From Desulfonatronospira thiodismutans ASO3-1 (GTDB lineage Bacteria; Desulfobacterota; Desulfovibrionia; Desulfovibrionales; Desulfonatronovibrionaceae): a stretch of DNA of 64,000 nt. The stretch lies in contig NZ_ACJN02000003.1 of the NCBI RefSeq assembly GCF_000174435.1, positions 822,263-886,262 of the forward strand. The letters run 5' to 3'. The position numbers and the translations under genes were made by a program. The notes beneath the pieces are model-generated. The model was not told where the DNA came from and did no database searches. It saw only the letters and a program-made list of their open reading frames with translations. Position 1 is the first letter of the stretch; every line of letters starts with the position of its first letter. Positions 1 through 64,000 of this stretch are shown here, one piece after another.

Positions 1-181
1 AAAACATGTACTCTACGCCCGAAGGGGAAAAGAAGGCCAGGACAGCCCCAAGCAAGGCAGCAAAGGGCACCCACTGGATTTTGTCCTTCAGACTGTCGCT
101 TATGCTCTGGACGAATAAAACCGCCAGCAAAGCCACCATGTACAATTCTGGAATTATGAGTTGAGGATTGAAGTTAAGCAA
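1..181 (-). CDS. nuoN: NADH-quinone oxidoreductase subunit N, N-terminal part (cut by window edge)
   Basis: Membrane subunit N of complex I, one of the antiporter-like proton-pumping subunits. Only about the first 60 codons are present, because the gene runs off the left edge. The reading frame starts at a TTG at 181, preceded by AAGGAG at a 7-nt distance; the first ATG in frame is 14 codons further in and has no such site. The visible protein begins LNFNPQLIIPELYMVAL and is hydrophobic, as NuoN N-termini are. It lies 47 bp downstream of nuoM, in the last position of the operon. Identity rests on position and N-terminal character, since the conserved core is outside the window. Confidence 0.8.
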   Translation of the reverse strand, partial: MLNFNPQLIIPELYMVALLAVLFVQSISDSLKDKIQWVPFAALLGAVLAFFSPSGVEYMF

Positions 182-228
182 GGCTTGTCTCCTTTTATCC
201 TGCCTGGGCAGATTTTATCCGCTTGTAT

Positions 229-1839
229 CTATTTAAAATCCTGGTGATCAAACCTGTTAAAAACAGCATCTGAATGTGTAACCTGAACAAACTCTCCGCT
301 TGATGCTTCAAGCTCCAGCACCATGCCGGATACTATTTCCGGAGCTGGCTCCGGTACCGGTTCTACCCTGATGTCCTTCTCAGCGTGAAAATTATCCAGG
401 AGGTTTTCTATGGACGGACTGATAAAACTCAGAGCCCGTCCCGGCGCAACACCCAGGTATATGACCAGCAGGCCCAGGGGTACAAGATAGACCCACTCCC
501 TGGTGTTCATGTCCGTCCAGCCCTTGACGCTGCTGGGACTGCCCCAGCCGACATTGAGGAGCAGGCGCAGGAGATAGACCAGTCCGAGGATGAGGCCGAT
601 TACAAAGAGCACCCCAAGTATATAGCTGGCCTCAAAGACTCCAAGGAGTACCAGCAACTTGCTGAAAAACCCGTTGGTGCCGGGAAAACCGAAAGCAGCC
701 AGGCCAAAGAGCAATAAAAATCCCGTATAAGCAGGAAGATACTTGCTCACCCCCATATTTTCTGAGAGTTCACGGCTGTGGCTGCGCTCATAGATAAGGC
801 CCACAAGCAGAAACATGGCCCCCGTGATTATGCCGTGATTGACCATGTGCATGATTGCACCTTCAACGCCTCTGAAGGCGAAGACAAAGATGCCCAGGGT
901 GACAAACCCCATATGGGCGACTGAAGAATAGGCAATGAGCTTTTTCATGTCCGACTGACCAATGGCCAGCAAAGAGCCGACAATTATGGAAATCAGGGCC
1001 AGAGCAATCATGAGCGGTGCAAAAAACTCACTGGCAGCCGGCGTAATGGGCAGACAGAAGCGCAGAAAGCCGTATGTTCCCATCTTGAGCAGAATGGAGG
1101 CCAGAAGAACACTGCCCGCTGTAGGCGCTTCTACGTGTGCTGCAGGCAGCCAGGTGTGAAACGGGTAAAGCGGGACCTTGATGGCAAAGGCCAGGGCCAT
1201 GGCCAGAAAGGTCCAGAGCTGGAACTGGAAGGCATACCTGTGCTCCATGAGTTCAGGGATGGAGAAGGTGCCTGTATTGATGAAAAAGGCCACTATGGCA
1301 GCCAGAAACAAAGTACTGCCGGCCAGGGTGTATAAAAAGAATTTAAGGGAGGCATAACGCCTCTGGGGACCTCCCCAGACGGCGATCATGAGATACATGG
1401 GTATGAGCATGGCTTCCCAGAAAATGTAGAAGAGAATGAAATCCAGGGCGCTGAAGATACCTATGCAGGCCGTGGTCATGAGCAGAAGACAGAAATGAAA
1501 CTCCTTGACCCTCTGCCCTATGTACTTCCAGGAACAAAGCACGCATATGGGCAGAAGCAGCACTGTAAGCAGCACCATGAGCACGCTGATCCCGTCAATG
1601 CCGAGGTAGTAATAAATATTCCAGGCCTCTATCCAGGCATGTTTTTCCACGAATTGAAAATTGGCGGTCGTGGTGTCGAAGCCCAGCAGTATAGGAACGA
1701 CCAGCACGCATTCAATAAGACTCACAACCAATGTAAAAAGTCTGATATTACTGTCTCCCCTGAGAAAGAAGAGCACTACCGCGGCTATGAGCGGAAAAAA
1801 TATCAAAGCGCTGAGCACGGGAAAACCTGTGTTAAGCAT
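229..1839 (-). CDS. nuoM: NADH-quinone oxidoreductase subunit M
   Basis: Proton-pumping antiporter-like membrane subunit of complex I. The 536-residue protein has about 14 membrane segments and the family landmarks: FWEAMLIPMYLM with the TM5 glutamate, KVPLYPFHTWLPAAHVEAPT with the TM7 lysine, ILLKMGTYGFLRF with the TM8 lysine, and MKKLIAYSSVAHMGF. In the late helix it reads GFPGTNGFFSK, with a lysine where E. coli NuoM has a glutamate. The C-terminus is extended by a hydrophilic, acidic tail of about 60 residues. The gene sits between nuoL and nuoN. Confidence 0.96.
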   Translation of the reverse strand: MLNTGFPVLSALIFFPLIAAVVLFFLRGDSNIRLFTLVVSLIECVLVVPILLGFDTTTANFQFVEKHAWIEAWNIYYYLGIDGISVLMVLLTVLLLPICVLCSWKYIGQRVKEFHFCLLLMTTACIGIFSALDFILFYIFWEAMLIPMYLMIAVWGGPQRRYASLKFFLYTLAGSTLFLAAIVAFFINTGTFSIPELMEHRYAFQFQLWTFLAMALAFAIKVPLYPFHTWLPAAHVEAPTAGSVLLASILLKMGTYGFLRFCLPITPAASEFFAPLMIALALISIIVGSLLAIGQSDMKKLIAYSSVAHMGFVTLGIFVFAFRGVEGAIMHMVNHGIITGAMFLLVGLIYERSHSRELSENMGVSKYLPAYTGFLLLFGLAAFGFPGTNGFFSKLLVLLGVFEASYILGVLFVIGLILGLVYLLRLLLNVGWGSPSSVKGWTDMNTREWVYLVPLGLLVIYLGVAPGRALSFISPSIENLLDNFHAEKDIRVEPVPEPAPEIVSGMVLELEASSGEFVQVTHSDAVFNRFDHQDFK

Positions 1840-1907
1840 GGTCGGCTACTCCGGCAAACGGTTTATTGATTATATATGCATTCATTTTATTTTTTGCGGC
1901 TTCAGTG

Positions 1908-4019
1908 TCATGACAGCCAGATAATGCCGCATACAAGCAGGGCAATGATCACTGCCAGGGCCAGGTAATCCTGAATCCTGCCGTTCTGCAGCCTGGACAG
2001 GGTGCCGCCGGCGCTGTTTTGAACATGGTAGGCCATACCGTCCAGGAATCCGTCAATTCCCTTTCTGTCGAACCAGACCGAGATGCCGGACAGGCCGAAT
2101 ACCCCGGAAGGTGTCAGCCTGTTTATGGCTGTGTCCACGGCTATTTCCACCTTTTCGGCCACTGCCCTGGCCGCTCCCATTACTCCCTTTACAAAGAGCC
2201 AGTTGTAGAAAGCGTTGATGTACCATCTGTTCCACAGGAAGGCGTGCACCAGCTGTACCACCCTGCTGTTTTCATACACAGCATCTGCATCCCATTTTCT
2301 GGCGATGTAGAACATGTAGGCCGGTATTACGCCTATGAGCACGCTGCCTATGGACAGAACCATAATAAGAGTCTTGTCAAAGGAAGGAACGCTTAAGACG
2401 GTGGAGTGTGCCAGATCCTGTACTAACTGCGTCTCGAAGAGTCCGTACAGGGCATATTCCACCCTCATGCCCATAAGCCCGAAGATGACAATCCCGGCCG
2501 CCAGCACGCCGCAGGCGAATGTCTGGGGAAAGTAGCCCTCGTGAACGTGGTTGTGGGGCTTCTTCAGCTCCTGTTTGATATGCCTGCTTTGCTTGCCGTG
2601 AAACATCATTCCGAAATAGCGCGTGGAGTAAAAGGCGGTGAATATCACCGATACCAGCACTATCAGAAAGAGCACTATATGCTGGGATTCAAGGGTGGCC
2701 AGAAGTACGGCCTCCTTGCTCCAGAATCCGGGCAGAGGCGGCACACCTATAAGTGAAAGGGTGGCCAGGCCCATGAAAAGCCAGGTGTAAGGCAGAAACT
2801 TCCTCAGGGCGCCCATATCATTAATATAGATGGAGTGGGCTGCATGGATCACTGTACCGGCGCACAGAAAGAGACAGGCTTTGAACATGGCGTGGCTCAT
2901 GAGATGAAACGTGCCTGCGGCGTATCCCTTGACCAGCAGATCCTGGCTGAATCCGGCCACACCCAGGGCCAGCATCATGTATCCTATCTGACTCACGGTG
3001 GAGTAGGCCAGAATCTTCTTCAGCTCCAGGGCCACTAAGCCCTGGCTGGCCGCCAGGAATGCTGTTATGGCCCCTATCCAGGCCACTATAAGAAAAAAGT
3101 ACATGGCCTCATCCACACCTGCTGTCCAGTAGCCGTAATAGAAAATGGGGATGAAGCGGGCGATGAGAAACACACCGCTCTTGACCATGGTGGCGGCGTG
3201 GATGAGCGCTGATACCGGTCCGGGGCCGGACATGGCCTCGGGAAGCCATTCATGCAGTGGAAACTGGGCTGATTTGCCCACTGGACCGGCAATGAGCAGA
3301 ATACTCACCAGGATGATCATCCCCGGGGTGGCAGCCATTTCAGGTATCCATTCCGGGGCGGTCTGGTACAGTTCCAGGACATTGAAGGTCCCGGCATAGA
3401 AATACATGATAAGTATGCCCCCCAGCATGAGCATGTCCCCCACGCTGGTGACGATAAAGGCCTTGACCCCGCAGGCCGAAGGGGTATCGAAGGAATACGG
3501 CTCAGGGCCGCCGATCCAGTATTTCTTCTCGTCGCGGTAGTAAAAACCTATGAGGCCGTAACTGCAAAGCCCAACAAGCTTCCAGCCGATGAATATGATT
3601 ATCAGGTTGTTGGCCAGAACCAGGAGCAGCATGCTGCCGATAAAGGCATTCATGAGCATCCAGAAGCGCATGATCCCGGGATCGCCCTTCATGTACCCAA
3701 CACAGTAGACCATGATGAAAAAACTGATCACGGCCACCACATTGGCCACGATTATGCTTAGAGGATCAACCAGAACCCCGAAGCTGACCGTAATGGGTGT
3801 GTGCAGCCAGACAAGCTGCGATTCCAGAGGCAGGGCCTCTGCGCTGAAGAGCAGCGGAAAAAGCATGAGCGCACACACTGCTGCCAGAAAGGAGAAAAAG
3901 ACTGCTCCAAAGTTCATTACGGAGGTGCTTATGCGGGCCAGAAACGGGGTGACCAGTACCCCGATGAAGGGAAAGATCAGGCAGAGCCACGCAAGCTGAA
4001 TGTCCATATTCGTACCCAC
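1908..4019 (-). CDS. nuoL: NADH-quinone oxidoreductase subunit L with enlarged lateral-helix region
   Basis: Distal proton-pumping subunit of complex I, which carries the long amphipathic helix that braces the membrane arm. At 703 residues it is about 90 longer than E. coli NuoL (613). It has the family core FPLHEWLPEAMSGPGPVSALIHA and LKKILAYSTVSQIGYMM. Between WYINAFYNWLFVKG (about residue 599) and the last membrane segment (LALAVIIALLVCGIIWLS) there are about 87 residues. By eye the same span in typical NuoL is about 60. The extra 25 or so residues lie roughly at 620-650 (AVAEKVEIAVDTAINRL and after). This matches the helix insertion reported for complex I with a fourth pump. Confidence 0.96.
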   Translation of the reverse strand: MGTNMDIQLAWLCLIFPFIGVLVTPFLARISTSVMNFGAVFFSFLAAVCALMLFPLLFSAEALPLESQLVWLHTPITVSFGVLVDPLSIIVANVVAVISFFIMVYCVGYMKGDPGIMRFWMLMNAFIGSMLLLVLANNLIIIFIGWKLVGLCSYGLIGFYYRDEKKYWIGGPEPYSFDTPSACGVKAFIVTSVGDMLMLGGILIMYFYAGTFNVLELYQTAPEWIPEMAATPGMIILVSILLIAGPVGKSAQFPLHEWLPEAMSGPGPVSALIHAATMVKSGVFLIARFIPIFYYGYWTAGVDEAMYFFLIVAWIGAITAFLAASQGLVALELKKILAYSTVSQIGYMMLALGVAGFSQDLLVKGYAAGTFHLMSHAMFKACLFLCAGTVIHAAHSIYINDMGALRKFLPYTWLFMGLATLSLIGVPPLPGFWSKEAVLLATLESQHIVLFLIVLVSVIFTAFYSTRYFGMMFHGKQSRHIKQELKKPHNHVHEGYFPQTFACGVLAAGIVIFGLMGMRVEYALYGLFETQLVQDLAHSTVLSVPSFDKTLIMVLSIGSVLIGVIPAYMFYIARKWDADAVYENSRVVQLVHAFLWNRWYINAFYNWLFVKGVMGAARAVAEKVEIAVDTAINRLTPSGVFGLSGISVWFDRKGIDGFLDGMAYHVQNSAGGTLSRLQNGRIQDYLALAVIIALLVCGIIWLS

Positions 4020-4086
4020 CTCAAGGTTTATAGTTCGTATCTCTTGGCTGCAGCTCGCAGCCTGTGGTTCACCCGGGAACCAGTGG

Positions 4087-5598
4087 TTACATGTTAGCTA
4101 TTGCCGTGCTGATCACCGGCTCAAAGAGTTCCATGACCAGGGTCGGATACAGCCCGAGAAACGCCGAAAACAGGATTATGACAATTAAGGGAGCCAGCAT
4201 GACCCAGGGCGGATCCTTGATATGATCATCATTGGCCAGTTTTTCAGGCAGTGGCCCGAAAAATATGATCCTGGTGAAATGCACGGCATAGGAAATACTG
4301 AGTAAAATGGCCAGAAGCCCGATAATACCGATGACTAAGCCGAAAGTGTCACCGCGCTCGAATATTCCGGCAAACATGACCACTTCCGCTGCAAAACTGC
4401 TGAACGGTGGTATGCCGGCCAGCATCATGCCGCCGCTTAGAAAAACCAGGGCTGTAATGGGCATCTTGGCGCCCAGCCCGCCAAGGTATTTAACATTTCT
4501 GATGTGAGTCATGTACACCACAAGCCCGCAGGCGGAAAAGAAGACCGTCTTGCCCATAATATGACTCAGGAAGAAAAACAGCCCGCCCTCGATGCTTGCA
4601 GCGGTCAGGGCACCTATACCCAGCATGGAATAAGCACTCTGACTGATGGTGGAACAGGCCGGGATACGCTTCATGTCCCTCTGGGCCAGGGTCAGCAGGG
4701 AGCCGTAAATCATGGTGATGACAGCCAGGACCATGATATAGGGACCGAATACCTGAAAGTCTTCCCAGAGCGGGAGCACAAGCATGCGCACAATAATGTA
4801 GGCGGCTATATTGGCATATACTGCCAGAAGTCCGGCTATACAGGTAGGATGTTCCGCATGGACCCAGGGCATCCAGACATGCAGGGGGACAATGGCCAGC
4901 TTGGCGATCATTCCCACCAGCACCAGCAGTATCGCCCAGAAGGCCAGGGGATCACCGGACATGGTATGTATCTGCTCAATCTGCAAGGAACCGGTCTGAG
5001 AGTAGATTAAGGCGACTCCGGCCAGAAAGAAGAGTGCGGAAAAAATACCCCACACGGTACATATAATGGCCACCCAGACCCGCTCATAATAGCCGAAATA
5101 GGCCATGAGGAAAAACAGGAACAGGGTGAGAACTTCCAGGAAAAAATACATGAGCACCAGGTCACTTGCGAAACTGACCCCCATAAAACCCACGGGAAAG
5201 AAAAGGAAAAGGTAGTAAAAGCATGCGTACCAGCTGATCTCGCCCCTGTTTCCTATGGTGTCGGGATACAGGACCTCGATGCGGTGATATATGTATTTGA
5301 TGGAGTAAGTGCCCAGGGCCAGGCACAGCAGGTTACAGATAAAGGCCACGGCTATGCTTAATCCGTCAGCAACCAGGGTAATGCTGATCTCCGGGCTCTT
5401 GAGGATCTGGTAGGTCTCCGTAATGGGGGTGCCTTTGTAAACCTCAAAAAAAGCCAGAAGCAAAAGAAAAGTGGTGTATGCAAGTCCAGCTACAGCCACC
5501 CATCCGGCTTTCATGCCCAGCTGGAACCTGAAGAGCAGGATCACCAGGGCCACCAGTGCCGGGACAAAGATTATCTGTAGTAGTATTGAGGGAATCAT
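4087..5598 (-). CDS. Extra NuoM/MrpD-like antiporter subunit of complex I
   Basis: A 503-residue polytopic membrane protein of the proton-conducting transporter family shared by NuoL, NuoM, NuoN and Mrp antiporters. It lies inside the complex I operon between nuoK and nuoL, where standard operons have no gene. It keeps the TM5 glutamate (E154 in YFFLEVLTLF), the TM7 lysine and following histidine (K233, H240 in GMIAKLAIVPLHVWMP), and a late-helix glutamate (E405 in SFAAEVVMF). At the TM8 lysine position it appears to have asparagine (N263 in VYANIAAYIIVR). With nuoL, nuoM and nuoN it makes four antiporter-like subunits. I infer that it is built into the complex as a fourth pump. A stand-alone antiporter is less likely given the operon and the longer NuoL. 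Confidence 0.85.
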   Translation of the reverse strand: MIPSILLQIIFVPALVALVILLFRFQLGMKAGWVAVAGLAYTTFLLLLAFFEVYKGTPITETYQILKSPEISITLVADGLSIAVAFICNLLCLALGTYSIKYIYHRIEVLYPDTIGNRGEISWYACFYYLFLFFPVGFMGVSFASDLVLMYFFLEVLTLFLFFLMAYFGYYERVWVAIICTVWGIFSALFFLAGVALIYSQTGSLQIEQIHTMSGDPLAFWAILLVLVGMIAKLAIVPLHVWMPWVHAEHPTCIAGLLAVYANIAAYIIVRMLVLPLWEDFQVFGPYIMVLAVITMIYGSLLTLAQRDMKRIPACSTISQSAYSMLGIGALTAASIEGGLFFFLSHIMGKTVFFSACGLVVYMTHIRNVKYLGGLGAKMPITALVFLSGGMMLAGIPPFSSFAAEVVMFAGIFERGDTFGLVIGIIGLLAILLSISYAVHFTRIIFFGPLPEKLANDDHIKDPPWVMLAPLIVIILFSAFLGLYPTLVMELFEPVISTAIANM

Positions 5599-5663
5599 GT
5601 CATATCATCCTTATTTGGGCTAGAGGCGATATCATTGCGCTGCTTTGGATCCCAGGACATTAT

Positions 5664-5972
5664 TTATCCTCGCATAGTAATCAGTTTTCCGGCCTCGACG
5701 TTTTTAAAACGTCTGGACACAACAATAAGAATTGCCAGTAAAAGAGTGGCTTCGGCAGCAGCTATGCCCATAACCAGCAGGGCACCCACCTGTCCCAGTT
5801 CATTGGGGGCCGGTGTCAACTGCGCTGAAGCCATGATGCTAAGGCCTGCTCCGTTGAGAATCAGCTCTATTCCCAGCACTATCCCCACCAGCGTCCTTCT
5901 GTATGCAATGCCGAAAATGCCCAGGCACAACAGAAAAATGGCCACCAGGTGGTAGATGGTCATTACGCTCAT
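5664..5972 (-). CDS. nuoK: NADH-quinone oxidoreductase subunit K
   Basis: Small membrane subunit of complex I, 102 residues, with three membrane segments. It shows the family pattern GIVLGIELILNGAGLSIMA, containing the conserved membrane glutamate of helix 2, and AAAEATLLLAILIVVSRRF, containing the second conserved glutamate. These two glutamates form part of the proton path between the quinone site and the antiporter subunits. The start ATG overlaps the stop of nuoJ by 4 nt (ATGA type), which suggests coupled translation. Confidence 0.95.
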   Translation of the reverse strand: MSVMTIYHLVAIFLLCLGIFGIAYRRTLVGIVLGIELILNGAGLSIMASAQLTPAPNELGQVGALLVMGIAAAEATLLLAILIVVSRRFKNVEAGKLITMRG

Positions 5973-6493
5973 TTTTTCCTCCTCATTTCAAATGCCAGGA
6001 TCACTGCTCCGGCCATGGCAATGGTCAGAAGCAACGAAATAAGCTCAAAGGGCAGAATGAAATCCTCCAGGAAAAATCGTCCCAATACGCTTATTTCCGT
6101 CTCTTCAGGTACAAGGAAGGAAGGCGGGGCCGAACGTATGGCAGCGGTTGCCAGCATCACTGCAGGCACCAGTCCGGCGAGTCCGGCGTAAACATACTTC
6201 CTTCCAGGGCTCCTGCCGGTCTCGTCGCCTCCGGGCCAGGCATTTGTAAGCATTATGGCAAAAAAGATAAGTACGCTGACGGCTCCTACGTAGATAAGTA
6301 TCTGCATCAGGGCGATGAAGGGAGCTGCCATGAGAAAAAACAGCCCGGCCACGCCGAAGAGGGTCATTATCAGCCCAACAAGCGCCCGGACCAGACTCTG
6401 GGACAGCACCGTCATAAACCCGCCGACGACAATTATGGCGATATGCCCGAATAGCACCGCCCATGCCAGTCTTTCGTATTCCAGATTTTCCAT
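5969..6493 (-). CDS. nuoJ: NADH-quinone oxidoreductase subunit J
   Basis: Membrane subunit J of complex I, 174 residues, about five membrane segments. The region GVAGLFFLMAAPFIALMQILIYVGAVSVLIFFAIML matches the conserved NuoJ core around helix 3, the helix whose bulge connects quinone chemistry to pumping. The gene directly abuts nuoI (no gap) and overlaps nuoK by 4 nt. Confidence 0.95.
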   Translation of the reverse strand: MENLEYERLAWAVLFGHIAIIVVGGFMTVLSQSLVRALVGLIMTLFGVAGLFFLMAAPFIALMQILIYVGAVSVLIFFAIMLTNAWPGGDETGRSPGRKYVYAGLAGLVPAVMLATAAIRSAPPSFLVPEETEISVLGRFFLEDFILPFELISLLLTIAMAGAVILAFEMRRKK

Positions 6494-7033
6494 TTACTGC
6501 TCCTTTTTCTGAGCCTGATATTGCAGTCTGGACAGCAGGTCGTAGACAAACTCCTGCCTGGTGAATCCGGCTACATAGACGTCGCTGGAGTACCTCAAGG
6601 CCCCGGAAGGGCAGCTCTCAACACACAGACCACAAAGGCAGCAATAATTGTAGTCCAGAACAAAGGACTGCAGTTCAGGCTTGGCCTTTTTGGGCGGAGC
6701 TTCTTTTTTGCCCTCGGGCTGAGTCTCAGTTTCGGTCCCCGGAGCCGCCTTCTTTTCCTCCGCCGCCTTCTTCTTGGGCTTGCTGGCCTTGAGGGAAATG
6801 CAGGCACCGGGGCAGATGCGCACGCAGTTGCTGCAGGCTATGCACTTGGACTTCGTGGGATCTTCATCGCTTGGAACAAGCTCTATATGCCCACGGTAGC
6901 CATCCAGGTTGGTAACCTGACGCGGGTAATGGACGGTTATCTGGGGAGACTTGAAGTTGACCGCAGTCACCTTCATCCCCACCAGAAGGCTCCACATGCC
7001 CGACAGGGTTTCGCTCAAGCTTTTGACTATCAT
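6494..7033 (-). CDS. nuoI: NADH-quinone oxidoreductase subunit I (2x 4Fe-4S ferredoxin)
   Basis: Peripheral-arm subunit that holds clusters N6a and N6b and passes electrons towards NuoB. The two cluster motifs are CIACSNCVRICP and CCLCGLCVESCP. They are separated by a Lys/Glu/Pro/Ala-rich linker of roughly 45 residues (KPKKKAAEEKKAAPGTETET and on), longer than in E. coli NuoI; it is probably a disordered surface loop. Length 179 residues. The gene overlaps nuoH by 4 nt. The N-terminal helix (SETLSGMWSLLVGMKVTAVN) resembles the membrane-anchoring helix of the family. Confidence 0.94.
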   Translation of the reverse strand: MIVKSLSETLSGMWSLLVGMKVTAVNFKSPQITVHYPRQVTNLDGYRGHIELVPSDEDPTKSKCIACSNCVRICPGACISLKASKPKKKAAEEKKAAPGTETETQPEGKKEAPPKKAKPELQSFVLDYNYCCLCGLCVESCPSGALRYSSDVYVAGFTRQEFVYDLLSRLQYQAQKKEQ

Positions 7034-8013
7034 AAGGCAATCACCGCTAAGGTTATCAGAAGATTAAGAACGGCCAAGGGGATCAGCCATTTCCAGCAGA
7101 TGTTGAGCAGCTGATCAAAACGCACCCTTGGAAAGGTCCACCTGATCCAGATCATGATAAGCAGCAGGACATAGACCTTGGCCAGAAACCACCATATTCC
7201 GGGAGCACCAGGTCCCTGGAATCCGCCCAGAAAAAGAATGGCCATGATACAGGCTGCCACCACCATGTAGGCGTATTCCGCCAGAAAAAAGCAGGCAAAG
7301 GCCATGCCCGAGTATTCGGTGTGAAATCCAGCGGTAAGTTCGCTTTCGGCCTCGGGCAGGTCGAAGGGGTTCCTGTTGGTTTCGGCCAGGGCACAGATGA
7401 AAAAGAGAATAAAGGCCAGTGGCTGATATACTATGTACCACTGCCACGGCCATGTCCCCTGTCCGTCGGCGATGTCGAAGAGGTTGAAGGTCCCGGTCAT
7501 GAACACAATGGACAGGACCACCAGGAGCAGAGGAATTTCATAGGCCACACCCTGGGAGATATCCCTGGCCGCCCCTATGAGGCCGTATTTGTTCTGTGAG
7601 GCCCAGCCGGCCAGACACAGGGCCAGGACGTTGATCCCGGTAAAAGCCAGGATCAGGATCAGGCCCACATTGGTATTTATTACCTGCAGATGCGGCCCGA
7701 AGGGAATGGCGATAAAGCAGACTATGGCCGGGGCAATGGATATCATCGGGGCCAGCCAGTACAGGAAACTGTCCGCCCCCTTGGGGGTGAATATCTGCTT
7801 GCCCACCAGCTTGAGACCGTCGGCAATGGGCTGCAGAATTCCGTGGGGAAAGCATGGGGGACCCACTTCGTAAGGACCGGGCCTCCTGTGGATAAAACCG
7901 GCTACTTTCCTTTCCAGATACACCAGGACCACTGCGTTGAGGCCTACAAAGGCCATGATCGCCAGAAGCCCCACAAAAATGATAATAAACGGCGTAGGTA
8001 TTGCTTCTATCAT
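7030..8013 (-). CDS. nuoH: NADH-quinone oxidoreductase subunit H
   Basis: Membrane subunit that forms the quinone-binding chamber with NuoB and NuoD. The 327-residue protein has about eight membrane segments. It shows the signature VVLVYLERKVAGFIHRRPGP near the N-terminus, and the acidic region AETNRNPFDLPEAESELTAG followed by FHTEYSGM, which lines the quinone cavity. The start and stop codons overlap nuoD and nuoI by 4 nt each. Confidence 0.96.
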   Translation of the reverse strand: MIEAIPTPFIIIFVGLLAIMAFVGLNAVVLVYLERKVAGFIHRRPGPYEVGPPCFPHGILQPIADGLKLVGKQIFTPKGADSFLYWLAPMISIAPAIVCFIAIPFGPHLQVINTNVGLILILAFTGINVLALCLAGWASQNKYGLIGAARDISQGVAYEIPLLLVVLSIVFMTGTFNLFDIADGQGTWPWQWYIVYQPLAFILFFICALAETNRNPFDLPEAESELTAGFHTEYSGMAFACFFLAEYAYMVVAACIMAILFLGGFQGPGAPGIWWFLAKVYVLLLIMIWIRWTFPRVRFDQLLNICWKWLIPLAVLNLLITLAVIAL

Positions 8014-9170
8014 CTGTCTATCTCCGGTATTACCAGGTCAAGGCTTGCCAGAATCGCGATGGCGTCCGAGATGAGCGTTCCCTGGGCGACTTCGGAAAAG
8101 AGGCTCAGGTTGGAGAAGCCGGGGGCCCGCAGCTTGAGGCGATACGGGGACTTGCCCCCGTCGCTTACCAGGTGCATCCCTATTTTCCCCCGTGCCCCTT
8201 CTAAAGCGAAGTATACATCGCCCGCCGGAGGCTTGGGACGCTTGGGGGCTTTGGGCAGGATATAATCGCCTTCAGGCAGGGTATCCAGGGCCTGTTCGAT
8301 TATTTTGATACTCTCCTGTATCTCATCCATGCGCACCAGGTAGCGGCCCATGGAGTCGCATGTGTCGTAGGTAGGTATGTTGAAGTCGAAACGGTTGTAA
8401 ATGGAGTATGGTTCTGCGCGCCGCACATCGTAAGCCTGTCCGGACCCCCGCAGTACCGGTCCGGTGGCTCCGTACTTGCGGCAGGTATCAATGGGGATCT
8501 CTCCAACTTCTTCCATTCGTTTGCGCAGGATGAAGTTGTCCGTGACCAGGTCTTTGAACATCTTGGCCCTATCCTTGAGCCTGGCGCATTCGGCCCTGGT
8601 AGCTTCAATGAACTTGTCGTCGATGTCCGCGGACACCCCGCCGAAGCGGTAATAGCAGTAGGTCAGCCTGGACCCGGTGTTGCGCTGCATAATGTCCTGG
8701 ATCCTTTCCCTGTCGTCAAAGGCGTACATGATGGGAGTAAACGCCCCAAGATCCAGGAGAATGGCCCCCCACCACAGAAGGTGCGAAGATATCCGGTTGA
8801 GTTCACAGGTGATGACCCTGATGTACTCGGCCCTTTCCGGAACCTCGATGCCCATAAGCCTTTCCACGGCAGCCACATGAGCCCAGTTCCAGGCCAGGGC
8901 GTGCAGATAGTCGGTACGCCCGGGGTTGGGCAGATACTGGGGGTAGCTCATCACCTCGGCCATCTTTTCGTGCATGCGGTGGATATACCCCAGGACCGGC
9001 TCGGCCCTTAAAATATACTCACCGTCGATTTCCAGCAGAATGCGCAGTACTCCGTGAGTGGATGGATGCTGAGGCCCCATGTTCAGGACCAGAGTATCCT
9101 CGCGCTCTGTGGGCTGGAACCTCTGGGAATAAAAATCCCCCTTGGTGTCTAATCTCAGATCAAGGTTCAT
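8010..9170 (-). CDS. nuoD: NADH-quinone oxidoreductase subunit D
   Basis: Peripheral-arm subunit, 49-kDa type, related to the large subunit of NiFe hydrogenases. It forms the quinone site with NuoB. The N-terminal part has MGPQHPSTHGVLRILLEIDG and GYIHRMHEKMAEVMSYPQYL, with the conserved histidines. Later it has RGSGQAYDVRRAEPYSIYNRFDF. The 386-residue length is normal for a separate NuoD. NuoC and NuoD are not fused here, unlike in E. coli. Overlaps of 4 nt with nuoC and nuoH. Confidence 0.96.
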   Translation of the reverse strand: MNLDLRLDTKGDFYSQRFQPTEREDTLVLNMGPQHPSTHGVLRILLEIDGEYILRAEPVLGYIHRMHEKMAEVMSYPQYLPNPGRTDYLHALAWNWAHVAAVERLMGIEVPERAEYIRVITCELNRISSHLLWWGAILLDLGAFTPIMYAFDDRERIQDIMQRNTGSRLTYCYYRFGGVSADIDDKFIEATRAECARLKDRAKMFKDLVTDNFILRKRMEEVGEIPIDTCRKYGATGPVLRGSGQAYDVRRAEPYSIYNRFDFNIPTYDTCDSMGRYLVRMDEIQESIKIIEQALDTLPEGDYILPKAPKRPKPPAGDVYFALEGARGKIGMHLVSDGGKSPYRLKLRAPGFSNLSLFSEVAQGTLISDAIAILASLDLVIPEIDR

Positions 9171-9757
9171 GATTGATCCCTGCTTGGTTTGTTGGAACAG
9201 TTGGTGATTGCCTGGATAAATTCCTGGCTGTCAGCGGAGACGGGGCTGTGTGCCCGGTCCGGATAAATCTGGTGCAGGTCCTTGAGTGCAGATTCTTCTT
9301 TGAGCAGAGGCGGTGGTCCGTCATGGTCCGGAGCCAGCAACAGTGGCAGCAGATTGGGATGACCCTTGAAGCGCACCCCGAAAAAATCGAAGCACTCCCT
9401 TTCATGCCAAGCCGCTCCGGGATAAATATCGTAAATGGAAGGGACTTCAGGATTTTCCTTAGAGATCATGACCCGGATTCCCACCCGGCCTGGCTGATCA
9501 AAACGATCAAAGTGATAGACCATCTGAAAGCCCTCCTGCATATCTACACAGGAAACGTCTTCCAGAAAAAAGCCGGCCTGATCCAGCTTGCCCACGGCAT
9601 TCAGGAGGTCCTGGGGGGTCACGAAAAAATCGGCGTCATAACCGGTATATGCAGGACCCTGCGGCTCTTCCTTTTTGGCTTCTTTCCCGGCGGCTTTTTC
9701 AGCTTTTTTTGTTTTCTCGGCCGCCTGTTCCGGCTGGGCGTTTTCTTCGCTCATCAA
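9167..9757 (-). CDS. nuoC: NADH-quinone oxidoreductase subunit C
   Basis: Peripheral-arm 30-kDa subunit. The conserved core is in the second half: IYDIYPGAAWHERECFDFFG followed by VRFKGHPNLLPLLLAPD, which matches the family pattern of W-x-E-RE-x-x-D-x-F-G. The first 30 or so residues are a charged Lys/Glu/Ala-rich segment (AAEKTKKAEKAAGKEAKKEE) not seen in the core family. It resembles the charged linker of NuoI in this operon. There is a gap of 117 bp to nuoB, the largest in the operon. Confidence 0.93.
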   Translation of the reverse strand: MMSEENAQPEQAAEKTKKAEKAAGKEAKKEEPQGPAYTGYDADFFVTPQDLLNAVGKLDQAGFFLEDVSCVDMQEGFQMVYHFDRFDQPGRVGIRVMISKENPEVPSIYDIYPGAAWHERECFDFFGVRFKGHPNLLPLLLAPDHDGPPPLLKEESALKDLHQIYPDRAHSPVSADSQEFIQAITNCSNKPSRDQS

Positions 9758-9874
9758 CTTACCTCCTTGGGCAGGGTGCAGAGAACATTTTCAGGCGCTG
9801 GTCTGCGTTATGATCTGCTACAATTTCAGCATGCTATATAAAAGTATTACTTCAAAAGCAGGTAAAAATGTAAA

Positions 9875-10423
9875 TTACCATTGTTCGCTTTTAGTTGCTG
9901 TTTCAGGCACAGGCCACCAGCGTCTGCCGGTGATTTTCTTCTGGACCTGAAAAAGCCCCTCCAGCAGGCCTTCAGGCCTGGGCGGACACCCCGGCACATA
10001 GACATCCACCGGTATTATGCGATCCACTCCTTCCACGATACCGTACTGGTTCTTGTAGACAAAGGGACCGCCGGAGATGGCGCAGTTGCCCATGGCAATG
10101 ACCCACTTGGGAGAGGGCATCTGTTCGTAGAGCATTGTCACTAAGGGTGACAGTTTTTTATTGACTGTACCGGCGACGATCATCAGATCCGACTGCCTCG
10201 GAGACGGTCTGAAAACTTCAGCCCCGAAACGGGCCGAATCAAACCTGGCCATGCCGAAACCCATCATTTCTATGGCGCAGCAGGCCAGCCCGAAAGTCAT
10301 GGGCCATAGAGACATGGCCCTGCAGATGTTCAGAATTTTCTGAACAGGTGCATGGTCGATTATGGGTTCGTCATAGCTGGTGTCAGCATATGCATGTGTT
10401 AGGGTTTGATTTTCTTGGGCCAT
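9875..10423 (-). CDS. nuoB: NADH-quinone oxidoreductase subunit B
   Basis: Carries the terminal cluster N2, which reduces quinone. The 182-residue protein has the tandem cysteine motif in [15 protein letters not shown], and the other two ligands in [14 protein letters not shown] and [16 protein letters not shown]. It also has the family signature [17 protein letters not shown]. The start overlaps the end of nuoA by 25 nt; an ATG at 10423 is the first in the frame. Confidence 0.96.
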
Positions 10424-10782
10424 GTAAAGACTCCTTTTTTCCAGAAGTAGATGACTGAGGCGAACAGAATAACGATAAAGATCAGCAGCTTAATGAAGCT
10501 GACCAGATCGGGCGCCTCAACATAGTGAGTGGCCACCGGAAAGAGGAAGAGGACGTCCACGTCAAAGGCCAGAAATATCAGGGCGTAGAAGTAGTAGTTT
10601 ATCCCGAATTTGACCCATGCGGATCCATGAGGAATCATGCCGCATTCGTAAGGCATCCTTAATTTTTCGGCCCGGGCTTTGGGGGCCAGGAGGTGGGAAA
10701 GGAGAAACGGGACTACTGCAAAAAAGACAATGCCCAGAACAAAGAAATAGATTATCGCTATATGTAGCCAGGAAACGCTCAT
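10399..10782 (-). CDS. nuoA: NADH-quinone oxidoreductase subunit A
   Basis: First gene of the complex I operon. The 127-residue membrane protein has three membrane segments and the family motif [26 protein letters not shown] followed by [14 protein letters not shown], with the conserved acidic residues. No nuoE, nuoF or nuoG lies upstream: the next gene is tamB. Electrons therefore do not enter through the usual NADH module encoded beside it, unless that module is encoded elsewhere. Confidence 0.95.
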
Positions 10783-11492
10783 AACGGCCTACTTCCTTTT
10801 GCGTTAGACATTTGAAGGATGGAACACAGCCGGTTCATCATCGTGGCAAAACTGATAAAGACGTAGACAAGAACCTATGGTGATGTCAACCAAAAAAAGA
10901 AACTTTTTTAACAATTCTTTCAAAAAAATAGACTTACTTGTGCATTGTTTCACAAAAGACGTCCTGCAAAGCTATCAAGGCGGGCGGTAACTTTGCATCG
11001 ATGTGCGGCAGCTGGCCTCTATTCACAACTATTTTTGTATTGATAGCAGATACACAAAAAACATGTTGATGCGGTATACTTTGTGACAACAGTGTCATTT
11101 GCATACACTCCAGTGCGCCGGACTGCACCAGCCTGACATCGGGGTCGGGACGAAATCAGTATCGATAGACCAGGCCATGTGCAAAGCCCCCGATACTTTC
11201 GGTGCCGTCACCGGTAAAAGCATTATTGTGGCGGAAAATTGCTGTTTTTTCCTGACTTCATGATCTTCATGACCGTCATGATAGAGTGTTTTCTTGCCCT
11301 TGCAGATATGACTGCAAAAAGTCGAAAATCAGATGTATGACCTTCAAAGCACCTTTCCAGCTCTTTGCTTTCTGCCCGCAACCCGTCTGAGCACGGCTGT
11401 CCGGCCTTGTCATCCGCGCTGGGAAAAACAGATTTTAAAGTCGTCTCCTGGAAGAGGACCGTCCGTGTCATCGCAATGTTTTGCTTAAGTGT
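10783..11492. other. Intergenic region between nuoA and tamB
   Basis: About 710 bp without a convincing gene. Short open frames here have no recognisable domain and no good ribosome site. The part next to nuoA is A/T-rich (poly-A and poly-T runs at 10890-10930) and holds the candidate promoter. No clear terminator hairpin was seen after tamB. Confidence 0.6.
10862..10889 (-). promoter_or_regulatory. nuoA: Possible sigma-70 promoter for the complex I operon
   Basis: On the minus strand a perfect TTGACA (10884-10889) is followed after 16 nt by TCTACG (10862-10867), about 80 bp ahead of the nuoA start. The -10 match is weak (3 of 6), so this is only a candidate. Confidence 0.3.
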
Positions 11493-14400
11493 TCAGTAGT
11501 CGCGCTTCCAGAAGAGAAACACCCCGCCGTCGGCATCGGCCTCCACACTTCCTTCCAGGGATATCCTCGGGGTAAGCTCAACCTCCACCGCCACTTCGTC
11601 AGACCCCGGAGCTGTCCCCTTCTTGACCTGCATGTAAACCCTTTCATGCACATATCTGCCCAGGCCGAACTGCAGTTCTCCTTCATCGTCCCTGGTGACC
11701 TGGATGTCATCCACTCCCACCAGGGACCGCACCTGGTCCATGACTCCCGGACCGGCCTCCCCTGTTGCCAGAGTACGTACGGCATTCAAAAGGGTCAGCG
11801 CCTGAAAGGGGGTAAGATCTGAGAGGTCCCGTCCGAAAAGAATCCAGGCCAGGATTTCGTCCTCATGCATGGGCGGATCTGACTCCAGGTCCAGATCCGG
11901 GTTCAGGGCGCGGCCGTGAATACGCACAGTTATATTCCTGTCCCTCTGGCGGTAGTGCGCCCTCATATCCAGGGTGGGGTCCGGGGGATATGCCCCATCA
12001 AGATAAACCTGGGAATCACGGTCCAGATCGAACCTGCGGTCAAGGAATGTAAAGCGGCCTCTTACAGGGCTCAGCTCCCCGCGTATCCTTGGTTCATGGG
12101 CCTTGCCGTCAATATAGAGGTGTCCGGCCCATTCAGAGTCAAGGCCCCGCCCTCGCACATATACACGGGCTGGAAAATTGAGCTCCAGGTCCAGATCCAC
12201 TGGATAGTCTTCCAGATCCATCTGCCTGGGCGGGGGAGGCAGATCACTTGGAGGCTTGTTCTTTTCCGTTACATCAATGTGCACCACGCCTGGTGGGGAC
12301 CCCGGAGGCAGGCGCGCGTCTATGCTTCCAAAGGTCAAGGACCCCTTTACTGAAGCCCGGGTCATATCCCCGGAAAGCTCCAGGTCGCAGGAAGTTATAT
12401 TGACTACAGCCAGCGGATGTCTCAAAATATTGGTATTCTCAATCTGCAGATCGAAATCCCAGGGCATTTCCATTTCCGGATCCAGACCAAGACTGCCACT
12501 GCCCCTGATCCTGCCCGCCTCACCATCACTTGCTGCAAGCTCTTCCAGGACTACCTGGTCGTTTCTGCCCCGGATCAGCGCATTGATATCCTTTAAGTAA
12601 ACCCCGGCCACTGTATGCTCAAAAACGCCGTCATCCAGTTCTATTTTTCCGTCCAGCTCAGGCTCATGCAGTGTTCCGGATATATCCACCCCTGACTGTA
12701 AAATACCTGAAAGGGTAAGCTCCGGCGGCAGGAAAAGGGGAGCCACCTTGGCCAGTTCAACATCGGAAACCAGCCTGCCCTGCAGGACAGCCGGATCCTG
12801 CAGTTCAAATACCGCCGGTTCAAGGGAAAAGACAGCAGGGAGGCCAAGCTCCAGACCGAGAAGTTCATCAGGGCCCTGAAACAAAGCGGCTTTGAGCTGC
12901 ACTGCACCGTCTTCCACAAGCAGGTCCGCATTCACGTCCAGACGGGGCATATCTTCCATATCCGGGTGCCTTGATCGAAGCTCGCTTAGCCCGACCCCTG
13001 CTGTGACCACCGGCCCGGCAGGATCTCCATGCACCTTGAAATCACCGGTCAGCCGGCCCTCAACAACTTCGAAGGCCTCCAGGGGAAGCTGGCTCAGTAA
13101 AATATCATGCAGCTCTGCCTCAAAAAACACTTCTTCAGAATTAAGGCCGCCGTGAAATTCCAGCCGGCCGTCTCCCCAGGCCAGCTCACCCGGACTTATG
13201 TTTATTTCTTCATCCCCCACCTTTACCTGAAAGGGCTTTAAAAGGGAGAAATCTTCAAAGGCATAAATGCCCTGCAGCACATCCAGGTCTATCAAATGAT
13301 CCCCCCTGTCTAAGGAGTATGAGGCATCAGCCTTGAGCTCCAAAGGATACACAGCCCGGCCCTCCAGACTGGTGACAAGGCCTAAGTCCGTATCCTGCCC
13401 CTGCACTTCAGTCTCCCATGAGCTGAGATATGCCTCACCCAGGTCCAGGCCGGCCAGGTTCAGCTCGATATTGTAGTTCCTGTCGGCAAAAAGGTCCTGT
13501 CCCTGCCCTGCAAGCTCCAGGTAGACAACGCTCATGCTGTCAACCAACAGGTCCATGGCCTGAAAATCCAGGGTCGCGTCCTGCCTGTCCCGGGTTTTGT
13601 CCAGGAAAACACTGCCTTGAAGATCGCCGTAGATTTCCAGGCCGGCCAGCCCGGCGAAGGCGGACAGTTCCGGGACATCCACGTCCAGCGCACCTTGAGC
13701 CAGAAAAGTATCCAGATCCAGATCCAGGTCCCCGCGCACGCTGGAATCAAATCCGGATAGAAACAGGTTGGCCACCTTGAGATTTTTTTCAACCAGCTCA
13801 AAGTCGGAGCCAAGCTCCACACTCCCCTGCTCTGAATCCAGTGAGGCCTGGACTTTTCCCGAAAAACTCTCCCGGGTATAAACCGAATCCACGGAAGCCT
13901 GGATATCCATGAGATCCAGGTCCGCACCAGGCTTAACCCCGTCAAGACCGGCATCCAGATTCAGTTCGAGCTCCTCGGGGCCGCCCCTGGCCGTGGCCCT
14001 TGCAGACAGGCTGCCGCCCGTCTCCCGGTCCAGGGTCGCTCCCAGAAACTCCAGGCTGGCCATGTCCAGGCCGGCCTCAATGTCCATATCCATTTTTTTC
14101 AGGTCCACCAGCCCGGATGAAAAAAACTCGGCCTCCTTGGTGATGAGCTCCAGTTCTTCAAGCTCAAGGATGTAAGGTTCAGACATGGATGCTGCAGCTC
14201 TCAGGCCCGGCTTGTCACCCACGAGAGCATCAAGAAGGTCCTGCCCGGAGCTGAACTCTTCACCGGAAAGGGACAACTGCAGGTTGTAGGTCTCCTCTGC
14301 AATATTTCCGTGAGTATCGGCCTTGAAGTTTAGAGAACCTGCAAGCTCCAGGTCCGCAGCTTCCTCGGGCATGAGATTTTCCAGGGCAGAGATTTTGCTT

Positions 14401-15869
14401 TCCAGTGCAGCCTCGAAATTTAGATCATCAAGGTCAATCCGGCCCCGGGCAAGGGCTTCCAGATTCCGGGAGACAAGCCTTAGCTCCTTAAAATCCACCA
14501 GGCCGCTGTCGGCGTAATCCACATCAAAACCGATTTCCATTTCGCCGGGAAGCTGCGGATAATGTTCATACCCCAGCCCCTGGAGCATTACCCTGCCCCG
14601 GGCCAGGGCCGTGGTGCCGTTTACTTCACCGGGATATTCCAGATCCGCCTGCAGGTGAAGACTTGCCAGATCCAGGTCATGCCCCTTGAGTTCCTCCAGC
14701 CAGAGGTTCACCTGGCCTCCCGGAGAGGTGACCGGCCCATGAAACTCTGCTTCGAGCTCTGCAGGACTGGTGGAAGCAAACTGTGCCTTATCCAGTAGAG
14801 GATTTAAATCTTGTACCAGCATCTCAGCGCTGCCCTGCATAAACATTTCATCCAGGACAAGCTCGGCCCGGGAGTCAAGACTGAACTGCTCCGAGTCCAG
14901 GTGCAGGCTCTGCAGGCTCAACAGGTTTTCAGCATAATCCATGCTCAGTTGCGTTTTCAGATGCAGGGGGTGGCCTAAGTAAAAATCCAGGGGCTCGGGA
15001 GCTATTGCCGGGCTTATGGAAGCTTCTGCATCGGCCGAAAACTCCAGGCTCTCCTCCAGGAGCTTCATATTCATGTCCATGGCCAGGTCCAGAAGATCTC
15101 CGCCCCTGACCGTCAAGCTGCCCGGCCAGTCCTGGACAGGTCCCGTGCCTTCCAGGACAAGCTCCAGGCTGTCGGGCATATCTTCTGCAGGAACGAGTGC
15201 AGGCAGTGTGGCCGAATCGAAAAAACGCAGGTACAACTCCAGCTCATGGGAATTGTGAGAAAAATCCATGGACATATCCAGGCTGGTTTCATCTTTGTCC
15301 AGCCGGCTGATATTCAGGCCGTCCACGGCAAATCCTGTCTGATACGCCGACAGCGCCCCCTGCATAAAGAACTCTGCTTCTTCCCCCAGGACCTCTTCAC
15401 CCATGCGCGCTCTGTCCAGATACAGGCTTTCCACGATAAGAGGCGGCAACGGCCATTTCCATTCAAGCTTCTTTTTAAGTTCATCAGGCACTTCAGGTTC
15501 TTCCATGGGCTCAGTGTGCGGAGCTCTGGACATGTAAAGGGCCGCGGCTCCGAGTTTTCTCACCACTATCCGCCCCTGAAAAAGATCCCCCAAAGACCAG
15601 TCAAGCCCTGAATCCTGCAATTCCAGCCAGACACCGTCTTTATCGTGTATTTCTATGCTCTGGACCTCGAAGTTGAAAGGAATTCTGCCCGAGATACCGC
15701 TTATCTCGACCCGGCCGTCTTCCCAGACCAGGACCCGGTTCAGGGTGGACTCCAGATGCTTCTGCCCGGAATCTGTCTGCAGCCAGGCCAGGGCCGCCCC
15801 CACAAGGAGCACCAGCAGCACCAGCAGGATGCCCAGGGCAATAATTCCACGTTTTATATATCTTTTCAT
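11493..15869 (-). CDS. tamB: TamB-like translocation and assembly protein (DUF490 family)
   Basis: Very large inner-membrane-anchored protein, 1458 residues, thought to span the periplasm and work with an Omp85 partner in outer-membrane assembly or lipid transfer. The N-terminus has one membrane helix (RGIIALGILLVLLVLLVGAA) followed by the family start pattern (LENTLNRVL-like segment, then ISGIPFNFEVQSIEIHD-type sequence). The middle is a long run of alternating beta-strand sequence rich in Leu, Asp and Glu. The last 400 or so residues match the TamB C-terminal domain (GRFTFLDRRFDLDRDSQVYL, ARVYVRGRGLDSEWAGHLYI) and end in a beta-strand with a terminal aromatic (FLFWKRDY). The tamA-like gene is immediately upstream, which supports the assignment. 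Confidence 0.88.
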   Translation of the reverse strand: MKRYIKRGIIALGILLVLLVLLVGAALAWLQTDSGQKHLESTLNRVLVWEDGRVEISGISGRIPFNFEVQSIEIHDKDGVWLELQDSGLDWSLGDLFQGRIVVRKLGAAALYMSRAPHTEPMEEPEVPDELKKKLEWKWPLPPLIVESLYLDRARMGEEVLGEEAEFFMQGALSAYQTGFAVDGLNISRLDKDETSLDMSMDFSHNSHELELYLRFFDSATLPALVPAEDMPDSLELVLEGTGPVQDWPGSLTVRGGDLLDLAMDMNMKLLEESLEFSADAEASISPAIAPEPLDFYLGHPLHLKTQLSMDYAENLLSLQSLHLDSEQFSLDSRAELVLDEMFMQGSAEMLVQDLNPLLDKAQFASTSPAELEAEFHGPVTSPGGQVNLWLEELKGHDLDLASLHLQADLEYPGEVNGTTALARGRVMLQGLGYEHYPQLPGEMEIGFDVDYADSGLVDFKELRLVSRNLEALARGRIDLDDLNFEAALESKISALENLMPEEAADLELAGSLNFKADTHGNIAEETYNLQLSLSGEEFSSGQDLLDALVGDKPGLRAAASMSEPYILELEELELITKEAEFFSSGLVDLKKMDMDIEAGLDMASLEFLGATLDRETGGSLSARATARGGPEELELNLDAGLDGVKPGADLDLMDIQASVDSVYTRESFSGKVQASLDSEQGSVELGSDFELVEKNLKVANLFLSGFDSSVRGDLDLDLDTFLAQGALDVDVPELSAFAGLAGLEIYGDLQGSVFLDKTRDRQDATLDFQAMDLLVDSMSVVYLELAGQGQDLFADRNYNIELNLAGLDLGEAYLSSWETEVQGQDTDLGLVTSLEGRAVYPLELKADASYSLDRGDHLIDLDVLQGIYAFEDFSLLKPFQVKVGDEEINISPGELAWGDGRLEFHGGLNSEEVFFEAELHDILLSQLPLEAFEVVEGRLTGDFKVHGDPAGPVVTAGVGLSELRSRHPDMEDMPRLDVNADLLVEDGAVQLKAALFQGPDELLGLELGLPAVFSLEPAVFELQDPAVLQGRLVSDVELAKVAPLFLPPELTLSGILQSGVDISGTLHEPELDGKIELDDGVFEHTVAGVYLKDINALIRGRNDQVVLEELAASDGEAGRIRGSGSLGLDPEMEMPWDFDLQIENTNILRHPLAVVNITSCDLELSGDMTRASVKGSLTFGSIDARLPPGSPPGVVHIDVTEKNKPPSDLPPPPRQMDLEDYPVDLDLELNFPARVYVRGRGLDSEWAGHLYIDGKAHEPRIRGELSPVRGRFTFLDRRFDLDRDSQVYLDGAYPPDPTLDMRAHYRQRDRNITVRIHGRALNPDLDLESDPPMHEDEILAWILFGRDLSDLTPFQALTLLNAVRTLATGEAGPGVMDQVRSLVGVDDIQVTRDDEGELQFGLGRYVHERVYMQVKKGTAPGSDEVAVEVELTPRISLEGSVEADADGGVFLFWKRDY

Positions 15870-15914
15870 CTTAAATGATGCACCTCTGATCTCTGATCTT
15901 TGACATCTGACATC

Positions 15915-17702
15915 TTAAAAAGCCTGCCCGATGCTCAAATAAAGCTGATATGCCGAGTCCTTGCTTCTGCGGTTCAGGGGAAAGGCAATGTCAGCCCTTA
16001 AGGGGCCGAAATCTGTATAATAGCGGTAGCCGATACCTGTTCCCCACCTGAGATTTTCAGAAAAATCCGGGTATGAATCCTCGTAGGCCTGTCCGCCATC
16101 CAGAAACATCACCAGACCTGAGTTGCGGCTGAGCTTGAACCGCAGCTCCGTATTGACCTCGGCCAGGGCCAGCCCCCCTATGGGATCACCATCCTCCATG
16201 GGCCCCACCTTCTGGTAGGCGTATCCCCGGATGGAGCCTCCGCCTCCGGCATAAAACCGCTCGTCCGGAGGCACTTTTCTTTTGTCTTCCGCCCCGATGG
16301 CCCCGTAGGCCACCCTGTTGGCCAGAACGATCCTTTGAGGCCAGAGCTCCAGGTAATTGCTCAGGCTGGCATAAGTCTTGAGAAACCTGGTTTCCAGATC
16401 CATGGTGTCCAGAAAAGGAGTAAGCCTGAGGTTGAAGCGCAGGCCCTGGGAAGGGTCCAGTTCATTGTCACGGGCATCATACAGGAGGTTGCCCGGGAAA
16501 AAAAGAAGCCCCAGGTCTGTTTTCTCTCCCATCTGTTCAACCTGGGCCAGTCTGTAGCCTGCTCCAGCGCCCACGGATAATTCACGGGTCAAATCGCGGT
16601 CCACGGTGCCTGTGGCGGATATGCTGGTGGCATCATAGGCGTCCTGGTATTCTTCCCTGTAGCCTGATTTGAGGATGAGGCGCTGATCCGGGCGCATGAA
16701 GCTGGGAATGGTATAGCTTCCGCCCAGAAAGCGCTCCACATCCGAAAGCTGCAGATCCGCTTCCAGTGTCTCCCCTTTGCCCCTGAGGTTTCTATGTACC
16801 CATCCCAGGCGCAGTTCCGGTCCTATGTCCGACTGGTACCCAATACCGGCCCTGAAGGTCCTGGGAGACCTCTCACGCACACGCACCTGCATGGGCAGCA
16901 GGTCTTCTTCATCCAGTTCATATCCATGGTTCACCTCCACCACGGAAAAAAGGCCGGTGGCCATAAGATCCCGGCGCAGACCCTCCATTTGCGGCGCTCT
17001 GAATTCATCTCCTGTTTCCCAGGGGACCCTTTCCAGGACCACTTCCTCCTGCACCCGTTCCAGGCCGACTATTTCCATGTCCCCGAAACCGGCCCGGGGA
17101 CCGGGATCGAAGGCCAGATATACGATTGCGCTGTTATCTGCATGATCAATGACCACCTCCTGGACCCGGGTCCTGGGAAAAGGATGGCCCCGGGCCTTTA
17201 AATAGCTGTCCAGCTTTCGTGTGGACTCCTTGACCGTGGAAGACCGGATCCTTTCACCCTTGTACAGGCCGAGCACTTCAGGGTCGGGCACTTCCCCTTC
17301 CCAGTCGGAGTCCTTGGGAATGATCTCCACATCTTCAATGAGAAATTCCGGGCCCTGGTTGACCTCAAACACTACACGCACAGGGGTCTCATCTTCATGG
17401 ATGGTGTAGGTGATGTCCGGGGCGTAATATCCAAAGGACCGAAGAGCTCCGACAAACTCCGGGATGTCGTCCCTGACTCTTCTTTTTAACTGAGAAACGC
17501 TCACCAGCGGCCGTTCTTTAAGGGCGACGGTATCCGATACCTGGTTTAGTATCTGGCGCATGCGCGAATCAATGTCCCCGCGGAACTCGGTCTCATATGA
17601 GGTCGCTGCCGGGTCCTGCTCCTGCTGGTCCGCGGAGGCATAGCCCTGCAGGCCGTACAGAAGCAAAGCCAGAAAAAAAAGGATGGAGATCTTGGTTGTC
17701 AT
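15915..17702 (-). CDS. tamA: TamA-like Omp85 outer-membrane protein
   Basis: Omp85-family barrel with periplasmic POTRA domains, the outer-membrane partner of TamB. From the ATG at 17702 the product has 595 residues, starting with a signal peptide (TKISILFFLALLLYGLQGYA, cut after ASA). The track of the frame opens at an upstream TTG at 17759, but that would put 19 hydrophilic residues ahead of the signal peptide, so the ATG is preferred; neither has a strong ribosome site. POTRA-like sequence fills about residues 40-280 and the barrel follows. The barrel carries the motif FYAGGGGSIRGYAYQ, the lid-loop VRGF/Y signature. The end LSIGQAF has the terminal Phe of the family. Located 45 bp before tamB. 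Confidence 0.88.
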   Translation of the reverse strand: MTTKISILFFLALLLYGLQGYASADQQEQDPAATSYETEFRGDIDSRMRQILNQVSDTVALKERPLVSVSQLKRRVRDDIPEFVGALRSFGYYAPDITYTIHEDETPVRVVFEVNQGPEFLIEDVEIIPKDSDWEGEVPDPEVLGLYKGERIRSSTVKESTRKLDSYLKARGHPFPRTRVQEVVIDHADNSAIVYLAFDPGPRAGFGDMEIVGLERVQEEVVLERVPWETGDEFRAPQMEGLRRDLMATGLFSVVEVNHGYELDEEDLLPMQVRVRERSPRTFRAGIGYQSDIGPELRLGWVHRNLRGKGETLEADLQLSDVERFLGGSYTIPSFMRPDQRLILKSGYREEYQDAYDATSISATGTVDRDLTRELSVGAGAGYRLAQVEQMGEKTDLGLLFFPGNLLYDARDNELDPSQGLRFNLRLTPFLDTMDLETRFLKTYASLSNYLELWPQRIVLANRVAYGAIGAEDKRKVPPDERFYAGGGGSIRGYAYQKVGPMEDGDPIGGLALAEVNTELRFKLSRNSGLVMFLDGGQAYEDSYPDFSENLRWGTGIGYRYYTDFGPLRADIAFPLNRRSKDSAYQLYLSIGQAF

Positions 17703-17836
17703 GGGGGGATAATATTCAAGAACACTTGCCGGGGCAAGGACTTGTCGACCTGAACCCAAAAATATTGGTGACTGTTTTCACTTACTGCTCAACAGAATCG
17801 CCCGGAAGGTCCATGTCCATCCAGGACACAACCGGG

Positions 17837-18106
17837 CTATCCGATATAATTGGGTATATTATTGAACAGGTCAGTGGTGAAGGTGACCATCTTTTCCATT
17901 ATCCAGGGAAAGGAAAACAGAAGAGCCAGAAATATGGCAATAATTTTGGGGACAATGGTCAGGGTCATTTCCTGGATCTGGGTGGCGGCCTGCAGGATAC
18001 TTATGGTTATGCCCACTATCATGCCGATGCCCAGCATGGGCAGGGAAATCATCAAAGTGGTCTCGATGGCGTGCCTGGCAAAACCTACTACAAACTCGGG
18101 TGTCAT
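17837..18106 (-). CDS. fliQ: Flagellar export apparatus protein FliQ
   Basis: Small subunit of the flagellar type III export gate, 89 residues with two membrane helices. The sequence ISLPMLGIGMIVGITISILQ followed by AATQIQEMTLTIVPK is typical of FliQ. It stands last in the motA-to-fliQ cluster but is separated from fliP by 335 bp that hold tandem repeats, whereas the rest of the cluster is tightly packed. Confidence 0.95.
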   Translation of the reverse strand: MTPEFVVGFARHAIETTLMISLPMLGIGMIVGITISILQAATQIQEMTLTIVPKIIAIFLALLFSFPWIMEKMVTFTTDLFNNIPNYIG

Positions 18107-18441
18107 AATGCTGACTCCATGTCGGGTTAGAAATTCTTTTTTGTTTATAACTCTGGACGATCAGATACTATCGCGTAACACTCTTAATTTGCCGCACTTT
18201 TCAATATCTCAAATGTCCATATATACTTAAGACACATCCACTTGAAATCATGCAGTTTTTTATATAGCTCAGATAACTGTTCACCAAGATAATGATCCAT
18301 ACCACTCAACCCCCGAATCCCCTGATCCCCCAATCCCTCAATCCTGAATTCCTCAATCCCCCAATCCCTCAATCCTGAATTCCTCAATCCCCCAATCCCT
18401 CAATCCTGAATTCCTCAATCCCCCAATCCCATAATAAGCCG
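18107..18441. other. Spacer between fliP and fliQ
   Basis: A 335-bp interruption of the flagellar cluster. The part next to fliP is filled by a 31-bp tandem repeat. The rest is A/T-rich; a short open frame (18184-18387, minus) runs through the repeat and has no recognisable domain. No terminator or tRNA seen. Confidence 0.6.
18308..18430. repeat. 31-bp tandem repeat, about four copies
   Basis: The unit CAATCCCTCAATCCTGAATT plus CCTCAATCCCC recurs with an exact 31-bp period at 18331, 18362, 18393 and 18424 (last copy cut short), with a diverged unit before the first. The units contain a GAATTC and two CAATCCC steps. It lies inside the fliP-fliQ spacer. Confidence 0.9.
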
Positions 18442-19239
18442 TCAGACGAAGCTGTTGACCAGCGACCCCACCAGCAGGTTCCAGCCGTCCACCATGATGA
18501 ACAGCAAGACCTTGAAAGGCATGGAAATCATCACCGGGGGCAGCATCATCATGCCCATGGACAGAAGAATACTGGCCACCACCATATCCAGGATCAAAAA
18601 GGGTATATATATGAGAAATCCGATCTGAAAAGCCGTCTTGAGCTCACTGATCATAAACGCCGGAATAAGCAGCATGGTGGGCACATCTTCTCGGCTTTCG
18701 GGCCTTTCCATCCCGGTGATGGAGTAAAATACGGAAAGGTCACGTTCCCGGGTATGCTTGAACATGAACTCCCGCATGGGACCCTCCGCCCTGGACAGGG
18801 CCTCTTCATGGCCGATTTCTTCGTTGAGATAGGGCTGCAGGGCAGTCTGGTTTATTTCCGACCCGATGGGAGCCATGATGGCCACGGTGAGAAATATGGC
18901 CAGGGCCGCCAGCACCTGGTTTGGAGGCATCTGCTGGGTGCCTATGGCGTGCCTGATAAAGGAAAATACGATGATAATGCGGGTGAAGCAGGTGATGGTC
19001 AAAACTATGGCCGGGGCCACAGACAGGATGGTAAGCAGGAAAAGTATTTCCAGGGCGACAGCAATGTTGTCCGGCTGAGCCTCTTCTCCGGAAAGCTGCA
19101 GCGACAGGGAAGGCAGTACTGGGTCCTGGGCCTGCGCCAGTACAGGCCACAAGACAAAGGCCAGGCTAAGTACTGTCCAGGTCAGAGCTTTTCTGATTAA
19201 GCACCTTGGAAAAATCTTGTTCTTGTTCATGGTCCGCAT
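18442..19239 (-). CDS. fliP: Flagellar export apparatus protein FliP
   Basis: Core subunit of the export gate, 265 residues, with a cleavable signal peptide (residues about 15-38, ending in ALAQAQ-type sequence). It has the family stretches LTCFTRIIIVFSFIRHAIGT-like near residue 85 and MPPNQVLAALAIFLT, and the C-terminal block MVVASILLSMGMMMLPPV with the closing DGWNLLVGSLVNSF. The chosen start at 19239 overlaps fliO by 74 nt; a second ATG three codons in (19230) is equally possible. Confidence 0.95.
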   Translation of the reverse strand: MRTMNKNKIFPRCLIRKALTWTVLSLAFVLWPVLAQAQDPVLPSLSLQLSGEEAQPDNIAVALEILFLLTILSVAPAIVLTITCFTRIIIVFSFIRHAIGTQQMPPNQVLAALAIFLTVAIMAPIGSEINQTALQPYLNEEIGHEEALSRAEGPMREFMFKHTRERDLSVFYSITGMERPESREDVPTMLLIPAFMISELKTAFQIGFLIYIPFLILDMVVASILLSMGMMMLPPVMISMPFKVLLFIMVDGWNLLVGSLVNSFV

Positions 19240-19534
19240 CCATTTCTTTTAACAGATTGATCTGGGTGTCGGTGACCCCCAGTACCAGGTATTTATTCAA
19301 GAAACGGACCACAACGATATTTTTCCTGGGACCCAGGCTCATTACGGCCTTGGTCTGTAGATATTCCGACCCTGACCTGCCTAATCCGGCCTTATGGCCG
19401 TATTTTTTCAGCAGGTAATACAAAAGAAAAATCAGGGCGAGAATAAGAAACAGGGCTGCAGCCATTTTAATCCCGGCCAGGCCCATGTCCATGGAATTTC
19501 CAACTGCGTTATCCAAGCTGCTTGATCCTTTCAA
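19166..19534 (-). CDS. fliO: Flagellar biosynthesis protein FliO
   Basis: Accessory protein for assembly of the FliP ring. The 122-residue protein has one membrane helix (MAAALFLILALIFLLYYLLK) followed by a cytoplasmic domain with the pattern SLGPRKNIVVVRFLNKYLVLGVT, the usual FliO core. The gene order fliN-fliO-fliP supports the call. It overlaps fliN by 26 nt and fliP by 74 nt. Confidence 0.9.
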   Translation of the reverse strand: MKGSSSLDNAVGNSMDMGLAGIKMAAALFLILALIFLLYYLLKKYGHKAGLGRSGSEYLQTKAVMSLGPRKNIVVVRFLNKYLVLGVTDTQINLLKEMDADHEQEQDFSKVLNQKSSDLDST

Positions 19535-20078
19535 CAGGGCTTATGATGTCTGTAAGCCTGATTCCGAACTTTTCATTGATGACCACGGCCTCCCCCCTGG
19601 CTACCAGCTTCCCGTTTACCAGCACCTCCATGGGCTCGCCGGCAAGCTTGTTCAGCTCTATCACCGAGCCCTGGCCAAGCTGGAGAAGCTCGTTTATGAG
19701 AAGCTGGGTGCCGCCTAACTGGGCAGTCACCGTCAAAGGAATGTCCAGGATGAAATCCAGGTCTCTCTTGGTGCCTTCGGGCTTCTTTTTGGCATCCTCT
19801 GTCAAGTCTTTGAACTGGGCCTCCTTGCTCTGAGAGGACAGGGACTTCTGCTTCTGCTCATCCTTGAAGCTTTCCTCTTCTTCAGAAGCCAGGGCTTTGG
19901 CCCATTCATCCGCCAGATCGTCCTGGGACATTTCAGAGGACTCATCCTCCTGCTGCTGAGCGGTTTCCTTTTCCTGGTCAGCGGAAGGTTCATCCTCCTG
20001 CTCTTCCAGGGCCTTGGCCCATTCTTCGGCCAGTTTATCCTGATCGTTTTCTTCTTTGTTGTTGGGGCTCATAATCAA
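19509..20078 (-). CDS. fliN: Flagellar motor switch protein FliN
   Basis: C-ring component. The C-terminal SpoA domain (about residues 105-185) has the family pattern LLQLGQGSVIELNKLAGEP followed by VLVNGKLVARGEAVVINEKF. The N-terminal 100 residues are acidic and contain a motif twice: DKLAEEWAKALEEQEDE (14-30) and DDLADEWAKALASEEEE (53-69). This looks like a duplicated short binding helix. 189 residues, longer than E. coli FliN (137) because of this segment. The start may be the ATG two codons in. Confidence 0.93.
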   Translation of the reverse strand: MIMSPNNKEENDQDKLAEEWAKALEEQEDEPSADQEKETAQQQEDESSEMSQDDLADEWAKALASEEEESFKDEQKQKSLSSQSKEAQFKDLTEDAKKKPEGTKRDLDFILDIPLTVTAQLGGTQLLINELLQLGQGSVIELNKLAGEPMEVLVNGKLVARGEAVVINEKFGIRLTDIISPVERIKQLG

Positions 20079-20087
20079 TCCTTGATT

Positions 20088-21065
20088 CTAAAAGTTGGTC
20101 TCCTCTTCCTGGACCACCTGAAACGCCTTGTTGCCCTTGGTGAATCCCGGAACTCCGTGGAATTTTAAAACACCCTGCACGTAAGCCTTGAGCAGATCCT
20201 CCTGGTCGGTGTCCAGCATCAGAATATCCCCTGCCTCCATGTTCAGAAGCTGCCTTCCGGTGATCTGAGTTTTGCCCATGGTTACATTAAAGTCCACGGG
20301 GATTTCCAGCAGTCTTTCCTTGAAACGGCTGAGCCAGGCATGATCCACTTCCAGACGCTCAGACTGGTATGAGGCATAAAGCTTGGAGCGTATGGGCTCT
20401 ATGGTGGCGTAGGGCAGGCAGACCACCATGGAGCCTATGGCGTTTTCCAGTTCCACCTCAAAGGTCACCACCACGACCACGTCGCTTGGAGGTACTATGG
20501 TGGCGAACTGCGGATTGACCTCGGACCTGGTGAGCTCGATGTTTACCTCATGTACAGGGCGCCAGGCGTCTTCCAGGTTGGAAAGCAGCATCTTGGACAC
20601 CTTGACCACGATGCTTTGCTCAATGGGAGTAAAGTCCCGGCCCTCTATCTTGGGCTGCGAGCCTGTCCCGCCGAAAAAATTTTCCACCAGGGCGAATACC
20701 AGCCTGGTGTCGATTATCATTAGAGCGTTGCCGCGCAAAGGATCTATCTTGAAAATATTAATGCTGGTGGGCACCGGCAGGGAGCGCATGAAGTCCCCGA
20801 ACTTGGACATGTCTATGGATATGGGGTTGAAATCCACCCTTTTGCGCATGGCATTGGCCATGGTATTGGTAGCCAGCCTGGCGAAGCGGTCGTTGATAAT
20901 TTCCAGCACCGGCATACGGCCCCGGATTATGCGGTCCTGATTGGACAGATCAAAGGTTACTACCCCGGAGTCCTCTTCAGGCACATCGGTTTCAGTCTCA
21001 ACTTCCCCGCCCGTGAGCCCCTGCAGCAGGGCATCCACTTCTCCCTGGTCAAGTATCTTGTTCAT
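20088..21065 (-). CDS. fliM: Flagellar motor switch protein FliM
   Basis: C-ring component that binds phosphorylated CheY. The 325-residue protein begins MNKILDQGEVDALLQGL, which contains the family EVDALL motif for CheY or FliG contact. It then has the CheC-like middle domain (MPVLEIINDRFARLATNTM, GGTG in the loop near residue 152) and the C-terminal SpoA domain (ITGRQLLNMEAGDILMLDTD). It lies between fliL and fliN. Confidence 0.96.
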   Translation of the reverse strand: MNKILDQGEVDALLQGLTGGEVETETDVPEEDSGVVTFDLSNQDRIIRGRMPVLEIINDRFARLATNTMANAMRKRVDFNPISIDMSKFGDFMRSLPVPTSINIFKIDPLRGNALMIIDTRLVFALVENFFGGTGSQPKIEGRDFTPIEQSIVVKVSKMLLSNLEDAWRPVHEVNIELTRSEVNPQFATIVPPSDVVVVVTFEVELENAIGSMVVCLPYATIEPIRSKLYASYQSERLEVDHAWLSRFKERLLEIPVDFNVTMGKTQITGRQLLNMEAGDILMLDTDQEDLLKAYVQGVLKFHGVPGFTKGNKAFQVVQEEETNF

Positions 21066-21080
21066 AAATAATCCACTGCC

Positions 21081-21584
21081 TCACTGCACCACAAACTCTG
21101 TAAAATAAACCTTATATACCTTGTTCTGGCCGATGACCTGGTTTATGCGCTCCACGATCTCGTTTCGCAGGTTGATTTTCCTGTCCATGGTGCGCAGGTC
21201 CTCAAAAGTCTTGCTGGACAGCAAAAGAAGGATGGCATCCCTGACCTGGGGCCTCTGGTCCTCCAGCTCATTGGCGGCACTGCGGTTCACCGCCTCCACC
21301 TCCAGTGTGGTACGCAGATATCTGCGCCCCAGGGGGTCCGCCAGGTTGACCACGAAGGGTTCCAGCTCCACCATGACCGTATCCCTGGGCCTTTCGTCCT
21401 GCTCCGGGGCATCCGGGTCATCCGGTTCACTGTCCCGCTGCTCCATGAAGTAATTGTAGCCGAAAAAGCCGGCAGCACCCAGTACTCCAAGGATGAGCAA
21501 AATAAGAATGAGCTTTAGCCACAGAGGCCGCTTTTTCTTTTCTTCCTTGCCGTCTACATTATTTACGTTCTTTTTATCTGCCAT
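21081..21584 (-). CDS. fliL: Flagellar basal body-associated protein FliL
   Basis: Single-pass inner-membrane protein that sits around the stator units and supports motor output. The 167-residue protein has a charged N-terminus (NNVDGKEEKKKRPLWLK), one membrane helix (LILILLILGVLGAAGFFGYN) and a periplasmic domain with LEPFVVNLADPLGRRYLRTT and ILLLLSSKTFEDL, both typical of FliL. It is 15 bp ahead of fliM. Confidence 0.93.
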   Translation of the reverse strand: MADKKNVNNVDGKEEKKKRPLWLKLILILLILGVLGAAGFFGYNYFMEQRDSEPDDPDAPEQDERPRDTVMVELEPFVVNLADPLGRRYLRTTLEVEAVNRSAANELEDQRPQVRDAILLLLSSKTFEDLRTMDRKINLRNEIVERINQVIGQNKVYKVYFTEFVVQ

Positions 21585-21708
21585 AAGATTTTCCGTTTAA
21601 TCATTATAATCTGTATATTGTTTGAGAAGTTGTAAAGAAGCAGATTTTTTTTTACCCTGGACTTTTTACGAATGCCCGCCTGCGTGCTTCCCTGCATGGC
21701 AACCCGCA

Positions 21709-22434
21709 TCACATATATGTATCCGGGGTCTTTTTCAGCAGAATCTCCACCCGCCGGTTGCGCGCCCTGCCCTCTTCGGTCTCGTTGTCACCCACCGGGA
21801 AATGCTCGCCGTAAGCAGACACAGAAAGTCTTTGCTGCTTTACATCATTTATGAGCAGATACTCCATGACAGCCATGGCCCTTTCCGCGGCAAACTCGTA
21901 ATTATCCATATGGATTCCGGGGATATTGTCCGTATACCCGGCCACGTTCACCGGGGCCGGCCAGGCCTTGACCAGAGGAATCACCTGGTCCAGAATCTGT
22001 CTGGCCTGGGGCTGCAGACGGGTCTCGGCAAACGGAAACAAAAGCTCCCCGGTCATCATCAGGGCTATTCCTTCCGGCCGCATCAAAATCTCCAGGTTTT
22101 CCTCCAGGGTACTTTTACTGATCTCCGGAGGAAGCTCTTCCTCAGGAAAAAGAAGGTCCTTGATGCGGTCCTCTTTCTCCAGAATCTCCCATGGATTCTC
22201 CAGTACATCCTCTATAATGACGAATTCGTCCGGAAGCCGACCGGCTGTCTTGGGAGTCAGAAAACCTGTATCCTGCTGAAATACTGTCACGATTTCCTGT
22301 ACATACTCCCGGTCTAAGGAGGCCATGCTCAGGACCAGGACGAAAAAGGTCAGCATGACGGTCACCAGGTCTGAAAAGGTGAACATCCAGATGGGCTTGG
22401 GTGCGCCGCCCTTTTTGGATTTACGTCTGGCCAA
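21709..22434 (-). CDS. motB: MotB-like stator protein with intact membrane Asp (OmpA family)
   Basis: Stator subunit that binds peptidoglycan through an OmpA-like domain and carries the ion-binding Asp in its single membrane helix. The helix reads MFTFSDLVTVMLTFFVLVLS, with Asp22 at the expected place. The OmpA domain occupies about residues 115-240 (VAGYTDNIPGIHMDNYEFAA, SAYGEHFPVGDNETEEGRAR, NRRVEILL). 241 residues. It is the second of two motB-like genes after motA, with a 178-bp repeat-filled gap between them. Confidence 0.9.
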   Translation of the reverse strand: MARRKSKKGGAPKPIWMFTFSDLVTVMLTFFVLVLSMASLDREYVQEIVTVFQQDTGFLTPKTAGRLPDEFVIIEDVLENPWEILEKEDRIKDLLFPEEELPPEISKSTLEENLEILMRPEGIALMMTGELLFPFAETRLQPQARQILDQVIPLVKAWPAPVNVAGYTDNIPGIHMDNYEFAAERAMAVMEYLLINDVKQQRLSVSAYGEHFPVGDNETEEGRARNRRVEILLKKTPDTYM

Positions 22435-22450
22435 CCTTATACTCCGTAAG

Positions 22451-22616
22451 CCTTAACCCTACAGCAAAACTTATGACTGACCTCCGGGGACTGTCCCGCA
22501 CCTACTTGGGAATGATTTCATGAAATCGCTGGAACTTGCTGAGAAATCAAGTAGGTGCGGGACTGTCCCCAATTAAGATACGATATGATATTTTATAAGT
22601 TTCGCTGTAGGGTTAA
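22451..22616. repeat. Nested inverted repeat (REP-like hairpin) between the two motB-like genes
   Basis: Inner arms GGGGACTGTCCCGCACCTAC (22486-22508) and its near-perfect inverse (22548-22570, one mismatch at the centre of the GGGACTGTCCC core) surround a 39-nt loop. Outer arms of about 22 nt (from CTTAACCCTACAGC at 22451 and the matching inverse ending at 22616) enclose the inner hairpin. The right outer arm reaches the stop codon of the upstream motB-like gene. Similar GGGACTGTCCC-type hairpins occur at 37929 and 53507. Confidence 0.85.
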
Positions 22617-23437
22617 AGATCAAAAATAAAATCCCTGTATTCGACCTCGTCCGGATCATCAGGCACCCTGCGCCCGGCTTCCTCAGCCTCCAGGTGCTTC
22701 CAGGAAGGATTACGCCTGTCCAGGACGATTTCCACTCTGCGGTTCTGCCGCCGGTTGGCCTCGGTACGGGTGCCGTACCTGGGCTGAAACTCGCCGAATG
22801 CCTCCAGACGGACCATTTCCGGGTCCACCCCCTGCTCCATGATGTAGCGGTAGACATTCAGGGCCCGGTCCAGGGACAGACGCCATGTAGGATTTATAAT
22901 GACGTCATCCTTCAGGGCCTGCCATCCGGCTCCAAACTCGTCCCGTACCAGGGATGTATGACCGGCAAGCAGCACAGGATATTCCAGATCCTTGAGTACC
23001 GGCACCACCTTGTCCAGAACCTCTATGCCCTCACTGGAAAGCTCAGTTTCGCCGGGTTCATAAAGAAGCTCGGTATTGATGGAAAAGATCTGCACAAATC
23101 TTTTTTCCAGAAAATTAAGGTCCTTTCGCTTGTCATCCCACAAAAGGGGCATCAACTGCTTCAAATCCCCGACGTCTTCATCGAATGGCCCGGGCTCCAA
23201 AGCTCCCTCGATCTCCATAAGATCCAGGACATCCACTTTGCCGGGGCCCATTCCCTTGCCGAATGTACCCTGGATGGCCCCCATGACCATTTCGATCTTG
23301 CGCCGGTCCTCAAACGAAGCATAGGTAATGAGCAGAACAAAAACAGTAAGAAGAAGAAGCATCAAAGACAGAAATGGAAGCAGCCAGGGTTCCACATCAT
23401 CATCTTCTTCTTTTTTTTTCCTGTTGGAACGCGGCAT
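22613..23437 (-). CDS. MotB-like OmpA-family protein lacking the membrane Asp
   Basis: Second MotB-type protein, 274 residues, directly after motA (4-bp gap). It has an acidic/basic N-terminus, one membrane helix and a C-terminal OmpA domain (LLAGHTSLVRDEFGAGWQAL, LEAFGEFQPRYGTRTEANRR, QNRRVEIVLDRR). The membrane helix PFLSLMLLLLTVFVLLI aligns well with that of its neighbour (TFSDLVTVMLTFFVLVL), but has Ser24 where the neighbour has the ion-binding Asp. It probably pairs with the Asp-bearing paralogue rather than carrying ions itself. Its function as a stator is inferred. Confidence 0.85.
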   Translation of the reverse strand: MPRSNRKKKEEDDDVEPWLLPFLSLMLLLLTVFVLLITYASFEDRRKIEMVMGAIQGTFGKGMGPGKVDVLDLMEIEGALEPGPFDEDVGDLKQLMPLLWDDKRKDLNFLEKRFVQIFSINTELLYEPGETELSSEGIEVLDKVVPVLKDLEYPVLLAGHTSLVRDEFGAGWQALKDDVIINPTWRLSLDRALNVYRYIMEQGVDPEMVRLEAFGEFQPRYGTRTEANRRQNRRVEIVLDRRNPSWKHLEAEEAGRRVPDDPDEVEYRDFIFDL

Positions 23438-23441
23438 ATCT

Positions 23442-24203
23442 TTAATCCGAACTGCGCCTTATTTTTGGCGGCAGGTAACTGTTAAACTTTTCTTCTATAA
23501 TCCTTGGGTTTTCACCTTTGGATATACACAGGATGCCTTCAAGCATCATTTCCTTGACAAGTATTTCTTCCTTGCTCCTGGTCTTTAATTTGCCGGACAT
23601 GGGGACAAAAAGGACATTGGCCAGAATTACGCCGTAAAATGTCGTAATCAAAGCAATGGCCATGGCCGGACCGATGGCAGCCGGGTCGTCCAGGTCCTGC
23701 AGCATGAGCACCAGTCCGATAATTGTCCCGATCATGCCCATGGCCGGGGCAAAGGCCCCCATGGCCCCCAGTATGTCCGCCCCGGTCTGATGCCTGTCCT
23801 CAATATGTGATATCTCGGTCTCCATGATCTCCTGGATGGTCTGGGGTTCCATTCCATCCACAGTGAGCTGCAGTCCTTTCTTGAGATAAGGGTCGTCAAC
23901 TTCCTTGATCACCGGCTCCAGGGAGAGGATCCCTTCCCTGCGGGCCTTGTTGGCGTATTGTATGAACTGCTCGGTTATAGACGCAGGGTCTTCGACTTTT
24001 TTCATGAAAGCGTGCTTTATCACACCCACCAGTCCCAGCACATGTCCCAGGGGATAGTTGACCATGGTTGCACCTATGGTCCCCCCCAGTACTATAAGAG
24101 CCGCCGGAAAATTGATAAAAACAGCCGGACTTCCGCCCAGGGTGATGGAAGTAGCGAACAGGCCGAACGCGATGACTATGCCGAGTACAGTGGAAATATC
24201 CAT
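23442..24203 (-). CDS. motA: Flagellar motor stator protein MotA
   Basis: Stator subunit that surrounds MotB and pushes on FliG. The 253-residue protein has four membrane segments. The cytoplasmic loop region includes ARREGILSLEPVIKEVDDPY with conserved charged residues. The second half has GAMGAFAPAMGMIGTIIGLV and ALITTFYGVILANVLFVPMS, the two helices that line the ion path. It is the first gene of the cluster and starts with an ATG at 24203. Confidence 0.95.
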   Translation of the reverse strand: MDISTVLGIVIAFGLFATSITLGGSPAVFINFPAALIVLGGTIGATMVNYPLGHVLGLVGVIKHAFMKKVEDPASITEQFIQYANKARREGILSLEPVIKEVDDPYLKKGLQLTVDGMEPQTIQEIMETEISHIEDRHQTGADILGAMGAFAPAMGMIGTIIGLVLMLQDLDDPAAIGPAMAIALITTFYGVILANVLFVPMSGKLKTRSKEEILVKEMMLEGILCISKGENPRIIEEKFNSYLPPKIRRSSD

Positions 24204-24366
24204 GAGGACCCTGTTATTATTGTCGTTTTAGCCCTTTTCCGGGTGAAATAAATACTGCCATATTCTTTGGCCCAGATCTGGTTGAACCTGGTAAACAAAA
24301 AAAGATACAGGTGATTAAAGTTCTCCTGCAAGGTTTATCGGCCCAGGGCCGTATTTTGTTTAATGT

Positions 24367-25113
24367 TTATCCCGCGTAAGCATTGAAGGTGCACCCGGGT
24401 CTTGGTCCAAGAAGCAGGCTGCCTACCCGCACCAGGGTGGCCCCCTCTTCCACCGCCTGGACAAAATCCTGGGACATGCCCATGGACAGATGGGGAAGCC
24501 TTCTGCCTGTTTCCTGCTCCAGAGTGTCCCGCATCTTTCTCAGTCCTGTAAAATAGGGCCTGGATTCTTCAGGGTCATCCGCCAGGGGGGGCATGAGCAT
24601 AAGCCCCTGAACATCCAGGTGATCCATCCGTCCGGTCTCTTGGATAAGTTCCGGTACATGGTCCGGATCTACACCGGCTTTTTGCACTTCTCCGGCCAGG
24701 TTGACCTGGATGAGCACCGGCTGGACAATCCCCAGCTCTGCAGCCTTTTTTTGCAAGGCCCGCGCCAGTTTTACGGAATCCAGAGAATGCACCAGGGAAA
24801 AATGTCCAGGAATGAACCTGGCCTTGTTGCTCTGCAGGCTACCTGTAAAGTGCCATTTTATTTCCAGATTTTCAAGGTCTTTGATCTTTTCCAGTCCTTC
24901 CTGGACATAGTTCTCCCCGAAATGTACCTGCCCGGCTGCTGCCAGGGCCCGGATCCTGTCCAGGGGCTGTCTTTTGGAAACAGCCACCAGGGTCACTTCC
25001 CTTGCCGGATCAGCACTTTTTTGCAGGGCCATTTCAATTTTTTTCCTGACTTTGTCCAGGTTGTCTGCCATTTGCTGCCTGGCTTCCTCCACAGGTAAAT
25101 CCCGGCTCAACAT
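24367..25113 (-). CDS. YggS-type PLP homeostasis protein
   Basis: Pyridoxal-phosphate-binding protein of the YggS/PROSC family, which buffers PLP and affects amino-acid balance. The 248-residue protein has a TIM-barrel fold with VTLVAVSKRQPLDRIR, containing the PLP lysine, then FGENYVQEGLEK, IKWHFTGSLQSNKARFI and the closing SMGMSQDFVQAVEEGATLVR. The overlap of 7 nt with the tRNA methyltransferase gene suggests one transcript. Confidence 0.93.
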   Translation of the reverse strand: MLSRDLPVEEARQQMADNLDKVRKKIEMALQKSADPAREVTLVAVSKRQPLDRIRALAAAGQVHFGENYVQEGLEKIKDLENLEIKWHFTGSLQSNKARFIPGHFSLVHSLDSVKLARALQKKAAELGIVQPVLIQVNLAGEVQKAGVDPDHVPELIQETGRMDHLDVQGLMLMPPLADDPEESRPYFTGLRKMRDTLEQETGRRLPHLSMGMSQDFVQAVEEGATLVRVGSLLLGPRPGCTFNAYAG

Positions 25114-25928
25114 ATTTCTTTCTCCTGATGAAAAGTAAACTCACCCGGCTCTGTGTCATCCTGTCCCGGAGCCCCCAGCCTGGCAAAGATCAGGTATCCT
25201 GTATGCGCAACCATGCGGTCTTCGGGCCTTAAACGCTCAGGCACCGGCTTGTATCTCCTGACCAGAATTTCCAGCACCTCCACTGAGCTGAAGGAGCCAT
25301 CCTGCATGGCTGACAGAAGGCTGCTCACCTGATTCACCGTAGGCAGCAGAAAACCCACCGGAGCACCGGGAATCAAGGCCCCGGGGATATGCTCCAGGTA
25401 CTCCCAGGGGGTGCGCACGTCCAGAAAAAGAGCATCAGCCTTTTCAATGCCGAATCCCTGCTCGATATCGCCGTCTGCGATCTGTACCCTTGACTCCAGT
25501 CCTATTTTTTCCAGGTTTTCCCTGCACAGGGAGGCAAACTCCTGCCTTCGCTCAAAAGAATAAACCCGCCCGGCGTCCCCGACAAACCAGGCCAGGGCCG
25601 TAGTAAGAGCCCCTGATCCGCACCCCGCCTCTATAACCCTGCATCCTGGGCCGATGCCCAGCTTGATGATAATATATCCGATATCCTTGGGATATATTAT
25701 CTGGGTACGGCGCTTGACCGATTTGATCAGATCGTACAGGGTGGGCTTGAGCACGGTATATGCCCTGCCTAAGTGCGTATGCACCACTGCCCCGTATCCC
25801 TGGTGCACGACATTTTGCATTTGAAGCTGGCCGTCATTGGTGTTAAGGACATCTTCTGTCTGCAACACGCGAAAGTAACGCTTGCCCTTGGGGCTGACCA
25901 GCATTACCAGTTGTCCTGGTTCAATCAT
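25107..25928 (-). CDS. trmI: tRNA (adenine-58-N1)-methyltransferase, TrmI type
   Basis: SAM-dependent methyltransferase that modifies A58 in the tRNA T-loop. The 273-residue protein has an N-terminal small beta domain (about 1-75) and a Rossmann domain. Motif I reads VIEAGCGSGALTTALAWF. The preceding TQIIYPKDIGYIIIKLGIGP matches the typical lead-in. DALFLDVRTPWEYLEHI is the motif IV region, with D and P in the usual positions. First gene of a two-gene unit with the YggS-type gene. Confidence 0.92.
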   Translation of the reverse strand: MIEPGQLVMLVSPKGKRYFRVLQTEDVLNTNDGQLQMQNVVHQGYGAVVHTHLGRAYTVLKPTLYDLIKSVKRRTQIIYPKDIGYIIIKLGIGPGCRVIEAGCGSGALTTALAWFVGDAGRVYSFERRQEFASLCRENLEKIGLESRVQIADGDIEQGFGIEKADALFLDVRTPWEYLEHIPGALIPGAPVGFLLPTVNQVSSLLSAMQDGSFSSVEVLEILVRRYKPVPERLRPEDRMVAHTGYLIFARLGAPGQDDTEPGEFTFHQEKEIC

Positions 25929-26226
25929 TAATTATCCTCCGGGTTGACTTGGATCAGCGATTATTGAAATATTCTTTTGCAGGCTTTAAACCAGAATTCT
26001 CGGGCGGCACATGTTTTCTGGCAAAATATAACAGGCTTGAGCAAACAGGGATCCATCCTCTGTAATGATTCACCAGGGGAATGCTTTTGCCGGGACCAGA
26101 ATCAGGATCGAACCAGAACCCATTATCCATTAATCCCTCAATCCACAGAATCCATTATGCCCTGTTTTATATATGATCTCAAGACTGCAGATTCGGGCCG
26201 AACATCCACAGGAGACCTGATCTCAC
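25929..26226. other. Divergent intergenic region
   Basis: Just under 300 bp between trmI (minus) and the radical SAM gene (plus), so it must hold promoters for both. No clear -35/-10 pair stood out. A stretch at 26125-26160 repeats CCATTA and AATCC steps like those in other spacers here. The open frame across it has no recognisable domain. Confidence 0.5.
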
Positions 26227-27162
26227 ATGGCTGATTACCTGTTTGGACCGGTCATGTCCTCCAGGCTGGGCAGGTCCCTGGGCATTGACCTGCTGGGGGA
26301 CAGGATATGCTCATTCGACTGCCTGTACTGCGAATCAGGCCCAACCACGCAAAAAACCATTGTCAGGCGGGAGTATGCAGATTCCGGGATAATCCTGGCC
26401 GAACTGGAAAAGTGGCTGAATGACAACCAGGGGGATAAGCCGGATCATATAACCCTGGGGGGAGAGGGCGAACCCTGCCTGAATCTGCAGCTGGGCAAAA
26501 TCATCCGGGACATAAAAAAAATCGAGCCGGACATTCCCCTGGCAGTCCTGACTAATTCCTCACTTCTGGGGGACCCTCAGGTACGAAAGGAACTAAGGAA
26601 TGCAGATGTTGTTTTACCCTCTCTGGACACATTGGTCCAGGAGGAGTTTATACGCCTCAATCGGCCCTGTGCCGGCCTGGACATCCAGGAAATCGCCAGG
26701 GGACTTGAAGCTTTCTGCAAAGAATTTTCAGGAAGGGTCCTGCTGGAGATCCTTCTGGTCCCGGGGATAAACGATTCCCGGGAAAACATGGAAAAAATCA
26801 CCGTTTTTTTAAAAAACCTGGACCATGAACGGGTGGACCTGTCGGTAATGAGCAGGCCCGGAGCACACATGCAGCTCAAAACACCGGATCATGAGACCCT
26901 GCACAGATGGCAAAAAGCCCTGCATACCCCTTTGACAGGGGCGGAAACGGGCACAGGGCCCGGCACCAGGGGCAGAGCTGCAAGCGTTTCCACCATAATG
27001 GATTCCATCCGCCGCCGGCCCCAGACCCTGGAACAGCTCTGCAGCGCACTGGGGACCGCCCCGGAAGAAACATCTGCCATGCTTGATGAGCTGGTCCAGG
27101 AACAAAAAGTCCGTGCCCTGGGGCACAGGAAAGAAAAATTTTACACCTTAAAGGAATTTTAA
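26227..27162 (+). CDS. Radical SAM protein, COG0731-like, with winged-helix C-terminus
   Basis: Radical SAM enzyme of 311 residues. The cluster motif is CSFDCLYC (CX3CX2C), preceded by SSRLGRSLGIDLLGDRICSF. GGEGEPCLNL is the SAM-binding glycine-rich strand. The family includes wyosine-base synthases and many proteins of unknown role, so the substrate is not clear. The last 65 residues (SIRRRPQTLEQLCSALGTAP) look like a winged-helix domain, possibly nucleic-acid binding. The stop codon directly abuts the RNase G start, indicating an operon with RNA-related genes. Confidence 0.85.
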   Translation: MADYLFGPVMSSRLGRSLGIDLLGDRICSFDCLYCESGPTTQKTIVRREYADSGIILAELEKWLNDNQGDKPDHITLGGEGEPCLNLQLGKIIRDIKKIEPDIPLAVLTNSSLLGDPQVRKELRNADVVLPSLDTLVQEEFIRLNRPCAGLDIQEIARGLEAFCKEFSGRVLLEILLVPGINDSRENMEKITVFLKNLDHERVDLSVMSRPGAHMQLKTPDHETLHRWQKALHTPLTGAETGTGPGTRGRAASVSTIMDSIRRRPQTLEQLCSALGTAPEETSAMLDELVQEQKVRALGHRKEKFYTLKEF

Positions 27163-28629
27163 ATGAGCAATGCCCAGAAAAGAAAAAGAAAGATGTTTTT
27201 AAGCGTTCTGCCCGGGGAGCAGATCGAACTGGTCCTGGCCCTGGACGGGGTGATCCAGGAATACTACGTGGAGATGCTGGGGCAGATCAAGACCAAGGGC
27301 AATATCTACAAGGGCAAAATTCACAATATTGACCAGGCCCTGCAGGCTGCGTTCATCAACTACGGAACAGGCAAGAACGGCTTTTTGCAGGTGGACGAGG
27401 TTCACCCCGAATACTACCAGGCGGAAGTAAAGCCGGGCAAAGGCCATAAGTACCCTCCCCTGCAGAAGGTCTTAAAGCCCGGACAGGAACTTCTGGTCCA
27501 GGTGGTCAAGGAACCCACCGGCAACAAGGGCGCTTTTCTAACCACATATCTTTCCCTGCCCGGGCGTTATTTCGTGCTTACCCCTGGCCGCGAACAGCTG
27601 GGCATCTCCAGAAAAATCGAGGACGAAAAGGAAAGGGAAAGACTCAAGGGAATCGTGCAGGAGCTCAAGCTTGACGAAGGTCTGGGGGTCATAGTCCGCA
27701 CCGTCAGCGAAGGTCAGAACAAGACATCTTTGTCCAGGGATCTGCAGTTTTTAAAGCGCCTGTGGAAGGAAGTACGCAAAAAAGGGGTGGCCGAAAAAAC
27801 CCCTGCCCTTATTTACGAGGAAAAAGACCTGGCCTTCAGGGCCGCCCGGGATTACCTCACCGAAGATGTATCCGAGATCTGGGTGGACAATGAAGAGGTG
27901 GCCCAGCAGGTACAGGAGTTTGTAAACCTGATATTTCCCAGGCGTAAAAAAATGGTCCGCATCCACAGCGACCCTGAAAAGACCCTGATGGAACGCTTCA
28001 ACCTGGAAAAGCAGATCAGCCAGATCTTTTCCAGGGAGGTGGAGCTGCCCAGCGGAGGACGCCTGGTTTTCGACCAGACCGAAGCCCTCATGGCCGTGGA
28101 CATCAATTCCGGAAAGATAGGCGGAGAAAAGGATTTCCGGGAAATGGCCTTCAAGACCAATCTGGAAGCCGCTGAAAACATCCCCAGGCAGCTCATGCTG
28201 CGTGACGTGGGCGGCCAGATTGTCATAGACTTCATCGAAATGCGGGACAAAAAACACATAAGCCAGGTGGAGAAGGCTCTGCGTGCCGCTCTCAAGTCGG
28301 ACAAGGCCCGCACTGATGTAAGCCGCATTTCCAGATTCGGCCTGATCCAGCTGGTACGCCAGAGACTGGGTATTTCCGCCCTGTCCGTGATCATGGAAAG
28401 CTGCAGACACTGCCAGGGTACGGGAACCATCCGCAACCTGGAGTGGCAGGCCCTGCAAGCCCAGAAGGAAATTTACCGCCTGCTGCGCAGGAAAAGCTGC
28501 CCCTCCCCCCTGGAATTTCCGGTGGACCAGGATCTGGCCGTTTATCTCTTGAACCACAAACGGGACAAACTGGTGCACATGGAGCAGCAGTTCGACAACC
28601 AGGTCCTGATTACACCCAGGGAGGGCTGA
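27163..28629 (+). CDS. rng: Ribonuclease G (RNase E/G family)
   Basis: Endoribonuclease for rRNA maturation and mRNA decay. The 488-residue protein has an N-terminal S1 domain (KGNIYKGKIHNIDQALQAAF, VNYGTGKNGFLQVDEVH-type), then the RNase-H-like and DNase-like parts with the catalytic stretch LMAVDINSGKIGGEKDF and FKTNLEAAENIPRQLMLRD. The zinc link reads CRHCQGTG. The length is that of RNase G rather than RNase E, and there is no long C-terminal scaffold. Good ribosome site AAGGAA. Confidence 0.95.
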   Translation: MSNAQKRKRKMFLSVLPGEQIELVLALDGVIQEYYVEMLGQIKTKGNIYKGKIHNIDQALQAAFINYGTGKNGFLQVDEVHPEYYQAEVKPGKGHKYPPLQKVLKPGQELLVQVVKEPTGNKGAFLTTYLSLPGRYFVLTPGREQLGISRKIEDEKERERLKGIVQELKLDEGLGVIVRTVSEGQNKTSLSRDLQFLKRLWKEVRKKGVAEKTPALIYEEKDLAFRAARDYLTEDVSEIWVDNEEVAQQVQEFVNLIFPRRKKMVRIHSDPEKTLMERFNLEKQISQIFSREVELPSGGRLVFDQTEALMAVDINSGKIGGEKDFREMAFKTNLEAAENIPRQLMLRDVGGQIVIDFIEMRDKKHISQVEKALRAALKSDKARTDVSRISRFGLIQLVRQRLGISALSVIMESCRHCQGTGTIRNLEWQALQAQKEIYRLLRRKSCPSPLEFPVDQDLAVYLLNHKRDKLVHMEQQFDNQVLITPREG

Positions 28630-28633
28630 AGGC

Positions 28634-29188
28634 TTGCCCTCCAGGGTGCTTCTGCATATCTGCTGCGGTCCGTGCTCGGTGTTCCCGGTGACTTCTCTTC
28701 TGGAGCAGGGCCATGAGGTAATGGGATTTTTTTACAATCCAAATATCCAGCCCCTGCAGGAATACCTTTTGAGAAGGGAGGCCGCAGAGCAGGCTGCCGG
28801 CGAGCTTGGCATCAGGATGATTTTTCAGGATCAGGACGTGGATCCCCGGGTCTTTCTGCGCCAGGTGGCCTTTCGCGAAGACAGAAGATGCTTTCTTTGC
28901 CATCAGATGCGCCTGGAACGTACACTCTCAGCAGCCCGCAGAGGCGGCTTCAACTTTTTCTCCACCACCCTCATGTTCAGCAGAATGCAGCCTTTTGAAC
29001 AGATCCTCGCCCTGGGCAGGACCCTGGAGACTGAAAAATGCCGATTTCTGGACCAGGATTTCCGCCCAGGCTGGCAACAGGGAACAGAAAAATCCCGGGC
29101 CATGGGACTTTATCGCCAGAATTACTGCGGCTGCATCTACAGCGAGTTTGAAAGATTCAAGAGCAGCCTGCCACAAAATGAACAGTAG
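28634..29188 (+). CDS. queH: Epoxyqueuosine reductase QueH
   Basis: Last step of queuosine tRNA modification; the QueH type replaces the cobalamin enzyme QueG. The 184-residue protein has the family cysteine motifs: HICCGPCS at the start, CFLCHQMRLERT in the middle and YCGCIYS near the end. These bind the Fe-S cluster and a metal. The start is a TTG at 28634, which gives MPSRVLLHICCGPCS; an upstream GGAGGG serves as the ribosome site. It is 4 bp from the RNase G stop. Confidence 0.93.
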   Translation: MPSRVLLHICCGPCSVFPVTSLLEQGHEVMGFFYNPNIQPLQEYLLRREAAEQAAGELGIRMIFQDQDVDPRVFLRQVAFREDRRCFLCHQMRLERTLSAARRGGFNFFSTTLMFSRMQPFEQILALGRTLETEKCRFLDQDFRPGWQQGTEKSRAMGLYRQNYCGCIYSEFERFKSSLPQNEQ

Positions 29189-29223
29189 TTTTCACCGCTA
29201 CTGCAAACCCCTTTGTACGGCTT

Positions 29224-30351
29224 ATGCTGCTCTATATTCACGTTCCTTTCTGCCGCACAAAATGCGCCTACTGCGCTTTTGCCTCCCAGGAGTATATCCA
29301 GGAGCCCGCCGCTGTCTACCTGCGCCTTGTGCAGCAGGAACTGGAGGTACGCAGCAGACAGATACAGCACAGAAAAGTAACCAGCATATACATGGGCGGC
29401 GGCACCCCCACTGTACTCCCAGTTGCATCCCTGGCCCGGATTGTGGACGCTGTATACAAAAACTTTGACCCCGTGCCTGGATGCGAATTCACCCTGGAAG
29501 CCAACCCGGAGAACATCCTGGAGATGGATGACCTGCAGGTCTTTTCTTCCATGGGCATAAACAGGATCAGCCTGGGGATGCAGAGCCTGGATGACCAGCT
29601 CCTGGGTACCCTGGAGAGGGGCCACGATTCCAGGCAGGCCATAAAAGCCGCCCGCATGATCCGCCAGGCAGGCTTCGCCCTACTCAGCCTGGATTTCATC
29701 TGGGGGATTCCCGGGCAGACCCTCAAGGGCTGGCTGGGTGAACTGGCTCATGCAGTTCATCTTGCACCGGACCATTTATCCTGCTACGGCCTGGGCCTTG
29801 AGCCGGGCACCAGGCTCACAGCCCGGATCCGGGCCGGAGAACTGGAAATGCCGGAGGAACGTGCCCAGGCCAGAATGTATATGCACGGTGCCGAATACCT
29901 GGAGTCCTGCGGATTTCTGCAGTATGAAATATCCAACTTCGCCCGCATGGGATACAGCTGCAAGCACAACCTGGGCTACTGGGCAGGAGAGCCCTTTCTG
30001 GGAGCAGGCCCTTCAGCTGTATCCACAATAGACGGCACCAGGTGGCAAAACCCCCCGGCAATCCGCGATTACCAGACCCTGGGGGGAAAAAATTTCAGTG
30101 ACCTGGAATTTGAAAAACTGTCTTACACCCGTAAAGTAAATGAACTGGTCATGCTTTCCCTGCGGACCTCCAGGGGGCTCAATCTACATGATTACAAACA
30201 TCTCACAGGTCAGAGCTTCAGCCGCAGGTACGCCGGGATAATCAAGGCCCTGCATCAGAACAACCTGATACGCATGGCCCACGGCTATCTGCGCCTCACC
30301 AGAAACGGCATGCTGGTCAGCGACAGCATCCTGGAAAAATTCATGGAGTAG
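29224..30351 (+). CDS. hemW: HemW-like radical SAM heme chaperone
   Basis: Radical SAM protein of the HemN/HemW family, 375 residues. The N-terminus MLLYIHVPFCRTKCAYCAFA has the CX3CX2C motif without the extra upstream residues of true HemN. The family stretch YMGGGTPTVLP and the strand CEFTLEANPENIL follow. HemW proteins carry heme rather than oxidise coproporphyrinogen; older annotation calls them oxygen-independent coproporphyrinogen oxidase. The C-terminal HemN domain is present (SYTRKVNELVMLSLRTSRGL). Confidence 0.92.
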   Translation: MLLYIHVPFCRTKCAYCAFASQEYIQEPAAVYLRLVQQELEVRSRQIQHRKVTSIYMGGGTPTVLPVASLARIVDAVYKNFDPVPGCEFTLEANPENILEMDDLQVFSSMGINRISLGMQSLDDQLLGTLERGHDSRQAIKAARMIRQAGFALLSLDFIWGIPGQTLKGWLGELAHAVHLAPDHLSCYGLGLEPGTRLTARIRAGELEMPEERAQARMYMHGAEYLESCGFLQYEISNFARMGYSCKHNLGYWAGEPFLGAGPSAVSTIDGTRWQNPPAIRDYQTLGGKNFSDLEFEKLSYTRKVNELVMLSLRTSRGLNLHDYKHLTGQSFSRRYAGIIKALHQNNLIRMAHGYLRLTRNGMLVSDSILEKFME

Positions 30352-30379
30352 CACTACAATAAAACTTTTTTTTCAACCA

Positions 30380-30410
30380 TTAACAATTAACTGATAACTT
30401 TTAACTCGCA
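30380..30410 (+). repeat. 31-bp repeat, inverted partner at 37086-37116
   Basis: The sequence from TTAACAATTAACTGATAACT to TTTAACTCGCA just before rfaE2 is a perfect 31-nt inverse of 37086-37116. The pair brackets rfaE2 and the fliI-to-flgB operon. Confidence 0.92.
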
Positions 30411-30412
30411 AG

Positions 30413-30892
30413 ATGAACAGCACAAACAAGATAATCACAGCCCCCGACTTTGCAGAAAAAAGACACAGCCTTTTGCGTCAAAAAATTGTATTCACCAACG
30501 GCTGTTTTGACCTCCTGCATGCCGGTCACGTGGACTACCTGGAAAAAGCGCGCTCCCTGGGGGATCTGCTGGTGGTGGGTGTAAACAGCGACTCATCAGT
30601 AAAGCGCATCAAGCCGGGTCTTGACCGACCGGTGAATACCGAAACCGACCGGGCCAGGGTCCTGGCCGGCCTGGGCTGCGTGGATCAGGTAATTATCTTC
30701 GGGGAGGACACTCCGTACAGTCTCATAGAAAAGGTACGCCCGAACATCCTGGTCAAGGGAGGGGACTGGCCAGTGGAAAAAATCGTCGGCCGGGACATTG
30801 TCCAGGGCCTCGGCGGGGAGGTGCTGAGCATCCCCTTTATCCGGGACTGCTCCACCACCGGTATCCTGGAAAGAATCAAACGCGGCTTCTGA
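30413..30892 (+). CDS. rfaE2: D-glycero-beta-D-manno-heptose 1-phosphate adenylyltransferase
   Basis: Nucleotidyltransferase that makes ADP-heptose for the lipopolysaccharide core. The 159-residue protein matches the C-terminal domain of HldE as a stand-alone enzyme. The motif VFTNGCFDLLHAGHVDYLEK contains the HxGH-type nucleotide site, and CSTTGILERI is the closing motif. The ATG start at 30413 lies 2 nt after the 31-bp repeat and has no strong ribosome site. It converges with fliI, 8 bp apart. Confidence 0.93.
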   Translation: MNSTNKIITAPDFAEKRHSLLRQKIVFTNGCFDLLHAGHVDYLEKARSLGDLLVVGVNSDSSVKRIKPGLDRPVNTETDRARVLAGLGCVDQVIIFGEDTPYSLIEKVRPNILVKGGDWPVEKIVGRDIVQGLGGEVLSIPFIRDCSTTGILERIKRGF

Positions 30893-30900
30893 CAGAGCGG

Positions 30901-32316
30901 CTACTTTTTCTTCCCTGCCTGTTTCTTTTTGCTGCCGCCCTGGGTGGTCTTGCGGGTCTGAGCGCTTTCCTGAGCCTGGCTGCCGGGGCCTGATTCATCC
31001 AGGTGCAAAAGAGCCTGCATCTGCTGAAAACTCTGCTGCAGGGTGAATTTCTCCTCGATGTCCTGGCGCAGAAAATCATTGATGGGCCTTACCAGCCGCA
31101 CTGCCTGATCTATCTCCTGGTTGCTGCCCTTGACGTAGGCCCCGATATTGATCATATCCTCCACCTTTTCGTAGGCTGCCAGAAGGCGGATGACCTTTTG
31201 CCCGGCTTTGACCACGTCCTCCGGGGTCACGTCTTTTCTGAGCCTGCTGACGCTTTTTAAGACATCAATGGCCGGAAAATGGCCCTGGTCAGCCAGTTCC
31301 CGGGTGAGCACGATATGCCCGTCCAGGATTGAACGTACCGCGTCGGCCACGGGCTCGTTAAAGTCGTCTCCTTCCACCAGTACGGTATAGATGCCGGTGA
31401 TGCTGCCTTTACCGCTCTTGCCTGTTCGTTCCAGGAGCTTGGGCAGATGGGAAAATACCGTTGGAGTATATCCTCTGGTGGTGGGAGGTTCGCCAGCGGC
31501 CAGGCCCACTTCGCGCGCAGCCATGGCAAACCTGGTCACGGAATCCATCATGAGCAGGACGTCCTTGCCCTGGTCCCGGAAATACTCAGCCATGGCCGTA
31601 GCTGCATAGGCCGCCCGCATCCTGATGAGCGGCCCCTGATCCGAGGTGGCCACCACCAGTACGGACCTGGCCATACCTTCGGGTCCCAGGTCCTTGTCTA
31701 TAAATTCCAGTACTTCCCTGCCACGTTCTCCAACCAGGGCGATGACGTTTACATCGGCTTCCGTGTACCTGGCCATCATGCCCATGGCCGTACTCTTGCC
31801 CACGCCGGAACCGGCCATGATCCCCACGCGCTGGCCCTTGCCCAGGGTGAGCAGTGAATTGATGGACTTGATGCCCACGTCCAGGGGCTCGTCTATCCTT
31901 GGTCTTTGCATGGGGTTTAAGGGGGCAGCGTAAAGAGGGTAGTATTTCTGGGGTATGATTGAGCCGTCGTCCTCAAGGGGGGTGCCGAAGGCATCCACCG
32001 CCTTACCCAGGTACTTGCTGCCCACGGGGAACAAAGGCGGCATGGAAGAATTGCGGATCAGGCTGCCTGGTTTAATGCCGCGCATATCCCCGTAAGGCAT
32101 AAAAAGTACTGCCCCGTCTCTAAACCCCACAACCTCGGCATTGATGGCGCTGTCCTCGTGAGCCTCGTCGGGCAGAAGCTGGCATATGGCCCCCAGGGGG
32201 GCCTTGAGTCCACGGCCTTCCACCACCAGACCCACCACCTTGGTTACCTTGCCGTAGGTCATCACCGGGTTCATATCCCGGACCAGATCCAGGCACGCCC
32301 CGGCATCCAGGCTCAT
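30901..32316 (-). CDS. fliI: Flagellar export ATPase FliI
   Basis: ATPase of the flagellar type III export apparatus, related to the F1 beta subunit. The 471-residue protein has the Walker A motif AGSGVGKSTAMGMMARY, the FliI-type region DQGPLIRMRAAYAATAMAEY and Walker B near VLLMMDSVTRFAMAAREVGL. GEPPTTRGYTPTVFSHLPKL is the family signature. The C-terminus is Lys-rich (TQGGSKKKQAGKKK). Overlaps fliH by 4 nt. Confidence 0.96.
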   Translation of the reverse strand: MSLDAGACLDLVRDMNPVMTYGKVTKVVGLVVEGRGLKAPLGAICQLLPDEAHEDSAINAEVVGFRDGAVLFMPYGDMRGIKPGSLIRNSSMPPLFPVGSKYLGKAVDAFGTPLEDDGSIIPQKYYPLYAAPLNPMQRPRIDEPLDVGIKSINSLLTLGKGQRVGIMAGSGVGKSTAMGMMARYTEADVNVIALVGERGREVLEFIDKDLGPEGMARSVLVVATSDQGPLIRMRAAYAATAMAEYFRDQGKDVLLMMDSVTRFAMAAREVGLAAGEPPTTRGYTPTVFSHLPKLLERTGKSGKGSITGIYTVLVEGDDFNEPVADAVRSILDGHIVLTRELADQGHFPAIDVLKSVSRLRKDVTPEDVVKAGQKVIRLLAAYEKVEDMINIGAYVKGSNQEIDQAVRLVRPINDFLRQDIEEKFTLQQSFQQMQALLHLDESGPGSQAQESAQTRKTTQGGSKKKQAGKKK

Positions 32317-33041
32317 GAGCCGTCCTCTTTCAAGGAAATCTTGTCCACCACTTCCCTGACCTTGCTGTACCTGCTGTCCAGGGTGTTATCCACCATGCCC
32401 TGACCGCTTTCCAGCACCAGGCCGCCCTTTTGGATCTTTCTGGAGGCTCTGACTTTGCATTTGCCAAGTTCTGGATGCTCATCGCCGGCCTTTGCCAGCA
32501 GGTTCTTTATCAGTTCCTGGTCATTTTCATGGACTTTAATGGTCAGCTCCCTGGACTGTTCCATCTGCTCCAGGGCTTCACGCAGAAGAGACTCCATCAC
32601 CCGGGCATAGTCATCATCGATCTTCTGACCCACTACCTTTTCCAGGCCTGCCTGCATGACCATGACCAGGTTTTCCCGGTGCCTTTCGCATATATCCTTT
32701 TTTTCCTTGTGCATCTGGCTTAAAAATTTCTCAAACTTCTGGGCCAGGTCCTTTTTCTGCTTTTCTATTTCTGCTTTGGCATTTTTCAGGCCTTCTTCAT
32801 ACCCTTGTTTCACCGAGTCCTCGCGCATCTGACTGGCTTCCTGCATGGCCTGGTTCAATATTTCCGAAGCCTTTTCCCTGGCCTTTTCCTTGACCCGCCC
32901 CAGAAACTCCTGCTCCTGGTCAGGAGTAATGGTCCTGGCGGCACTTTCAGCCTCCCGGTCCATCTCCTCCAGGCCCCTGCTCTGCAGGCCGAAAATAACC
33001 CGGCCCATCCTGGCTTTGCCGGTATTATCAGACAAGGACAT
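32313..33041 (-). CDS. fliH: Flagellar assembly protein FliH
   Basis: Regulator of FliI and peripheral stalk of the export ATPase. The 242-residue protein has a long charged helical or coiled-coil middle (EFLGRVKEKAREKASEILNQ and on), then a C-terminal domain with LVMVMQAGLEKVVGQKIDDD and the pattern KGGLVLESGQGMVDNTLDSR, as in the E/H subunits of V-type ATPases. Position between fliG and fliI supports the call. It overlaps fliG by 14 nt. Confidence 0.9.
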   Translation of the reverse strand: MSLSDNTGKARMGRVIFGLQSRGLEEMDREAESAARTITPDQEQEFLGRVKEKAREKASEILNQAMQEASQMREDSVKQGYEEGLKNAKAEIEKQKKDLAQKFEKFLSQMHKEKKDICERHRENLVMVMQAGLEKVVGQKIDDDYARVMESLLREALEQMEQSRELTIKVHENDQELIKNLLAKAGDEHPELGKCKVRASRKIQKGGLVLESGQGMVDNTLDSRYSKVREVVDKISLKEDGS

Positions 33042-34035
33042 CCCCTCCTCCTTTGCCGGCTATAACTATGCGGCCCTCAGCCTCCAGTCGGCGCACGGAC
33101 TTGACAATATTCTGCTGGGCCGCCTCCACGTCGGAAAGCTTGGCCGGCCCCATGATTTCCAGGTCCTCCTGGATCATGCCCGCGGCCCTCTCGGAAAGAT
33201 TGGAAAGAAACTTGCTCTTTAGTTCTTCTGAAGAAGTCTTGAGGGCCATGGTCAGGTCTTCGTTGCTGATTTCCTTTAAAAGCTCGCGCACCGCCCTGTC
33301 GTCCAGCGCCTGGATATCCTCGAACACAAACATGAGCTGGCGGATATCTTCGGCCATCTGCGAGGATTCTTCCTCGATATCCGAAAGGACCTCCTCCTCC
33401 ACGCTTCTTTCCACAGAGTTGAGTATCTCGGCCACTGCCTGAACCCCGCCCACCTTGCGGCCTTCTTTGGCTCCTATGGCTATAAGCTGGTTCTGCAGCA
33501 CCTTGTCCACCTCCATGAGCATGTCCTCGGGAACAGCCTCCAGCCTGGCCAGACGCATGAGCACTTCGGTGCGTATCCCGTGGGGCAGGTTCTGCAAAAG
33601 TTCAGCGGCGTTTTCCGAAGGCAGATGCCCCGTAATAAGCGCCAGGGTCTGGGGGTGTTCGTTGCGCAGAATCTGGGACAGAATCTTGGGACTGACATTT
33701 ATCAGTTCCCGGAAAGGAGCCGGTCCGGTGTCAAGCTCCAGGGCGTCCATGACGTACTTGGCTGTGTCCGAATCCAGAAGCTTGGTAAGCATTCGCTTGA
33801 CATGATCAGGTCCTCCCATGAGCATTTCCTTGCCCGCAACCAGGGTCTGGTTGAATTCCTTCAGGACCTCCTCGGCCTTTTCCTTGGGCACGGACTCCAT
33901 CTCCAGCATGGCTTTGGACACGCTGGTGATCTCATTCTTGTCCAGGCGCTTGAAGACTTCGGCCGTAAAACTGTCTCCAAGGGCCAGGAGCAGGATGGCT
34001 GTCTTCTGGACACCGCTCAACTTTTCCGGAGGCAC
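33028..34035 (-). CDS. fliG: Flagellar motor switch protein FliG
   Basis: C-ring protein that takes torque from MotA. The 335-residue protein has the N-terminal FliF-binding domain (LSGVQKTAILLLALGDSFTA), the middle domain (ILRNEHPQTLALITGHLPSE, containing the EHPQ motif) and the C-terminal charged-ridge domain (FVFEDIQALDDRAVRELLKE, LKSKFLSNLSERAAGMIQED). It abuts fliF directly and overlaps fliH by 14 nt. Confidence 0.96.
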   Translation of the reverse strand: MPPEKLSGVQKTAILLLALGDSFTAEVFKRLDKNEITSVSKAMLEMESVPKEKAEEVLKEFNQTLVAGKEMLMGGPDHVKRMLTKLLDSDTAKYVMDALELDTGPAPFRELINVSPKILSQILRNEHPQTLALITGHLPSENAAELLQNLPHGIRTEVLMRLARLEAVPEDMLMEVDKVLQNQLIAIGAKEGRKVGGVQAVAEILNSVERSVEEEVLSDIEEESSQMAEDIRQLMFVFEDIQALDDRAVRELLKEISNEDLTMALKTSSEELKSKFLSNLSERAAGMIQEDLEIMGPAKLSDVEAAQQNIVKSVRRLEAEGRIVIAGKGGGDVLV

Positions 34036-35634
34036 TTATACCCTCTCCTCTTTAAGCCATTTCTTAACTACTGCAAAGGCCTGGTCAAAGTTCTCCTCGG
34101 CCAGCTGGGAGGCAAAGACCTTGATGCCTTCCACACGCTTCTGGTCCTGCATGCCTTCCACTTCCTCCTCGCTCATGCCGGGAGCAAGGGCTTCTCTCTC
34201 GCCGCCCTCGGGCAGACCCTCGGCTTCCTCTCCCTCTTCTTCGGCAACCTTGGGCTTCAATATGGTCATGATAATGGGCCTTACCACAAGAAGGAGGAAA
34301 AGTAAAACCAGCAGGGCGTTGAGCAGGGGCTTGCCAAAGGTCTGGAAATACTGGGCCAGGTTGTCCATAAGGGTAGGTTCCGGCTCTACTTCGGGGGCGC
34401 CGAAATCAACACTGCTGACCTCTATGGAATCTCCGCGTTCCTGATCAAAGCCCACCGCCCTTTCCACCAGCTGCTGAATCCTCTGCATCTCCTCGTCAGC
34501 CAGGGGCTCGTAAACCATTTCCCCGGCATCGTCAGTAACATGCTGCCCGTCTACCAGTACAGCTACACTCAACCGGTCCACGCTGCCCACTGAGGCCACT
34601 ATATTGTGCTCTTCACGGCTGATCTCAAAATTCGTGGTCCTGTCGGACCTGGAGGTCTCCTGAGTGGTGGCCGGCCCTTCAAATCCCTGCTGAAAATCCG
34701 GCTCAGGCACGCCTTCCTCCATAAAGGTCCCGCCACTGCTTTCCTCAGTGGATCTCTGTTCACTGCGGACAACGCTTCCGTCAGGATCAAAAATTTCCTG
34801 CCTGGTTGTGCGCCTGTCGAAATCCAGGTCCGCATTCACTTTGGCTATAACCCTGCCCGGACCTGCAAAAGGCGTCAGCATATGTTCGATACGCCGTTCC
34901 AGGTCCCTTTGAAAATTGAGCTGGTATTCCAGCTGAGTGCTGCTCATACCGTCCAGGAGATCTTTCTGGGGCTCGTAGAGTACCCTGCCGCTGGTGTCTG
35001 ATATGGTCACCCTGTCGCTGTCCATTCCTTCGACACCGGTGACCACCAGGTTGACAATGCTCTGGATCTGGCTGGACTCCAGCCTCTGCCCGGACCTGAG
35101 CTGAAGGACTATGGAGGCCGAAGGCGGAGTCTCTTCTTCAATAAAGAGACTGCGTTCAGGCATAACCAGGTGCACCCTGGCGTGTTCCACCTCGGAGAAT
35201 TCTGATATGGTCCGGGCCAGCTCACCCTGCAGGGCCCGCTGATAATTGACGTTCTGCACAAAGTCAGTCTGGCCTATGCCTGTATCGTCAAAAAGCTCGA
35301 AACCCATACCTTCCCCGCGCAGGACACCTTCCCCGGAAATGGCCAGACGCATCTTGTGCACCTGGTCTGCGGGAACAAGAATGGTAGTGCCGTCATCCTC
35401 GAGCTGGTAGCGCACGTTCTCACTTTCCAGGATCTCCACCACCCTGGAGGCATCCTCGGGATACAGATCCGAGGACAAAACCCGGTAATCCGGCCTGGTG
35501 ATGAAAAACATCAGAAAGGCAAAAGCAGCAATGACCGAAAGGCCGAGCCCGGCCACCAGAATGCGCTGGGGCACCGAGCTGCTGGACCACAGACTGGTAA
35601 CTTTTTCCTGCAGATCTTGAATGAACGGGGGCAT
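34036..35634 (-). CDS. fliF: Flagellar MS-ring protein FliF
   Basis: Inner-membrane ring that seeds flagellar assembly. The 532-residue protein has an N-terminal membrane helix (ILVAGLGLSVIAAFAFLMFF), the ring-building domain (YRVLSSDLYPEDASRVVEIL, LARTISEFSEVEHARVHLVM), a Gly/Ser/Glu-rich variable region, and a second membrane helix near residue 425 (LLNALLVLLFLLLVVRPIIM). The C-terminal tail ends near the FliG-binding segment FDQAFAVVKKWLKEE. Confidence 0.96.
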   Translation of the reverse strand: MPPFIQDLQEKVTSLWSSSSVPQRILVAGLGLSVIAAFAFLMFFITRPDYRVLSSDLYPEDASRVVEILESENVRYQLEDDGTTILVPADQVHKMRLAISGEGVLRGEGMGFELFDDTGIGQTDFVQNVNYQRALQGELARTISEFSEVEHARVHLVMPERSLFIEEETPPSASIVLQLRSGQRLESSQIQSIVNLVVTGVEGMDSDRVTISDTSGRVLYEPQKDLLDGMSSTQLEYQLNFQRDLERRIEHMLTPFAGPGRVIAKVNADLDFDRRTTRQEIFDPDGSVVRSEQRSTEESSGGTFMEEGVPEPDFQQGFEGPATTQETSRSDRTTNFEISREEHNIVASVGSVDRLSVAVLVDGQHVTDDAGEMVYEPLADEEMQRIQQLVERAVGFDQERGDSIEVSSVDFGAPEVEPEPTLMDNLAQYFQTFGKPLLNALLVLLFLLLVVRPIIMTILKPKVAEEEGEEAEGLPEGGEREALAPGMSEEEVEGMQDQKRVEGIKVFASQLAEENFDQAFAVVKKWLKEERV

Positions 35635-35701
35635 GCTGGAATCCTTTATCTGGTTCAGGGTTCAGGTTTGGTGATCTTAATCGAAAACAACAGGCAAAAT
35701 T

Positions 35702-36022
35702 CTAAAAAGGCATCTGCATCAATTCCCTGTAGCTCTCCATGACCTTGTTTCGAACAGCGGAAGTCATCTGCATGGCTACACCGGCCTTTTCCAGGCTGAT
35801 CATCAGTTCATGCACATTCTGGGTTTTTCCGGAAGCAAAGGCCTCTATCATCTCTTTTTTATCGGTCTGGAGGTTATTTACCTCCCCAAGAGAAGACTGG
35901 AGCGTGTCCGCAAAATCATTGTATGCCTTGTTGCTGCCTGAAGCAGCTTTCCCTCCGGCCATGTTCTGGCCGGTCTGCATAGCATCGGTGTAGGCCTTCA
36001 GGGCCATGGGTGAAACTGACAT
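35702..36022 (-). CDS. fliE: Flagellar hook-basal body protein FliE
   Basis: Joins the MS ring to the rod. The 106-residue protein has the family pattern ASGSNKAYNDFADTLQSSLG and closes with MQMTSAVRNKVMESYRELMQMPF, typical of FliE. It lies 60 bp after flgC and 67 bp before fliF. Confidence 0.94.
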   Translation of the reverse strand: MSVSPMALKAYTDAMQTGQNMAGGKAASGSNKAYNDFADTLQSSLGEVNNLQTDKKEMIEAFASGKTQNVHELMISLEKAGVAMQMTSAVRNKVMESYRELMQMPF

Positions 36023-36082
36023 GTCTCTCTCCTTGCTTTCAGCCTTTTATCCGGGCGGCAGGCACAGTTTTTTTGGACCGGA

Positions 36083-36523
36083 TTAACCCCGCCCGATTTC
36101 CAGGGCCTTGTTGAACATGTTCTTGGTGTTGGTCACAGCAGACACATTGGCCTCGTAGGTTCGCATGGCGGTCAACATATTGGCCATTTCTTCAACTACA
36201 TTGATATCCGGGGTCTTGACGTAGCCCTCCTGGTCTGCATCCGGGTGGGCCGGATCGTAAACCATCTTAAAGGGGCGCTGGTCCGTCATCACCTTCTGGG
36301 CCTTGACCCCGCGAAGCTCCCTTTCCAGCTCGGTCTGCATGGCATGGCCGAAAGGCGTTTCCAGTGGAGTGGACCTGAACAGCACGCTTTTACGCTCATA
36401 AGGTCCGCCTTCAGGGGTGCGCGTGGTATTGGCATTGGCCAGGTTCATGGAAATGACGTTAAGATGGGTGCGCTCTGCACTGAGGGCCGATGCGCCTATA
36501 TCCAGAGATTTCATGAAACTCAT
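36083..36523 (-). CDS. flgC: Flagellar rod protein FlgC
   Basis: Proximal rod protein of 146 residues. The N-terminus SLDIGASALSAERTHLNVIS followed by MNLANANTTRTPEGGPYERK is the rod/hook family motif. The C-terminal pattern DINVVEEMANMLTAMRTYEANVSA is the matching helix. Its ATG overlaps the last base of the flgB stop (1 nt). Confidence 0.95.
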   Translation of the reverse strand: MSFMKSLDIGASALSAERTHLNVISMNLANANTTRTPEGGPYERKSVLFRSTPLETPFGHAMQTELERELRGVKAQKVMTDQRPFKMVYDPAHPDADQEGYVKTPDINVVEEMANMLTAMRTYEANVSAVTNTKNMFNKALEIGRG

Positions 36524-36933
36524 TATTGTCCTCCTTCCCTGATTACAGTTTTAAGTCCCTGAAAATTTTTCTGCTGCACCATGCTAAGGGCATTGTACAT
36601 CAAGGTATTCTGGGACATGATGGACATTTCCTTGTCCAGGTCCACGGCGTCTTCCCCCTGGTAAACCCTGGGCTCCATGCTTTTTATAAACTGAGCATTA
36701 AACCCCTGGGGATCAAAAGCGCCTGATACATGCCCGGGATCGGTCCTGGCCATCTTGCCCCTGGCGTCAAGGTTCAGGGCTGATTGCAGCTGCTCTTCAA
36801 ACTCTACTCTCCTGGCCTGGTACCCCGGTGTTTTGACATTGGCCAGGTTGGAAGAGACAACATTTTGACGCTCAAGGCGCATGTCCAGCACCCTGGAAGT
36901 CAGTTGGATGTGATCGCCGAATAAAGCTTTCAT
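36523..36933 (-). CDS. flgB: Flagellar rod protein FlgB
   Basis: Proximal rod protein of 136 residues and first gene of the flgB-flgC-fliE-F-G-H-I operon. The rod motif reads QNVVSSNLANVKTPGYQARR. The C-terminal helix VDLDKEMSIMSQNTLMYNAL matches the family. A ribosome site AAAGGAGAA precedes the ATG at 36933. Upstream lies a sigma-54 promoter candidate. Confidence 0.95.
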   Translation of the reverse strand: MKALFGDHIQLTSRVLDMRLERQNVVSSNLANVKTPGYQARRVEFEEQLQSALNLDARGKMARTDPGHVSGAFDPQGFNAQFIKSMEPRVYQGEDAVDLDKEMSIMSQNTLMYNALSMVQQKNFQGLKTVIREGGQ

Positions 36934-37010
36934 CTGTTGTTCTCCTTTAAAATATTTCTACTGCTGTTTCTGGTTTAATGTTTCAAACAATCAACCTTAG
37001 CTCCTTTATT

Positions 37011-37026
37011 AGCAACTCCTGTTCCA
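37011..37026 (-). promoter_or_regulatory. flgB: Sigma-54 promoter candidate for the flgB operon
   Basis: On the minus strand the sequence reads TGGAAC-AGGAG-TTGCT. The sigma-54 consensus is TGGCAC-N5-TTGCW, so there is one mismatch, and the key GG and GC are kept with exact spacing. It lies 78 bp ahead of flgB. Sigma-54 control is common for early flagellar genes in this group. Confidence 0.6.
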
Positions 37027-37085
37027 TAATACCGGCTGACCTCCTGCCTGTTCACCAGCCGGGCCTTTCGCGGCCTTTTCCCGGC

Positions 37086-37116
37086 TGCGAGTTAAAAGTT
37101 ATCAGTTAATTGTTAA
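37086..37116 (-). repeat. 31-bp repeat, inverted partner of 30380-30410
   Basis: Runs from TGCGAGTTAAAAGTTATCAG to TTAATTGTTAA and is a perfect inverse of the copy before rfaE2. It is in the divergent spacer between flgB and the TPR gene. Confidence 0.92.
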
Positions 37117-37229
37117 TTGTTATCTGCTCCAGGACCTGGCAACAAAATCCTTCTCAGGGAATACAGGCATACATTTTGCTTCAAAAGAATCATTCAGAAA
37201 ATTTTGACCAACAACCACGGAGGAATGTC

Positions 37230-37790
37230 ATGGACAACAGTCTGGATTACCAAATCAACAAGGAGCTGGGTGAAAGCTACCTGTTCATGGGAGAACTGGA
37301 TAAAGCAGAAGAGCACTATAAAAAGGCGGCGGGTTCCAACGGCGTGCACGCCGAGCCCTATCTCGGCCTGGCCACCATAGCGGTTCAGAAGGGAGAACTG
37401 CAGAAGGCCCACTCCCTGTACTCCAAAGCCAGCAGCGTGGAAGCCAGCGACAAGGCCCTTGCAGGCCTGGCCCTGGTAGAAGCTGAAATAGGCTCACTGG
37501 AAAAGGCCTTTGAACTCCTGCAACAGGCCCTGACCCTCAAGCCCTCCAACCTAGTGGCCCTGCTGGCCATGGTGCAGGTCGGCCATGGGCTGCAGAGGCT
37601 GCAGGAAGTGCTGCCCTATCTGGAAGCTTATCTGGAAGTTGAGCCTGAAAATAATGACGTCAGGTTTGCCCTGGCCGGCTGCCTCAAGACCCTGGGCCAT
37701 GCCAGTGAGGCGCAAGAGCATGCGCGCAGGATCCTGGAGCAGGACCCCGAAAACACCGCGGCCGGTGAACTCCTGGCAAATGTTGCCTGA
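37230..37790 (+). CDS. TPR-repeat protein
   Basis: A 186-residue protein built of tetratricopeptide repeats (for example ELGESYLFMGELDKAEEHYK, PYLGLATIAVQKGELQKAHS, KALAGLALVEAEIGSLEKAF), with no signal peptide or other domain. The start at the ATG at 37230 has an ideal ribosome site, GGAGGA, 6 nt ahead; the longer open frame from 37110 runs through the 31-bp repeat and is not likely. TPR proteins mediate protein contacts. The partner is unknown, and it is transcribed away from the flagellar operon. Confidence 0.8.
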   Translation: MDNSLDYQINKELGESYLFMGELDKAEEHYKKAAGSNGVHAEPYLGLATIAVQKGELQKAHSLYSKASSVEASDKALAGLALVEAEIGSLEKAFELLQQALTLKPSNLVALLAMVQVGHGLQRLQEVLPYLEAYLEVEPENNDVRFALAGCLKTLGHASEAQEHARRILEQDPENTAAGELLANVA

Positions 37791-37882
37791 TTTTTTTTGC
37801 AGGCGCAGATGACAGCTGTCTAAGATAAGCAACTGTTCAGACTGCAGCCTCTGGACAGTATTGCGGGCAGAGTATCTGCTCC

Positions 37883-38057
37883 GTAACCATTCAGGGGGCT
37901 CCCCGATGGTGATTACTTGCACCAGGCCCAGGGGACTGTCCCCCGCTATGTACTAACTGTGCAAGCTCACAAAACTTCGCGCATGTACTTTTTGTATTGT
38001 GCTGAAAAAGGTGTCGCGGGGACTGTCCCCGGGCCGATTGAGGCACTGAATGGTTGC
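37883..38057. repeat. MITE-like unit with GTAACCATTCAGGGGG end and inner hairpin
   Basis: Left end GTAACCATTCAGGGGG at 37883-37898; right end CACTGAATGGTTGC at 38044-38057, an imperfect inverse. The left end also forms a local 34-bp hairpin with CCCCGATGGTGATTAC (37901-37916). Inside lies a hairpin with GGGGACTGTCCCCCGC (37931-37946) and its inverse (38016-38030). Confidence 0.75.
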
Positions 38058-38132
38058 TCAACTCCCGGCTTGAGCATTTTGACGAACAAAGACTCAACTC
38101 CAGGCTTGAGCAGAGTCAAGAGCACTGTGCCC

Positions 38133-38246
38133 ACTCCCCTCCTTGGGCAAGGAGGGGCAGGGGTGGTTGTATGAAAACCACTTCCACTAAACTCCCCTCC
38201 TTGGGCAAGGAGGGGCAGGGGTGGTTGTATGAAAACCACTTCCATA
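38133..38246. repeat. 58-bp direct repeat with hairpin CCCCTCCTTGGGCAAGGAGGGG
   Basis: Two nearly identical units start at 38133 and 38191. Each has the hairpin CCCCTCC-TTGGGCAA-GGAGGGG followed by CAGGGGTGGTTGTATGAAAA and CCACTTCCA. Related hairpins occur at 53404 and 58138 in inverted order with TTCATACAACCACCCC-type flanks. Confidence 0.88.
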
Positions 38247-38436
38247 TTTTGCCGGCACCTGACTACCCGGACCAAACGCTTCAGGCATAAGCTGCAAACC
38301 ATTCTCCTTTTCCTCCCCAAGACCATCCAGGACCGGGTTTACTGGAAATCTTAAATCCGGTCCGCAATTGCCCTGCCGGATACTTGTCTTTTGCAAAACT
38401 TTTTGGCATTCTTTTCAAAAAAGGAGAGAAAAGCAA

Positions 38437-39030
38437 ATGCAGTTATTGCCTGTAAAAAGAGCGCTTGTTAGTGTTACGGACAAGACCGGGATTACGGAAC
38501 TGGGCCAGTTTCTGTCGTCCATGGAAGTGGAAATTATTTCCACTGGAGGAACCAAAAAAATGCTGCAGGACAGCGGTGTAACTGTGACCTCGGTCAGCGA
38601 TATCACCGGGTTCCCCGAAATTCTGGGCGGCAGGGTCAAGACGCTGCATCCCCATATTCATGCCGGGGTCCTGGCGGACAAAGACAACCCGGAGCACATG
38701 GATACCCTGGACTCCATGAACATTCAGCCCATAGACATTGTCTGCGTGAATCTTTATGCCTTTGAACAGGCAGTCCAGGACGACCCCGGGATTGAAAAGG
38801 CTGTTGAGCAGATCGACATCGGCGGTCCCACCCTTTTGCGGGCAGCCGCCAAAAATCACGCCAGCATCTGCGTTCTGCCCGACCCGGAATTTTACCAGCC
38901 CTGCATGGATATGCTCCGTGATAAAAAAGGTATAGACCTGGACTTCAGGATTAAAACGGCATCTTTTACCTTCGCAAAAACCAGCCGCTATGACCAGGTC
39001 ATCTCGGGGTACTTCAACCAGAAAATATAA
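38437..39030 (+). CDS. purH: IMP cyclohydrolase (stand-alone MGS-like domain of PurH)
   Basis: Closes the purine ring, turning FAICAR into IMP. The 197-residue protein matches only the N-terminal methylglyoxal-synthase-like domain of bifunctional Pur[56 protein letters not shown] and the ending [11 protein letters not shown]. The AICAR formyltransferase domain is absent, so another gene must provide that step. The ATG at 38437 follows AAGGAGAG at good spacing. Confidence 0.92.
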
Positions 39031-39065
39031 CCCTTACGCTTAAACCAACAAGACGGAGATTACTT

Positions 39066-40685
39066 ATAGCTCACAAACCTTTTGGAAATCTCACCGGCCT
39101 TAAGCCGCACCAGCTCAAGGCCCTGTCCAGGCTTTACTTCCGCAAGTTCCCTGCATCTTCCGGGTTTACCACGGAGCAGGCCAGGGAACTTGCCAGCCTG
39201 ACCCACCAGACAAAAAGACAGATCGGCCTGATCATAGACCGCCGCGGACATGTGCTCATGGTAATCGTGGGCGACCAGGGAGGCATACTCATTCCTGCCC
39301 TGGACCGGCTCCGGGAGAGCAGCGGCAGGCTCCGCGGGGTAAGACTGCTGCATACTCATATGGGCAGCACCTGCCTCACCGACGAAGACCTCATGGACAT
39401 GGTGTTTCTGCGTCTGGATTCCATATCGGTCATCACGGTGGATCCCCAGGGATTTCCCGACCAGTTCCAGTGGGCCCACCTCATGCCTCCCAACCGCGAG
39501 CGAACCCCCTACAGGATTTACCCCTCGCTGCACTGGAGCAGGGCCGGAGCAGACCATCAGGCCAGCGTGGAATCTCTGGAAAAAGAACTGGGCAGGGAAG
39601 GCACTGCACAGGAAGTATCTGCCGAGGGCAATGCCCTCCTGGTCAGCGTGGACACCCGTCCCAGGCAGGAACAGGAAAGGTCCCTGCAGGAAGTGGCTGC
39701 CCTGGCCGGGACCGCCGGCCTTGAAGTGTCGGATACACTGATTCAAAGGGTCCACAGGGTCAACCCCAAGTCCATTATGGGTAAAGGCAAGGTTGCCGAA
39801 CTGGAAGTCATGGCTCTGCAATCCAATGCATCGGTTATCATATTCGACCAGGAACTGAGCCCCACCCAGCTTCGAAACCTGACCTCCATTACCGACAGGA
39901 AGGTTATTGACCGCACCCAGCTTATCCTGGACATTTTTGCCCAGCGGGCCACTTCCAGGGCGGGCAAGCTGCAGGTGGAAATGGCTCAGCTCAAATACAC
40001 CCTGCCCAGGCTCATCCAGCAGGACCGAGCCCTTAGCCGCCTGGCCGGGGGAATCGGTGGAAGAGGCCCCGGAGAAACCAAGCTGGAGCTGGACAGGCGC
40101 AAAATCAGGGACCGCATTACCAGGATCAAGGACGAACTGCAGAAGCTGCGCAGACACAGGGAAAATATCCGGGCCAGACGAGTGGAAACTGATGTCCCTG
40201 TGATTTCCTTAGTGGGCTATACCAATGCCGGCAAGTCCACCCTGCTCAATACTTTGACCCGCAGCAGGATCCTGGCCGAAGACAAGCTCTTCGCCACCCT
40301 GGACCCCACCAGCCGCAGGCTGCGCTTTCCCGATGAAAGAGAGGTGGTCCTCACCGACACTGTGGGATTTATAAAGGATCTGCCTGAAGACTTGCGCGAG
40401 GCTTTCATGGCCACCCTGGAAGAGCTTTCCCTGGCCAGGGTGCTGGTACACGTGGCTGACGCCTCCCACCCCGAGGTGGAGGAGCAGGTGGAAGCGGTGC
40501 AGGGCCTGCTAAGGCTCCTTGAGCTTGAAGACAAGCCTTTGGTCATGGTTTTGAACAAGTGGGACCTGGTAACCCAGGACAGAAAAGAAATCCTGCAGAA
40601 CGTATTTCGGGATGCAATTCCCGCCAGCGCCCAGGAAGAAGAAACCCTGACTCCCCTTGTACAGACCCTGGAAAGACTGCTTTAG
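39066..40685 (+). CDS. hflX: GTPase HflX, probable non-standard start codon
   Basis: Ribosome-associated GTPase that splits stalled ribosomes under stress. The G-domain shows [15 protein letters not shown] (G1), [12 protein letters not shown] (G3) and LNKWDL (G4). The HflX-specific segment [18 protein letters not shown] is also present. Conserved N-terminal sequence ([20 protein letters not shown]) continues well upstream of the first ATG/GTG/TTG in frame, which is a GTG at 39252. The frame is open from 38994, and the only codon placed properly after a ribosome site (GACGGAGA at 39052-39059) is ATA at 39066. That gives 539 residues. A start at 39252 would remove about 62 conserved residues. 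A base error in ATG is the other simple explanation. Confidence 0.85.
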
Positions 40686-40697
40686 ACCTGCCGGTTT

Positions 40698-41669
40698 TCA
40701 CCAGTGGTGCTTGAAAAAGTTGGCCTGATCCTGGTGGGGGCGGGTCTTGTCTTCTATCCTGGCCAGTTCATCGCTGGAGAAAGCTTCGAACTCCCTGGCA
40801 ATGCGGGCGTTTTCCTCCACCTCTTCTAAGCTGGAGATGCCTATGATGGCTGTACTTACTGGAAAACTTAAAGTATATCCCAGGGCTTCCTGCATGGAAA
40901 CGGCACCTCCGGGTTTGAGAATGCGGCTGACTGCGGTTACCTTCATGGCGATAATTCCCATCTGCTTTTCTGCCGCCTTTTCCAGAAGATCCTCCTGAAA
41001 TGGCCGGTAATGTATGTCTCCAGCGTTGAGGGTGAGAAGGACAGTGTCGAAATCATGGCGGGTTATGCCCCGGATAAGCACATCCGGGTCCTTGTGCCCG
41101 GTGATGCCCATGTTGCGGATGACCTTTTCCGATTTAAGCTTTTCCATGGCCCGGACCGCCCCCTGCCTGCCTAAGGCCTGGTCCACGTCATCATTTACCC
41201 GGACACTGTGCACCTGATACAAATCCAGGTAGTCAGTCTGCAGGCGTTTCAGGCTCTGCTCGATCAGGCGCATGGTCCCATCGTAGGTGCGGTCCTGGGT
41301 CTTGGAGGCCAGAAAAACCTCCTTTCGCCTGCGGGACATGACCTGGCCGATGTTGCTCTCGCTGCCTCCTCCACCGTATGTAGGAGAGGTGTCGATATAG
41401 TTTACCCCAAGATCCAGAGCCTTGTCTATTATGGCTTCTGCCTCGTCCTGCCTGCCGGACTGCTGCACTGTGGCTTCGCCGCCCAGGCTGAATATGGATA
41501 CCTGGTGACCGGTGCGTCCAAGCTTTCTTCTGGGCATGTCCTTTGAGTCTGCATCAGCTGCAGACACAGCTGCCGGGCCGCCCGCTGCTTCAATACCGGT
41601 TATTCCCAGTCCGGCAACCGCCCCGGCAGTGGTGCACATAAATTTCCTGCGGTCCATCTTTTTTTGCAT
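40698..41669 (-). CDS. Tat-exported aldo/keto reductase
   Basis: NADPH-type oxidoreductase of 323 residues with a twin-arginine leader (KKMDRRKFMCTTAGAVAGLG, up to about residue 35), so probably periplasmic. The aldo/keto reductase residues are present: Asp and Tyr in NYIDTSPTYGGGGSE, Lys in VFLASKTQDR and His in LYQVHSV. The C-terminal end keeps part of a family pattern (LARIEDKTRPHQDQANFFKH). No 4Fe-4S motif was seen. Convergent with hflX, 12 bp apart. Substrate unknown. Confidence 0.88.
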   Translation of the reverse strand: MQKKMDRRKFMCTTAGAVAGLGITGIEAAGGPAAVSAADADSKDMPRRKLGRTGHQVSIFSLGGEATVQQSGRQDEAEAIIDKALDLGVNYIDTSPTYGGGGSESNIGQVMSRRRKEVFLASKTQDRTYDGTMRLIEQSLKRLQTDYLDLYQVHSVRVNDDVDQALGRQGAVRAMEKLKSEKVIRNMGITGHKDPDVLIRGITRHDFDTVLLTLNAGDIHYRPFQEDLLEKAAEKQMGIIAMKVTAVSRILKPGGAVSMQEALGYTLSFPVSTAIIGISSLEEVEENARIAREFEAFSSDELARIEDKTRPHQDQANFFKHHW

Positions 41670-41726
41670 AAATTCTGCTTTCAGGCTGAATTGTTTTCCA
41701 TACAGGACAAGAGACAGTCCATTGAT

Positions 41727-41788
41727 GCAAGCATTCAGGCGGTCCTCGGTGGTGACTGATGGCCGATACCTGCCCCCTGAATGGTTAC
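41727..41788. repeat. MITE-like short unit (GTAACCATTCAGGGG family)
   Basis: A 62-bp unit. The right end CCCCCTGAATGGTTAC is at 41773-41788. The left end GCATTCAGGCGG is degenerate. The interior GGTCCTCGGTGGTGACTGAT is nearly the same as in the unit at 48168-48225. Confidence 0.7.
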
Positions 41789-42491
41789 TTTTCTTCTATG
41801 TTCCCATAGACTCCTCATTCATCTCGTTTACAGATAGGGATAAGCTAAGTATTGTATTAATTTTCTGTAACCTTTTCTAGGAGGTCGGTGAATTCCTCTA
41901 TAGAGGAGCACTTGAAAGACATCTCAAACAAATCGTTCAGGGTATCTACATCTTGGATAAACCTTATCTGTTCCTTGATATTCGGCTTTACTAAATCAAA
42001 CCTCATTTTAAGGGATTTGACTAGCATTTCTTGGGTTGTTTTAAGTTCACTCTGCTTCTCCCATATAGGTTTTTCTTGTAAAAACCTCTGTTCCGTCCTC
42101 TCATCCCCTTCTCTTCTAAACATTTCAGCTATGGTTCCCATATATTCCTCCCCTTCGTCTATCTCGGTTTCGGCAATCTTTTTTATATCAATATATTCCT
42201 TTTCGTCCCTGGTTACCTCCAGGTAGTGCAAAATCATTTGCACAAAATCAAGTAAGCGCGCCTTGGGATCAACCTTCTTTATCAATTGAAAGGCTTTTTG
42301 GACCCCTTGCATGAATTCTGGAGACCCGGAATACCGCCAGAGGGTAAAAAGAGCTTTTAAAGTTTCATCAAAATCGTAATCTTCCAGGTCATCATTTACA
42401 GCATCATACAACAAAAAGTTAAAGTCAGGAATGAAAATTGTGAAATCATCAGAGGGCAGATCCACCAGGTCTGACACCTTGGTGGGCTTCC

Positions 42492-42889
42492 ACCCTTCAA
42501 GGGGGAGATATTCCAATTTGCCTGTCTGCCAGGCGGGTAATGCCTTGCTTGGTCTCTTTATTCTTCAAAACCGTGTGTGCAAAGCACCCGCCTGCCCGCT
42601 AAAATTCCGCAGGACAGCAAAGCGTGTTTTAGTCGGGTGTGAAGCCTTAAGGCTTCCCGTGCCAGAGAAGATTTTTTTGGCACGGGCAACTTCGTTGCTC
42701 ATCCCGGTGAAACCAGCTACGCTGACCCAGCACTCACTTTTCCATTTGTTTGCTTGTGATGAAACCGAAATTATTAAAGTGAGTGCTGGGTGTTTCACGG
42801 GACAGGCGGGCGGCTTTGCCGCTCACGGTTGGGGAGTACGCCTCAAGTCTATTCCCGGTGGCGATTGCTGGCACCCCTTGAATGGTTAC
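42492..42889 (-). mobile_element. MITE-like element, large copy A (inside the Rpn gene)
   Basis: Read on the minus strand it starts with GTAACCATTCAAGGGGTGCC and ends near GAATATCTCCCCCTTGAA, matching both ends of copy C at 62793-63088. The interior holds a chain of short hairpins: GCGGCAAAGCCGC, GCAACGAAGTTGC, CCCGTGCC paired with GGCACGGG, and GAAGCCTTAAGGCTTC (42652-42667). Compared with copy C it has an extra insert at 42727-42789 (a separate palindromic element). It encodes no protein of its own. Confidence 0.85.
42727..42789. repeat. 63-bp palindromic element nested in copy A
   Basis: Perfect 14-nt arms CCAGCACTCACTTT (42727-42740) and AAAGTGAGTGCTGG (42776-42789) around a 35-nt centre. 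The same arms occur at 46145-46198 with a different centre. Copy B and copy C lack it, so it entered copy A later. Confidence 0.88.
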
Positions 42890-43487
42890 GGTTTCACCAG
42901 TATTTTTCTGGTATTGCTCCCAGAACTCAAGGATGTACCTCAGGAACTGCAGCGGGGTATTCTTCTTGAAGGTGCTTTTGTGCTCCAGGAGGAAAAATAC
43001 CTTGGCTACATATGAACCGCACTTGGTCGGCACGCTGACAACCAGGTCGGAATAGTAACCCTGCAGGCTCTTGGGCAGATATGAGTCCTTCTCGTAATAA
43101 ATCTTATTAAAATTAAGCTGCTTCACGATTTCTTCAGGAAGCATGGATTTTAATAAGCTGATGGCATTCAGCCGGTCCGACAAAAAGTACTTGATGGTGC
43201 TGTCGTGAATATTTGTCGTGCTCATGCTTGTATAATACTCCCTTCGAATCTGGCTGGCAAGCACTGTCACAAAAATCTCAACTTTGCTGAAAACTGGCAT
43301 TTTTCAAAAAACCCTGCTGACCACCCTGCCCTTGCTGCCGGGCCGGTATCTTTTCCAGTATCAATCAATCAACTTTAAGGGGCTACACTTAATAAGCAGG
43401 TCAACCCTAAGCTTTTTCTCTGTCCACAATGAATAACAAGATGGAAGGCAACAGGTTGTTGACGATGTATATACAAAACTTTAAATA

Positions 43488-43763
43488 ATGGGAATGAAGA
43501 TTAAATGGGATGAGGACAAAAATGAGTGGCTGCAGGAAAACAGACTGATTTCCTTTGAAGAAATCAAGGGAATGCTGCTACGCGGGGAATACCTGGATAT
43601 TGTTGAAAATCCTGCTCGGGACAACCAGATGTATTTTGTACTCCTGATTCAAGGCTACACTTGGCTTGCTCCCTTCGTTATCGACGAGAGTGATGAGCTT
43701 ATTTTTTTGAAAACGGCTTTTCCAAGCCGCAAATACCACAAGAGATACCAGGAGGAATCATGA
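43488..43763 (+). CDS. BrnT-like toxin of a type II toxin-antitoxin pair
   Basis: A 91-residue protein that resembles BrnT, a RelE-fold ribonuclease. The start KIKWDEDKNEWLQENRLISF matches the BrnT opening (W-D-x-x-K-N, then ISFEE). The end LKTAFPSRKYHKRYQ resembles the catalytic R/H-rich tail. It differs from standard BrnT in the middle, so the family call is moderate. Its stop overlaps the antitoxin start by 4 nt. Toxin-first order is normal for brnTA. Confidence 0.7.
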   Translation: MGMKIKWDEDKNEWLQENRLISFEEIKGMLLRGEYLDIVENPARDNQMYFVLLIQGYTWLAPFVIDESDELIFLKTAFPSRKYHKRYQEES

Positions 43764-44056
43764 AATACGAATTGACACCGGAAGAACAGGAAATGGAGAA
43801 CAGTGCGGACCAGCTTAGATCCGTTAGTGGAGAAAAGCGGCAAAAGGTCGAGGACATGCTTGGACGCGCCAGAAAAAACGAGGTGATAAGCTTACGCATC
43901 TCTGAGGCTGACCTGGAAATGATCAGAAACCAGGCGGCAGCGCAGGGCCTTCCTTACCAGACTTTTATCAACAGCATTCTGCACAAATACGTTACCGGAC
44001 AGTTGTACGACAGACAGGAGGTCAGAAAGCTACTGGCGGAAATGCGGGGAACCTGA
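43760..44056 (+). CDS. BrnA/CopG-like antitoxin
   Basis: A 98-residue protein with a ribbon-helix-helix region (EVISLRISEADLEMIRNQAA, GLPYQTFINSILHKYVTGQL), typical of BrnA and CopG antitoxins, which bind DNA as dimers and repress their own operon. The N-terminal part is acidic and helical. Overlap of 4 nt with the BrnT-like gene (ATGA). A MITE-like unit begins 10 bp after its stop. Confidence 0.78.
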   Translation: MKYELTPEEQEMENSADQLRSVSGEKRQKVEDMLGRARKNEVISLRISEADLEMIRNQAAAQGLPYQTFINSILHKYVTGQLYDRQEVRKLLAEMRGT

Positions 44057-44066
44057 TCTCCCAGCA

Positions 44067-44142
44067 GTAACCATTCAGGGGGGGGGGAATCAACGCCTCT
44101 GGCGTGACTGCAATCAACATCGAGGACACCCTGAATGGTTAC
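44067..44142. repeat. MITE-like 76-bp unit with two clear ends
   Basis: Left end GTAACCATTCAGGG (44067-44080) and right end CCCTGAATGGTTAC (44129-44142) are exact inverses over 14 nt. The interior is short and differs from the other units. A run of 10 G follows the left end. It directly precedes copy B, so the two may be one composite of 288 bp (44067-44354). Confidence 0.85.
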
Positions 44143-44354
44143 ATGAGTGACAGGCATGCAAACCCTTCCAGAACTCTTTATTCTTAAAAACCGTGTGTGC
44201 GGAGCACCCGTGTGAAGCTGAATGCTTCCCGTGCCGGAGAAGATTTTTTGGCACGGGCAACTTCGTTGCTCACGGGCGGCTTTGCCGCTCACGGTTGGGA
44301 AATACGCCTCAAGTCTATCCTCGGTGGCGATTGCTCCCCCCCCTGAATGGTTGC
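44143..44354 (+). mobile_element. MITE-like element, copy B
   Basis: Ends with CCCCCTGAATGGTTGC (44339-44354). Within it, outer arms AACCGTG (44189-44195) and CACGGTT (44290-44296) enclose a row of small hairpins: GTGCGGAGCAC, GAAGC/GCTTC (44215-44229), CCGTGCC/GGCACGG with a 14-nt loop, GCAACTTCGTTGC and GCGGCTTTGCCGC. The subterminal CTCGGTGGCGATTGCT is shared with copies A and C. No coding potential; it fills the gap between the antitoxin and the first porin. Confidence 0.8.
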
Positions 44355-44404
44355 TCACTCAAGAGGCTTTGCATGCTTCCTGCTCCACTGAAGTGTTATG
44401 CTGG

Positions 44405-45760
44405 TTAAAATTGAAAGCGCAGGCCGGTAGCCGCCTTCCAGGCATCGTCGTCCTGGATGTCGGGATCGCGGTCTCCACCGCTGCTCAGGCTTGGAGCTAA
44501 GTAACCAAGCTCCAGAATAGCAGCCAGGTTTTCGTACATCTGGTACTGGGTATCCAGGGTGAATTCCCAGGCCATGTCCCTGGTAGTGAAATATATCTCG
44601 TCCATCTCTGTGCCCAGGGCGCGCAGGTCCCTGTGATTTGTGCCCTGGTAGTAGGTCAGCTGCATATCGTGAGTAACATTATCCAATAAACTAAGGTCCC
44701 TCACGCCAGCGCCTATGGCCATCTTACCGCTGGGACCAAAAGAGTTGATTCCTGCATATCCGTCCAGGGCGGCCCTGCCGATGCCCCGCAGTTGAGATCC
44801 GCTCATGCCGAAGCTGGATACCCGGTGCAGATCGCCCGAGATAAAAGGCATGACCCTTCCCCGGGTATTTCCGTCCTTACCGGTGAAAGAGCTGCTGTGC
44901 CCGGATTCGTACATCAAGAAAAGCTCCGGGGTAAAGTGGTCTGTGTGGTACTCTGCAGCCAGGGCTGCGATCCAGCCCCTGGTTTCCTCGCCCACGGTAT
45001 CGCCGGTGATATTGCTGCTGTGGCGGCCGTAGTTGAAATCACCACTTAGCACCAGGGGATCAAAGAGATCCGCGGTAAAATTGATGCCACCCCAGTACAC
45101 GTGAGAAGAAGTCCTGCTTTCACCGTCAACGTACGGAAAAACATCAGCATTGGCAAAAGCACCCTGCCCTTTCATTCCGTAGATGCCAAAGGGCTGCAGC
45201 TGCAGGCCATCCATATTAATAGGCAGAATGGTGAGAAAAGCATCTATTTCATCGTTTTTATTCGGACCGGCTTCAAACATATCGTTGGCCCTGGCCCAGC
45301 TGAGCACCAGGCCCACGTTTTCATGTAATGGGGTAAATGAGTTCACGGCCCAGATATCGTCGTCAAAGATATGCGAGCCCAGTGTATTGGGGATGGTCAA
45401 TCCCTGCTTGCCCACCTGCATGTGGATATTGGTGCCTGGAATGAAATAGTCCAGGTAAGCCCGGTCGTACTCGAAAGAGCCCTGTTCCCGCCCGATGCCG
45501 TCCGCTCCCCAGGTGCGGTCGTTGGAATTGATGCGCATGACTCCCCTTAAGTTCTCATTGGCAATGAATTCAAAGGTGGTCCTGACCCGTGTAGTGCCCA
45601 TGAATTCGTCCACCTCATCATCAGAGTCGAAAGTGGGGTTCTTCACCGCATTGATGCCCAGCTGCCAGTCTCCTTTGGCTCTGAACTCAATGGCCTGAGC
45701 CTGGCCGAAAGCCCCCAGAACGAAAATCATGGCCAGAGCAGTAATAAGCAAACGTTTCAT
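44405..45760 (-). CDS. Outer-membrane porin, paralogue 1
   Basis: A 451-residue outer-membrane porin of the type found in Desulfovibrio relatives, thought to form trimers that let small solutes pass. The ATG at 45760 follows AAGGAGAG and gives a signal peptide (KRLLITALAMIFVLGAFGQA cut after QAQA). The mature start IEFRAKGDWQLGINAVKNPT followed by FDSDDEVDEF is shared with the two porins downstream. The C-terminus ends in a beta-strand with terminal Phe (ATGLRFQF). The longer frame from 45799 has no ribosome site. Confidence 0.9.
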   Translation of the reverse strand: MKRLLITALAMIFVLGAFGQAQAIEFRAKGDWQLGINAVKNPTFDSDDEVDEFMGTTRVRTTFEFIANENLRGVMRINSNDRTWGADGIGREQGSFEYDRAYLDYFIPGTNIHMQVGKQGLTIPNTLGSHIFDDDIWAVNSFTPLHENVGLVLSWARANDMFEAGPNKNDEIDAFLTILPINMDGLQLQPFGIYGMKGQGAFANADVFPYVDGESRTSSHVYWGGINFTADLFDPLVLSGDFNYGRHSSNITGDTVGEETRGWIAALAAEYHTDHFTPELFLMYESGHSSSFTGKDGNTRGRVMPFISGDLHRVSSFGMSGSQLRGIGRAALDGYAGINSFGPSGKMAIGAGVRDLSLLDNVTHDMQLTYYQGTNHRDLRALGTEMDEIYFTTRDMAWEFTLDTQYQMYENLAAILELGYLAPSLSSGGDRDPDIQDDDAWKAATGLRFQF

Positions 45761-46010
45761 AAGTCTCTCCTTTTGCGGTGATGAAGCCTGCAAAACCATT
45801 AATCAGCACGACAGAATATAGGTCGTAGACATCAAGCAGGCAGTTCAAATTTTTATACTGTATGGCTGGAAAATGCAAGAAAATAATCGCTGCTGGGGCA
45901 AAAAAACATGAAAACAGTGAGCAGTCTTCCACACTTGCTTGATGGCGGAGTCGTTTCGGACTATCCTAAAGCTGGCTTCGCCAGCAGCCCAATCAAGAAA
46001 AGAGCTATTT

Positions 46011-46264
46011 GACAGGATTAACAGGATTAAGAGATGGATAAAGAAAAAAATCATTTTGTCCTGGCTCCCAGTTTAATGCCCTTCGGGCTTGCTCTGCGAG
46101 CAATTAAACGGGACAGGCGGAAGCCAGGCCAAAAGGTTATCACTCCAGCACTCACTTTTTTCCGGCACTCATGAATGTCGGAAGAAAGTGAGTGCTGGAT
46201 GGTTAATGCAATCTGCGGCTTCCGGCCGCTGATTGCTTATCCTGTCAATCCTGTTAATCCTGTC
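46011..46264. repeat. Unit with inverted GACAGGATTAACAGGATT ends
   Basis: Left end GACAGGATTAACAGGATTAA (46011-46030); right end is the inverse AATCCTGTTAATCCTGTC (46247-46264). The interior has micro-hairpins GCCCTTCGGGC, TTGCTCTGCGAGCAA and GCGGCTTCCGGCCGC, plus the CCAGCACTCACTTT palindrome. Confidence 0.75.
46145..46198. repeat. 54-bp palindromic element, second copy
   Basis: Arms CCAGCACTCACTTT (46145-46158) and AAAGTGAGTGCTGG (46185-46198), the same as at 42727-42789, around a different centre (TCCGGCACTCATGAATGTCG). Confidence 0.88.
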
Positions 46265-46472
46265 TAAGGCCTGCCACGCGCAGCGCGTGGTTCTTGTTTT
46301 TTAAAGGTTTCAGGAGTAAGCCACTGACAAATGTGGCTCCTCGACGCTTGATGTGGATTAACAAAGGAAACCCTGGAGATACTGTCTGCTAGGCCTTTTA
46401 GGCTGGATATCTTTGGTGTTTATTGCAGCATGACAGGTTTAGCTGCTGCAAGCAATCGCATCAGCAGGGCAA

Positions 46473-46506
46473 TAAAAAAGGCCGAGAGGAAAATCCTCCC
46501 GGCCTT
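46473..46506 (-). terminator. Rho-independent terminator of porin 2
   Basis: On the minus strand, 31 bp after the stop: GGCCGGGAGG-ATTT-TCCTCTCGGCC followed by TTTTTT. A strong hairpin with one bulge and a U-tract. The terminator of porin 3 is nearly the same. Confidence 0.9.
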
Positions 46507-46536
46507 TGAAAGCGTCAGGTGTAAGTACCAGTCGAT

Positions 46537-47850
46537 TTAGAACAGGTAACGGAAACCTGTGGCGGCCTTGAAAGCAGCATCGTCTTCAATGCCGCGATCA
46601 CTGGAATTATTGATGCTGGGATGGAGATAACCCAACTCCAGGATGGCAGCCAGATTTTCATACATTTGATAGCTAGTATCAAACGTTACTTCCCATGCAC
46701 TATCTCTGGTAGTAAAAAGACCTTCATTGTCCTTGTGGTTAGTACCTTGATAATAGGTAAGCTGCAGGTCGTGAGTTACATCATCCAAGAAGCTCATATC
46801 ACCAAGCTTTCCGCCAACAGCCATTTTTCCGGAGGGTCCCCATGCACTAATGCCAGCGTAGCCGTCTAATGTTGCCCGGCCTATGCCGCGCAAAGGAGAA
46901 CCGCTCATAGCAAATGTGGATACTCCAAAAAGGTCACCACCAATGCTGGGCATAATTTTGCTTCTATTGTCAATAGCGCCACTTGACCTGGATTCACCAG
47001 ATTCGTAAAGGATAAATACTTCAGGTGTTACCATATCCATTTTGTACTGAACAGCTAAGTCTGCGATCCAGCCACGAGCTTCGTCTCCCACATCACCGGA
47101 GGCGGTCTCAGTACTTCCATGCGTACCATAATTGAAGTCACCCATGACTACTATAGGATCAAACATATCTACAGTAAAATTTAAACCTGCCCAGAATACA
47201 CCAGAAGATTCAGTGGCTCCTGCATGATCAGAGCCTTTCATACCGTAGGCAACAAAAGGATTAACTGCGAAGCCATCCATATTCACGGGAACAATACCAT
47301 AAAAGAGATCATATTCATCATTTTTGTTGTCGCCATCAGCAAATGTATCATCTATTCTTGCCCAGCCTACAGTCACATCAACCATATCAATGACTGAAGA
47401 AGAGGCGGACACGGCCCAAAGAGAATTGTCAAAAATATGGGACCCCAGAGTGTTCGGGAATGCAATGGGTTGCTTACCAACTTTCATATTTACCGGACTG
47501 TTGGGGATCATGAAATCAAGGTAGGCCCGATCGTATTCAAAAGAACTGTTACCTACAGCTCCTTCACGGCCTATCTGACTTCCAGAACCACCATCTCCCC
47601 AGCGACGATCACCGGAATGCACGCGCATTACGCCCTTGAGGTTTTCGTTGGCGATGAATTCAAAAGTGGTCCGGACACGTGTGGTGGCCATAAACTCATC
47701 CTGATCGTCATCGGAATCAAAAGTGGGATTGGACACTGCGTTGATACCGATCTGCCAGTCACCTTTGGCCTGAAATTCGATGGCCTTTGCCATACCCACT
47801 GTGCCCAGGATAAAGGCGACCATGATGGCCAGAGTAATTAAACGTTTCAT
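46537..47850 (-). CDS. Outer-membrane porin, paralogue 2
   Basis: A 437-residue porin, close relative of the genes on either side. Signal peptide KRLITLAIMVAFILGTVGMA (cut after AKA), mature start IEFQAKGDWQIGINAVSNPT. Shared blocks: RTTFEFIANENLKGVMRVHS, SPVNMKVGKQPIAFPNTLGS, and the ending AFKAATGFRYLF. Ribosome site AAGGAGG 8 nt before the ATG at 47850. It has its own terminator, so the porins are likely expressed as separate units. Confidence 0.93.
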   Translation of the reverse strand: MKRLITLAIMVAFILGTVGMAKAIEFQAKGDWQIGINAVSNPTFDSDDDQDEFMATTRVRTTFEFIANENLKGVMRVHSGDRRWGDGGSGSQIGREGAVGNSSFEYDRAYLDFMIPNSPVNMKVGKQPIAFPNTLGSHIFDNSLWAVSASSSVIDMVDVTVGWARIDDTFADGDNKNDEYDLFYGIVPVNMDGFAVNPFVAYGMKGSDHAGATESSGVFWAGLNFTVDMFDPIVVMGDFNYGTHGSTETASGDVGDEARGWIADLAVQYKMDMVTPEVFILYESGESRSSGAIDNRSKIMPSIGGDLFGVSTFAMSGSPLRGIGRATLDGYAGISAWGPSGKMAVGGKLGDMSFLDDVTHDLQLTYYQGTNHKDNEGLFTTRDSAWEVTFDTSYQMYENLAAILELGYLHPSINNSSDRGIEDDAAFKAATGFRYLF

Positions 47851-48167
47851 AAATTTTCCTCCTTTTGCATCTTAAGCTTTTGCTGACTCAAGATTGGTGA
47901 ATATCACATGACACCTGACGCCTGCCGGATGACAATCGACAAAGATCAAAGCTCTTAACCGTGTCACCGGACAAACTCTCTTTCCTCCATAATAAAAAAA
48001 AAATCAAGCTTTTTTCGTCAAAAAAATGTAAAAAAGTAAAAAAATTTTTACGGTATAAATTTTTGTATTTGATTTGGCCGGGTTAGCTTAAAAGCGACAA
48101 TCGCCATGTGGATAAATTTTTGGAGGGGTGCATGGATGTCCAGGGAGCCAATCTCTGAAGATAAAAG

Positions 48168-48225
48168 GAACCACTCAGGGGATCCTCGGTGGTGACTCAT
48201 GGCATTAGGCCCCATGAATGGTTAC
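48168..48225. repeat. MITE-like 58-bp unit
   Basis: Ends GGAACCACTCAGGGGA and CCCCATGAATGGTTAC (48210-48225). The interior ATCCTCGGTGGTGACTCATG matches the unit at 41727-41788. Confidence 0.75.
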
Positions 48226-48292
48226 GATAAAAGTGTCCATGTTCATCGAGCATATCACTACAAAGCGAGGCAGAATTTTGCAGGCACATAAG

Positions 48293-48329
48293 ACAAAAAA
48301 AGGCCGGAGGGTAAAATCCCCCCGGCCTT
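48293..48329 (-). terminator. Rho-independent terminator of porin 3
   Basis: On the minus strand, 30 bp after the stop: AAGGCCGGGGGG-ATTTTA-CCCTCCGGCCTT followed by TTTTT. Close in sequence and position to the terminator of porin 2, showing that the duplicated unit included the terminator. Confidence 0.9.
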
Positions 48330-48358
48330 GAAAGCGTCAGGTGTCGGAATCAGTCGCT

Positions 48359-49726
48359 TTAGAACATATAGCGCAGACCAGTTGCGGCCTTCCAGGCAGA
48401 GTCGTCTTCGACCCCGTCAGCATGTCCGCTGTCCATGCTGGGATGCAGGTAGCCCAGTTCCAGCAGAGCTGACAGATTTTCGTACATCTGATACTGGGTA
48501 TCAAAGGTTACTTCCCATGCATGGTCTCTGGTGGTAAAGAAGGCATCTTCATTACTGTCACCCACGCCCCGAAGATCCTTGTCATTGGTACCCTGGTAGT
48601 AGGTGAGCTGCAGGTCGTGAGTCACATCGTCGATAAAGCTCATGTCGCCGAGCTTGGCACCAACAGCCATTTTTCCAGTAGCTCCGAATGCGCTGAAACC
48701 ATAGGCACCATCATAGTTATTGAAAGCGGCCCTTCCTATGCCTCTCAGAACGGAACCACTGCCGGCAAAAGTGGACATGCCGTAAAGATCGCCACCAATG
48801 GAGGGCATAACCCCGCCTTCACCATCTCGCATGTCGCTTTCATCATGGCCGGATTCATACATAAAGAAGATCTCGGGGGTCATGTAGTCCATCACGTACT
48901 GTGCTGACAGGGCAGCGATCCAGCCATCAGTTTCAAAGCTGCCGGCATCAACATCGTCTGTGTCGAAACTTCTCTGACTGCCATAGTTAAAGTCACCGCT
49001 TATCACGATGGGATCAAACATGTCCACGGCAAAGTTTACACCTGCCCACCATACTTCGGAAGATTCGCGAGCCTCTAATTCATCCATACCGGCAGTAGTG
49101 CCAATAGTGGCATCAGCACCCTGCATACCGTACATACCAAACGGGGTAATGTCCACCCCATCCAGTGTAACAGGGACCATTGCGTAAAAGAAATCCTGCT
49201 CGTCATTTCTATCATCGCCCTGGCTTACCTGGTCATCCAGCCTTGACCACCCCAGAGTCATGCCCACTTCATCGGTAATGGGGGTTGTTGCTGTAACACC
49301 CCACATGGTGTCATCAAAAATATGGGATCCGAAAGTTCCGGGAAAAGTAATTGGCTGTTTACCAACCTTCATGTTCACCGGACTATTGGGAATCATGAAG
49401 TCCAGGTAGGCCTGGTCGTACTCGAAAGAGCTGACTCCAGTATCATCCCCTTCACGGCCAATACCATCAGCACCCCAGGTACGGTCGCCGGAATGAACAC
49501 GCATTACACCTCTGAGGTTTTCATTGGCGATAAATTCAAAAGTTGTCCGAACACGTGTAGTGGCTTGGAATTCATCCACCTCGTCATCAGAATCGAAAGT
49601 GGGGTTGGATACACCCATTACACCGATCTGCCAGTCTCCCTTGGCCTTGAACTCGATGGCCTGGGCCACGCCGAAGCCGCCCAGGATAAAGGCGACCATA
49701 ATGGCCAGAGTTACTAAACGTTTCAT
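48359..49726 (-). CDS. Outer-membrane porin, paralogue 3
   Basis: A 455-residue porin, third member of the tandem set. Signal peptide KRLVTLAIMVAFILGGFGVA (cut after AQA), mature start IEFKAKGDWQIGVMGVSNPT. It shares NSPVNMKVGKQPITFPGTFG, the DP(I/L)V(I/V)SGDFNYG strand and the ending WKAATGLRYMF. Asp-rich loops are longest here. Ribosome site AAAGGAGG before the ATG at 49726, and a good promoter candidate upstream. Confidence 0.93.
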   Translation of the reverse strand: MKRLVTLAIMVAFILGGFGVAQAIEFKAKGDWQIGVMGVSNPTFDSDDEVDEFQATTRVRTTFEFIANENLRGVMRVHSGDRTWGADGIGREGDDTGVSSFEYDQAYLDFMIPNSPVNMKVGKQPITFPGTFGSHIFDDTMWGVTATTPITDEVGMTLGWSRLDDQVSQGDDRNDEQDFFYAMVPVTLDGVDITPFGMYGMQGADATIGTTAGMDELEARESSEVWWAGVNFAVDMFDPIVISGDFNYGSQRSFDTDDVDAGSFETDGWIAALSAQYVMDYMTPEIFFMYESGHDESDMRDGEGGVMPSIGGDLYGMSTFAGSGSVLRGIGRAAFNNYDGAYGFSAFGATGKMAVGAKLGDMSFIDDVTHDLQLTYYQGTNDKDLRGVGDSNEDAFFTTRDHAWEVTFDTQYQMYENLSALLELGYLHPSMDSGHADGVEDDSAWKAATGLRYMF

Positions 49727-49826
49727 AATTTTCCTCCTTTAGCATCTTAAGCTTTTGCAGACTCAAGAAGCGGTTAAACACCAAACAACACCTGACGACT
49801 GACCTATTATCGGCCAACTGAAAGTA

Positions 49827-49855
49827 TATTTATCCATACATAATTTTGAAGTCAA
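49827..49855 (-). promoter_or_regulatory. Sigma-70 promoter candidate for porin 3
   Basis: On the minus strand TTGACT (49850-49855), 17-nt spacer, TAAATA (49827-49832). About 100 bp ahead of the porin 3 start, in A/T-rich DNA. Confidence 0.6.
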
Positions 49856-50440
49856 GCTTTTCAGTTAAAATTTTTTTACAGTTTAAAAAATTTAATTATT
49901 ATAATAAGACAAAAAAAGAAATACTAATACATATAAGTTAGTAATTTTGACAATTATTTAAAAAAATAACTTATAATACTGTTTAAAAATTTATTGTCCA
50001 GTAACACCTACAAAGTTTTAGATGCTACGCATGTTTATTATTAAAATATAATAATTGTCATTGAAATGATTTTTAAACAAACAAAACAGTTTTTACCATC
50101 GAACAAATAAGCTATAAAAAAGTACATTTCAAATATATAAAGACTTTCTATACATATTAAACAAACCATTTTTTATATTACAAAAAATATAAAGTCAAAA
50201 ATCAAGTATAAGCAAAATTTAATATTGGCCAGTAACTTTTATACATGTTGAAATGATAGATATACATATGCAATTAATTCCTGGGTCGGCTTGCGGGGCA
50301 TGGGGCATGGGGCATGGGGCATAGGGCGTGGGGAAGAGTAAAGAAGAAAGGGAAGGCATTGGGGATGCTTGAAGGATATTAATCTGAGGGCGTCATCCAG
50401 TTTCTAATGGAGGCAGCAAAATCATCAAAATCTCCGTATG

Positions 50441-50460
50441 AACGCCTCCTGGCGTTTTTT
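50441..50460 (+). terminator. Terminator-like hairpin
   Basis: AACGCC-TCCT-GGCGTT followed by TTTT on the plus strand. No plus-strand gene lies just upstream, so the role is unclear; it may be the relic of a lost unit. Confidence 0.4.
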
Positions 50461-50517
50461 CTGGTAGTGCCTTGCGTCCTGGTAGCGCTTATTTGTAGTA
50501 TAAGATGTCACGGTCGA

Positions 50518-50727
50518 TCAAAGGTCCAGAGGTTTTGTCTCGCCCTTTTCACGCTCCTTAATTGCCTCATCCGCCAGTTTATCCAGCACATCTTCCGATT
50601 CGGCAAAAGCCTTATCCCATTGCTTCTCGGACACCATCTCGTTTATCAGCCGCCGGGCCAGAGCATTTTGCTCCATTTCCGGCAACCTTGACGCTTCCTC
50701 AAAGGCTTTCCTGAGAAGTTCCGTCAT
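50518..50727 (-). CDS. Antitoxin-like protein without a toxin
   Basis: A 69-residue acidic helical protein (TELLRKAFEEASRLPEMEQN, then ARRLINEMVSEKQWDKAFAE, ending KEREKGETKPLDL). The pattern, with a C-terminal TKPLD, is seen in antitoxins that partner RelE/ParE-type toxins. Directly after its stop the frame MIDRDILYYK ends after 10 codons, so the expected toxin gene is absent or deleted. Assignment is by character of the sequence only. Confidence 0.55.
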   Translation of the reverse strand: MTELLRKAFEEASRLPEMEQNALARRLINEMVSEKQWDKAFAESEDVLDKLADEAIKEREKGETKPLDL

Positions 50728-50895
50728 GAACTACCTCCAATCCATCAATAATTTTCAATTGTATATTGACCAGACACCTGCATAAGCGGGCTTAAATCGG
50801 GCATGCCTTCGATGCCCAACTGGTGACCTCCACAAAAAACTCAGGGCGTTTGATATCTCCAGTCGTTACAGAAATAATGCGTATAAATGGCCAAG

Positions 50896-51714
50896 CTACG
50901 CCTCTTCTGGTATCTGGGTCAGTTCGTATGCGCACAAGTAAGAAATCAAAGAGCCTGCCGGGGCATCATACCATACTTTTTCTTTGTGTGAGGCATCGTA
51001 TATGTCCCGGTCATAGGGAAAGCATTCAGCTATATAGTGAATAACGGCATGCTCCTCCCGGGAAAGAGGTTCTGCATCCGCAATGTCGGAATTATTGATG
51101 GGCTCTACAAGATCTCTATAATTGTTCAGCTGTGGACCATAAGGCAGGGCTGCATAGCTTGCGCCGGTGAGTCCTTGACCTGAACGTCTGAAAGCAAGCA
51201 TATCCGCATACCACAGGTATTTTCCCAGAAACAGAAACCTGTCCCCCTCCTTGAGCAGTTGTCTGCTCAGGATCTTTTCCAGGGTTTGGGCGACCAGCTT
51301 TATCCGGGGCAGGCTGGTTTCCCGGTTTCCGGTATAAGGATTGGGTTCAGGCTTAAGTTGCCTGCGAAGAAGCCCGTCCATGGACCTGGACTGAACCATG
51401 CCGGATTCCCAGCGCTTGATACTGGCAACACCTACATTCAGAGCCCGGCTTAGCTGCTCCTGGGTCAACCCCTTGGAATCTCTAAGCTCACGGATTTCCT
51501 GGCCGGTTAATAATCCGGCCTTTTCCCGGTATGCATCGGCTATTGCACGCTGCACTTCGCCGGCGGACCCGGCATCTCCGGCCTCAAGACTGCAGCCGGG
51601 ACATACGAAAAAATTGCCGGAATATTCAATGTCCAGCCCTTTAAAGACCTTTTTCTTCTTCAGTTCCTTAAACTCCATCAAGCTGGAGCAGGCAGGGCAC
51701 TTGTGTTCTTGCAT
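50896..51714 (-). CDS. PanA-type antitoxin: MqsA-like zinc finger, HTH and Panacea (DUF4065) domain
   Basis: A 272-residue protein in three parts: an N-terminal zinc finger (CPACSS and CPGCS), a Cro/CI-type helix-turn-helix (about 70-125, with GLTQEQLSRALNVGVASIKR and W-E-S-G-M), and a C-terminal Panacea/SocA-like domain (about 135-272, with FLGKYLWYADMLAFRRSGQG and GASYAALPYGPQLNNYRDL). The Panacea domain is a known antitoxin domain that neutralises very different toxins. Its partner is most likely the 132-residue protein encoded 2 bp upstream. Confidence 0.82.
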   Translation of the reverse strand: MQEHKCPACSSLMEFKELKKKKVFKGLDIEYSGNFFVCPGCSLEAGDAGSAGEVQRAIADAYREKAGLLTGQEIRELRDSKGLTQEQLSRALNVGVASIKRWESGMVQSRSMDGLLRRQLKPEPNPYTGNRETSLPRIKLVAQTLEKILSRQLLKEGDRFLFLGKYLWYADMLAFRRSGQGLTGASYAALPYGPQLNNYRDLVEPINNSDIADAEPLSREEHAVIHYIAECFPYDRDIYDASHKEKVWYDAPAGSLISYLCAYELTQIPEEA

Positions 51715-51716
51715 GT

Positions 51717-52115
51717 TTATTCCTCCCTGGGAGGCCGGTCTTTGTGAAGCGATATGAGCCAGAAAGTTTCCTGTTGAAGGGCGAACTTCAAATACACTCT
51801 GCAGGCAAAGCGCGGACTGTCAAGGACAAAAGGAAATATTTCCAGCCCCTTGATTTCTTCTTTGTACGATTTTTGAGGCGGCCTGGTACCTGCGTATTCA
51901 TCCCTGGATATCTGACTTAGAAGCTCTTTTAGCACCTCCTGCAAATCAAGCTCAATGTCGTATTCCAGTTCAATGGCGTGTTCAGCCGCTGTTTCAGGGT
52001 CTATGATAGACACGCGCCCGTCAAAGACAGCTTTCTCGGCCTTCTTCAACCTGTCAGAAAGTTCTTTTGAAGTCGGTCTGAACATTTTTATGGTATCAAT
52101 TGATACTTTTGTCAA
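51717..52115 (-). CDS. Likely toxin partner of the PanA-type antitoxin
   Basis: A 132-residue protein I do not recognise as a named family. The N-terminal half is helical and acidic (ELSDRLKKAEKAVFDGRVSI, AEHAIELEYDIELDLQEVLK). The C-terminal part is beta-rich with basic residues (RFACRVYLKFALQQETFWLI followed by SLHKDRP). It sits 2 bp before the PanA-type gene in the usual toxin-antitoxin order, and 7 bp after the YafQ-like gene. The toxin role is inferred from position alone. Confidence 0.55.
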   Translation of the reverse strand: MTKVSIDTIKMFRPTSKELSDRLKKAEKAVFDGRVSIIDPETAAEHAIELEYDIELDLQEVLKELLSQISRDEYAGTRPPQKSYKEEIKGLEIFPFVLDSPRFACRVYLKFALQQETFWLISLHKDRPPREE

Positions 52116-52122
52116 CTCATAT

Positions 52123-52407
52123 TCAAAAAATTTCTTCTCTTAATTTCTGAAATAAGTCAGAGTGGGTGCCAGTGCGCTCAAAGACAACACGGTCCGGTTC
52201 AACCAGATAAATCAACAGCCAGTCGGATTCAATATGGCATTCCCGGCGTCCCTTCCAATTACCAATCAGCTTATGGTCGCGATGGATGTCATCAAGTGGC
52301 TCCTGATTCAGTAGTGAACTGATGATTATTTTCAATTTTTCAAGATTATTACCACGCTTTTTCATCCGTTTTACGTGCGGGCGTAACCTTTGAGGAGGTG
52401 CCGGCAC
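52123..52407 (-). CDS. YafQ-like mRNA interferase toxin, altered 5' end
   Basis: A RelE-superfamily ribonuclease of the YafQ type. The core is typical: KRMKKRGNNLEKLKIIISSL, DHKLIGNWKGRRECHIESDW and LLIYLVEPDRVVFERTGTHS. The start is odd. The frame begins with a GTG at 52407 inside an 18-bp palindrome, giving MPAPPQRLRPHVKRM where YafQ proteins have a longer conserved opening (about 15 residues before KR-x-x-KRG). The 5' end seems replaced by the palindrome. No DinJ-type antitoxin gene lies beside it. Confidence 0.75.
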   Translation of the reverse strand: MPAPPQRLRPHVKRMKKRGNNLEKLKIIISSLLNQEPLDDIHRDHKLIGNWKGRRECHIESDWLLIYLVEPDRVVFERTGTHSDLFQKLREEIF

Positions 52408-52420
52408 CAGGCCTGGTGCC
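52403..52420. repeat. 18-bp perfect palindrome
   Basis: GGCACCAGGCCTGGTGCC is its own exact inverse. It covers the apparent start of the YafQ-like gene. Confidence 0.9.
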
Positions 52421-52648
52421 AGGAACTATCACTTAGGACCCTCTGAATCCTTACACGCGGGTTATGCCCGCAACCCAATAAAGAAAAGAGCTTTGCGGGC
52501 TCAACGAAATGGAAGAGCCAACTGGATGTAAAAAATTCAATCATCCTCGAGGCTTGACAGGCAGGGCTTCTTTAGTAAGTCACCAATATAGTTGACGCTA
52601 CAACTACTTGCGACATTTGGCTTCTTGCAAATTGGCACAAATATTGTT
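52408..52648. other. Repeat remnants between YafQ- and MazF-like genes
   Basis: About 240 bp. Contains CCCTCTGAATCCTTAC (52440-52455), a degenerate end of the GTAACCATTCAGGGG family, followed by the micro-hairpin GCGGGTTATGCCCGC and AACCCAATAAAGAAAAGAGC, which also occurs in similar form (CAATCAAGAAAAGAGC) at 45990. No gene seen. Confidence 0.6.
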
Positions 52649-52987
52649 TCAGCCATCAACCACCGCTTTAACGGCTGTTTTTATTTCTTCCAATACTCTT
52701 GAGGATACTGAACCTGTCTTTACCAAAAAACGTTTTGTCGACACGGACCGGATCTGAAACGTATCAACAGCAGATAGCTTCATTAGATTATTATCACTGT
52801 CTGGTACGATTTTTACCAGCCATATAGCTCCCTCAAAACTATCTTTCCATTCTGTTACAGGAACTATTACTTTGAGAGGCAAAATTCCTATTGAATCGTT
52901 ATTTATAATTACAGCAGGCCGTTTCTTCTTTATTTCGGATCCGATAGTCGGGTTTAGGTCTATTTCCCATATTTCAACCTGTCTCAC
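52649..52987 (-). CDS. MazF/PemK-type mRNA interferase toxin
   Basis: A 112-residue toxin that cleaves mRNA. The family opening VEIWEIDLNPTIGSEIKKKR followed by PAVIINND is clear (conserved R-P-x-x-I-x-x-N). The later strand KLSAVDTFQIRSVSTKRFLV has the D-x-x-x-x-R pattern. Its start overlaps the antitoxin stop by 4 nt. Confidence 0.92.
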   Translation of the reverse strand: MRQVEIWEIDLNPTIGSEIKKKRPAVIINNDSIGILPLKVIVPVTEWKDSFEGAIWLVKIVPDSDNNLMKLSAVDTFQIRSVSTKRFLVKTGSVSSRVLEEIKTAVKAVVDG

Positions 52988-53235
52988 AGAAACTCCTCGC
53001 TATCTAAATCCGTAAAAACGGTAAATTCTTTATCTGTGTTATATTCTGAAACAAGCTCTCTCGCCTTCTTGGCCATTTTGTCCTTTTGCTTATTCTTCCT
53101 CAAATCATTGCTTAGGCGATTAAGAGCCTCTCTAACCATGCTGCTTTGATCTAAAAATCCCCATTCTCTGTAACTTTCCAACAATTGTATCTGTTCGGAA
53201 TCAATTGAAAATTTCTTTTGGCTTAAGGATGACAT
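52984..53235 (-). CDS. CopG/MazE-like antitoxin
   Basis: An 83-residue protein with a ribbon-helix-helix type N-terminus (KKFSIDSEQIQLLESYREWG, then QSSMVREALNRLSNDLRKNK) and an acidic C-terminal tail (EFTVFTDLDSEEFL), which would bind the toxin. It precedes the MazF-like gene with ATGA overlap. A copy of its first 30 or so bases and upstream flank occurs at 53936-53972. Confidence 0.82.
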   Translation of the reverse strand: MSSLSQKKFSIDSEQIQLLESYREWGFLDQSSMVREALNRLSNDLRKNKQKDKMAKKARELVSEYNTDKEFTVFTDLDSEEFL

Positions 53236-53478
53236 GTTGATCCCCTCTTGGTTTTTTATTTGACCATAATTTTGATCCTTTTGAGATTCACAGTCAAGAA
53301 AAATGATGTCAGGAGGAAAGTTTACGCCGTGCCCCTAATCCAGAGCAGAAAAGGTCATGGTAGAGTAACAGCCCTTTTAAGGGAGTGGTCATTTAGAACG
53401 AACCACCCCCGGCCCCTCCTTAGCCAAGGAGGGGAGTAGTCCGTGCTGTACTCATAAAATGACAATCTTGTGTGACAG

Positions 53479-53629
53479 GTATCTGTTTAGCGCTTTTAAG
53501 GAAAGCAGGGGACAGGCACTCCGGGACCCACTTGAGCATCATTTTGTGCTTAAAATATCTCATTTTTTGGGACAAGTGGGTCCCGGAAGAGCCAGTCCCC
53601 ATGCCACATGCAAAGCGCTAAACAGATAC
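53479..53629. repeat. Nested inverted repeat of 151 bp
   Basis: Outer arms GTATCTGTTTAGCGCTTT (53479-53496) and AAAGCGCTAAACAGATAC (53612-53629) are exact inverses. Inner arms of about 30 nt (53507-53535 and 53570-53600), with the shared core CCGGGACCCACTTG and GGGGAC ends, form a second stem inside. The same two-level design is seen at 22451-22616. Confidence 0.9.
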
Positions 53630-53935
53630 TGTGACAGCAAAATGCTGAAACAACTTAGATGCCGAATTGTAGTTACTCAGGCACTTAGCCCAAATTTCAA
53701 GCAAACATGCTGTTTCATTTTCAAAAGAAGCCAAGGCGTTTTGCCCACAGAACACCCCAGTGTATTAAAGGAGTATACACGGGGCAGGCACAGATGAGCG
53801 CGGAAGTTTTTAAGGTGTTGCTGAGCAACGCATATTGCGTATATTCCGAGGGCAGACTCTTTTTGCTCCGCAGGGGCCTCTTTTTCCACGCACGGTTGCG
53901 GCAAAAGCCTATCTGCCTAACTTTTTTTGTTCAGG

Positions 53936-53972
53936 ATTAATTGAAAATTTCTTTTGGCTTAAGGATGAAATT
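53936..53972 (-). repeat. Partial direct duplicate of the CopG-like antitoxin start
   Basis: ATTAATTGAAAATTTCTTTT followed by GGCTTAAGGATGA matches 53202-53234, with one base changed near the left end, in the same orientation. The copy covers the first 10 or so codons and ends where the start codon should be (AAATTTTG instead of ACATGTTG). Confidence 0.85.
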
Positions 53973-54066
53973 TTGAGCCTATGATTGAATCCAGGTTCCG
54001 ATAGAAATCGCTTTCATAAAAATTACAGCTCAGCAATTCGTCAAATTGCTTTACATTTAAATATAG

Positions 54067-54258
54067 TTACTGAGCTATGGATTTGTAAGTTTTCGGAGGC
54101 AAACAATCTCGTCCCTTTGGAATTGTAACCCTGATCAACTTGCCCTGATATCTGGTTCTGGCGTTGAATTCTTTCTTGCCTGCAAAATCAAGGCTTAGCT
54201 TTTGTTCACACTTCTTCTTTATGTCATGCGCTGAAAACTGATTATTTTTCATGGCCAC
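54067..54258 (-). CDS. HicA-like small toxin (tentative)
   Basis: A 63-residue basic protein. The end GKLIRVTIPKGRDCLPPKTY followed by KSIAQ recalls the HicA ending, in which a strand is followed by a loop and a helix. The HicA catalytic G-S-H motif is not present; the matching place reads FNARTRYQGK. It overlaps the HicB-like gene by 10 nt. It may be a diverged HicA or another small RNA-binding toxin. Confidence 0.5.
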   Translation of the reverse strand: MAMKNNQFSAHDIKKKCEQKLSLDFAGKKEFNARTRYQGKLIRVTIPKGRDCLPPKTYKSIAQ

Positions 54259-54605
54259 GAGATATTATCGTCAAGAGTTCTCTTTATGCTGGACCATTCA
54301 GCATCCAGATCCTGCTCTTCCTTAAGGTCCTCCCAAAGAGATTCGATCTCTCGCTTGAGCATATCAACAGCTTCTATGGTGTCTTCCCCGCATCCATAGA
54401 GAGGCAGATCCGGGCAACGAGCCAGGATCATATGCTTGTCCGGTTCAATGATTATGCTCAAAGGCTGTTTTAAAACATGGTTTACAAGACGATTGACAAA
54501 CAAAGTACAAACCCACTCAACGCCAACCTTTTCATGCCCGTTGACCTCATGACCAGGTGAACGTACAGGTATTGCTTGAGGGGCTTCGAGAGTGCTTTGA
54601 TTCAT
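54249..54605 (-). CDS. HicB-like antitoxin
   Basis: A 118-residue protein. The middle IIIEPDKHMILARCPDLPLY followed by GCGEDTIEAVDMLKREIESL fits the partial RNase-H fold of HicB (strand, C-P-D-L-P, G-x-D-T-x-x-E-A). No DNA-binding domain follows. Upstream of the small HicA-like gene; start is the ATG at 54605 after AGGAGG. Confidence 0.62.
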   Translation of the reverse strand: MNQSTLEAPQAIPVRSPGHEVNGHEKVGVEWVCTLFVNRLVNHVLKQPLSIIIEPDKHMILARCPDLPLYGCGEDTIEAVDMLKREIESLWEDLKEEQDLDAEWSSIKRTLDDNISWP

Positions 54606-54667
54606 GGGGTTCCTCCTAAAGTTTCACCAGAACACGCTTCAGGGAAAACTTAGTTGAATTTAAGAAG

Positions 54668-54755
54668 TGGCGGAGGGAGAGAGATTCGAACTCCCGGACC
54701 CTTTCGGGTCTGCGGTTTTCAAGACCGCCGCCTTCAGCCACTCGGCCATCCCTCC
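54668..54755 (-). tRNA. tRNA-Ser (anticodon TGA)
   Basis: On the minus strand: acceptor GGAGGGA pairs with TCCCTCC, discriminator G, encoded CCA. The D-arm starts TGGCCGAGTGGCTGAAGGC. The anticodon stem-loop is GCGGT-CTTGAAA-ACCGC, with anticodon TGA. A long variable arm (GACCCGAAAGGGTC) and the T-arm GGGAGTTCGAATCTCTC follow. 88 nt including CCA. Serine identity fits the long variable arm. Confidence 0.95.
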
Positions 54756-54882
54756 GCATGATAAACAGACACAGGACGTGTCCAGGGTGTGAGTCAATAT
54801 TCAGGCCCGCTGACTTTCAGGCCCTGGATATTGCTTTATATCTGTGGATATTTATAATATGCACATGGCTTCTGTCAACAAA
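54707..54882 (-). repeat. 176-bp direct repeat, copy 1 (5' part of tRNA-Ser and its upstream flank)
   Basis: Matches 55880-56054 with only a few differences, in the same orientation. It starts within the tRNA (after the variable arm) and runs through the anticodon, D-arm and about 127 bp of upstream sequence, which includes CACAGGACGTGTCCAGGGTG. Confidence 0.93.
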
Positions 54883-54890
54883 GCCGCCTT

Positions 54891-55313
54891 TTAAGGTTGC
54901 TCCAGAAGCAGATTTCGAAAGGGGTACTGGTTTTTCCAGCGGTATGCATGAAAATCGCGTTCGTCGGTGCTTACGATACGGCCTTCGCCACTTTCTTCCG
55001 CCAGGAGAACAAGTGACGCATCAGCCAGGTCCATGGGCAGGTCCCTGAACTGATTCATCAATGCAATTACTCGGGGAAAATGAGATGCTTCCATGACAAA
55101 TATCCCTACTCCCTGCGATTCTAAAGTATGCAGCCATGCCAGGGTCTTGGAAACTCCAATTCGCCCAAACATAAGATGCACACATTCCACGAGCACAGGC
55201 CATGTGGTCATCAGAGGCTCACGATTGTTGCGGAAAAAATCACAGCACAGCCCATGACTGGCATCACGGCGGTCAAGCAAGGCCAGCCAGGCACCGGTAT
55301 CAACCAAAATCAT
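54891..55313 (-). CDS. VapC-like PIN-domain toxin
   Basis: A 140-residue PIN-domain ribonuclease. The acidic residues are visible: MILVDTGAWLALLDRRD at the start (D5), the middle glutamate in VLVECVHLMF, and MDLADASLVLLAEESG with later IVSTDERDFHAYRW. Its start overlaps the upstream antitoxin by 14 nt. The pair lies between the two copies of the tRNA-linked direct repeat. Confidence 0.88.
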   Translation of the reverse strand: MILVDTGAWLALLDRRDASHGLCCDFFRNNREPLMTTWPVLVECVHLMFGRIGVSKTLAWLHTLESQGVGIFVMEASHFPRVIALMNQFRDLPMDLADASLVLLAEESGEGRIVSTDERDFHAYRWKNQYPFRNLLLEQP

Positions 55314-55581
55314 GATATTTGCCGTATTTTTTTGAAAAGTCTACTTTGGTTTTGTAAGTTTTAGAAAGCTGTTCATCACTCTCAATGCAGCCCACAAAAC
55401 CAATTTCATCCAGAGCTTGAAAAAGCGCAGAATCAGACGTGGTTGCAGCAGAAGAGGGCTCCGGCCTTTCAGACGGCAATCCGTGGCGTCTTTTGACAAA
55501 CTGCACAAACTCCCACACTTCTTTTTGCAGGTCAGGGGGCAATGTCTCTATTTCGCTTTGAAAATCGATCCTGGAAGTCAT
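55300..55581 (-). CDS. VapB-like antitoxin (DUF2281-like)
   Basis: A 93-residue acidic protein. The N-terminal part IDFQSEIETLPPDLQKEVWE followed by FVQFVKRR matches the short helical domain of DUF2281-type antitoxins (L-P-x-x-L-x-x-E-V-x-x-F-V). The C-terminal tail (SKTYKTKVDFSKKYGKYHDF) would contact the toxin. First gene of the pair; the overlap indicates coupled translation. Confidence 0.75.
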   Translation of the reverse strand: MTSRIDFQSEIETLPPDLQKEVWEFVQFVKRRHGLPSERPEPSSAATTSDSALFQALDEIGFVGCIESDEQLSKTYKTKVDFSKKYGKYHDFG

Positions 55582-55617
55582 AATGTCTACCTTGTCGGGA
55601 AATTCACAGGTTCAGCG

Positions 55618-55815
55618 CTAATGAGTTTTCATCCGGAAACGGTTCTTTTTCCTTTTGGCGGCGTCAATCTGTACAATTATTCGTCAACGTATTAAGATAC
55701 GCCTCCTCATAATTGCTTGATTTCCTTGCCAAAAGAAAAAACTCCTCGTTTCCGGAAAGAAAACCAATAGCTTCAACATCCGGAAAGAAAGACTTTCCGG
55801 ATGGAAACTAATGAG
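55618..55815. mobile_element. MITE-like unit with CTAATGAGTTTTCATCCGGAAA ends
   Basis: The left end (55618-55639) and the inverse of the right end (55794-55815) agree at 19 of 22 bases. A second inner inverted pair follows, TTTTTCCTTTTGGC (55645-55658) against GCCAAAAGAAAAA. CCGGAAA recurs inside. No protein is encoded. It is different from the GTAACCATTCAGGGG family. Confidence 0.75.
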
Positions 55816-55879
55816 TTCGAAGTGACTGTTCAACTGCACTCAATGTGAGGCAGGACGAGTAATGCTTTGCCCTCATGCT

Positions 55880-56054
55880 GGTCTGCGGTTTTCAAGACCG
55901 CCGCCTTCAGCCACTCGGCCATCCCTCCGCATGATAAACAGACACAGGACGTGTCCAGGGTGTGAGTCAATATCCGGCCCGCTGACTTTCAGGCCCTGGA
56001 TATTGCTTTATATCTGTGGATATTTATAATATGCACACAGCTTCTGTCAACAAA
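55880..56054 (-). pseudogene. Truncated tRNA-Ser duplicate with upstream flank (direct repeat copy 2)
   Basis: Carries the 5' part of tRNA-Ser(TGA) up to the end of the anticodon arm and the same upstream flank as copy 1. It lacks the variable arm, T-arm and 3' acceptor strand, so it cannot make a tRNA. The break is at CTGGTCTGCGG (55879), where copy 1 continues with the variable arm. Confidence 0.9.
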
Positions 56055-56240
56055 ACCAGTGGAGGCTGAACCCTGAATCTTGACTTAAAAAAACAAACAA
56101 CCCAAAACACACCCTGGCTTTTTTCGACAAATTCACCCTGCCGAATATTTGGTTGGCAGGTACTCCTGGCAAAGGAACTTGAAAAAAGGAACTGAAGGGC
56201 TTATTTACGGGCCTGGACGATAAGAATTATGGAGGCTGTC

Positions 56241-56495
56241 ATGCAGACACACAACACCATTGAACAGAGGTTTCTCCAGGAAATCAAGGGCCTGGACCAG
56301 GATGAAGTCGAAAAAATAATCAAAATGGTCCGCTTTATGAAATCAGAAATTCTCAAGGCAAAACAGAAAAATACCAGGCCGGACCTAATGAAATATGCCG
56401 GATTTCTCAACGATCTTTCCCCTGATGAAAACGAGCTGTTCAATCAGGCTGTTCAGAGAAAGAGTATGTTCAAAGGGCGGGAACTGGAGTTATGA
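56241..56495 (+). CDS. Antitoxin-like protein
   Basis: An 84-residue protein (QTHNTIEQRFLQEIKGLDQD, then EVEKIIKMVRFMKSEILKAK, ending FNQAVQRKSMFKGRELEL), helical and charged like the DUF2281-type antitoxins. The ATG at 56241 has GGAGG 7 nt ahead; an in-frame ATG four codons earlier overlaps that site. Its stop overlaps the ATG of a short toxin relic (ATGA), which supports an antitoxin role. Confidence 0.65.
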   Translation: MQTHNTIEQRFLQEIKGLDQDEVEKIIKMVRFMKSEILKAKQKNTRPDLMKYAGFLNDLSPDENELFNQAVQRKSMFKGRELEL

Positions 56496-56539
56496 AAAAA
56501 GCCCTGCTGGATATAGATTTTTTCGCTGACACCCCATAG
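56492..56539 (+). pseudogene. Relic of a VapC-type PIN toxin (15 codons)
   Basis: The frame MKKALLDIDFFADTP ends with TAG at 56537. The opening M-K-K-A-L-L-D-x-D is that of PIN-domain toxins, in which the first Asp is catalytic. The rest of the gene is missing. It follows the antitoxin with 4-nt overlap. Confidence 0.6.
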
Positions 56540-56626
56540 CATAACCTGCCACCAACCTCTTGTCATTGGTTATTAAAGATCCCGGCTCAACCGTCCTATA
56601 CTTTCAAGACACAAAATACATGATCT

Positions 56627-57718
56627 ATGTCAACGAAACATGTAAAGAATGAAAAAGATATCATGACCCACAAGGAAATCGATCAATACCATGCTCTGGC
56701 CCTTTTTTCCGGGGGGCTGGATTCCATATTGTCCATCAAGACTATCCAGGAGCAGGGTCTAAAGGTCCTGGGTCTGCACTTCTGCTCCCCCTTTTTCGGG
56801 AACCCGCAGAAGCTGGAGCACTGGGAGAAGGTGTACGGCCTGGATCTGCTGGCCCTGGACGTATCCCGGGAGTATGTGCAAATGCTTTGCAGCGGGCCGG
56901 AATTCGGCCTGGGAAAGCTGCTCAACCCATGTATTGACTGCAAGATCTTTATGCTTCAGAAGACGAGAGACCTGCTGGATAAATACGGGGCCGAGTTTGT
57001 CATTTCCGGTGAAGTACTGGGTCAGCGTCCCATGTCCCAGCGAAGGGACGCCCTGTTTGTCATCCTCAAGGAAGCCGGGTTAAAGGACCTGCTTTTAAGG
57101 CCCCTTTCAGCCAGGCACCTGCCGCCGACCAGGGCCGAGAGAGAAGGCCTGGTGGACCGCGGTCAGCTGCAGGCCATCTCCGGCAGGGGACGCAAGGAGC
57201 AGATGGCCCTGGCCAGAAAATACAACATTACCGAGATCCCCACTCCAGCTGGGGGATGCCGCCTGACAGACCAGGAATCATGCAAGAGATACCTGCCCCT
57301 TCTGCAGCATCACAGACCCGGGCCGGAGGACTTTGTCCTGGCCAACCAGGGCCGGCAGTTCTGGTGTGAATCCTACTGGATGACCATCGGCCGGGACAAG
57401 CAGGACAATGAACGCATACAGGAAATGGTCCGGGATGATGACTATATGTTCTGGCTCAAGATGCATCCAGGCCCCACCGGTCTTGGACGGAATATAACCG
57501 GATCGCCCTGGCCCGGTAAAGTCCTGCAGAGCGCTGCAGCCCTGGTGGGACATTACTCCCCCAGGGCCAGGAAATGCCTGCGCAAGGTAGACGTGACTGT
57601 GCAGCACAAAGGAGAGCAGACAGAGCTTTCAGTGTGGCCCGGACCGGACCTGGAAGGACTCTCCTGGGCCGAGCCGGTGTGGGATCAGGATGCGGCCAGG
57701 GGGCTTTTTGCAGTTTAA
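56627..57718 (+). CDS. PP-loop ATPase, tRNA-thiolation-like
   Basis: A 363-residue protein with the PP-loop motif ALALFSGGLDSILSIKTIQE and cysteines in LLNPCIDCKIFMLQKTRDLL, in the pattern of MnmA/ThiI-like tRNA sulfur transferases and their relatives. A further conserved block is EFVISGEVLGQRPMSQRRDA, then ITEIPTPAGGCRLTDQESCK. The C-terminal part resembles a domain often fused in this group. The exact modified base is unknown. The start could also be the ATG at 56663, which removes 12 residues; neither has a strong ribosome site. Confidence 0.75.
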   Translation: MSTKHVKNEKDIMTHKEIDQYHALALFSGGLDSILSIKTIQEQGLKVLGLHFCSPFFGNPQKLEHWEKVYGLDLLALDVSREYVQMLCSGPEFGLGKLLNPCIDCKIFMLQKTRDLLDKYGAEFVISGEVLGQRPMSQRRDALFVILKEAGLKDLLLRPLSARHLPPTRAEREGLVDRGQLQAISGRGRKEQMALARKYNITEIPTPAGGCRLTDQESCKRYLPLLQHHRPGPEDFVLANQGRQFWCESYWMTIGRDKQDNERIQEMVRDDDYMFWLKMHPGPTGLGRNITGSPWPGKVLQSAAALVGHYSPRARKCLRKVDVTVQHKGEQTELSVWPGPDLEGLSWAEPVWDQDAARGLFAV

Positions 57719-57776
57719 TCCTGCACCAGTGTCACGTATATTGTAAAACACCCAAAACAAAAAAGGAGAACTATAA

Positions 57777-58037
57777 ATGAGTACGCCCAGCGGCATGTAT
57801 TACTATCCGGACCCAAGGAACAAGAAGGAGCGGATGTATGTCCGGGACAATGAGGGCAGCATCGAGTTCAGGCTGTGGAACCAGGACCAGCCGGAGATCT
57901 GGGAGAGGCACGGCTGGCTGGATATGGACATTATAAAACGGGCGGCGAAAATGTACGGGGATAAAAAACAGGACCCACTGAAACTGTATGACCTGGACAT
58001 CGCCAGATCGCTTCTCAAGCAGAATAGGAAGGGATAA
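57777..58037 (+). CDS. Conserved small protein of unknown function
   Basis: An 86-residue protein rich in aromatic and charged residues (SGMYYYPDPRNKKERMYVRD, FRLWNQDQPEIWERHGWLDM), with no signal peptide or membrane segment. Ribosome site AAAGGAG before the ATG at 57777. It lies 58 bp after the PP-loop gene on the same strand. I do not recognise a named family, but base use and start signal look like a real gene. Confidence 0.7.
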   Translation: MSTPSGMYYYPDPRNKKERMYVRDNEGSIEFRLWNQDQPEIWERHGWLDMDIIKRAAKMYGDKKQDPLKLYDLDIARSLLKQNRKG

Positions 58038-58129
58038 TAAGATGCGGCTGCAAAAAGTCCCGGTTTCTCCACGCCCCTGCGCGGAAAATGAGCCCCTGAG
58101 AAAAAATATTGAAATAAGGAAGGGAGTTC

Positions 58130-58170
58130 ATACAACCACCCCCGGCCCCTCCTTGGCTAAGGAGGGGAGT
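58130..58170. repeat. CCCCTCCTTGGCTAAGGAGGGG hairpin copy
   Basis: CATACAACCACCCCCGGCCC followed by CTCCTTGGCTAAGGAGGGGA is the inverse-order relative of the 58-bp repeat at 38133-38246, and close to the copy at 53400-53437. Confidence 0.8.
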
Positions 58171-58217
58171 AGATGCCGGGTGTCCGTAAACATTCAGCGG
58201 GATGCCGAAACCGGCCA

Positions 58218-58250
58218 GTAATCAATACTGGGGACCCCCTGAATGGTTAC
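58218..58250. repeat. MITE-like 33-bp hairpin (GTAACCATTCAGGGG family)
   Basis: GTAATCAATACTGGGG (58218-58233) and CCCCTGAATGGTTAC (58236-58250) form an imperfect hairpin, the smallest member of the family. It is downstream of the small conserved gene. Confidence 0.65.
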
Positions 58251-58310
58251 GGGTGTCCTCTCGTGCCTGAAAAAAACTTTTTACAGACACATTAGACCAG
58301 ACGGGAAGGA

Positions 58311-59387
58311 TTAAAGCTCGGAAAAAAGGATCGCCCTGTTGCGGCCGGATTCCTTGGCGTGGTAGAGGGCCTTGTCAGCCGCTCCTATAAGCATTCCGGC
58401 GTCCCAGTCTTTCTGCAGTTCCGCCACTCCGATACTGACTGTAAAGTTGATGGAGTCTCCCAGACTTCCATCTTTTTTCCTGGGAATGAAATTGTAGCCC
58501 TGCACCTCGCGGCGCAGTTCCTCGGCCTGTACACCGGCCAGCTGTTCATCGGTGTCCTTAAAAATTATACACAGCTCTTCTCCTCCATAACGACAGGGAT
58601 AACCGCTGCCCACCTCGGCATGCTCCTTGATGATCTTGGCCAGGGCCTTTAGCACATCATCCCCCACCTGATGCCCCCAGCTGTCGTTAATGGATTTGAA
58701 GTGATCCACATCTATCATGAGCAGGGCCAGGCGGGCATTATTTTCCAGGGCCTGCTCAGTCAAACTGTAAATCTTCTCGTCAAACCAGCTGCGATTATAG
58801 AGCGATCCCAGCAGATGGTCATACCTGGCATAGTGTTCCAGAGTTCTGGCCTTGTTTTCCCAGGAATCGGCCTCTTTTCTGGCCTGGGTTACTATCTCTT
58901 TTATTGTTCCCCGGATATAGCCGATGATCTCGCCGGGATCCTTGTTGTTTTCGATATCCGATACAGTCTGCTCCCCGAAATCCTCCAGGTCGGTGCTCTG
59001 GCGGTTGACTGATTTCCTGAACTCATCTGTGAGCAGCTGAATCTGGGACAGCAAAGTATTGGTGAACTTCTGCTCGTTGGCCAGCTTCTGTTCCATCAGC
59101 CCCAGGTTGTCCTGCAGGTTGCAGGTAAAAGCCTCTTCCATGCTGCGTATGATCCTGTCCAGGTTTTCCCCGGTGAACTCCTTTTTTTCTATTACTTGCA
59201 GAACCTCTCTTTGCAGCTGGTATTTCTTTTCTAACTCGATGGAGTTCATCCGGCTCATGAGATTGCGGATAAAAAAGATCACCGCTATCCATTCCGGCCG
59301 GTGCTCAACTCCCAGCCTGCACAGAGTACTGTTCAGTTCGTCCGGGGTAATGGACTTTGTGCTATTTTTTTTCTTGTTTGCTTCCAT
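58311..59387 (-). CDS. GGDEF-domain diguanylate cyclase
   Basis: Makes the second messenger cyclic di-GMP. The 358-residue protein has no membrane segment. The N-terminal 190 residues are helical (RNLMSRMNSIELEKKYQLQR, QNLDRIIRSMEEAF-like), probably a sensory or dimerisation part. The GGDEF domain follows: LLGSLYNRSWFDEKIYSLTE, MIDVDHFKSINDSWGHQVGD and the active site CRYGGEELCIIF, i.e. GGEEL, which is compatible with activity. VSIGVAELQ closes it. No RxxD inhibitory site was evident. Confidence 0.93.
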   Translation of the reverse strand: MEANKKKNSTKSITPDELNSTLCRLGVEHRPEWIAVIFFIRNLMSRMNSIELEKKYQLQREVLQVIEKKEFTGENLDRIIRSMEEAFTCNLQDNLGLMEQKLANEQKFTNTLLSQIQLLTDEFRKSVNRQSTDLEDFGEQTVSDIENNKDPGEIIGYIRGTIKEIVTQARKEADSWENKARTLEHYARYDHLLGSLYNRSWFDEKIYSLTEQALENNARLALLMIDVDHFKSINDSWGHQVGDDVLKALAKIIKEHAEVGSGYPCRYGGEELCIIFKDTDEQLAGVQAEELRREVQGYNFIPRKKDGSLGDSINFTVSIGVAELQKDWDAGMLIGAADKALYHAKESGRNRAILFSEL

Positions 59388-59393
59388 GCTTTT

Positions 59394-60215
59394 TTACCCG
59401 TCTGTCTGACACTGGGGGCAGAAACAGGAACTTCGGCCTGCGACCTTTGTACTCTCAAGATTAGCCCCGCATTCCGGACAAGGCAACCCTTTTTTGCCGT
59501 ACACTTTAAAATTTTCCTGAAAAAGCCCGGCCACCCCCAGGGCGTTGCGATAGTCCCGGAAAGAGCTTCCCCCGGCCTGAATGGCCTCCTGCAGTACCTG
59601 CTGCAGGCTGCAGTGCAGAGCCTCCAGTTGATCCCCGGACAGATCAACGGCCCGGGTGCAGGGATGAATCCCGGCCATGTACAGGGCCTCATCAGCATAA
59701 ATATTGCCGATGCCGGCTATAACCTGCTGATCCAGCAGAAGGGACTTGATGCGGGCCTTTCTGCCCTGAAAAATATCTGTAAAGTCCTGTGAGGAAAGGT
59801 GCAGGGGCTCAGGTCCAAGGCCGCGGTAAAAATCCCAGGATTCAAGTTCCGGCGGTGTCAGCGCTGTTACATAGCCGAACCTGCGCTGGTCGTCAAAAAA
59901 GACATAGACCTCGTCTCCCAGGTCCAGAATAAGGTGCGTATGCTTTCCCGGCTGGACACCCTTGTCCGGCACCCAGACCTTGCCGGTCATTTTCAGATGA
60001 AACACCAAGTGTAAAGGCCCGTCGAGATCCAGGATAAGAAGCTTGGCCCTTCGCCGCACATCCAAGACTTTACGGCCCAGAAGCCTTCTTTGAAACTCAA
60101 GCTCATCACCGCGTACCACCCGGGCCTGCATCAGAAATATATCCCGGATGGACCTGCCGCTTACCAGGGGGGCAAGCCCCGCAGCTATGGTTTCTACTTC
60201 TGGAAGTTCCGGCAA
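59394..60215 (-). CDS. mutM: Formamidopyrimidine-DNA glycosylase
   Basis: Base-excision repair enzyme that removes 8-oxoguanine. The 273-residue protein starts MPELPEVETIAAGLAPLVSG, with the catalytic Pro2 and Glu3. The helix-two-turn-helix reads IGNIYADEALYMAGIHPCTR. The zinc finger at the C-terminus is CPECGANLESTKVAGRSSCF followed by CPQCQ. Only 2 bp separate it from the ChaN-like gene upstream. Confidence 0.96.
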   Translation of the reverse strand: MPELPEVETIAAGLAPLVSGRSIRDIFLMQARVVRGDELEFQRRLLGRKVLDVRRRAKLLILDLDGPLHLVFHLKMTGKVWVPDKGVQPGKHTHLILDLGDEVYVFFDDQRRFGYVTALTPPELESWDFYRGLGPEPLHLSSQDFTDIFQGRKARIKSLLLDQQVIAGIGNIYADEALYMAGIHPCTRAVDLSGDQLEALHCSLQQVLQEAIQAGGSSFRDYRNALGVAGLFQENFKVYGKKGLPCPECGANLESTKVAGRSSCFCPQCQTDG

Positions 60216-60217
60216 GG

Positions 60218-61369
60218 CTACTCTTCCCGTGGAAGCTCCAGCTTAAGGCTCTTGATGCCTGCTTTTCGAAGCACCTTAAAAACCACCGGTTCCCCGGTCT
60301 TTGAGGCTTTGACAGCGGCATCGTGCAGATCTGACATCCCGTGTACGGCCCGGCTGTTTACGCCAATTATCTCATCACCCTTCTGAAAACCGGCCCTGTC
60401 GGCAGCGCTGTCTTCCACCACGCCGTGAACCACCAGGACATCATCCTGCCTGGACATTATAAGCCCCAGGCGCATGCGGCCATGCTGGGCCTGGGCAGGA
60501 GGGCAATAGAAATAAAGGGGATTGTCCGGGCTTATGTCCTCCACGTCTCGTACCGGCAGGACCCTGGTCACCCGGGCATCTCCATCCTGCTTAAGCAGGC
60601 GGTGCTCTATACCCCAGCCCATGCGCACATGCTCGCTGCCGGCCAGAACCACGACAGGCAGGGAATGCTCGAAACCAAACTGTTCGGCCATTTCCGCCAT
60701 CTTGGAATCCCAGGTGGACTGGGCCTGAATAAAGTGCTGCAGTTCGGAACGATCCTCCGGAACAAACTCCTGGTGCATTTCATACTGCTTTTCCAGGAAA
60801 GAGAGCTGTTCTTCAGGGGGCATGGTAATCTTATCCGGCAGATACCTGCGGTCCTCCTCATCCAGGCTGTCCAGGCCGTAGTGGCTGATGCTGCGGGTGA
60901 CTTCCGAGGGCAGATTAAGGGCCTTTACTGGTACCCCGTGCTCCCTGGCGGCCTCAAAAACAGGTCTGTACAGATCGAAATCGTATCCCCAGGTTTCGCT
61001 CCAGTCCAGTCTGTCCGGCAGTTCTTCCAGGGAAATTTCCCCCCTGTTGAAGCTGTCCAGGACCTCCTGCCGGCGTACATTGACCATCTCCAGCCCCAGG
61101 ACATGGTCAACTCCGGACTGGGCCAGAAGGTGCACGATCCTGGCCTGGACCTTGTGATCGCATGGGTTGTTGTGGGATTCGCCCAATAAAATGAAATCAT
61201 TGTCCCTTATCCTGTCCACCATCTCCTTGGAAGTCAGTCGCTCGCCGTCGCCGGTATAGAACTCACCGGGCTGCGGAGCGGGTTCTTCAATATGAACAGG
61301 CATTTTGGGTGCACAAGCGGCGACCATGAGCAAAGCAAGGCATAAGAAAAAAAGTCTGGCTATTCCCAT
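60218..61369 (-). CDS. ChaN-family lipoprotein with C-terminal PDZ domain
   Basis: A 383-residue lipoprotein (signal ARLFFLCLALLMVAACAPKM, lipobox ending VAAC). About residues 40-260 match the ChaN/heme-binding uptake family (DNDFILLGESHNNPCDHKVQ, LGLEMVNVRRQEVLDSFNRG, VLAGSEHVRMGWGIEHRLL). This domain may bind heme. A PDZ domain follows at about 300-380 (GVVEDSAADRAGFQKGDEII, GVNSRAVHGMSDLHDAAV). The mutM gene is just downstream, and the phenylacetate-CoA-ligase-like gene overlaps upstream by 10 nt. Confidence 0.88.
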   Translation of the reverse strand: MGIARLFFLCLALLMVAACAPKMPVHIEEPAPQPGEFYTGDGERLTSKEMVDRIRDNDFILLGESHNNPCDHKVQARIVHLLAQSGVDHVLGLEMVNVRRQEVLDSFNRGEISLEELPDRLDWSETWGYDFDLYRPVFEAAREHGVPVKALNLPSEVTRSISHYGLDSLDEEDRRYLPDKITMPPEEQLSFLEKQYEMHQEFVPEDRSELQHFIQAQSTWDSKMAEMAEQFGFEHSLPVVVLAGSEHVRMGWGIEHRLLKQDGDARVTRVLPVRDVEDISPDNPLYFYCPPAQAQHGRMRLGLIMSRQDDVLVVHGVVEDSAADRAGFQKGDEIIGVNSRAVHGMSDLHDAAVKASKTGEPVVFKVLRKAGIKSLKLELPREE

Positions 61370-62625
61370 GTTCTCTTGTCCTCGATGGGCCTTACCTGGG
61401 GAGGCAGGGTCCCTGGGGCCAGTATTTGCAGCTCAGGCCTGATCTTGATCTTTTCCCTGAAGATATGCAGCAGTTCCGCCTCCCTTTTAAAGCTGGAGGC
61501 CTCAATGTAAAGGGTCATTTCGTCAATTCCCCCGGGGTTGGTAACCTCGATCTGCCACCTCTTGATCTCCTCGAACCCGGCCATGACCTGTTCCACCTGG
61601 TGAGGATAGACAAACATGCCCTTGATCCTGGCGGTGGTGTCCACCCGTCCCACTATATTGCCCAGCCTGGGCGAGGTCCGGCCGCAGGGGCAGGGGCTGT
61701 GATCTATATAGGAAAGGTCCCCGGTAGCCAGGCGGATCAGCGGATAGGTCTTATTGAAGGAGGTGACCACTATCTCGCCAACCTCCCCTTCCTTGAGGGG
61801 AATGCCGGTATCCGGGTGGCAGATCTCCACGAAAGTCCGGTTGGACACGTGCAGGCCGTTCTTGTGAAAGCATTCGTACCCGATGCTGCCCACATCGGCT
61901 GTGCCGTAGCCCTGACGCATGATGAGATCGAACTTCTTCTCAAGGGTGGAGCGCACTTTCTCGGAAAACTTTTCCCCGGTGACAAAGGCCACTTCCAGAA
62001 ACAGGTCCTTGCGCAGGTTGAGCCCCTTTTCCTCCCCTTTCTGGGCCAGATGCATAAGGTAACTTGGAGTGCCCACAAAACCGGTTACCCTGAGCTTCTG
62101 CATCACCTCCAGCTGAGTATTGGTGTTGCCGGGCCCTGCTGGAACCACGGAACAGCCGATATTTCTCAGGGGCTCTTCAAACATGAGTCCGGCCGGGGCC
62201 AGGTGGTAGCTGAAGGTGACCTGGACGATGTCCCCTGTCCTGAAACCGGTAGCATAAAAACCTTCCGTCCATCCCCAGTAATCATCAGTACGGTCCTCTG
62301 GATCGAAAATGGGACCGGGGGAAAGAAAGATCCGTCTCAGCTCCCCCAGGTCCTTGGTCAACAGGCCCCCCAGGCGTGGTCCCATGGACTGCAGAAATAT
62401 AAGCTCTTTTTTCTTTAAAATGGGAATATGCTTCAGATCCCCCAGGGTCTTGAACTTGTCCACGTAAAACTGCGCCCGGTCGAATCTCTTTTTCACGTCC
62501 TCGGAGTACCTGTATGCATAGCTCAAAAGATCCTTGAGCTGAATCTGGTAGTATTTCTGCCTTTCGCTTTGATCCAGGACTTCCTTCCTGGTCAGGATGC
62601 CTTCGGTTCGATCCTTTCGGGTCAT
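61360..62625 (-). CDS. Phenylacetate-CoA ligase-like acyl-activating enzyme
   Basis: Adenylate-forming enzyme of the PaaK-like family, 421 residues. Family parts: LLSYAYRYSEDVKKRFDRAQ near the start, the AMP site region MRQGYGTADVGSIGYECFHK, and GEVGEIVVTSFNKTYPLIRL followed by ATGDLSYIDHSPCPCGRTSP. The substrate is not determined: members in sulfate reducers activate various aromatic or other acids. Good ribosome site GGAGGAGGAAAA. It leads a three-gene unit with the ChaN-like gene and mutM, an unusual grouping. Confidence 0.85.
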   Translation of the reverse strand: MTRKDRTEGILTRKEVLDQSERQKYYQIQLKDLLSYAYRYSEDVKKRFDRAQFYVDKFKTLGDLKHIPILKKKELIFLQSMGPRLGGLLTKDLGELRRIFLSPGPIFDPEDRTDDYWGWTEGFYATGFRTGDIVQVTFSYHLAPAGLMFEEPLRNIGCSVVPAGPGNTNTQLEVMQKLRVTGFVGTPSYLMHLAQKGEEKGLNLRKDLFLEVAFVTGEKFSEKVRSTLEKKFDLIMRQGYGTADVGSIGYECFHKNGLHVSNRTFVEICHPDTGIPLKEGEVGEIVVTSFNKTYPLIRLATGDLSYIDHSPCPCGRTSPRLGNIVGRVDTTARIKGMFVYPHQVEQVMAGFEEIKRWQIEVTNPGGIDEMTLYIEASSFKREAELLHIFREKIKIRPELQILAPGTLPPQVRPIEDKRTWE

Positions 62626-63243
62626 TATGATTTTCCTCCTCCTGAGGGGTGCTTTTCGCAGGATTAGAGTCAGGGATTAAAATTTAAAAAATAACATTAT
62701 ACCTATATTCATAAGCAAATTCAAGAAAAATCTACTTCATGCTTCAACCACGCGAGCTTTAATCATTTTCAGTCCCAGGGTATGTGCTGACTGTAACCAT
62801 TCAAGGGGTGCCAGCAATCGCCACCGGGAATAGGCCTGAGGCGTACTCCCCAGCCGTGAGCGGCAGAGCCGCCCGTGTGCAACGAAGTTGCCCGTGCCAA
62901 AAAAATCTTCTCTGGCACGGGAAGCCTTCAGGCTTCACACCCGACTAAAATGCGCTTTGCTGTCCTGCGGAATTTTAGCGGGCAGGCAGGTGCTCCGCAC
63001 ACACGGTTTTAAAGAATAAAAATCCCCAGCAAGGCATTGCCCACATGGCAGACAGGCAAATTGGCATATCTCCCCCCTGAAGAGTTACTGTTGACTTGTG
63101 TATGTCTACAGGGCTAAGTTAAAGTCTATGTAATGATTTACAATCAACCATGATAACACTTTTGCCAGAACAAGAGTGAACCCAAGGCGTGCTGAACAGT
63201 TACGCCAGTTTTTTTAAACCTGCAAAACCACCCGGACTGCTGC
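62626..63243. other. Divergent intergenic region with MITE-like copy C
   Basis: About 620 bp between the ligase-like gene (minus) and the prepilin peptidase gene (plus). Holds copy C in its centre. The remainder is A/T-rich with no gene; the promoters of the flanking genes must lie on either side of the element. Confidence 0.7.
62793..63088 (+). mobile_element. MITE-like element, large copy C
   Basis: A 296-bp element with both ends readable: GTAACCATTCAAGGGGTGCC at the left, CTCCCCCCTGAAGAGTTAC at the right, an imperfect inverted pair. It holds the same hairpin chain as copies A and B: GCGGCAGAGCCGC, GCAACGAAGTTGC, CCCGTGCC/GGCACGGG, GAAGCCTTCAGGCTTC and, near the right end, GGTGCTCCGCACACACGGTT. 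It contains the segment AAAATGCGCTTTGCTGTCCT and GCGGAATTTTAGCGGGCAGG that copy B lacks. No coding potential. Confidence 0.85.
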
Positions 63244-64000
63244 ATGGAATTTGAAAGTTTTTTTCCTGTCCTGGCCCTGATAGTGGGGCTTTGCCTGGGC
63301 AGCTTCTACAACGTCTGCATCCACCGTTATGTTACCGGCCAGTCCATAGTCCTGCCGGGATCTCACTGCCCGGGATGCGGGCACATCCTGTCCTGGTGGG
63401 AAAACATTCCCCTGATCAGTTACGTGCTGCTGCTGGGCAGATGCCGCTCATGCAGACAGGGCATAAGTCCGGTCTACCCTGTCGTGGAAAGCCTGTCGGG
63501 AATACTGGCCCTCTTTCTGGCTCTCAAATTCGGCTTCGGCCTGGAGTGGCTGGCTTACATGCTTTTTTTCGGCCTGCTTATTGTGGCTTCCTTTATTGAC
63601 CTGAAAATATACATACTGCCCGATATCATCACCCTGCCCGGGGCTTTGCTGGCCTTTGGCGCGTCATTTATCCTGCCTGTCTTCTGGCTGGACGCACTGC
63701 TGGGGGCGCTTCTGGGCGCGGGACTGTTCTGGAGCCTGCAATGGGCCTACAGGACATTCAAAAAAGTCGAAGGCCTGGGTACCGGAGACATAAAACTCAT
63801 GCTTATGCTGGGGGCCTTAGTGGGCTGGCAGGGGCTTCCAATCCAGATATTCGCCGCAGCCCTGACCGGACTGGCAGCTTCACTTATATACATGAAAAAG
63901 ACCCCCGGAGGAGGAATGCAGACCCCCATTCCCTTCGGCCCCTTTCTGGCCCTGGGAGCAGTGATATATATCCTGGCCGGCGAAAATATATGGACCTGGT
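63244..64000 (+). CDS. pilD: Type IV prepilin peptidase, cut by window edge
   Basis: Aspartic protease that cleaves and N-methylates prepilins and type II secretion pseudopilins (A24 family). The first 252 codons are present, starting with the ATG at 63244. Early motif LGSFYNVCIHRYVTGQSIVL, then a CxxC-CxxC zinc site (CPGCG and CRSCR). The two catalytic aspartates are in FIDLKIYILPDIITLP and in GTGDIKLMLMLGALVGW. About eight membrane segments. The 3' end continues past the window. Confidence 0.94.
   Translation, partial: MEFESFFPVLALIVGLCLGSFYNVCIHRYVTGQSIVLPGSHCPGCGHILSWWENIPLISYVLLLGRCRSCRQGISPVYPVVESLSGILALFLALKFGFGLEWLAYMLFFGLLIVASFIDLKIYILPDIITLPGALLAFGASFILPVFWLDALLGALLGAGLFWSLQWAYRTFKKVEGLGTGDIKLMLMLGALVGWQGLPIQIFAAALTGLAASLIYMKKTPGGGMQTPIPFGPFLALGAVIYILAGENIWTW

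Follow-up and report, generated by a model that had tools for sequence, protein, structure and literature searches.

The nuo operon at the beginning of the window (the whole stretch of 64,000 nucleotides of DNA analysed here, from a soda-lake sulfate reducer) probably encodes a headless complex I whose distal end has been rebuilt with a pair of Mrp-type subunits, called X and L below, in a membrane arm of the order N-M-X-L. Complex I is the respiratory enzyme in which electron flow is turned into a proton gradient. In this operon the ordinary NuoL is replaced by an Mrp-derived L, which is itself a chimera of an Mrp-type body and complex-I-type last ~60 residues; X and L are a matched pair, with relatives in stand-alone Mrp-type antiporter clusters.

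Layout and type of the operon

On the minus strand the genes follow each other in the order nuoA B C D H I J K - X - L - M - N (Table 1). NuoA, B, C, D, H, I, J and K are thus encoded together with antiporter-like subunits in a single operon, and PF00361 is matched by all four antiporter-like proteins (X, L, M and N). The fourth antiporter-like subunit between nuoK and nuoL, proposed in the first-pass annotation, is confirmed; it has 503 residues, and the order K-X-L-M-N is kept in the operons of relatives. In an order-wide search X was present in 12 of 297 genomes, and the named organisms carrying it belong mostly to soda-lake genera. Since the synteny is repeated in relatives, X is unlikely to be a stray Mrp gene. 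As to L, its start codon is most likely Met5, which gives 699 residues.

Table 1. Features of the X-L operon, in window positions
Feature	Position	Strand	Remark
nuoA	10399..10782	-	first gene of the operon
nuoB	9875..10423	-	58-72% identity to headless type
nuoC	9167..9757	-	
nuoD	8010..9170	-	52-63% to headless type, 45% to NADH type
nuoH	7030..8013	-	51-54% to headless type, 40% to NADH type of G018
nuoI	6494..7033	-	
nuoJ	5969..6493	-	
nuoK	5664..5972	-	
X, fourth antiporter-like subunit	4087..5598	-	503 aa; between nuoK and nuoL
X N263	4810..4812	-	Asn at TM8 Lys position; N in 39/39 of the X family
X E405	4384..4386	-	TM12 Glu
L (NuoL position)	1908-4019	-	703 aa from GTG; from Met 1908..4007
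L K143	3579..3581	-	Lys at TM5 Glu position; K in all L of nuo operons and of Mrp clusters
L lateral-helix stretch	2067..2231	-	anchors N593 to D647; 54 residues vs 28, a 26-residue insert
L complex-I-type lateral-helix end and TM16	1911..2096	-	last ~60 residues, from ~residue 638; tail HMMs
NuoM	229..1839	-	grouped with NuoM of NADH-type complex I
NuoM K394	658..660	-	Lys at TM12 Glu position (E. coli E407); K in 13/13 X-type operons
nuoN start	1..181	-	remainder beyond the window, L012:1529-2944; grouped with headless 11-subunit type

No nuoE, nuoF or nuoG was found in the operon, nor upstream of nuoA within the window, and NuoF-type domains occur in the genome only away from the nuo operon. 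As the operon lacks NuoE, F and G, the enzyme is a headless complex I, and still a complex I. Likewise, mrpB, C, E, F and G are absent from the window operon, which therefore does not code for an Mrp (CPA3) complex; other Mrp clusters exist in the same genome. The remaining antiporter-like subunits differ in lineage. Specifically, NuoM is 44-52% identical to its counterparts in NADH-type complex I, compared to 32-36% for the headless type, and the tree agrees, while NuoN groups with the headless type.

Ancestry of X and of the chimeric L

X is 73% identical to a protein that its genome encodes in a stand-alone Mrp cluster (L014:3335-4843), compared to 24% for the NuoM of its own operon. In the trees, the X proteins of nuo operons form one clade (support 100/100) nested within those of Mrp clusters, the nearest being the first X of locus L043. 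X and L are found together, without nuo genes, in clusters of the type E-F-G-B-B-B-C-D1-L-X in Desulfobacterota, ANME archaea, Acidobacteria and SAR324, and in the Mrp-type cluster L043 X lies immediately upstream of L, matching the arrangement in the nuo operon.

The first-pass annotation had taken a grouping of the 503-aa protein with stand-alone Mrp antiporters as evidence against its assignment to a complex I. Taken literally, this is the grouping that we obtained. The link to complex I stands nonetheless, because X and L form nuo clades of their own, the synteny is conserved, L carries a complex-I-type tail and NuoM shows matching changes; the Mrp grouping of X changes its origin, not its membership of complex I.

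The same analysis of L gave identities of 52-74% to L of Mrp clusters (72% for the closest copy) and of 31-36% to canonical NuoL. L proteins of nuo operons form a single clade (100/98) nested within those of Mrp clusters, with L043 as nearest relative (95/92). A topology joining them with canonical and headless NuoL was rejected (AU p 0.027), and the L proteins of Mrp clusters were monophyletic in 0% of bootstrap trees. On the canonical NuoL model TIGR01974, L scores 469 bits, above the cut-off of 407.5, where most canonical NuoL of the order reach ~730-770.

The end of the protein points to a different origin. Along its length, the identity of L to L043 falls from 85% to 28%. An HMM of canonical tails matched all nine L of nuo operons (E 2.7e-10 to 1.5e-13, with 2.7e-10 for the window L) and no L of Mrp clusters (best 0.023), while an HMM of Mrp tails gave the opposite pattern, with no match to the window L.

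To size the lateral helix, we measured the stretch between the NRWY..Y motif that follows TM15 and the D...IDG motif that precedes TM16. It counts 54 residues in 9/9 X-type NuoL; among the 29 canonical NuoL with both motifs it counts 28 residues in 26 and 29 in two, the remaining one being mis-parsed. The insert of about 25 residues noted in the first reading of the sequence is therefore real and lies at the lateral helix, its exact size by anchor alignment being 26. Within the L family, a tail of 82-87 residues goes with a single X; tails of 112-113 occur in two clusters that have two X, and in L060, where the contig breaks off after X. Exceptions to this rule are L189, whose tail is longer despite a single X, the ANME loci L071 and L078, where the tail counts 199 residues, and several tails of 101-106 from ANME that contain a loop-like stretch. 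In the AlphaFold model of L, pLDDT is below 50 across most of the tail.

Charged residues and the putative membrane arm

X carries E155 in TM5, K233 in TM7, N263 in TM8 and E405 in TM12. The Glu, the Lys and the Asn at TM8 had been read correctly in the first-pass annotation. The Asn is invariant in the X family, inside and outside complex I, so it is no adaptation specific to complex I. Where every canonical or headless NuoL examined keeps the TM5 Glu, L has Lys, and the TM12 Glu, found in every canonical and headless NuoM examined, is replaced by Lys in the NuoM of this operon. Neither K143 of L nor K394 of NuoM, nor the probable Met5 start of L, had been remarked on in that annotation. Over X-type operons the patterns are uniform, with KKKK for L (13/13), EKNE for X (11/11) and EKKK for NuoM (13/13).

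The TM12-TM5 contact between neighbouring subunits is a coupling point (PMC7419157). If the TM12 of each inner subunit is set against the TM5 of the next outer one, the predicted contacts are N K383/M E142, M K394/X E155 and X E405/L K143. In this third pair the charges of the usual contact would be reversed, with Glu on the inner subunit and Lys on the outer; the TM5 Lys of L, the TM12 Glu of X and the TM12 Lys of NuoM together agree with an N-M-X-L arm that has its reversed pair at X/L. On the tree, the TM12 residue of X changed once and its partner three times, and the change from E to K in NuoM TM12 is a single event; with one change in X and one in NuoM, very few events stand behind the charge match.

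We infer from the sequences that X and L would assemble into complex I in the order N-M-X-L and support extra pumping. The pair probably came from an extended Mrp-type antiporter cluster of the order D1-X-L-X' and would have replaced a resident NuoL; in L, the Mrp-type body is followed by a complex-I-type part that comprises only the lateral-helix end and TM16. The lateral helix would be longer by one 26-residue unit, about 39 A if helical, and could therefore span three neighbours instead of two. Charge changes would travel via X to L, most likely with one more ion moved per cycle. A low-potential donor, e.g. ferredoxin, would suit both the absent NADH module and the cost of the extra ion.

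X and L might instead assemble into complex I without moving an extra proton, either as one working unit together or as a distal part that handles cations or stabilises the enzyme at high salt and high pH. We consider this possible, if less likely. As X is without the TM8 Lys and L without the TM5 Glu, neither has the full textbook pump set, and MrpA deprived of its TM5 Glu (E140A) loses antiport (PMC5703873). The pair also occurs outside complex I, in stand-alone Mrp clusters with known relatives that act as sodium/proton antiporters, and the prevalence of soda-lake genera among the carriers points the same way. However, X and L both retain the TM7 Lys and ionisable TM12 residues, and the lateral helix and NuoM changed along with the pair, which argues for integration into the coupling chain.

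A second alternative concerns the chimera only and is compatible with the rest of the proposal: the tail of L could be Mrp-derived and have become complex-I-like by convergence, from docking on NuoN and NuoM. All tails are distant homologues, that of L sharing just 30-36% identity with most canonical tails over about 55 residues, and the tail comparison assigned neither an NADH-type nor a headless donor lineage. Such convergence is nevertheless unlikely, given the clean either-or outcome of the two HMMs, resting on about 45 positions, and the same tail pattern on the distal subunit of green complex I, which belongs to another Mrp family.

It is very improbable that X and L, though encoded in the operon, act as a separate Mrp-type antiporter. 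Their nearest relatives are indeed Mrp-cluster subunits, and the genome has further Mrp clusters, but L bears the complex-I-type tail and NuoM the matching change; as the operon holds no second NuoL, complex I would moreover be left without L. Finally, the idea that X arose by duplication of NuoM, like the extra subunit of the Nitrospira 2M complex I, has next to no probability and is ruled out by the identity values and the trees: an insert equal to that of about 26 residues reported for 2M (PMC9040806), an AlphaFold model (pLDDT 91, antiporter-like fold) closest to NuoM/ND4 and the superfamily tree, where X and NuoM are deep sister groups (support 91), would agree with it, but X is far closer to the Mrp-cluster protein, long starred branches separate its clade from all NuoM, and the operon already has a NuoM of its own, of NADH-type lineage.

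Comparison with known systems and significance

The closest likeness is to the green complex I of rhizobia (Degli Esposti and Martinez-Romero 2016, as cited in PMC9040806). In S. meliloti (L169), two Mrp-like subunits between nuoK and nuoM replace NuoL, there are four antiporter-like subunits, and the distal one ends with a complex-I-type tail, as here. Unlike here, its D1 and D2 are 50% identical to MrpD2_14 and A620_14, respectively (both of L014), and ~25% to X and L, while its NuoM has the TM12 Glu and its D2 the TM5 Glu. By identity and by their separate clades in the tree, X and L are not the orthologues of D1 and D2 of rhizobia; green complex I represents a parallel development that draws on a different Mrp pair.

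The 2M type of Nitrospira (Chadwick et al. 2018, as reported in PMC9040806 and PMC7784846) likewise has, according to these reports, a set of four antiporter-like subunits and an insert of about 26 residues in the lateral helix. Its additional subunit is a second NuoM, whereas here it is Mrp-derived and NuoL is replaced too. Of the link to four-pump complex I drawn in the first-pass annotation, the four subunits and the helix extension of one subunit's length hold, but assignment to the NuoM-duplicated type does not (24% vs 73%, trees). Complex_I_3 of Ca. Manganitrophaceae (PMC9040806) also combines Mrp-like with Nuo subunits in a hybrid enzyme, and its distal subunit has a helix insert of 26 residues, but it has five antiporter-like subunits, namely the green pair and two NuoM. 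The extended Mrp-type clusters (L043, L045, L060) share the X and L families, the TM5 Lys of L and the TM8 Asn of X, but are without nuo genes and have an Mrp-type L tail. In Ca. Nitrospira alkalitolerans, NuoM/NuoL-like genes beside mrpD are mentioned in passing (PMC7784846).

Our literature search returned no description of an X-L complex I in Desulfovibrionales, and we rate the operon a new form of four-pump complex I; the Chadwick 2018 survey, which lay outside that search, may already include the type. On balance we lean slightly towards a third, independent four-pump architecture, defined by an Mrp X-L pair on a complex I arm, a reversed Glu/Lys pair at X/L and a NuoM without the TM12 Glu.

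In conclusion, these data bear on open questions of the field, i.e. the number of antiporter-like subunits that complex I requires, which ones act as pumps, and the roles of the TM5 Glu, the TM12 residue and the lateral helix. In the X-L operon the distal part of the enzyme would have been exchanged as a module, with the helix kept in step in units of ~26 residues and one coupling point reversed in charge. The idea of charge asymmetry has been tested by the E407K mutation in E. coli NuoM (PMC9271201), and the X-L operon would offer a natural experiment on it. Together with green complex I, it suggests that Mrp clusters gave complex I its distal end at least twice.

Operon content and occurrence

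The window (G000:C3:822263-886262), from a genome of 4.1 Mb, carries a nuo operon, in which nuoE, nuoF and nuoG are absent; proteins with NuoF-type domains are present on another contig of the same genome. Two antiporter-like subunits are considered here, namely X, the fourth one (503 aa), and L, in the NuoL position, of 703 aa if a GTG is the start codon and 699 aa if Met5 is. The K-X-L-M-N gene order recurs in the relatives carrying X, and the closest named relatives of the X protein are from Desulfonatronospira MAGs. Counting X as present at E below 1e-130, we found it in 12 out of 297 genomes of the order, one of which (G018) additionally retains a canonical complex I, while in a thirteenth (G054) L, M and N match those of the others as far as the contig reaches. 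In a scan of GTDB species genomes, nuo-operon X was found only in Desulfovibrionales, and the remaining X loci with readable context lie in Mrp-type clusters. By eye, two ORFs adjoining the operon resemble TamB and TamA/Omp85.

Coordinates of the features in the window and in the compared loci
Location	Position	Strand	Feature
Window	leaves window at 181	minus	nuoN, of the nuo operon
Window	1908-4007	minus	L, from Met
Window	4087-5598	minus	X
Window		minus	nuoA-B-C-D-H-I-J-K-X-L-M, nuo operon
Window	11493-17759		ORFs of 1458 aa and 614 aa
L014 (own genome, contig C2)	3335-12792		extended Mrp cluster E-F-G-B-B-B-C-D1-D2-A620-X502
L013 (own genome, contig C2)	2378-9497		another Mrp-type antiporter cluster, three antiporter-like proteins
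L071	5854-8226		ANME-type Mrp L, about 790 aa; helix region of four repeat copies spaced 27, 37, 37
L078	7626-10004		as L071
L188 (G359)	2649-4733		694-aa NuoL, NuoM gene directly upstream
L189	8328-10439		Mrp-type L

Ancestry of X and L and of the complex I backbone

X shares 24% identity with the NuoM of its own operon, against 73% with a protein that the same genome encodes in a stand-alone Mrp-type cluster. L accompanies X in clusters of the order mrpE-F-G-B-B-B-C-D1-L-X, which lack nuo genes and were found in Desulfobacterota, ANME archaea, Acidobacteria, SAR324 and others. The window L shares 52-74% identity with Mrp-cluster L, compared to 31-36% for most canonical NuoL, same-order members included, and 34% for E. 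coli NuoL; its TIGR01974 score is 469 bits, most canonical NuoL of the order reaching about 730-770. When 123 antiporter-like proteins were placed in a tree, the X and the L of nuo operons each formed one clade nested within Mrp-cluster proteins. Both clades (support 100/100 for X, and 100/98 for L in a tree built without tail and lateral helix) have their sister in L043, a cluster of genome G010 from the same family (L043_X1 in the case of X). Grouping nuo-operon L with canonical NuoL and that of headless complex I, the 11-subunit type without the NADH module, was rejected (AU p 0.027), and Mrp L appeared as one clade in no bootstrap tree. L043 has the order D1-X-L-X', with X immediately upstream of L as in the nuo operon, and G010 carries an X-type complex I too (L038). 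The simplest reading is that nuoL was replaced by an X-L pair of the L043 kind. Two clusters, on contigs labelled Dehalococcoidia (L055) and Nitrosotalea (L078), closely resemble those of Desulfonatronospira relatives and Methanophagales, likely through binning errors or recent transfer.

L is a chimera of an Mrp-type body and a complex-I-type tail. Its identity to the L of L043 falls along the protein from 85% to 75%, 51% and then 28% (residues 637-699), while that to canonical or headless NuoL is near 40% at the start and still 30-36% in the tail, the E. coli tail excepted. An HMM built from the C-terminal 58 residues of 36 canonical NuoL, X-type operons excluded, matched all nine nuo-operon L tails (E 2.7e-10 to 1.5e-13) and none of the Mrp L tails (best E 0.023); conversely, an Mrp L tail HMM matched most Mrp tails and no nuo-operon L. 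Since a headless-type tail HMM also matches the latter, the tails fit more than one donor lineage.

As for the backbone, NuoB, NuoD and NuoH are nearest to the headless complex I of the phylum (58-72%, 52-63% and 51-54%), with which NuoN also groups (SH-aLRT 100), and NuoM groups with NADH-type NuoM (SH-aLRT 100; 44-52% identity versus 32-36% to the headless type). The enzyme is thus a mix of at least three sources. Ferredoxin would be a plausible electron donor for a headless complex I.

Known variants of complex I include 2M complex I, with an extra NuoM and a helix insert, and green complex I, in which two MrpD-like proteins replace NuoL (PMC9040806). D1 and D2 of rhizobial green complex I share 50% identity with MrpD2_14 and A620_14 of L014, but just about 25% with X and L, so that the green and X-L types appear to have captured different Mrp pairs in parallel; green D2, like nuo-operon L, also ends in a complex-I-type tail.

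Lateral helix

The distance between two conserved anchors is 54 in all nine nuo-operon L, compared to 28 in 26 canonical NuoL and 29 in two, a further one being a mis-parse; for E. coli NuoL the second anchor was not found. The insert thus measures 26 residues, about 39 Å if helical. Complex_I_3 of Manganitrophaceae likewise has a 26-residue insert (PMC9040806).

From the first anchor, L tails are mostly 82-87 in Mrp clusters with D1 and one X, 112-113 in L043 and L055 (two X each) as well as in L060, whose contig stops right behind its first X, and 106-108 in X-type complex I. These lengths fit one helix unit per spanned subunit. Exceptions are L189, whose helix is longer by a 27-residue repeat with one X nearby, L071 and L078 (tail of 199, repeats at 27 and 37 residues), and some ANME tails reaching 101-106 through a loop-like stretch. 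In L188, probably a 2M-type complex I with a helix lengthened by tandem duplication, three repeats lie exactly 27 residues apart.

Key residues and functional reading

At the TM5/TM7/TM8/TM12 positions, X-type operons have EKNE in X (11/11), KKKK in L (13/13) and EKKK in NuoM (13/13), against EKTK in L and EKKE in M of canonical complex I. The TM8 Asn is invariant within the X family (39/39), and the TM5 Lys is common to every Mrp-type L examined, at the position of the MrpA Glu reported as essential (E140A; PMC5703873). A different hallmark residue is lost in headless-type and related NuoM (L171, L173, L174, L176, L181-L187), which have Leu at the TM7 Lys position (11/11) and Glu or Asp in TM5.

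A coupling point has been described between TM12 of a subunit and TM5/TM7 of the adjacent one, which lie 7 Å apart in Mrp (PMC7419157). On this reading, the order N-M-X-L gives TM12/TM5 pairs K/E, K/E and E/K, while N-X-M-L gives K/E, E/E and K/K; these residues favour N-M-X-L, with the usual charge set kept at the X/L contact, but swapped between the two subunits. In Mrp clusters with an A620-type distal subunit (TM5 Glu), X TM12 is mostly Lys; the X of L014 and L044 are exceptions, as are L071 and L078 in the opposite direction. On the X tree TM12 changed once and the partner three times, so this association carries no statistical weight on its own.

The genes, the ancestry of X and L, the chimera, the insert and the residues are established, and helix length together with charge pairs suggests that X and L are assembled in complex I in the order N-M-X-L. 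Coupling would then be passed on through X to L, probably yielding one extra ion per cycle. That such an enzyme is assembled without stronger pumping seems to us rather unlikely, but it is a serious rival, given that the TM8 Lys is missing from X and the TM5 Glu from L.
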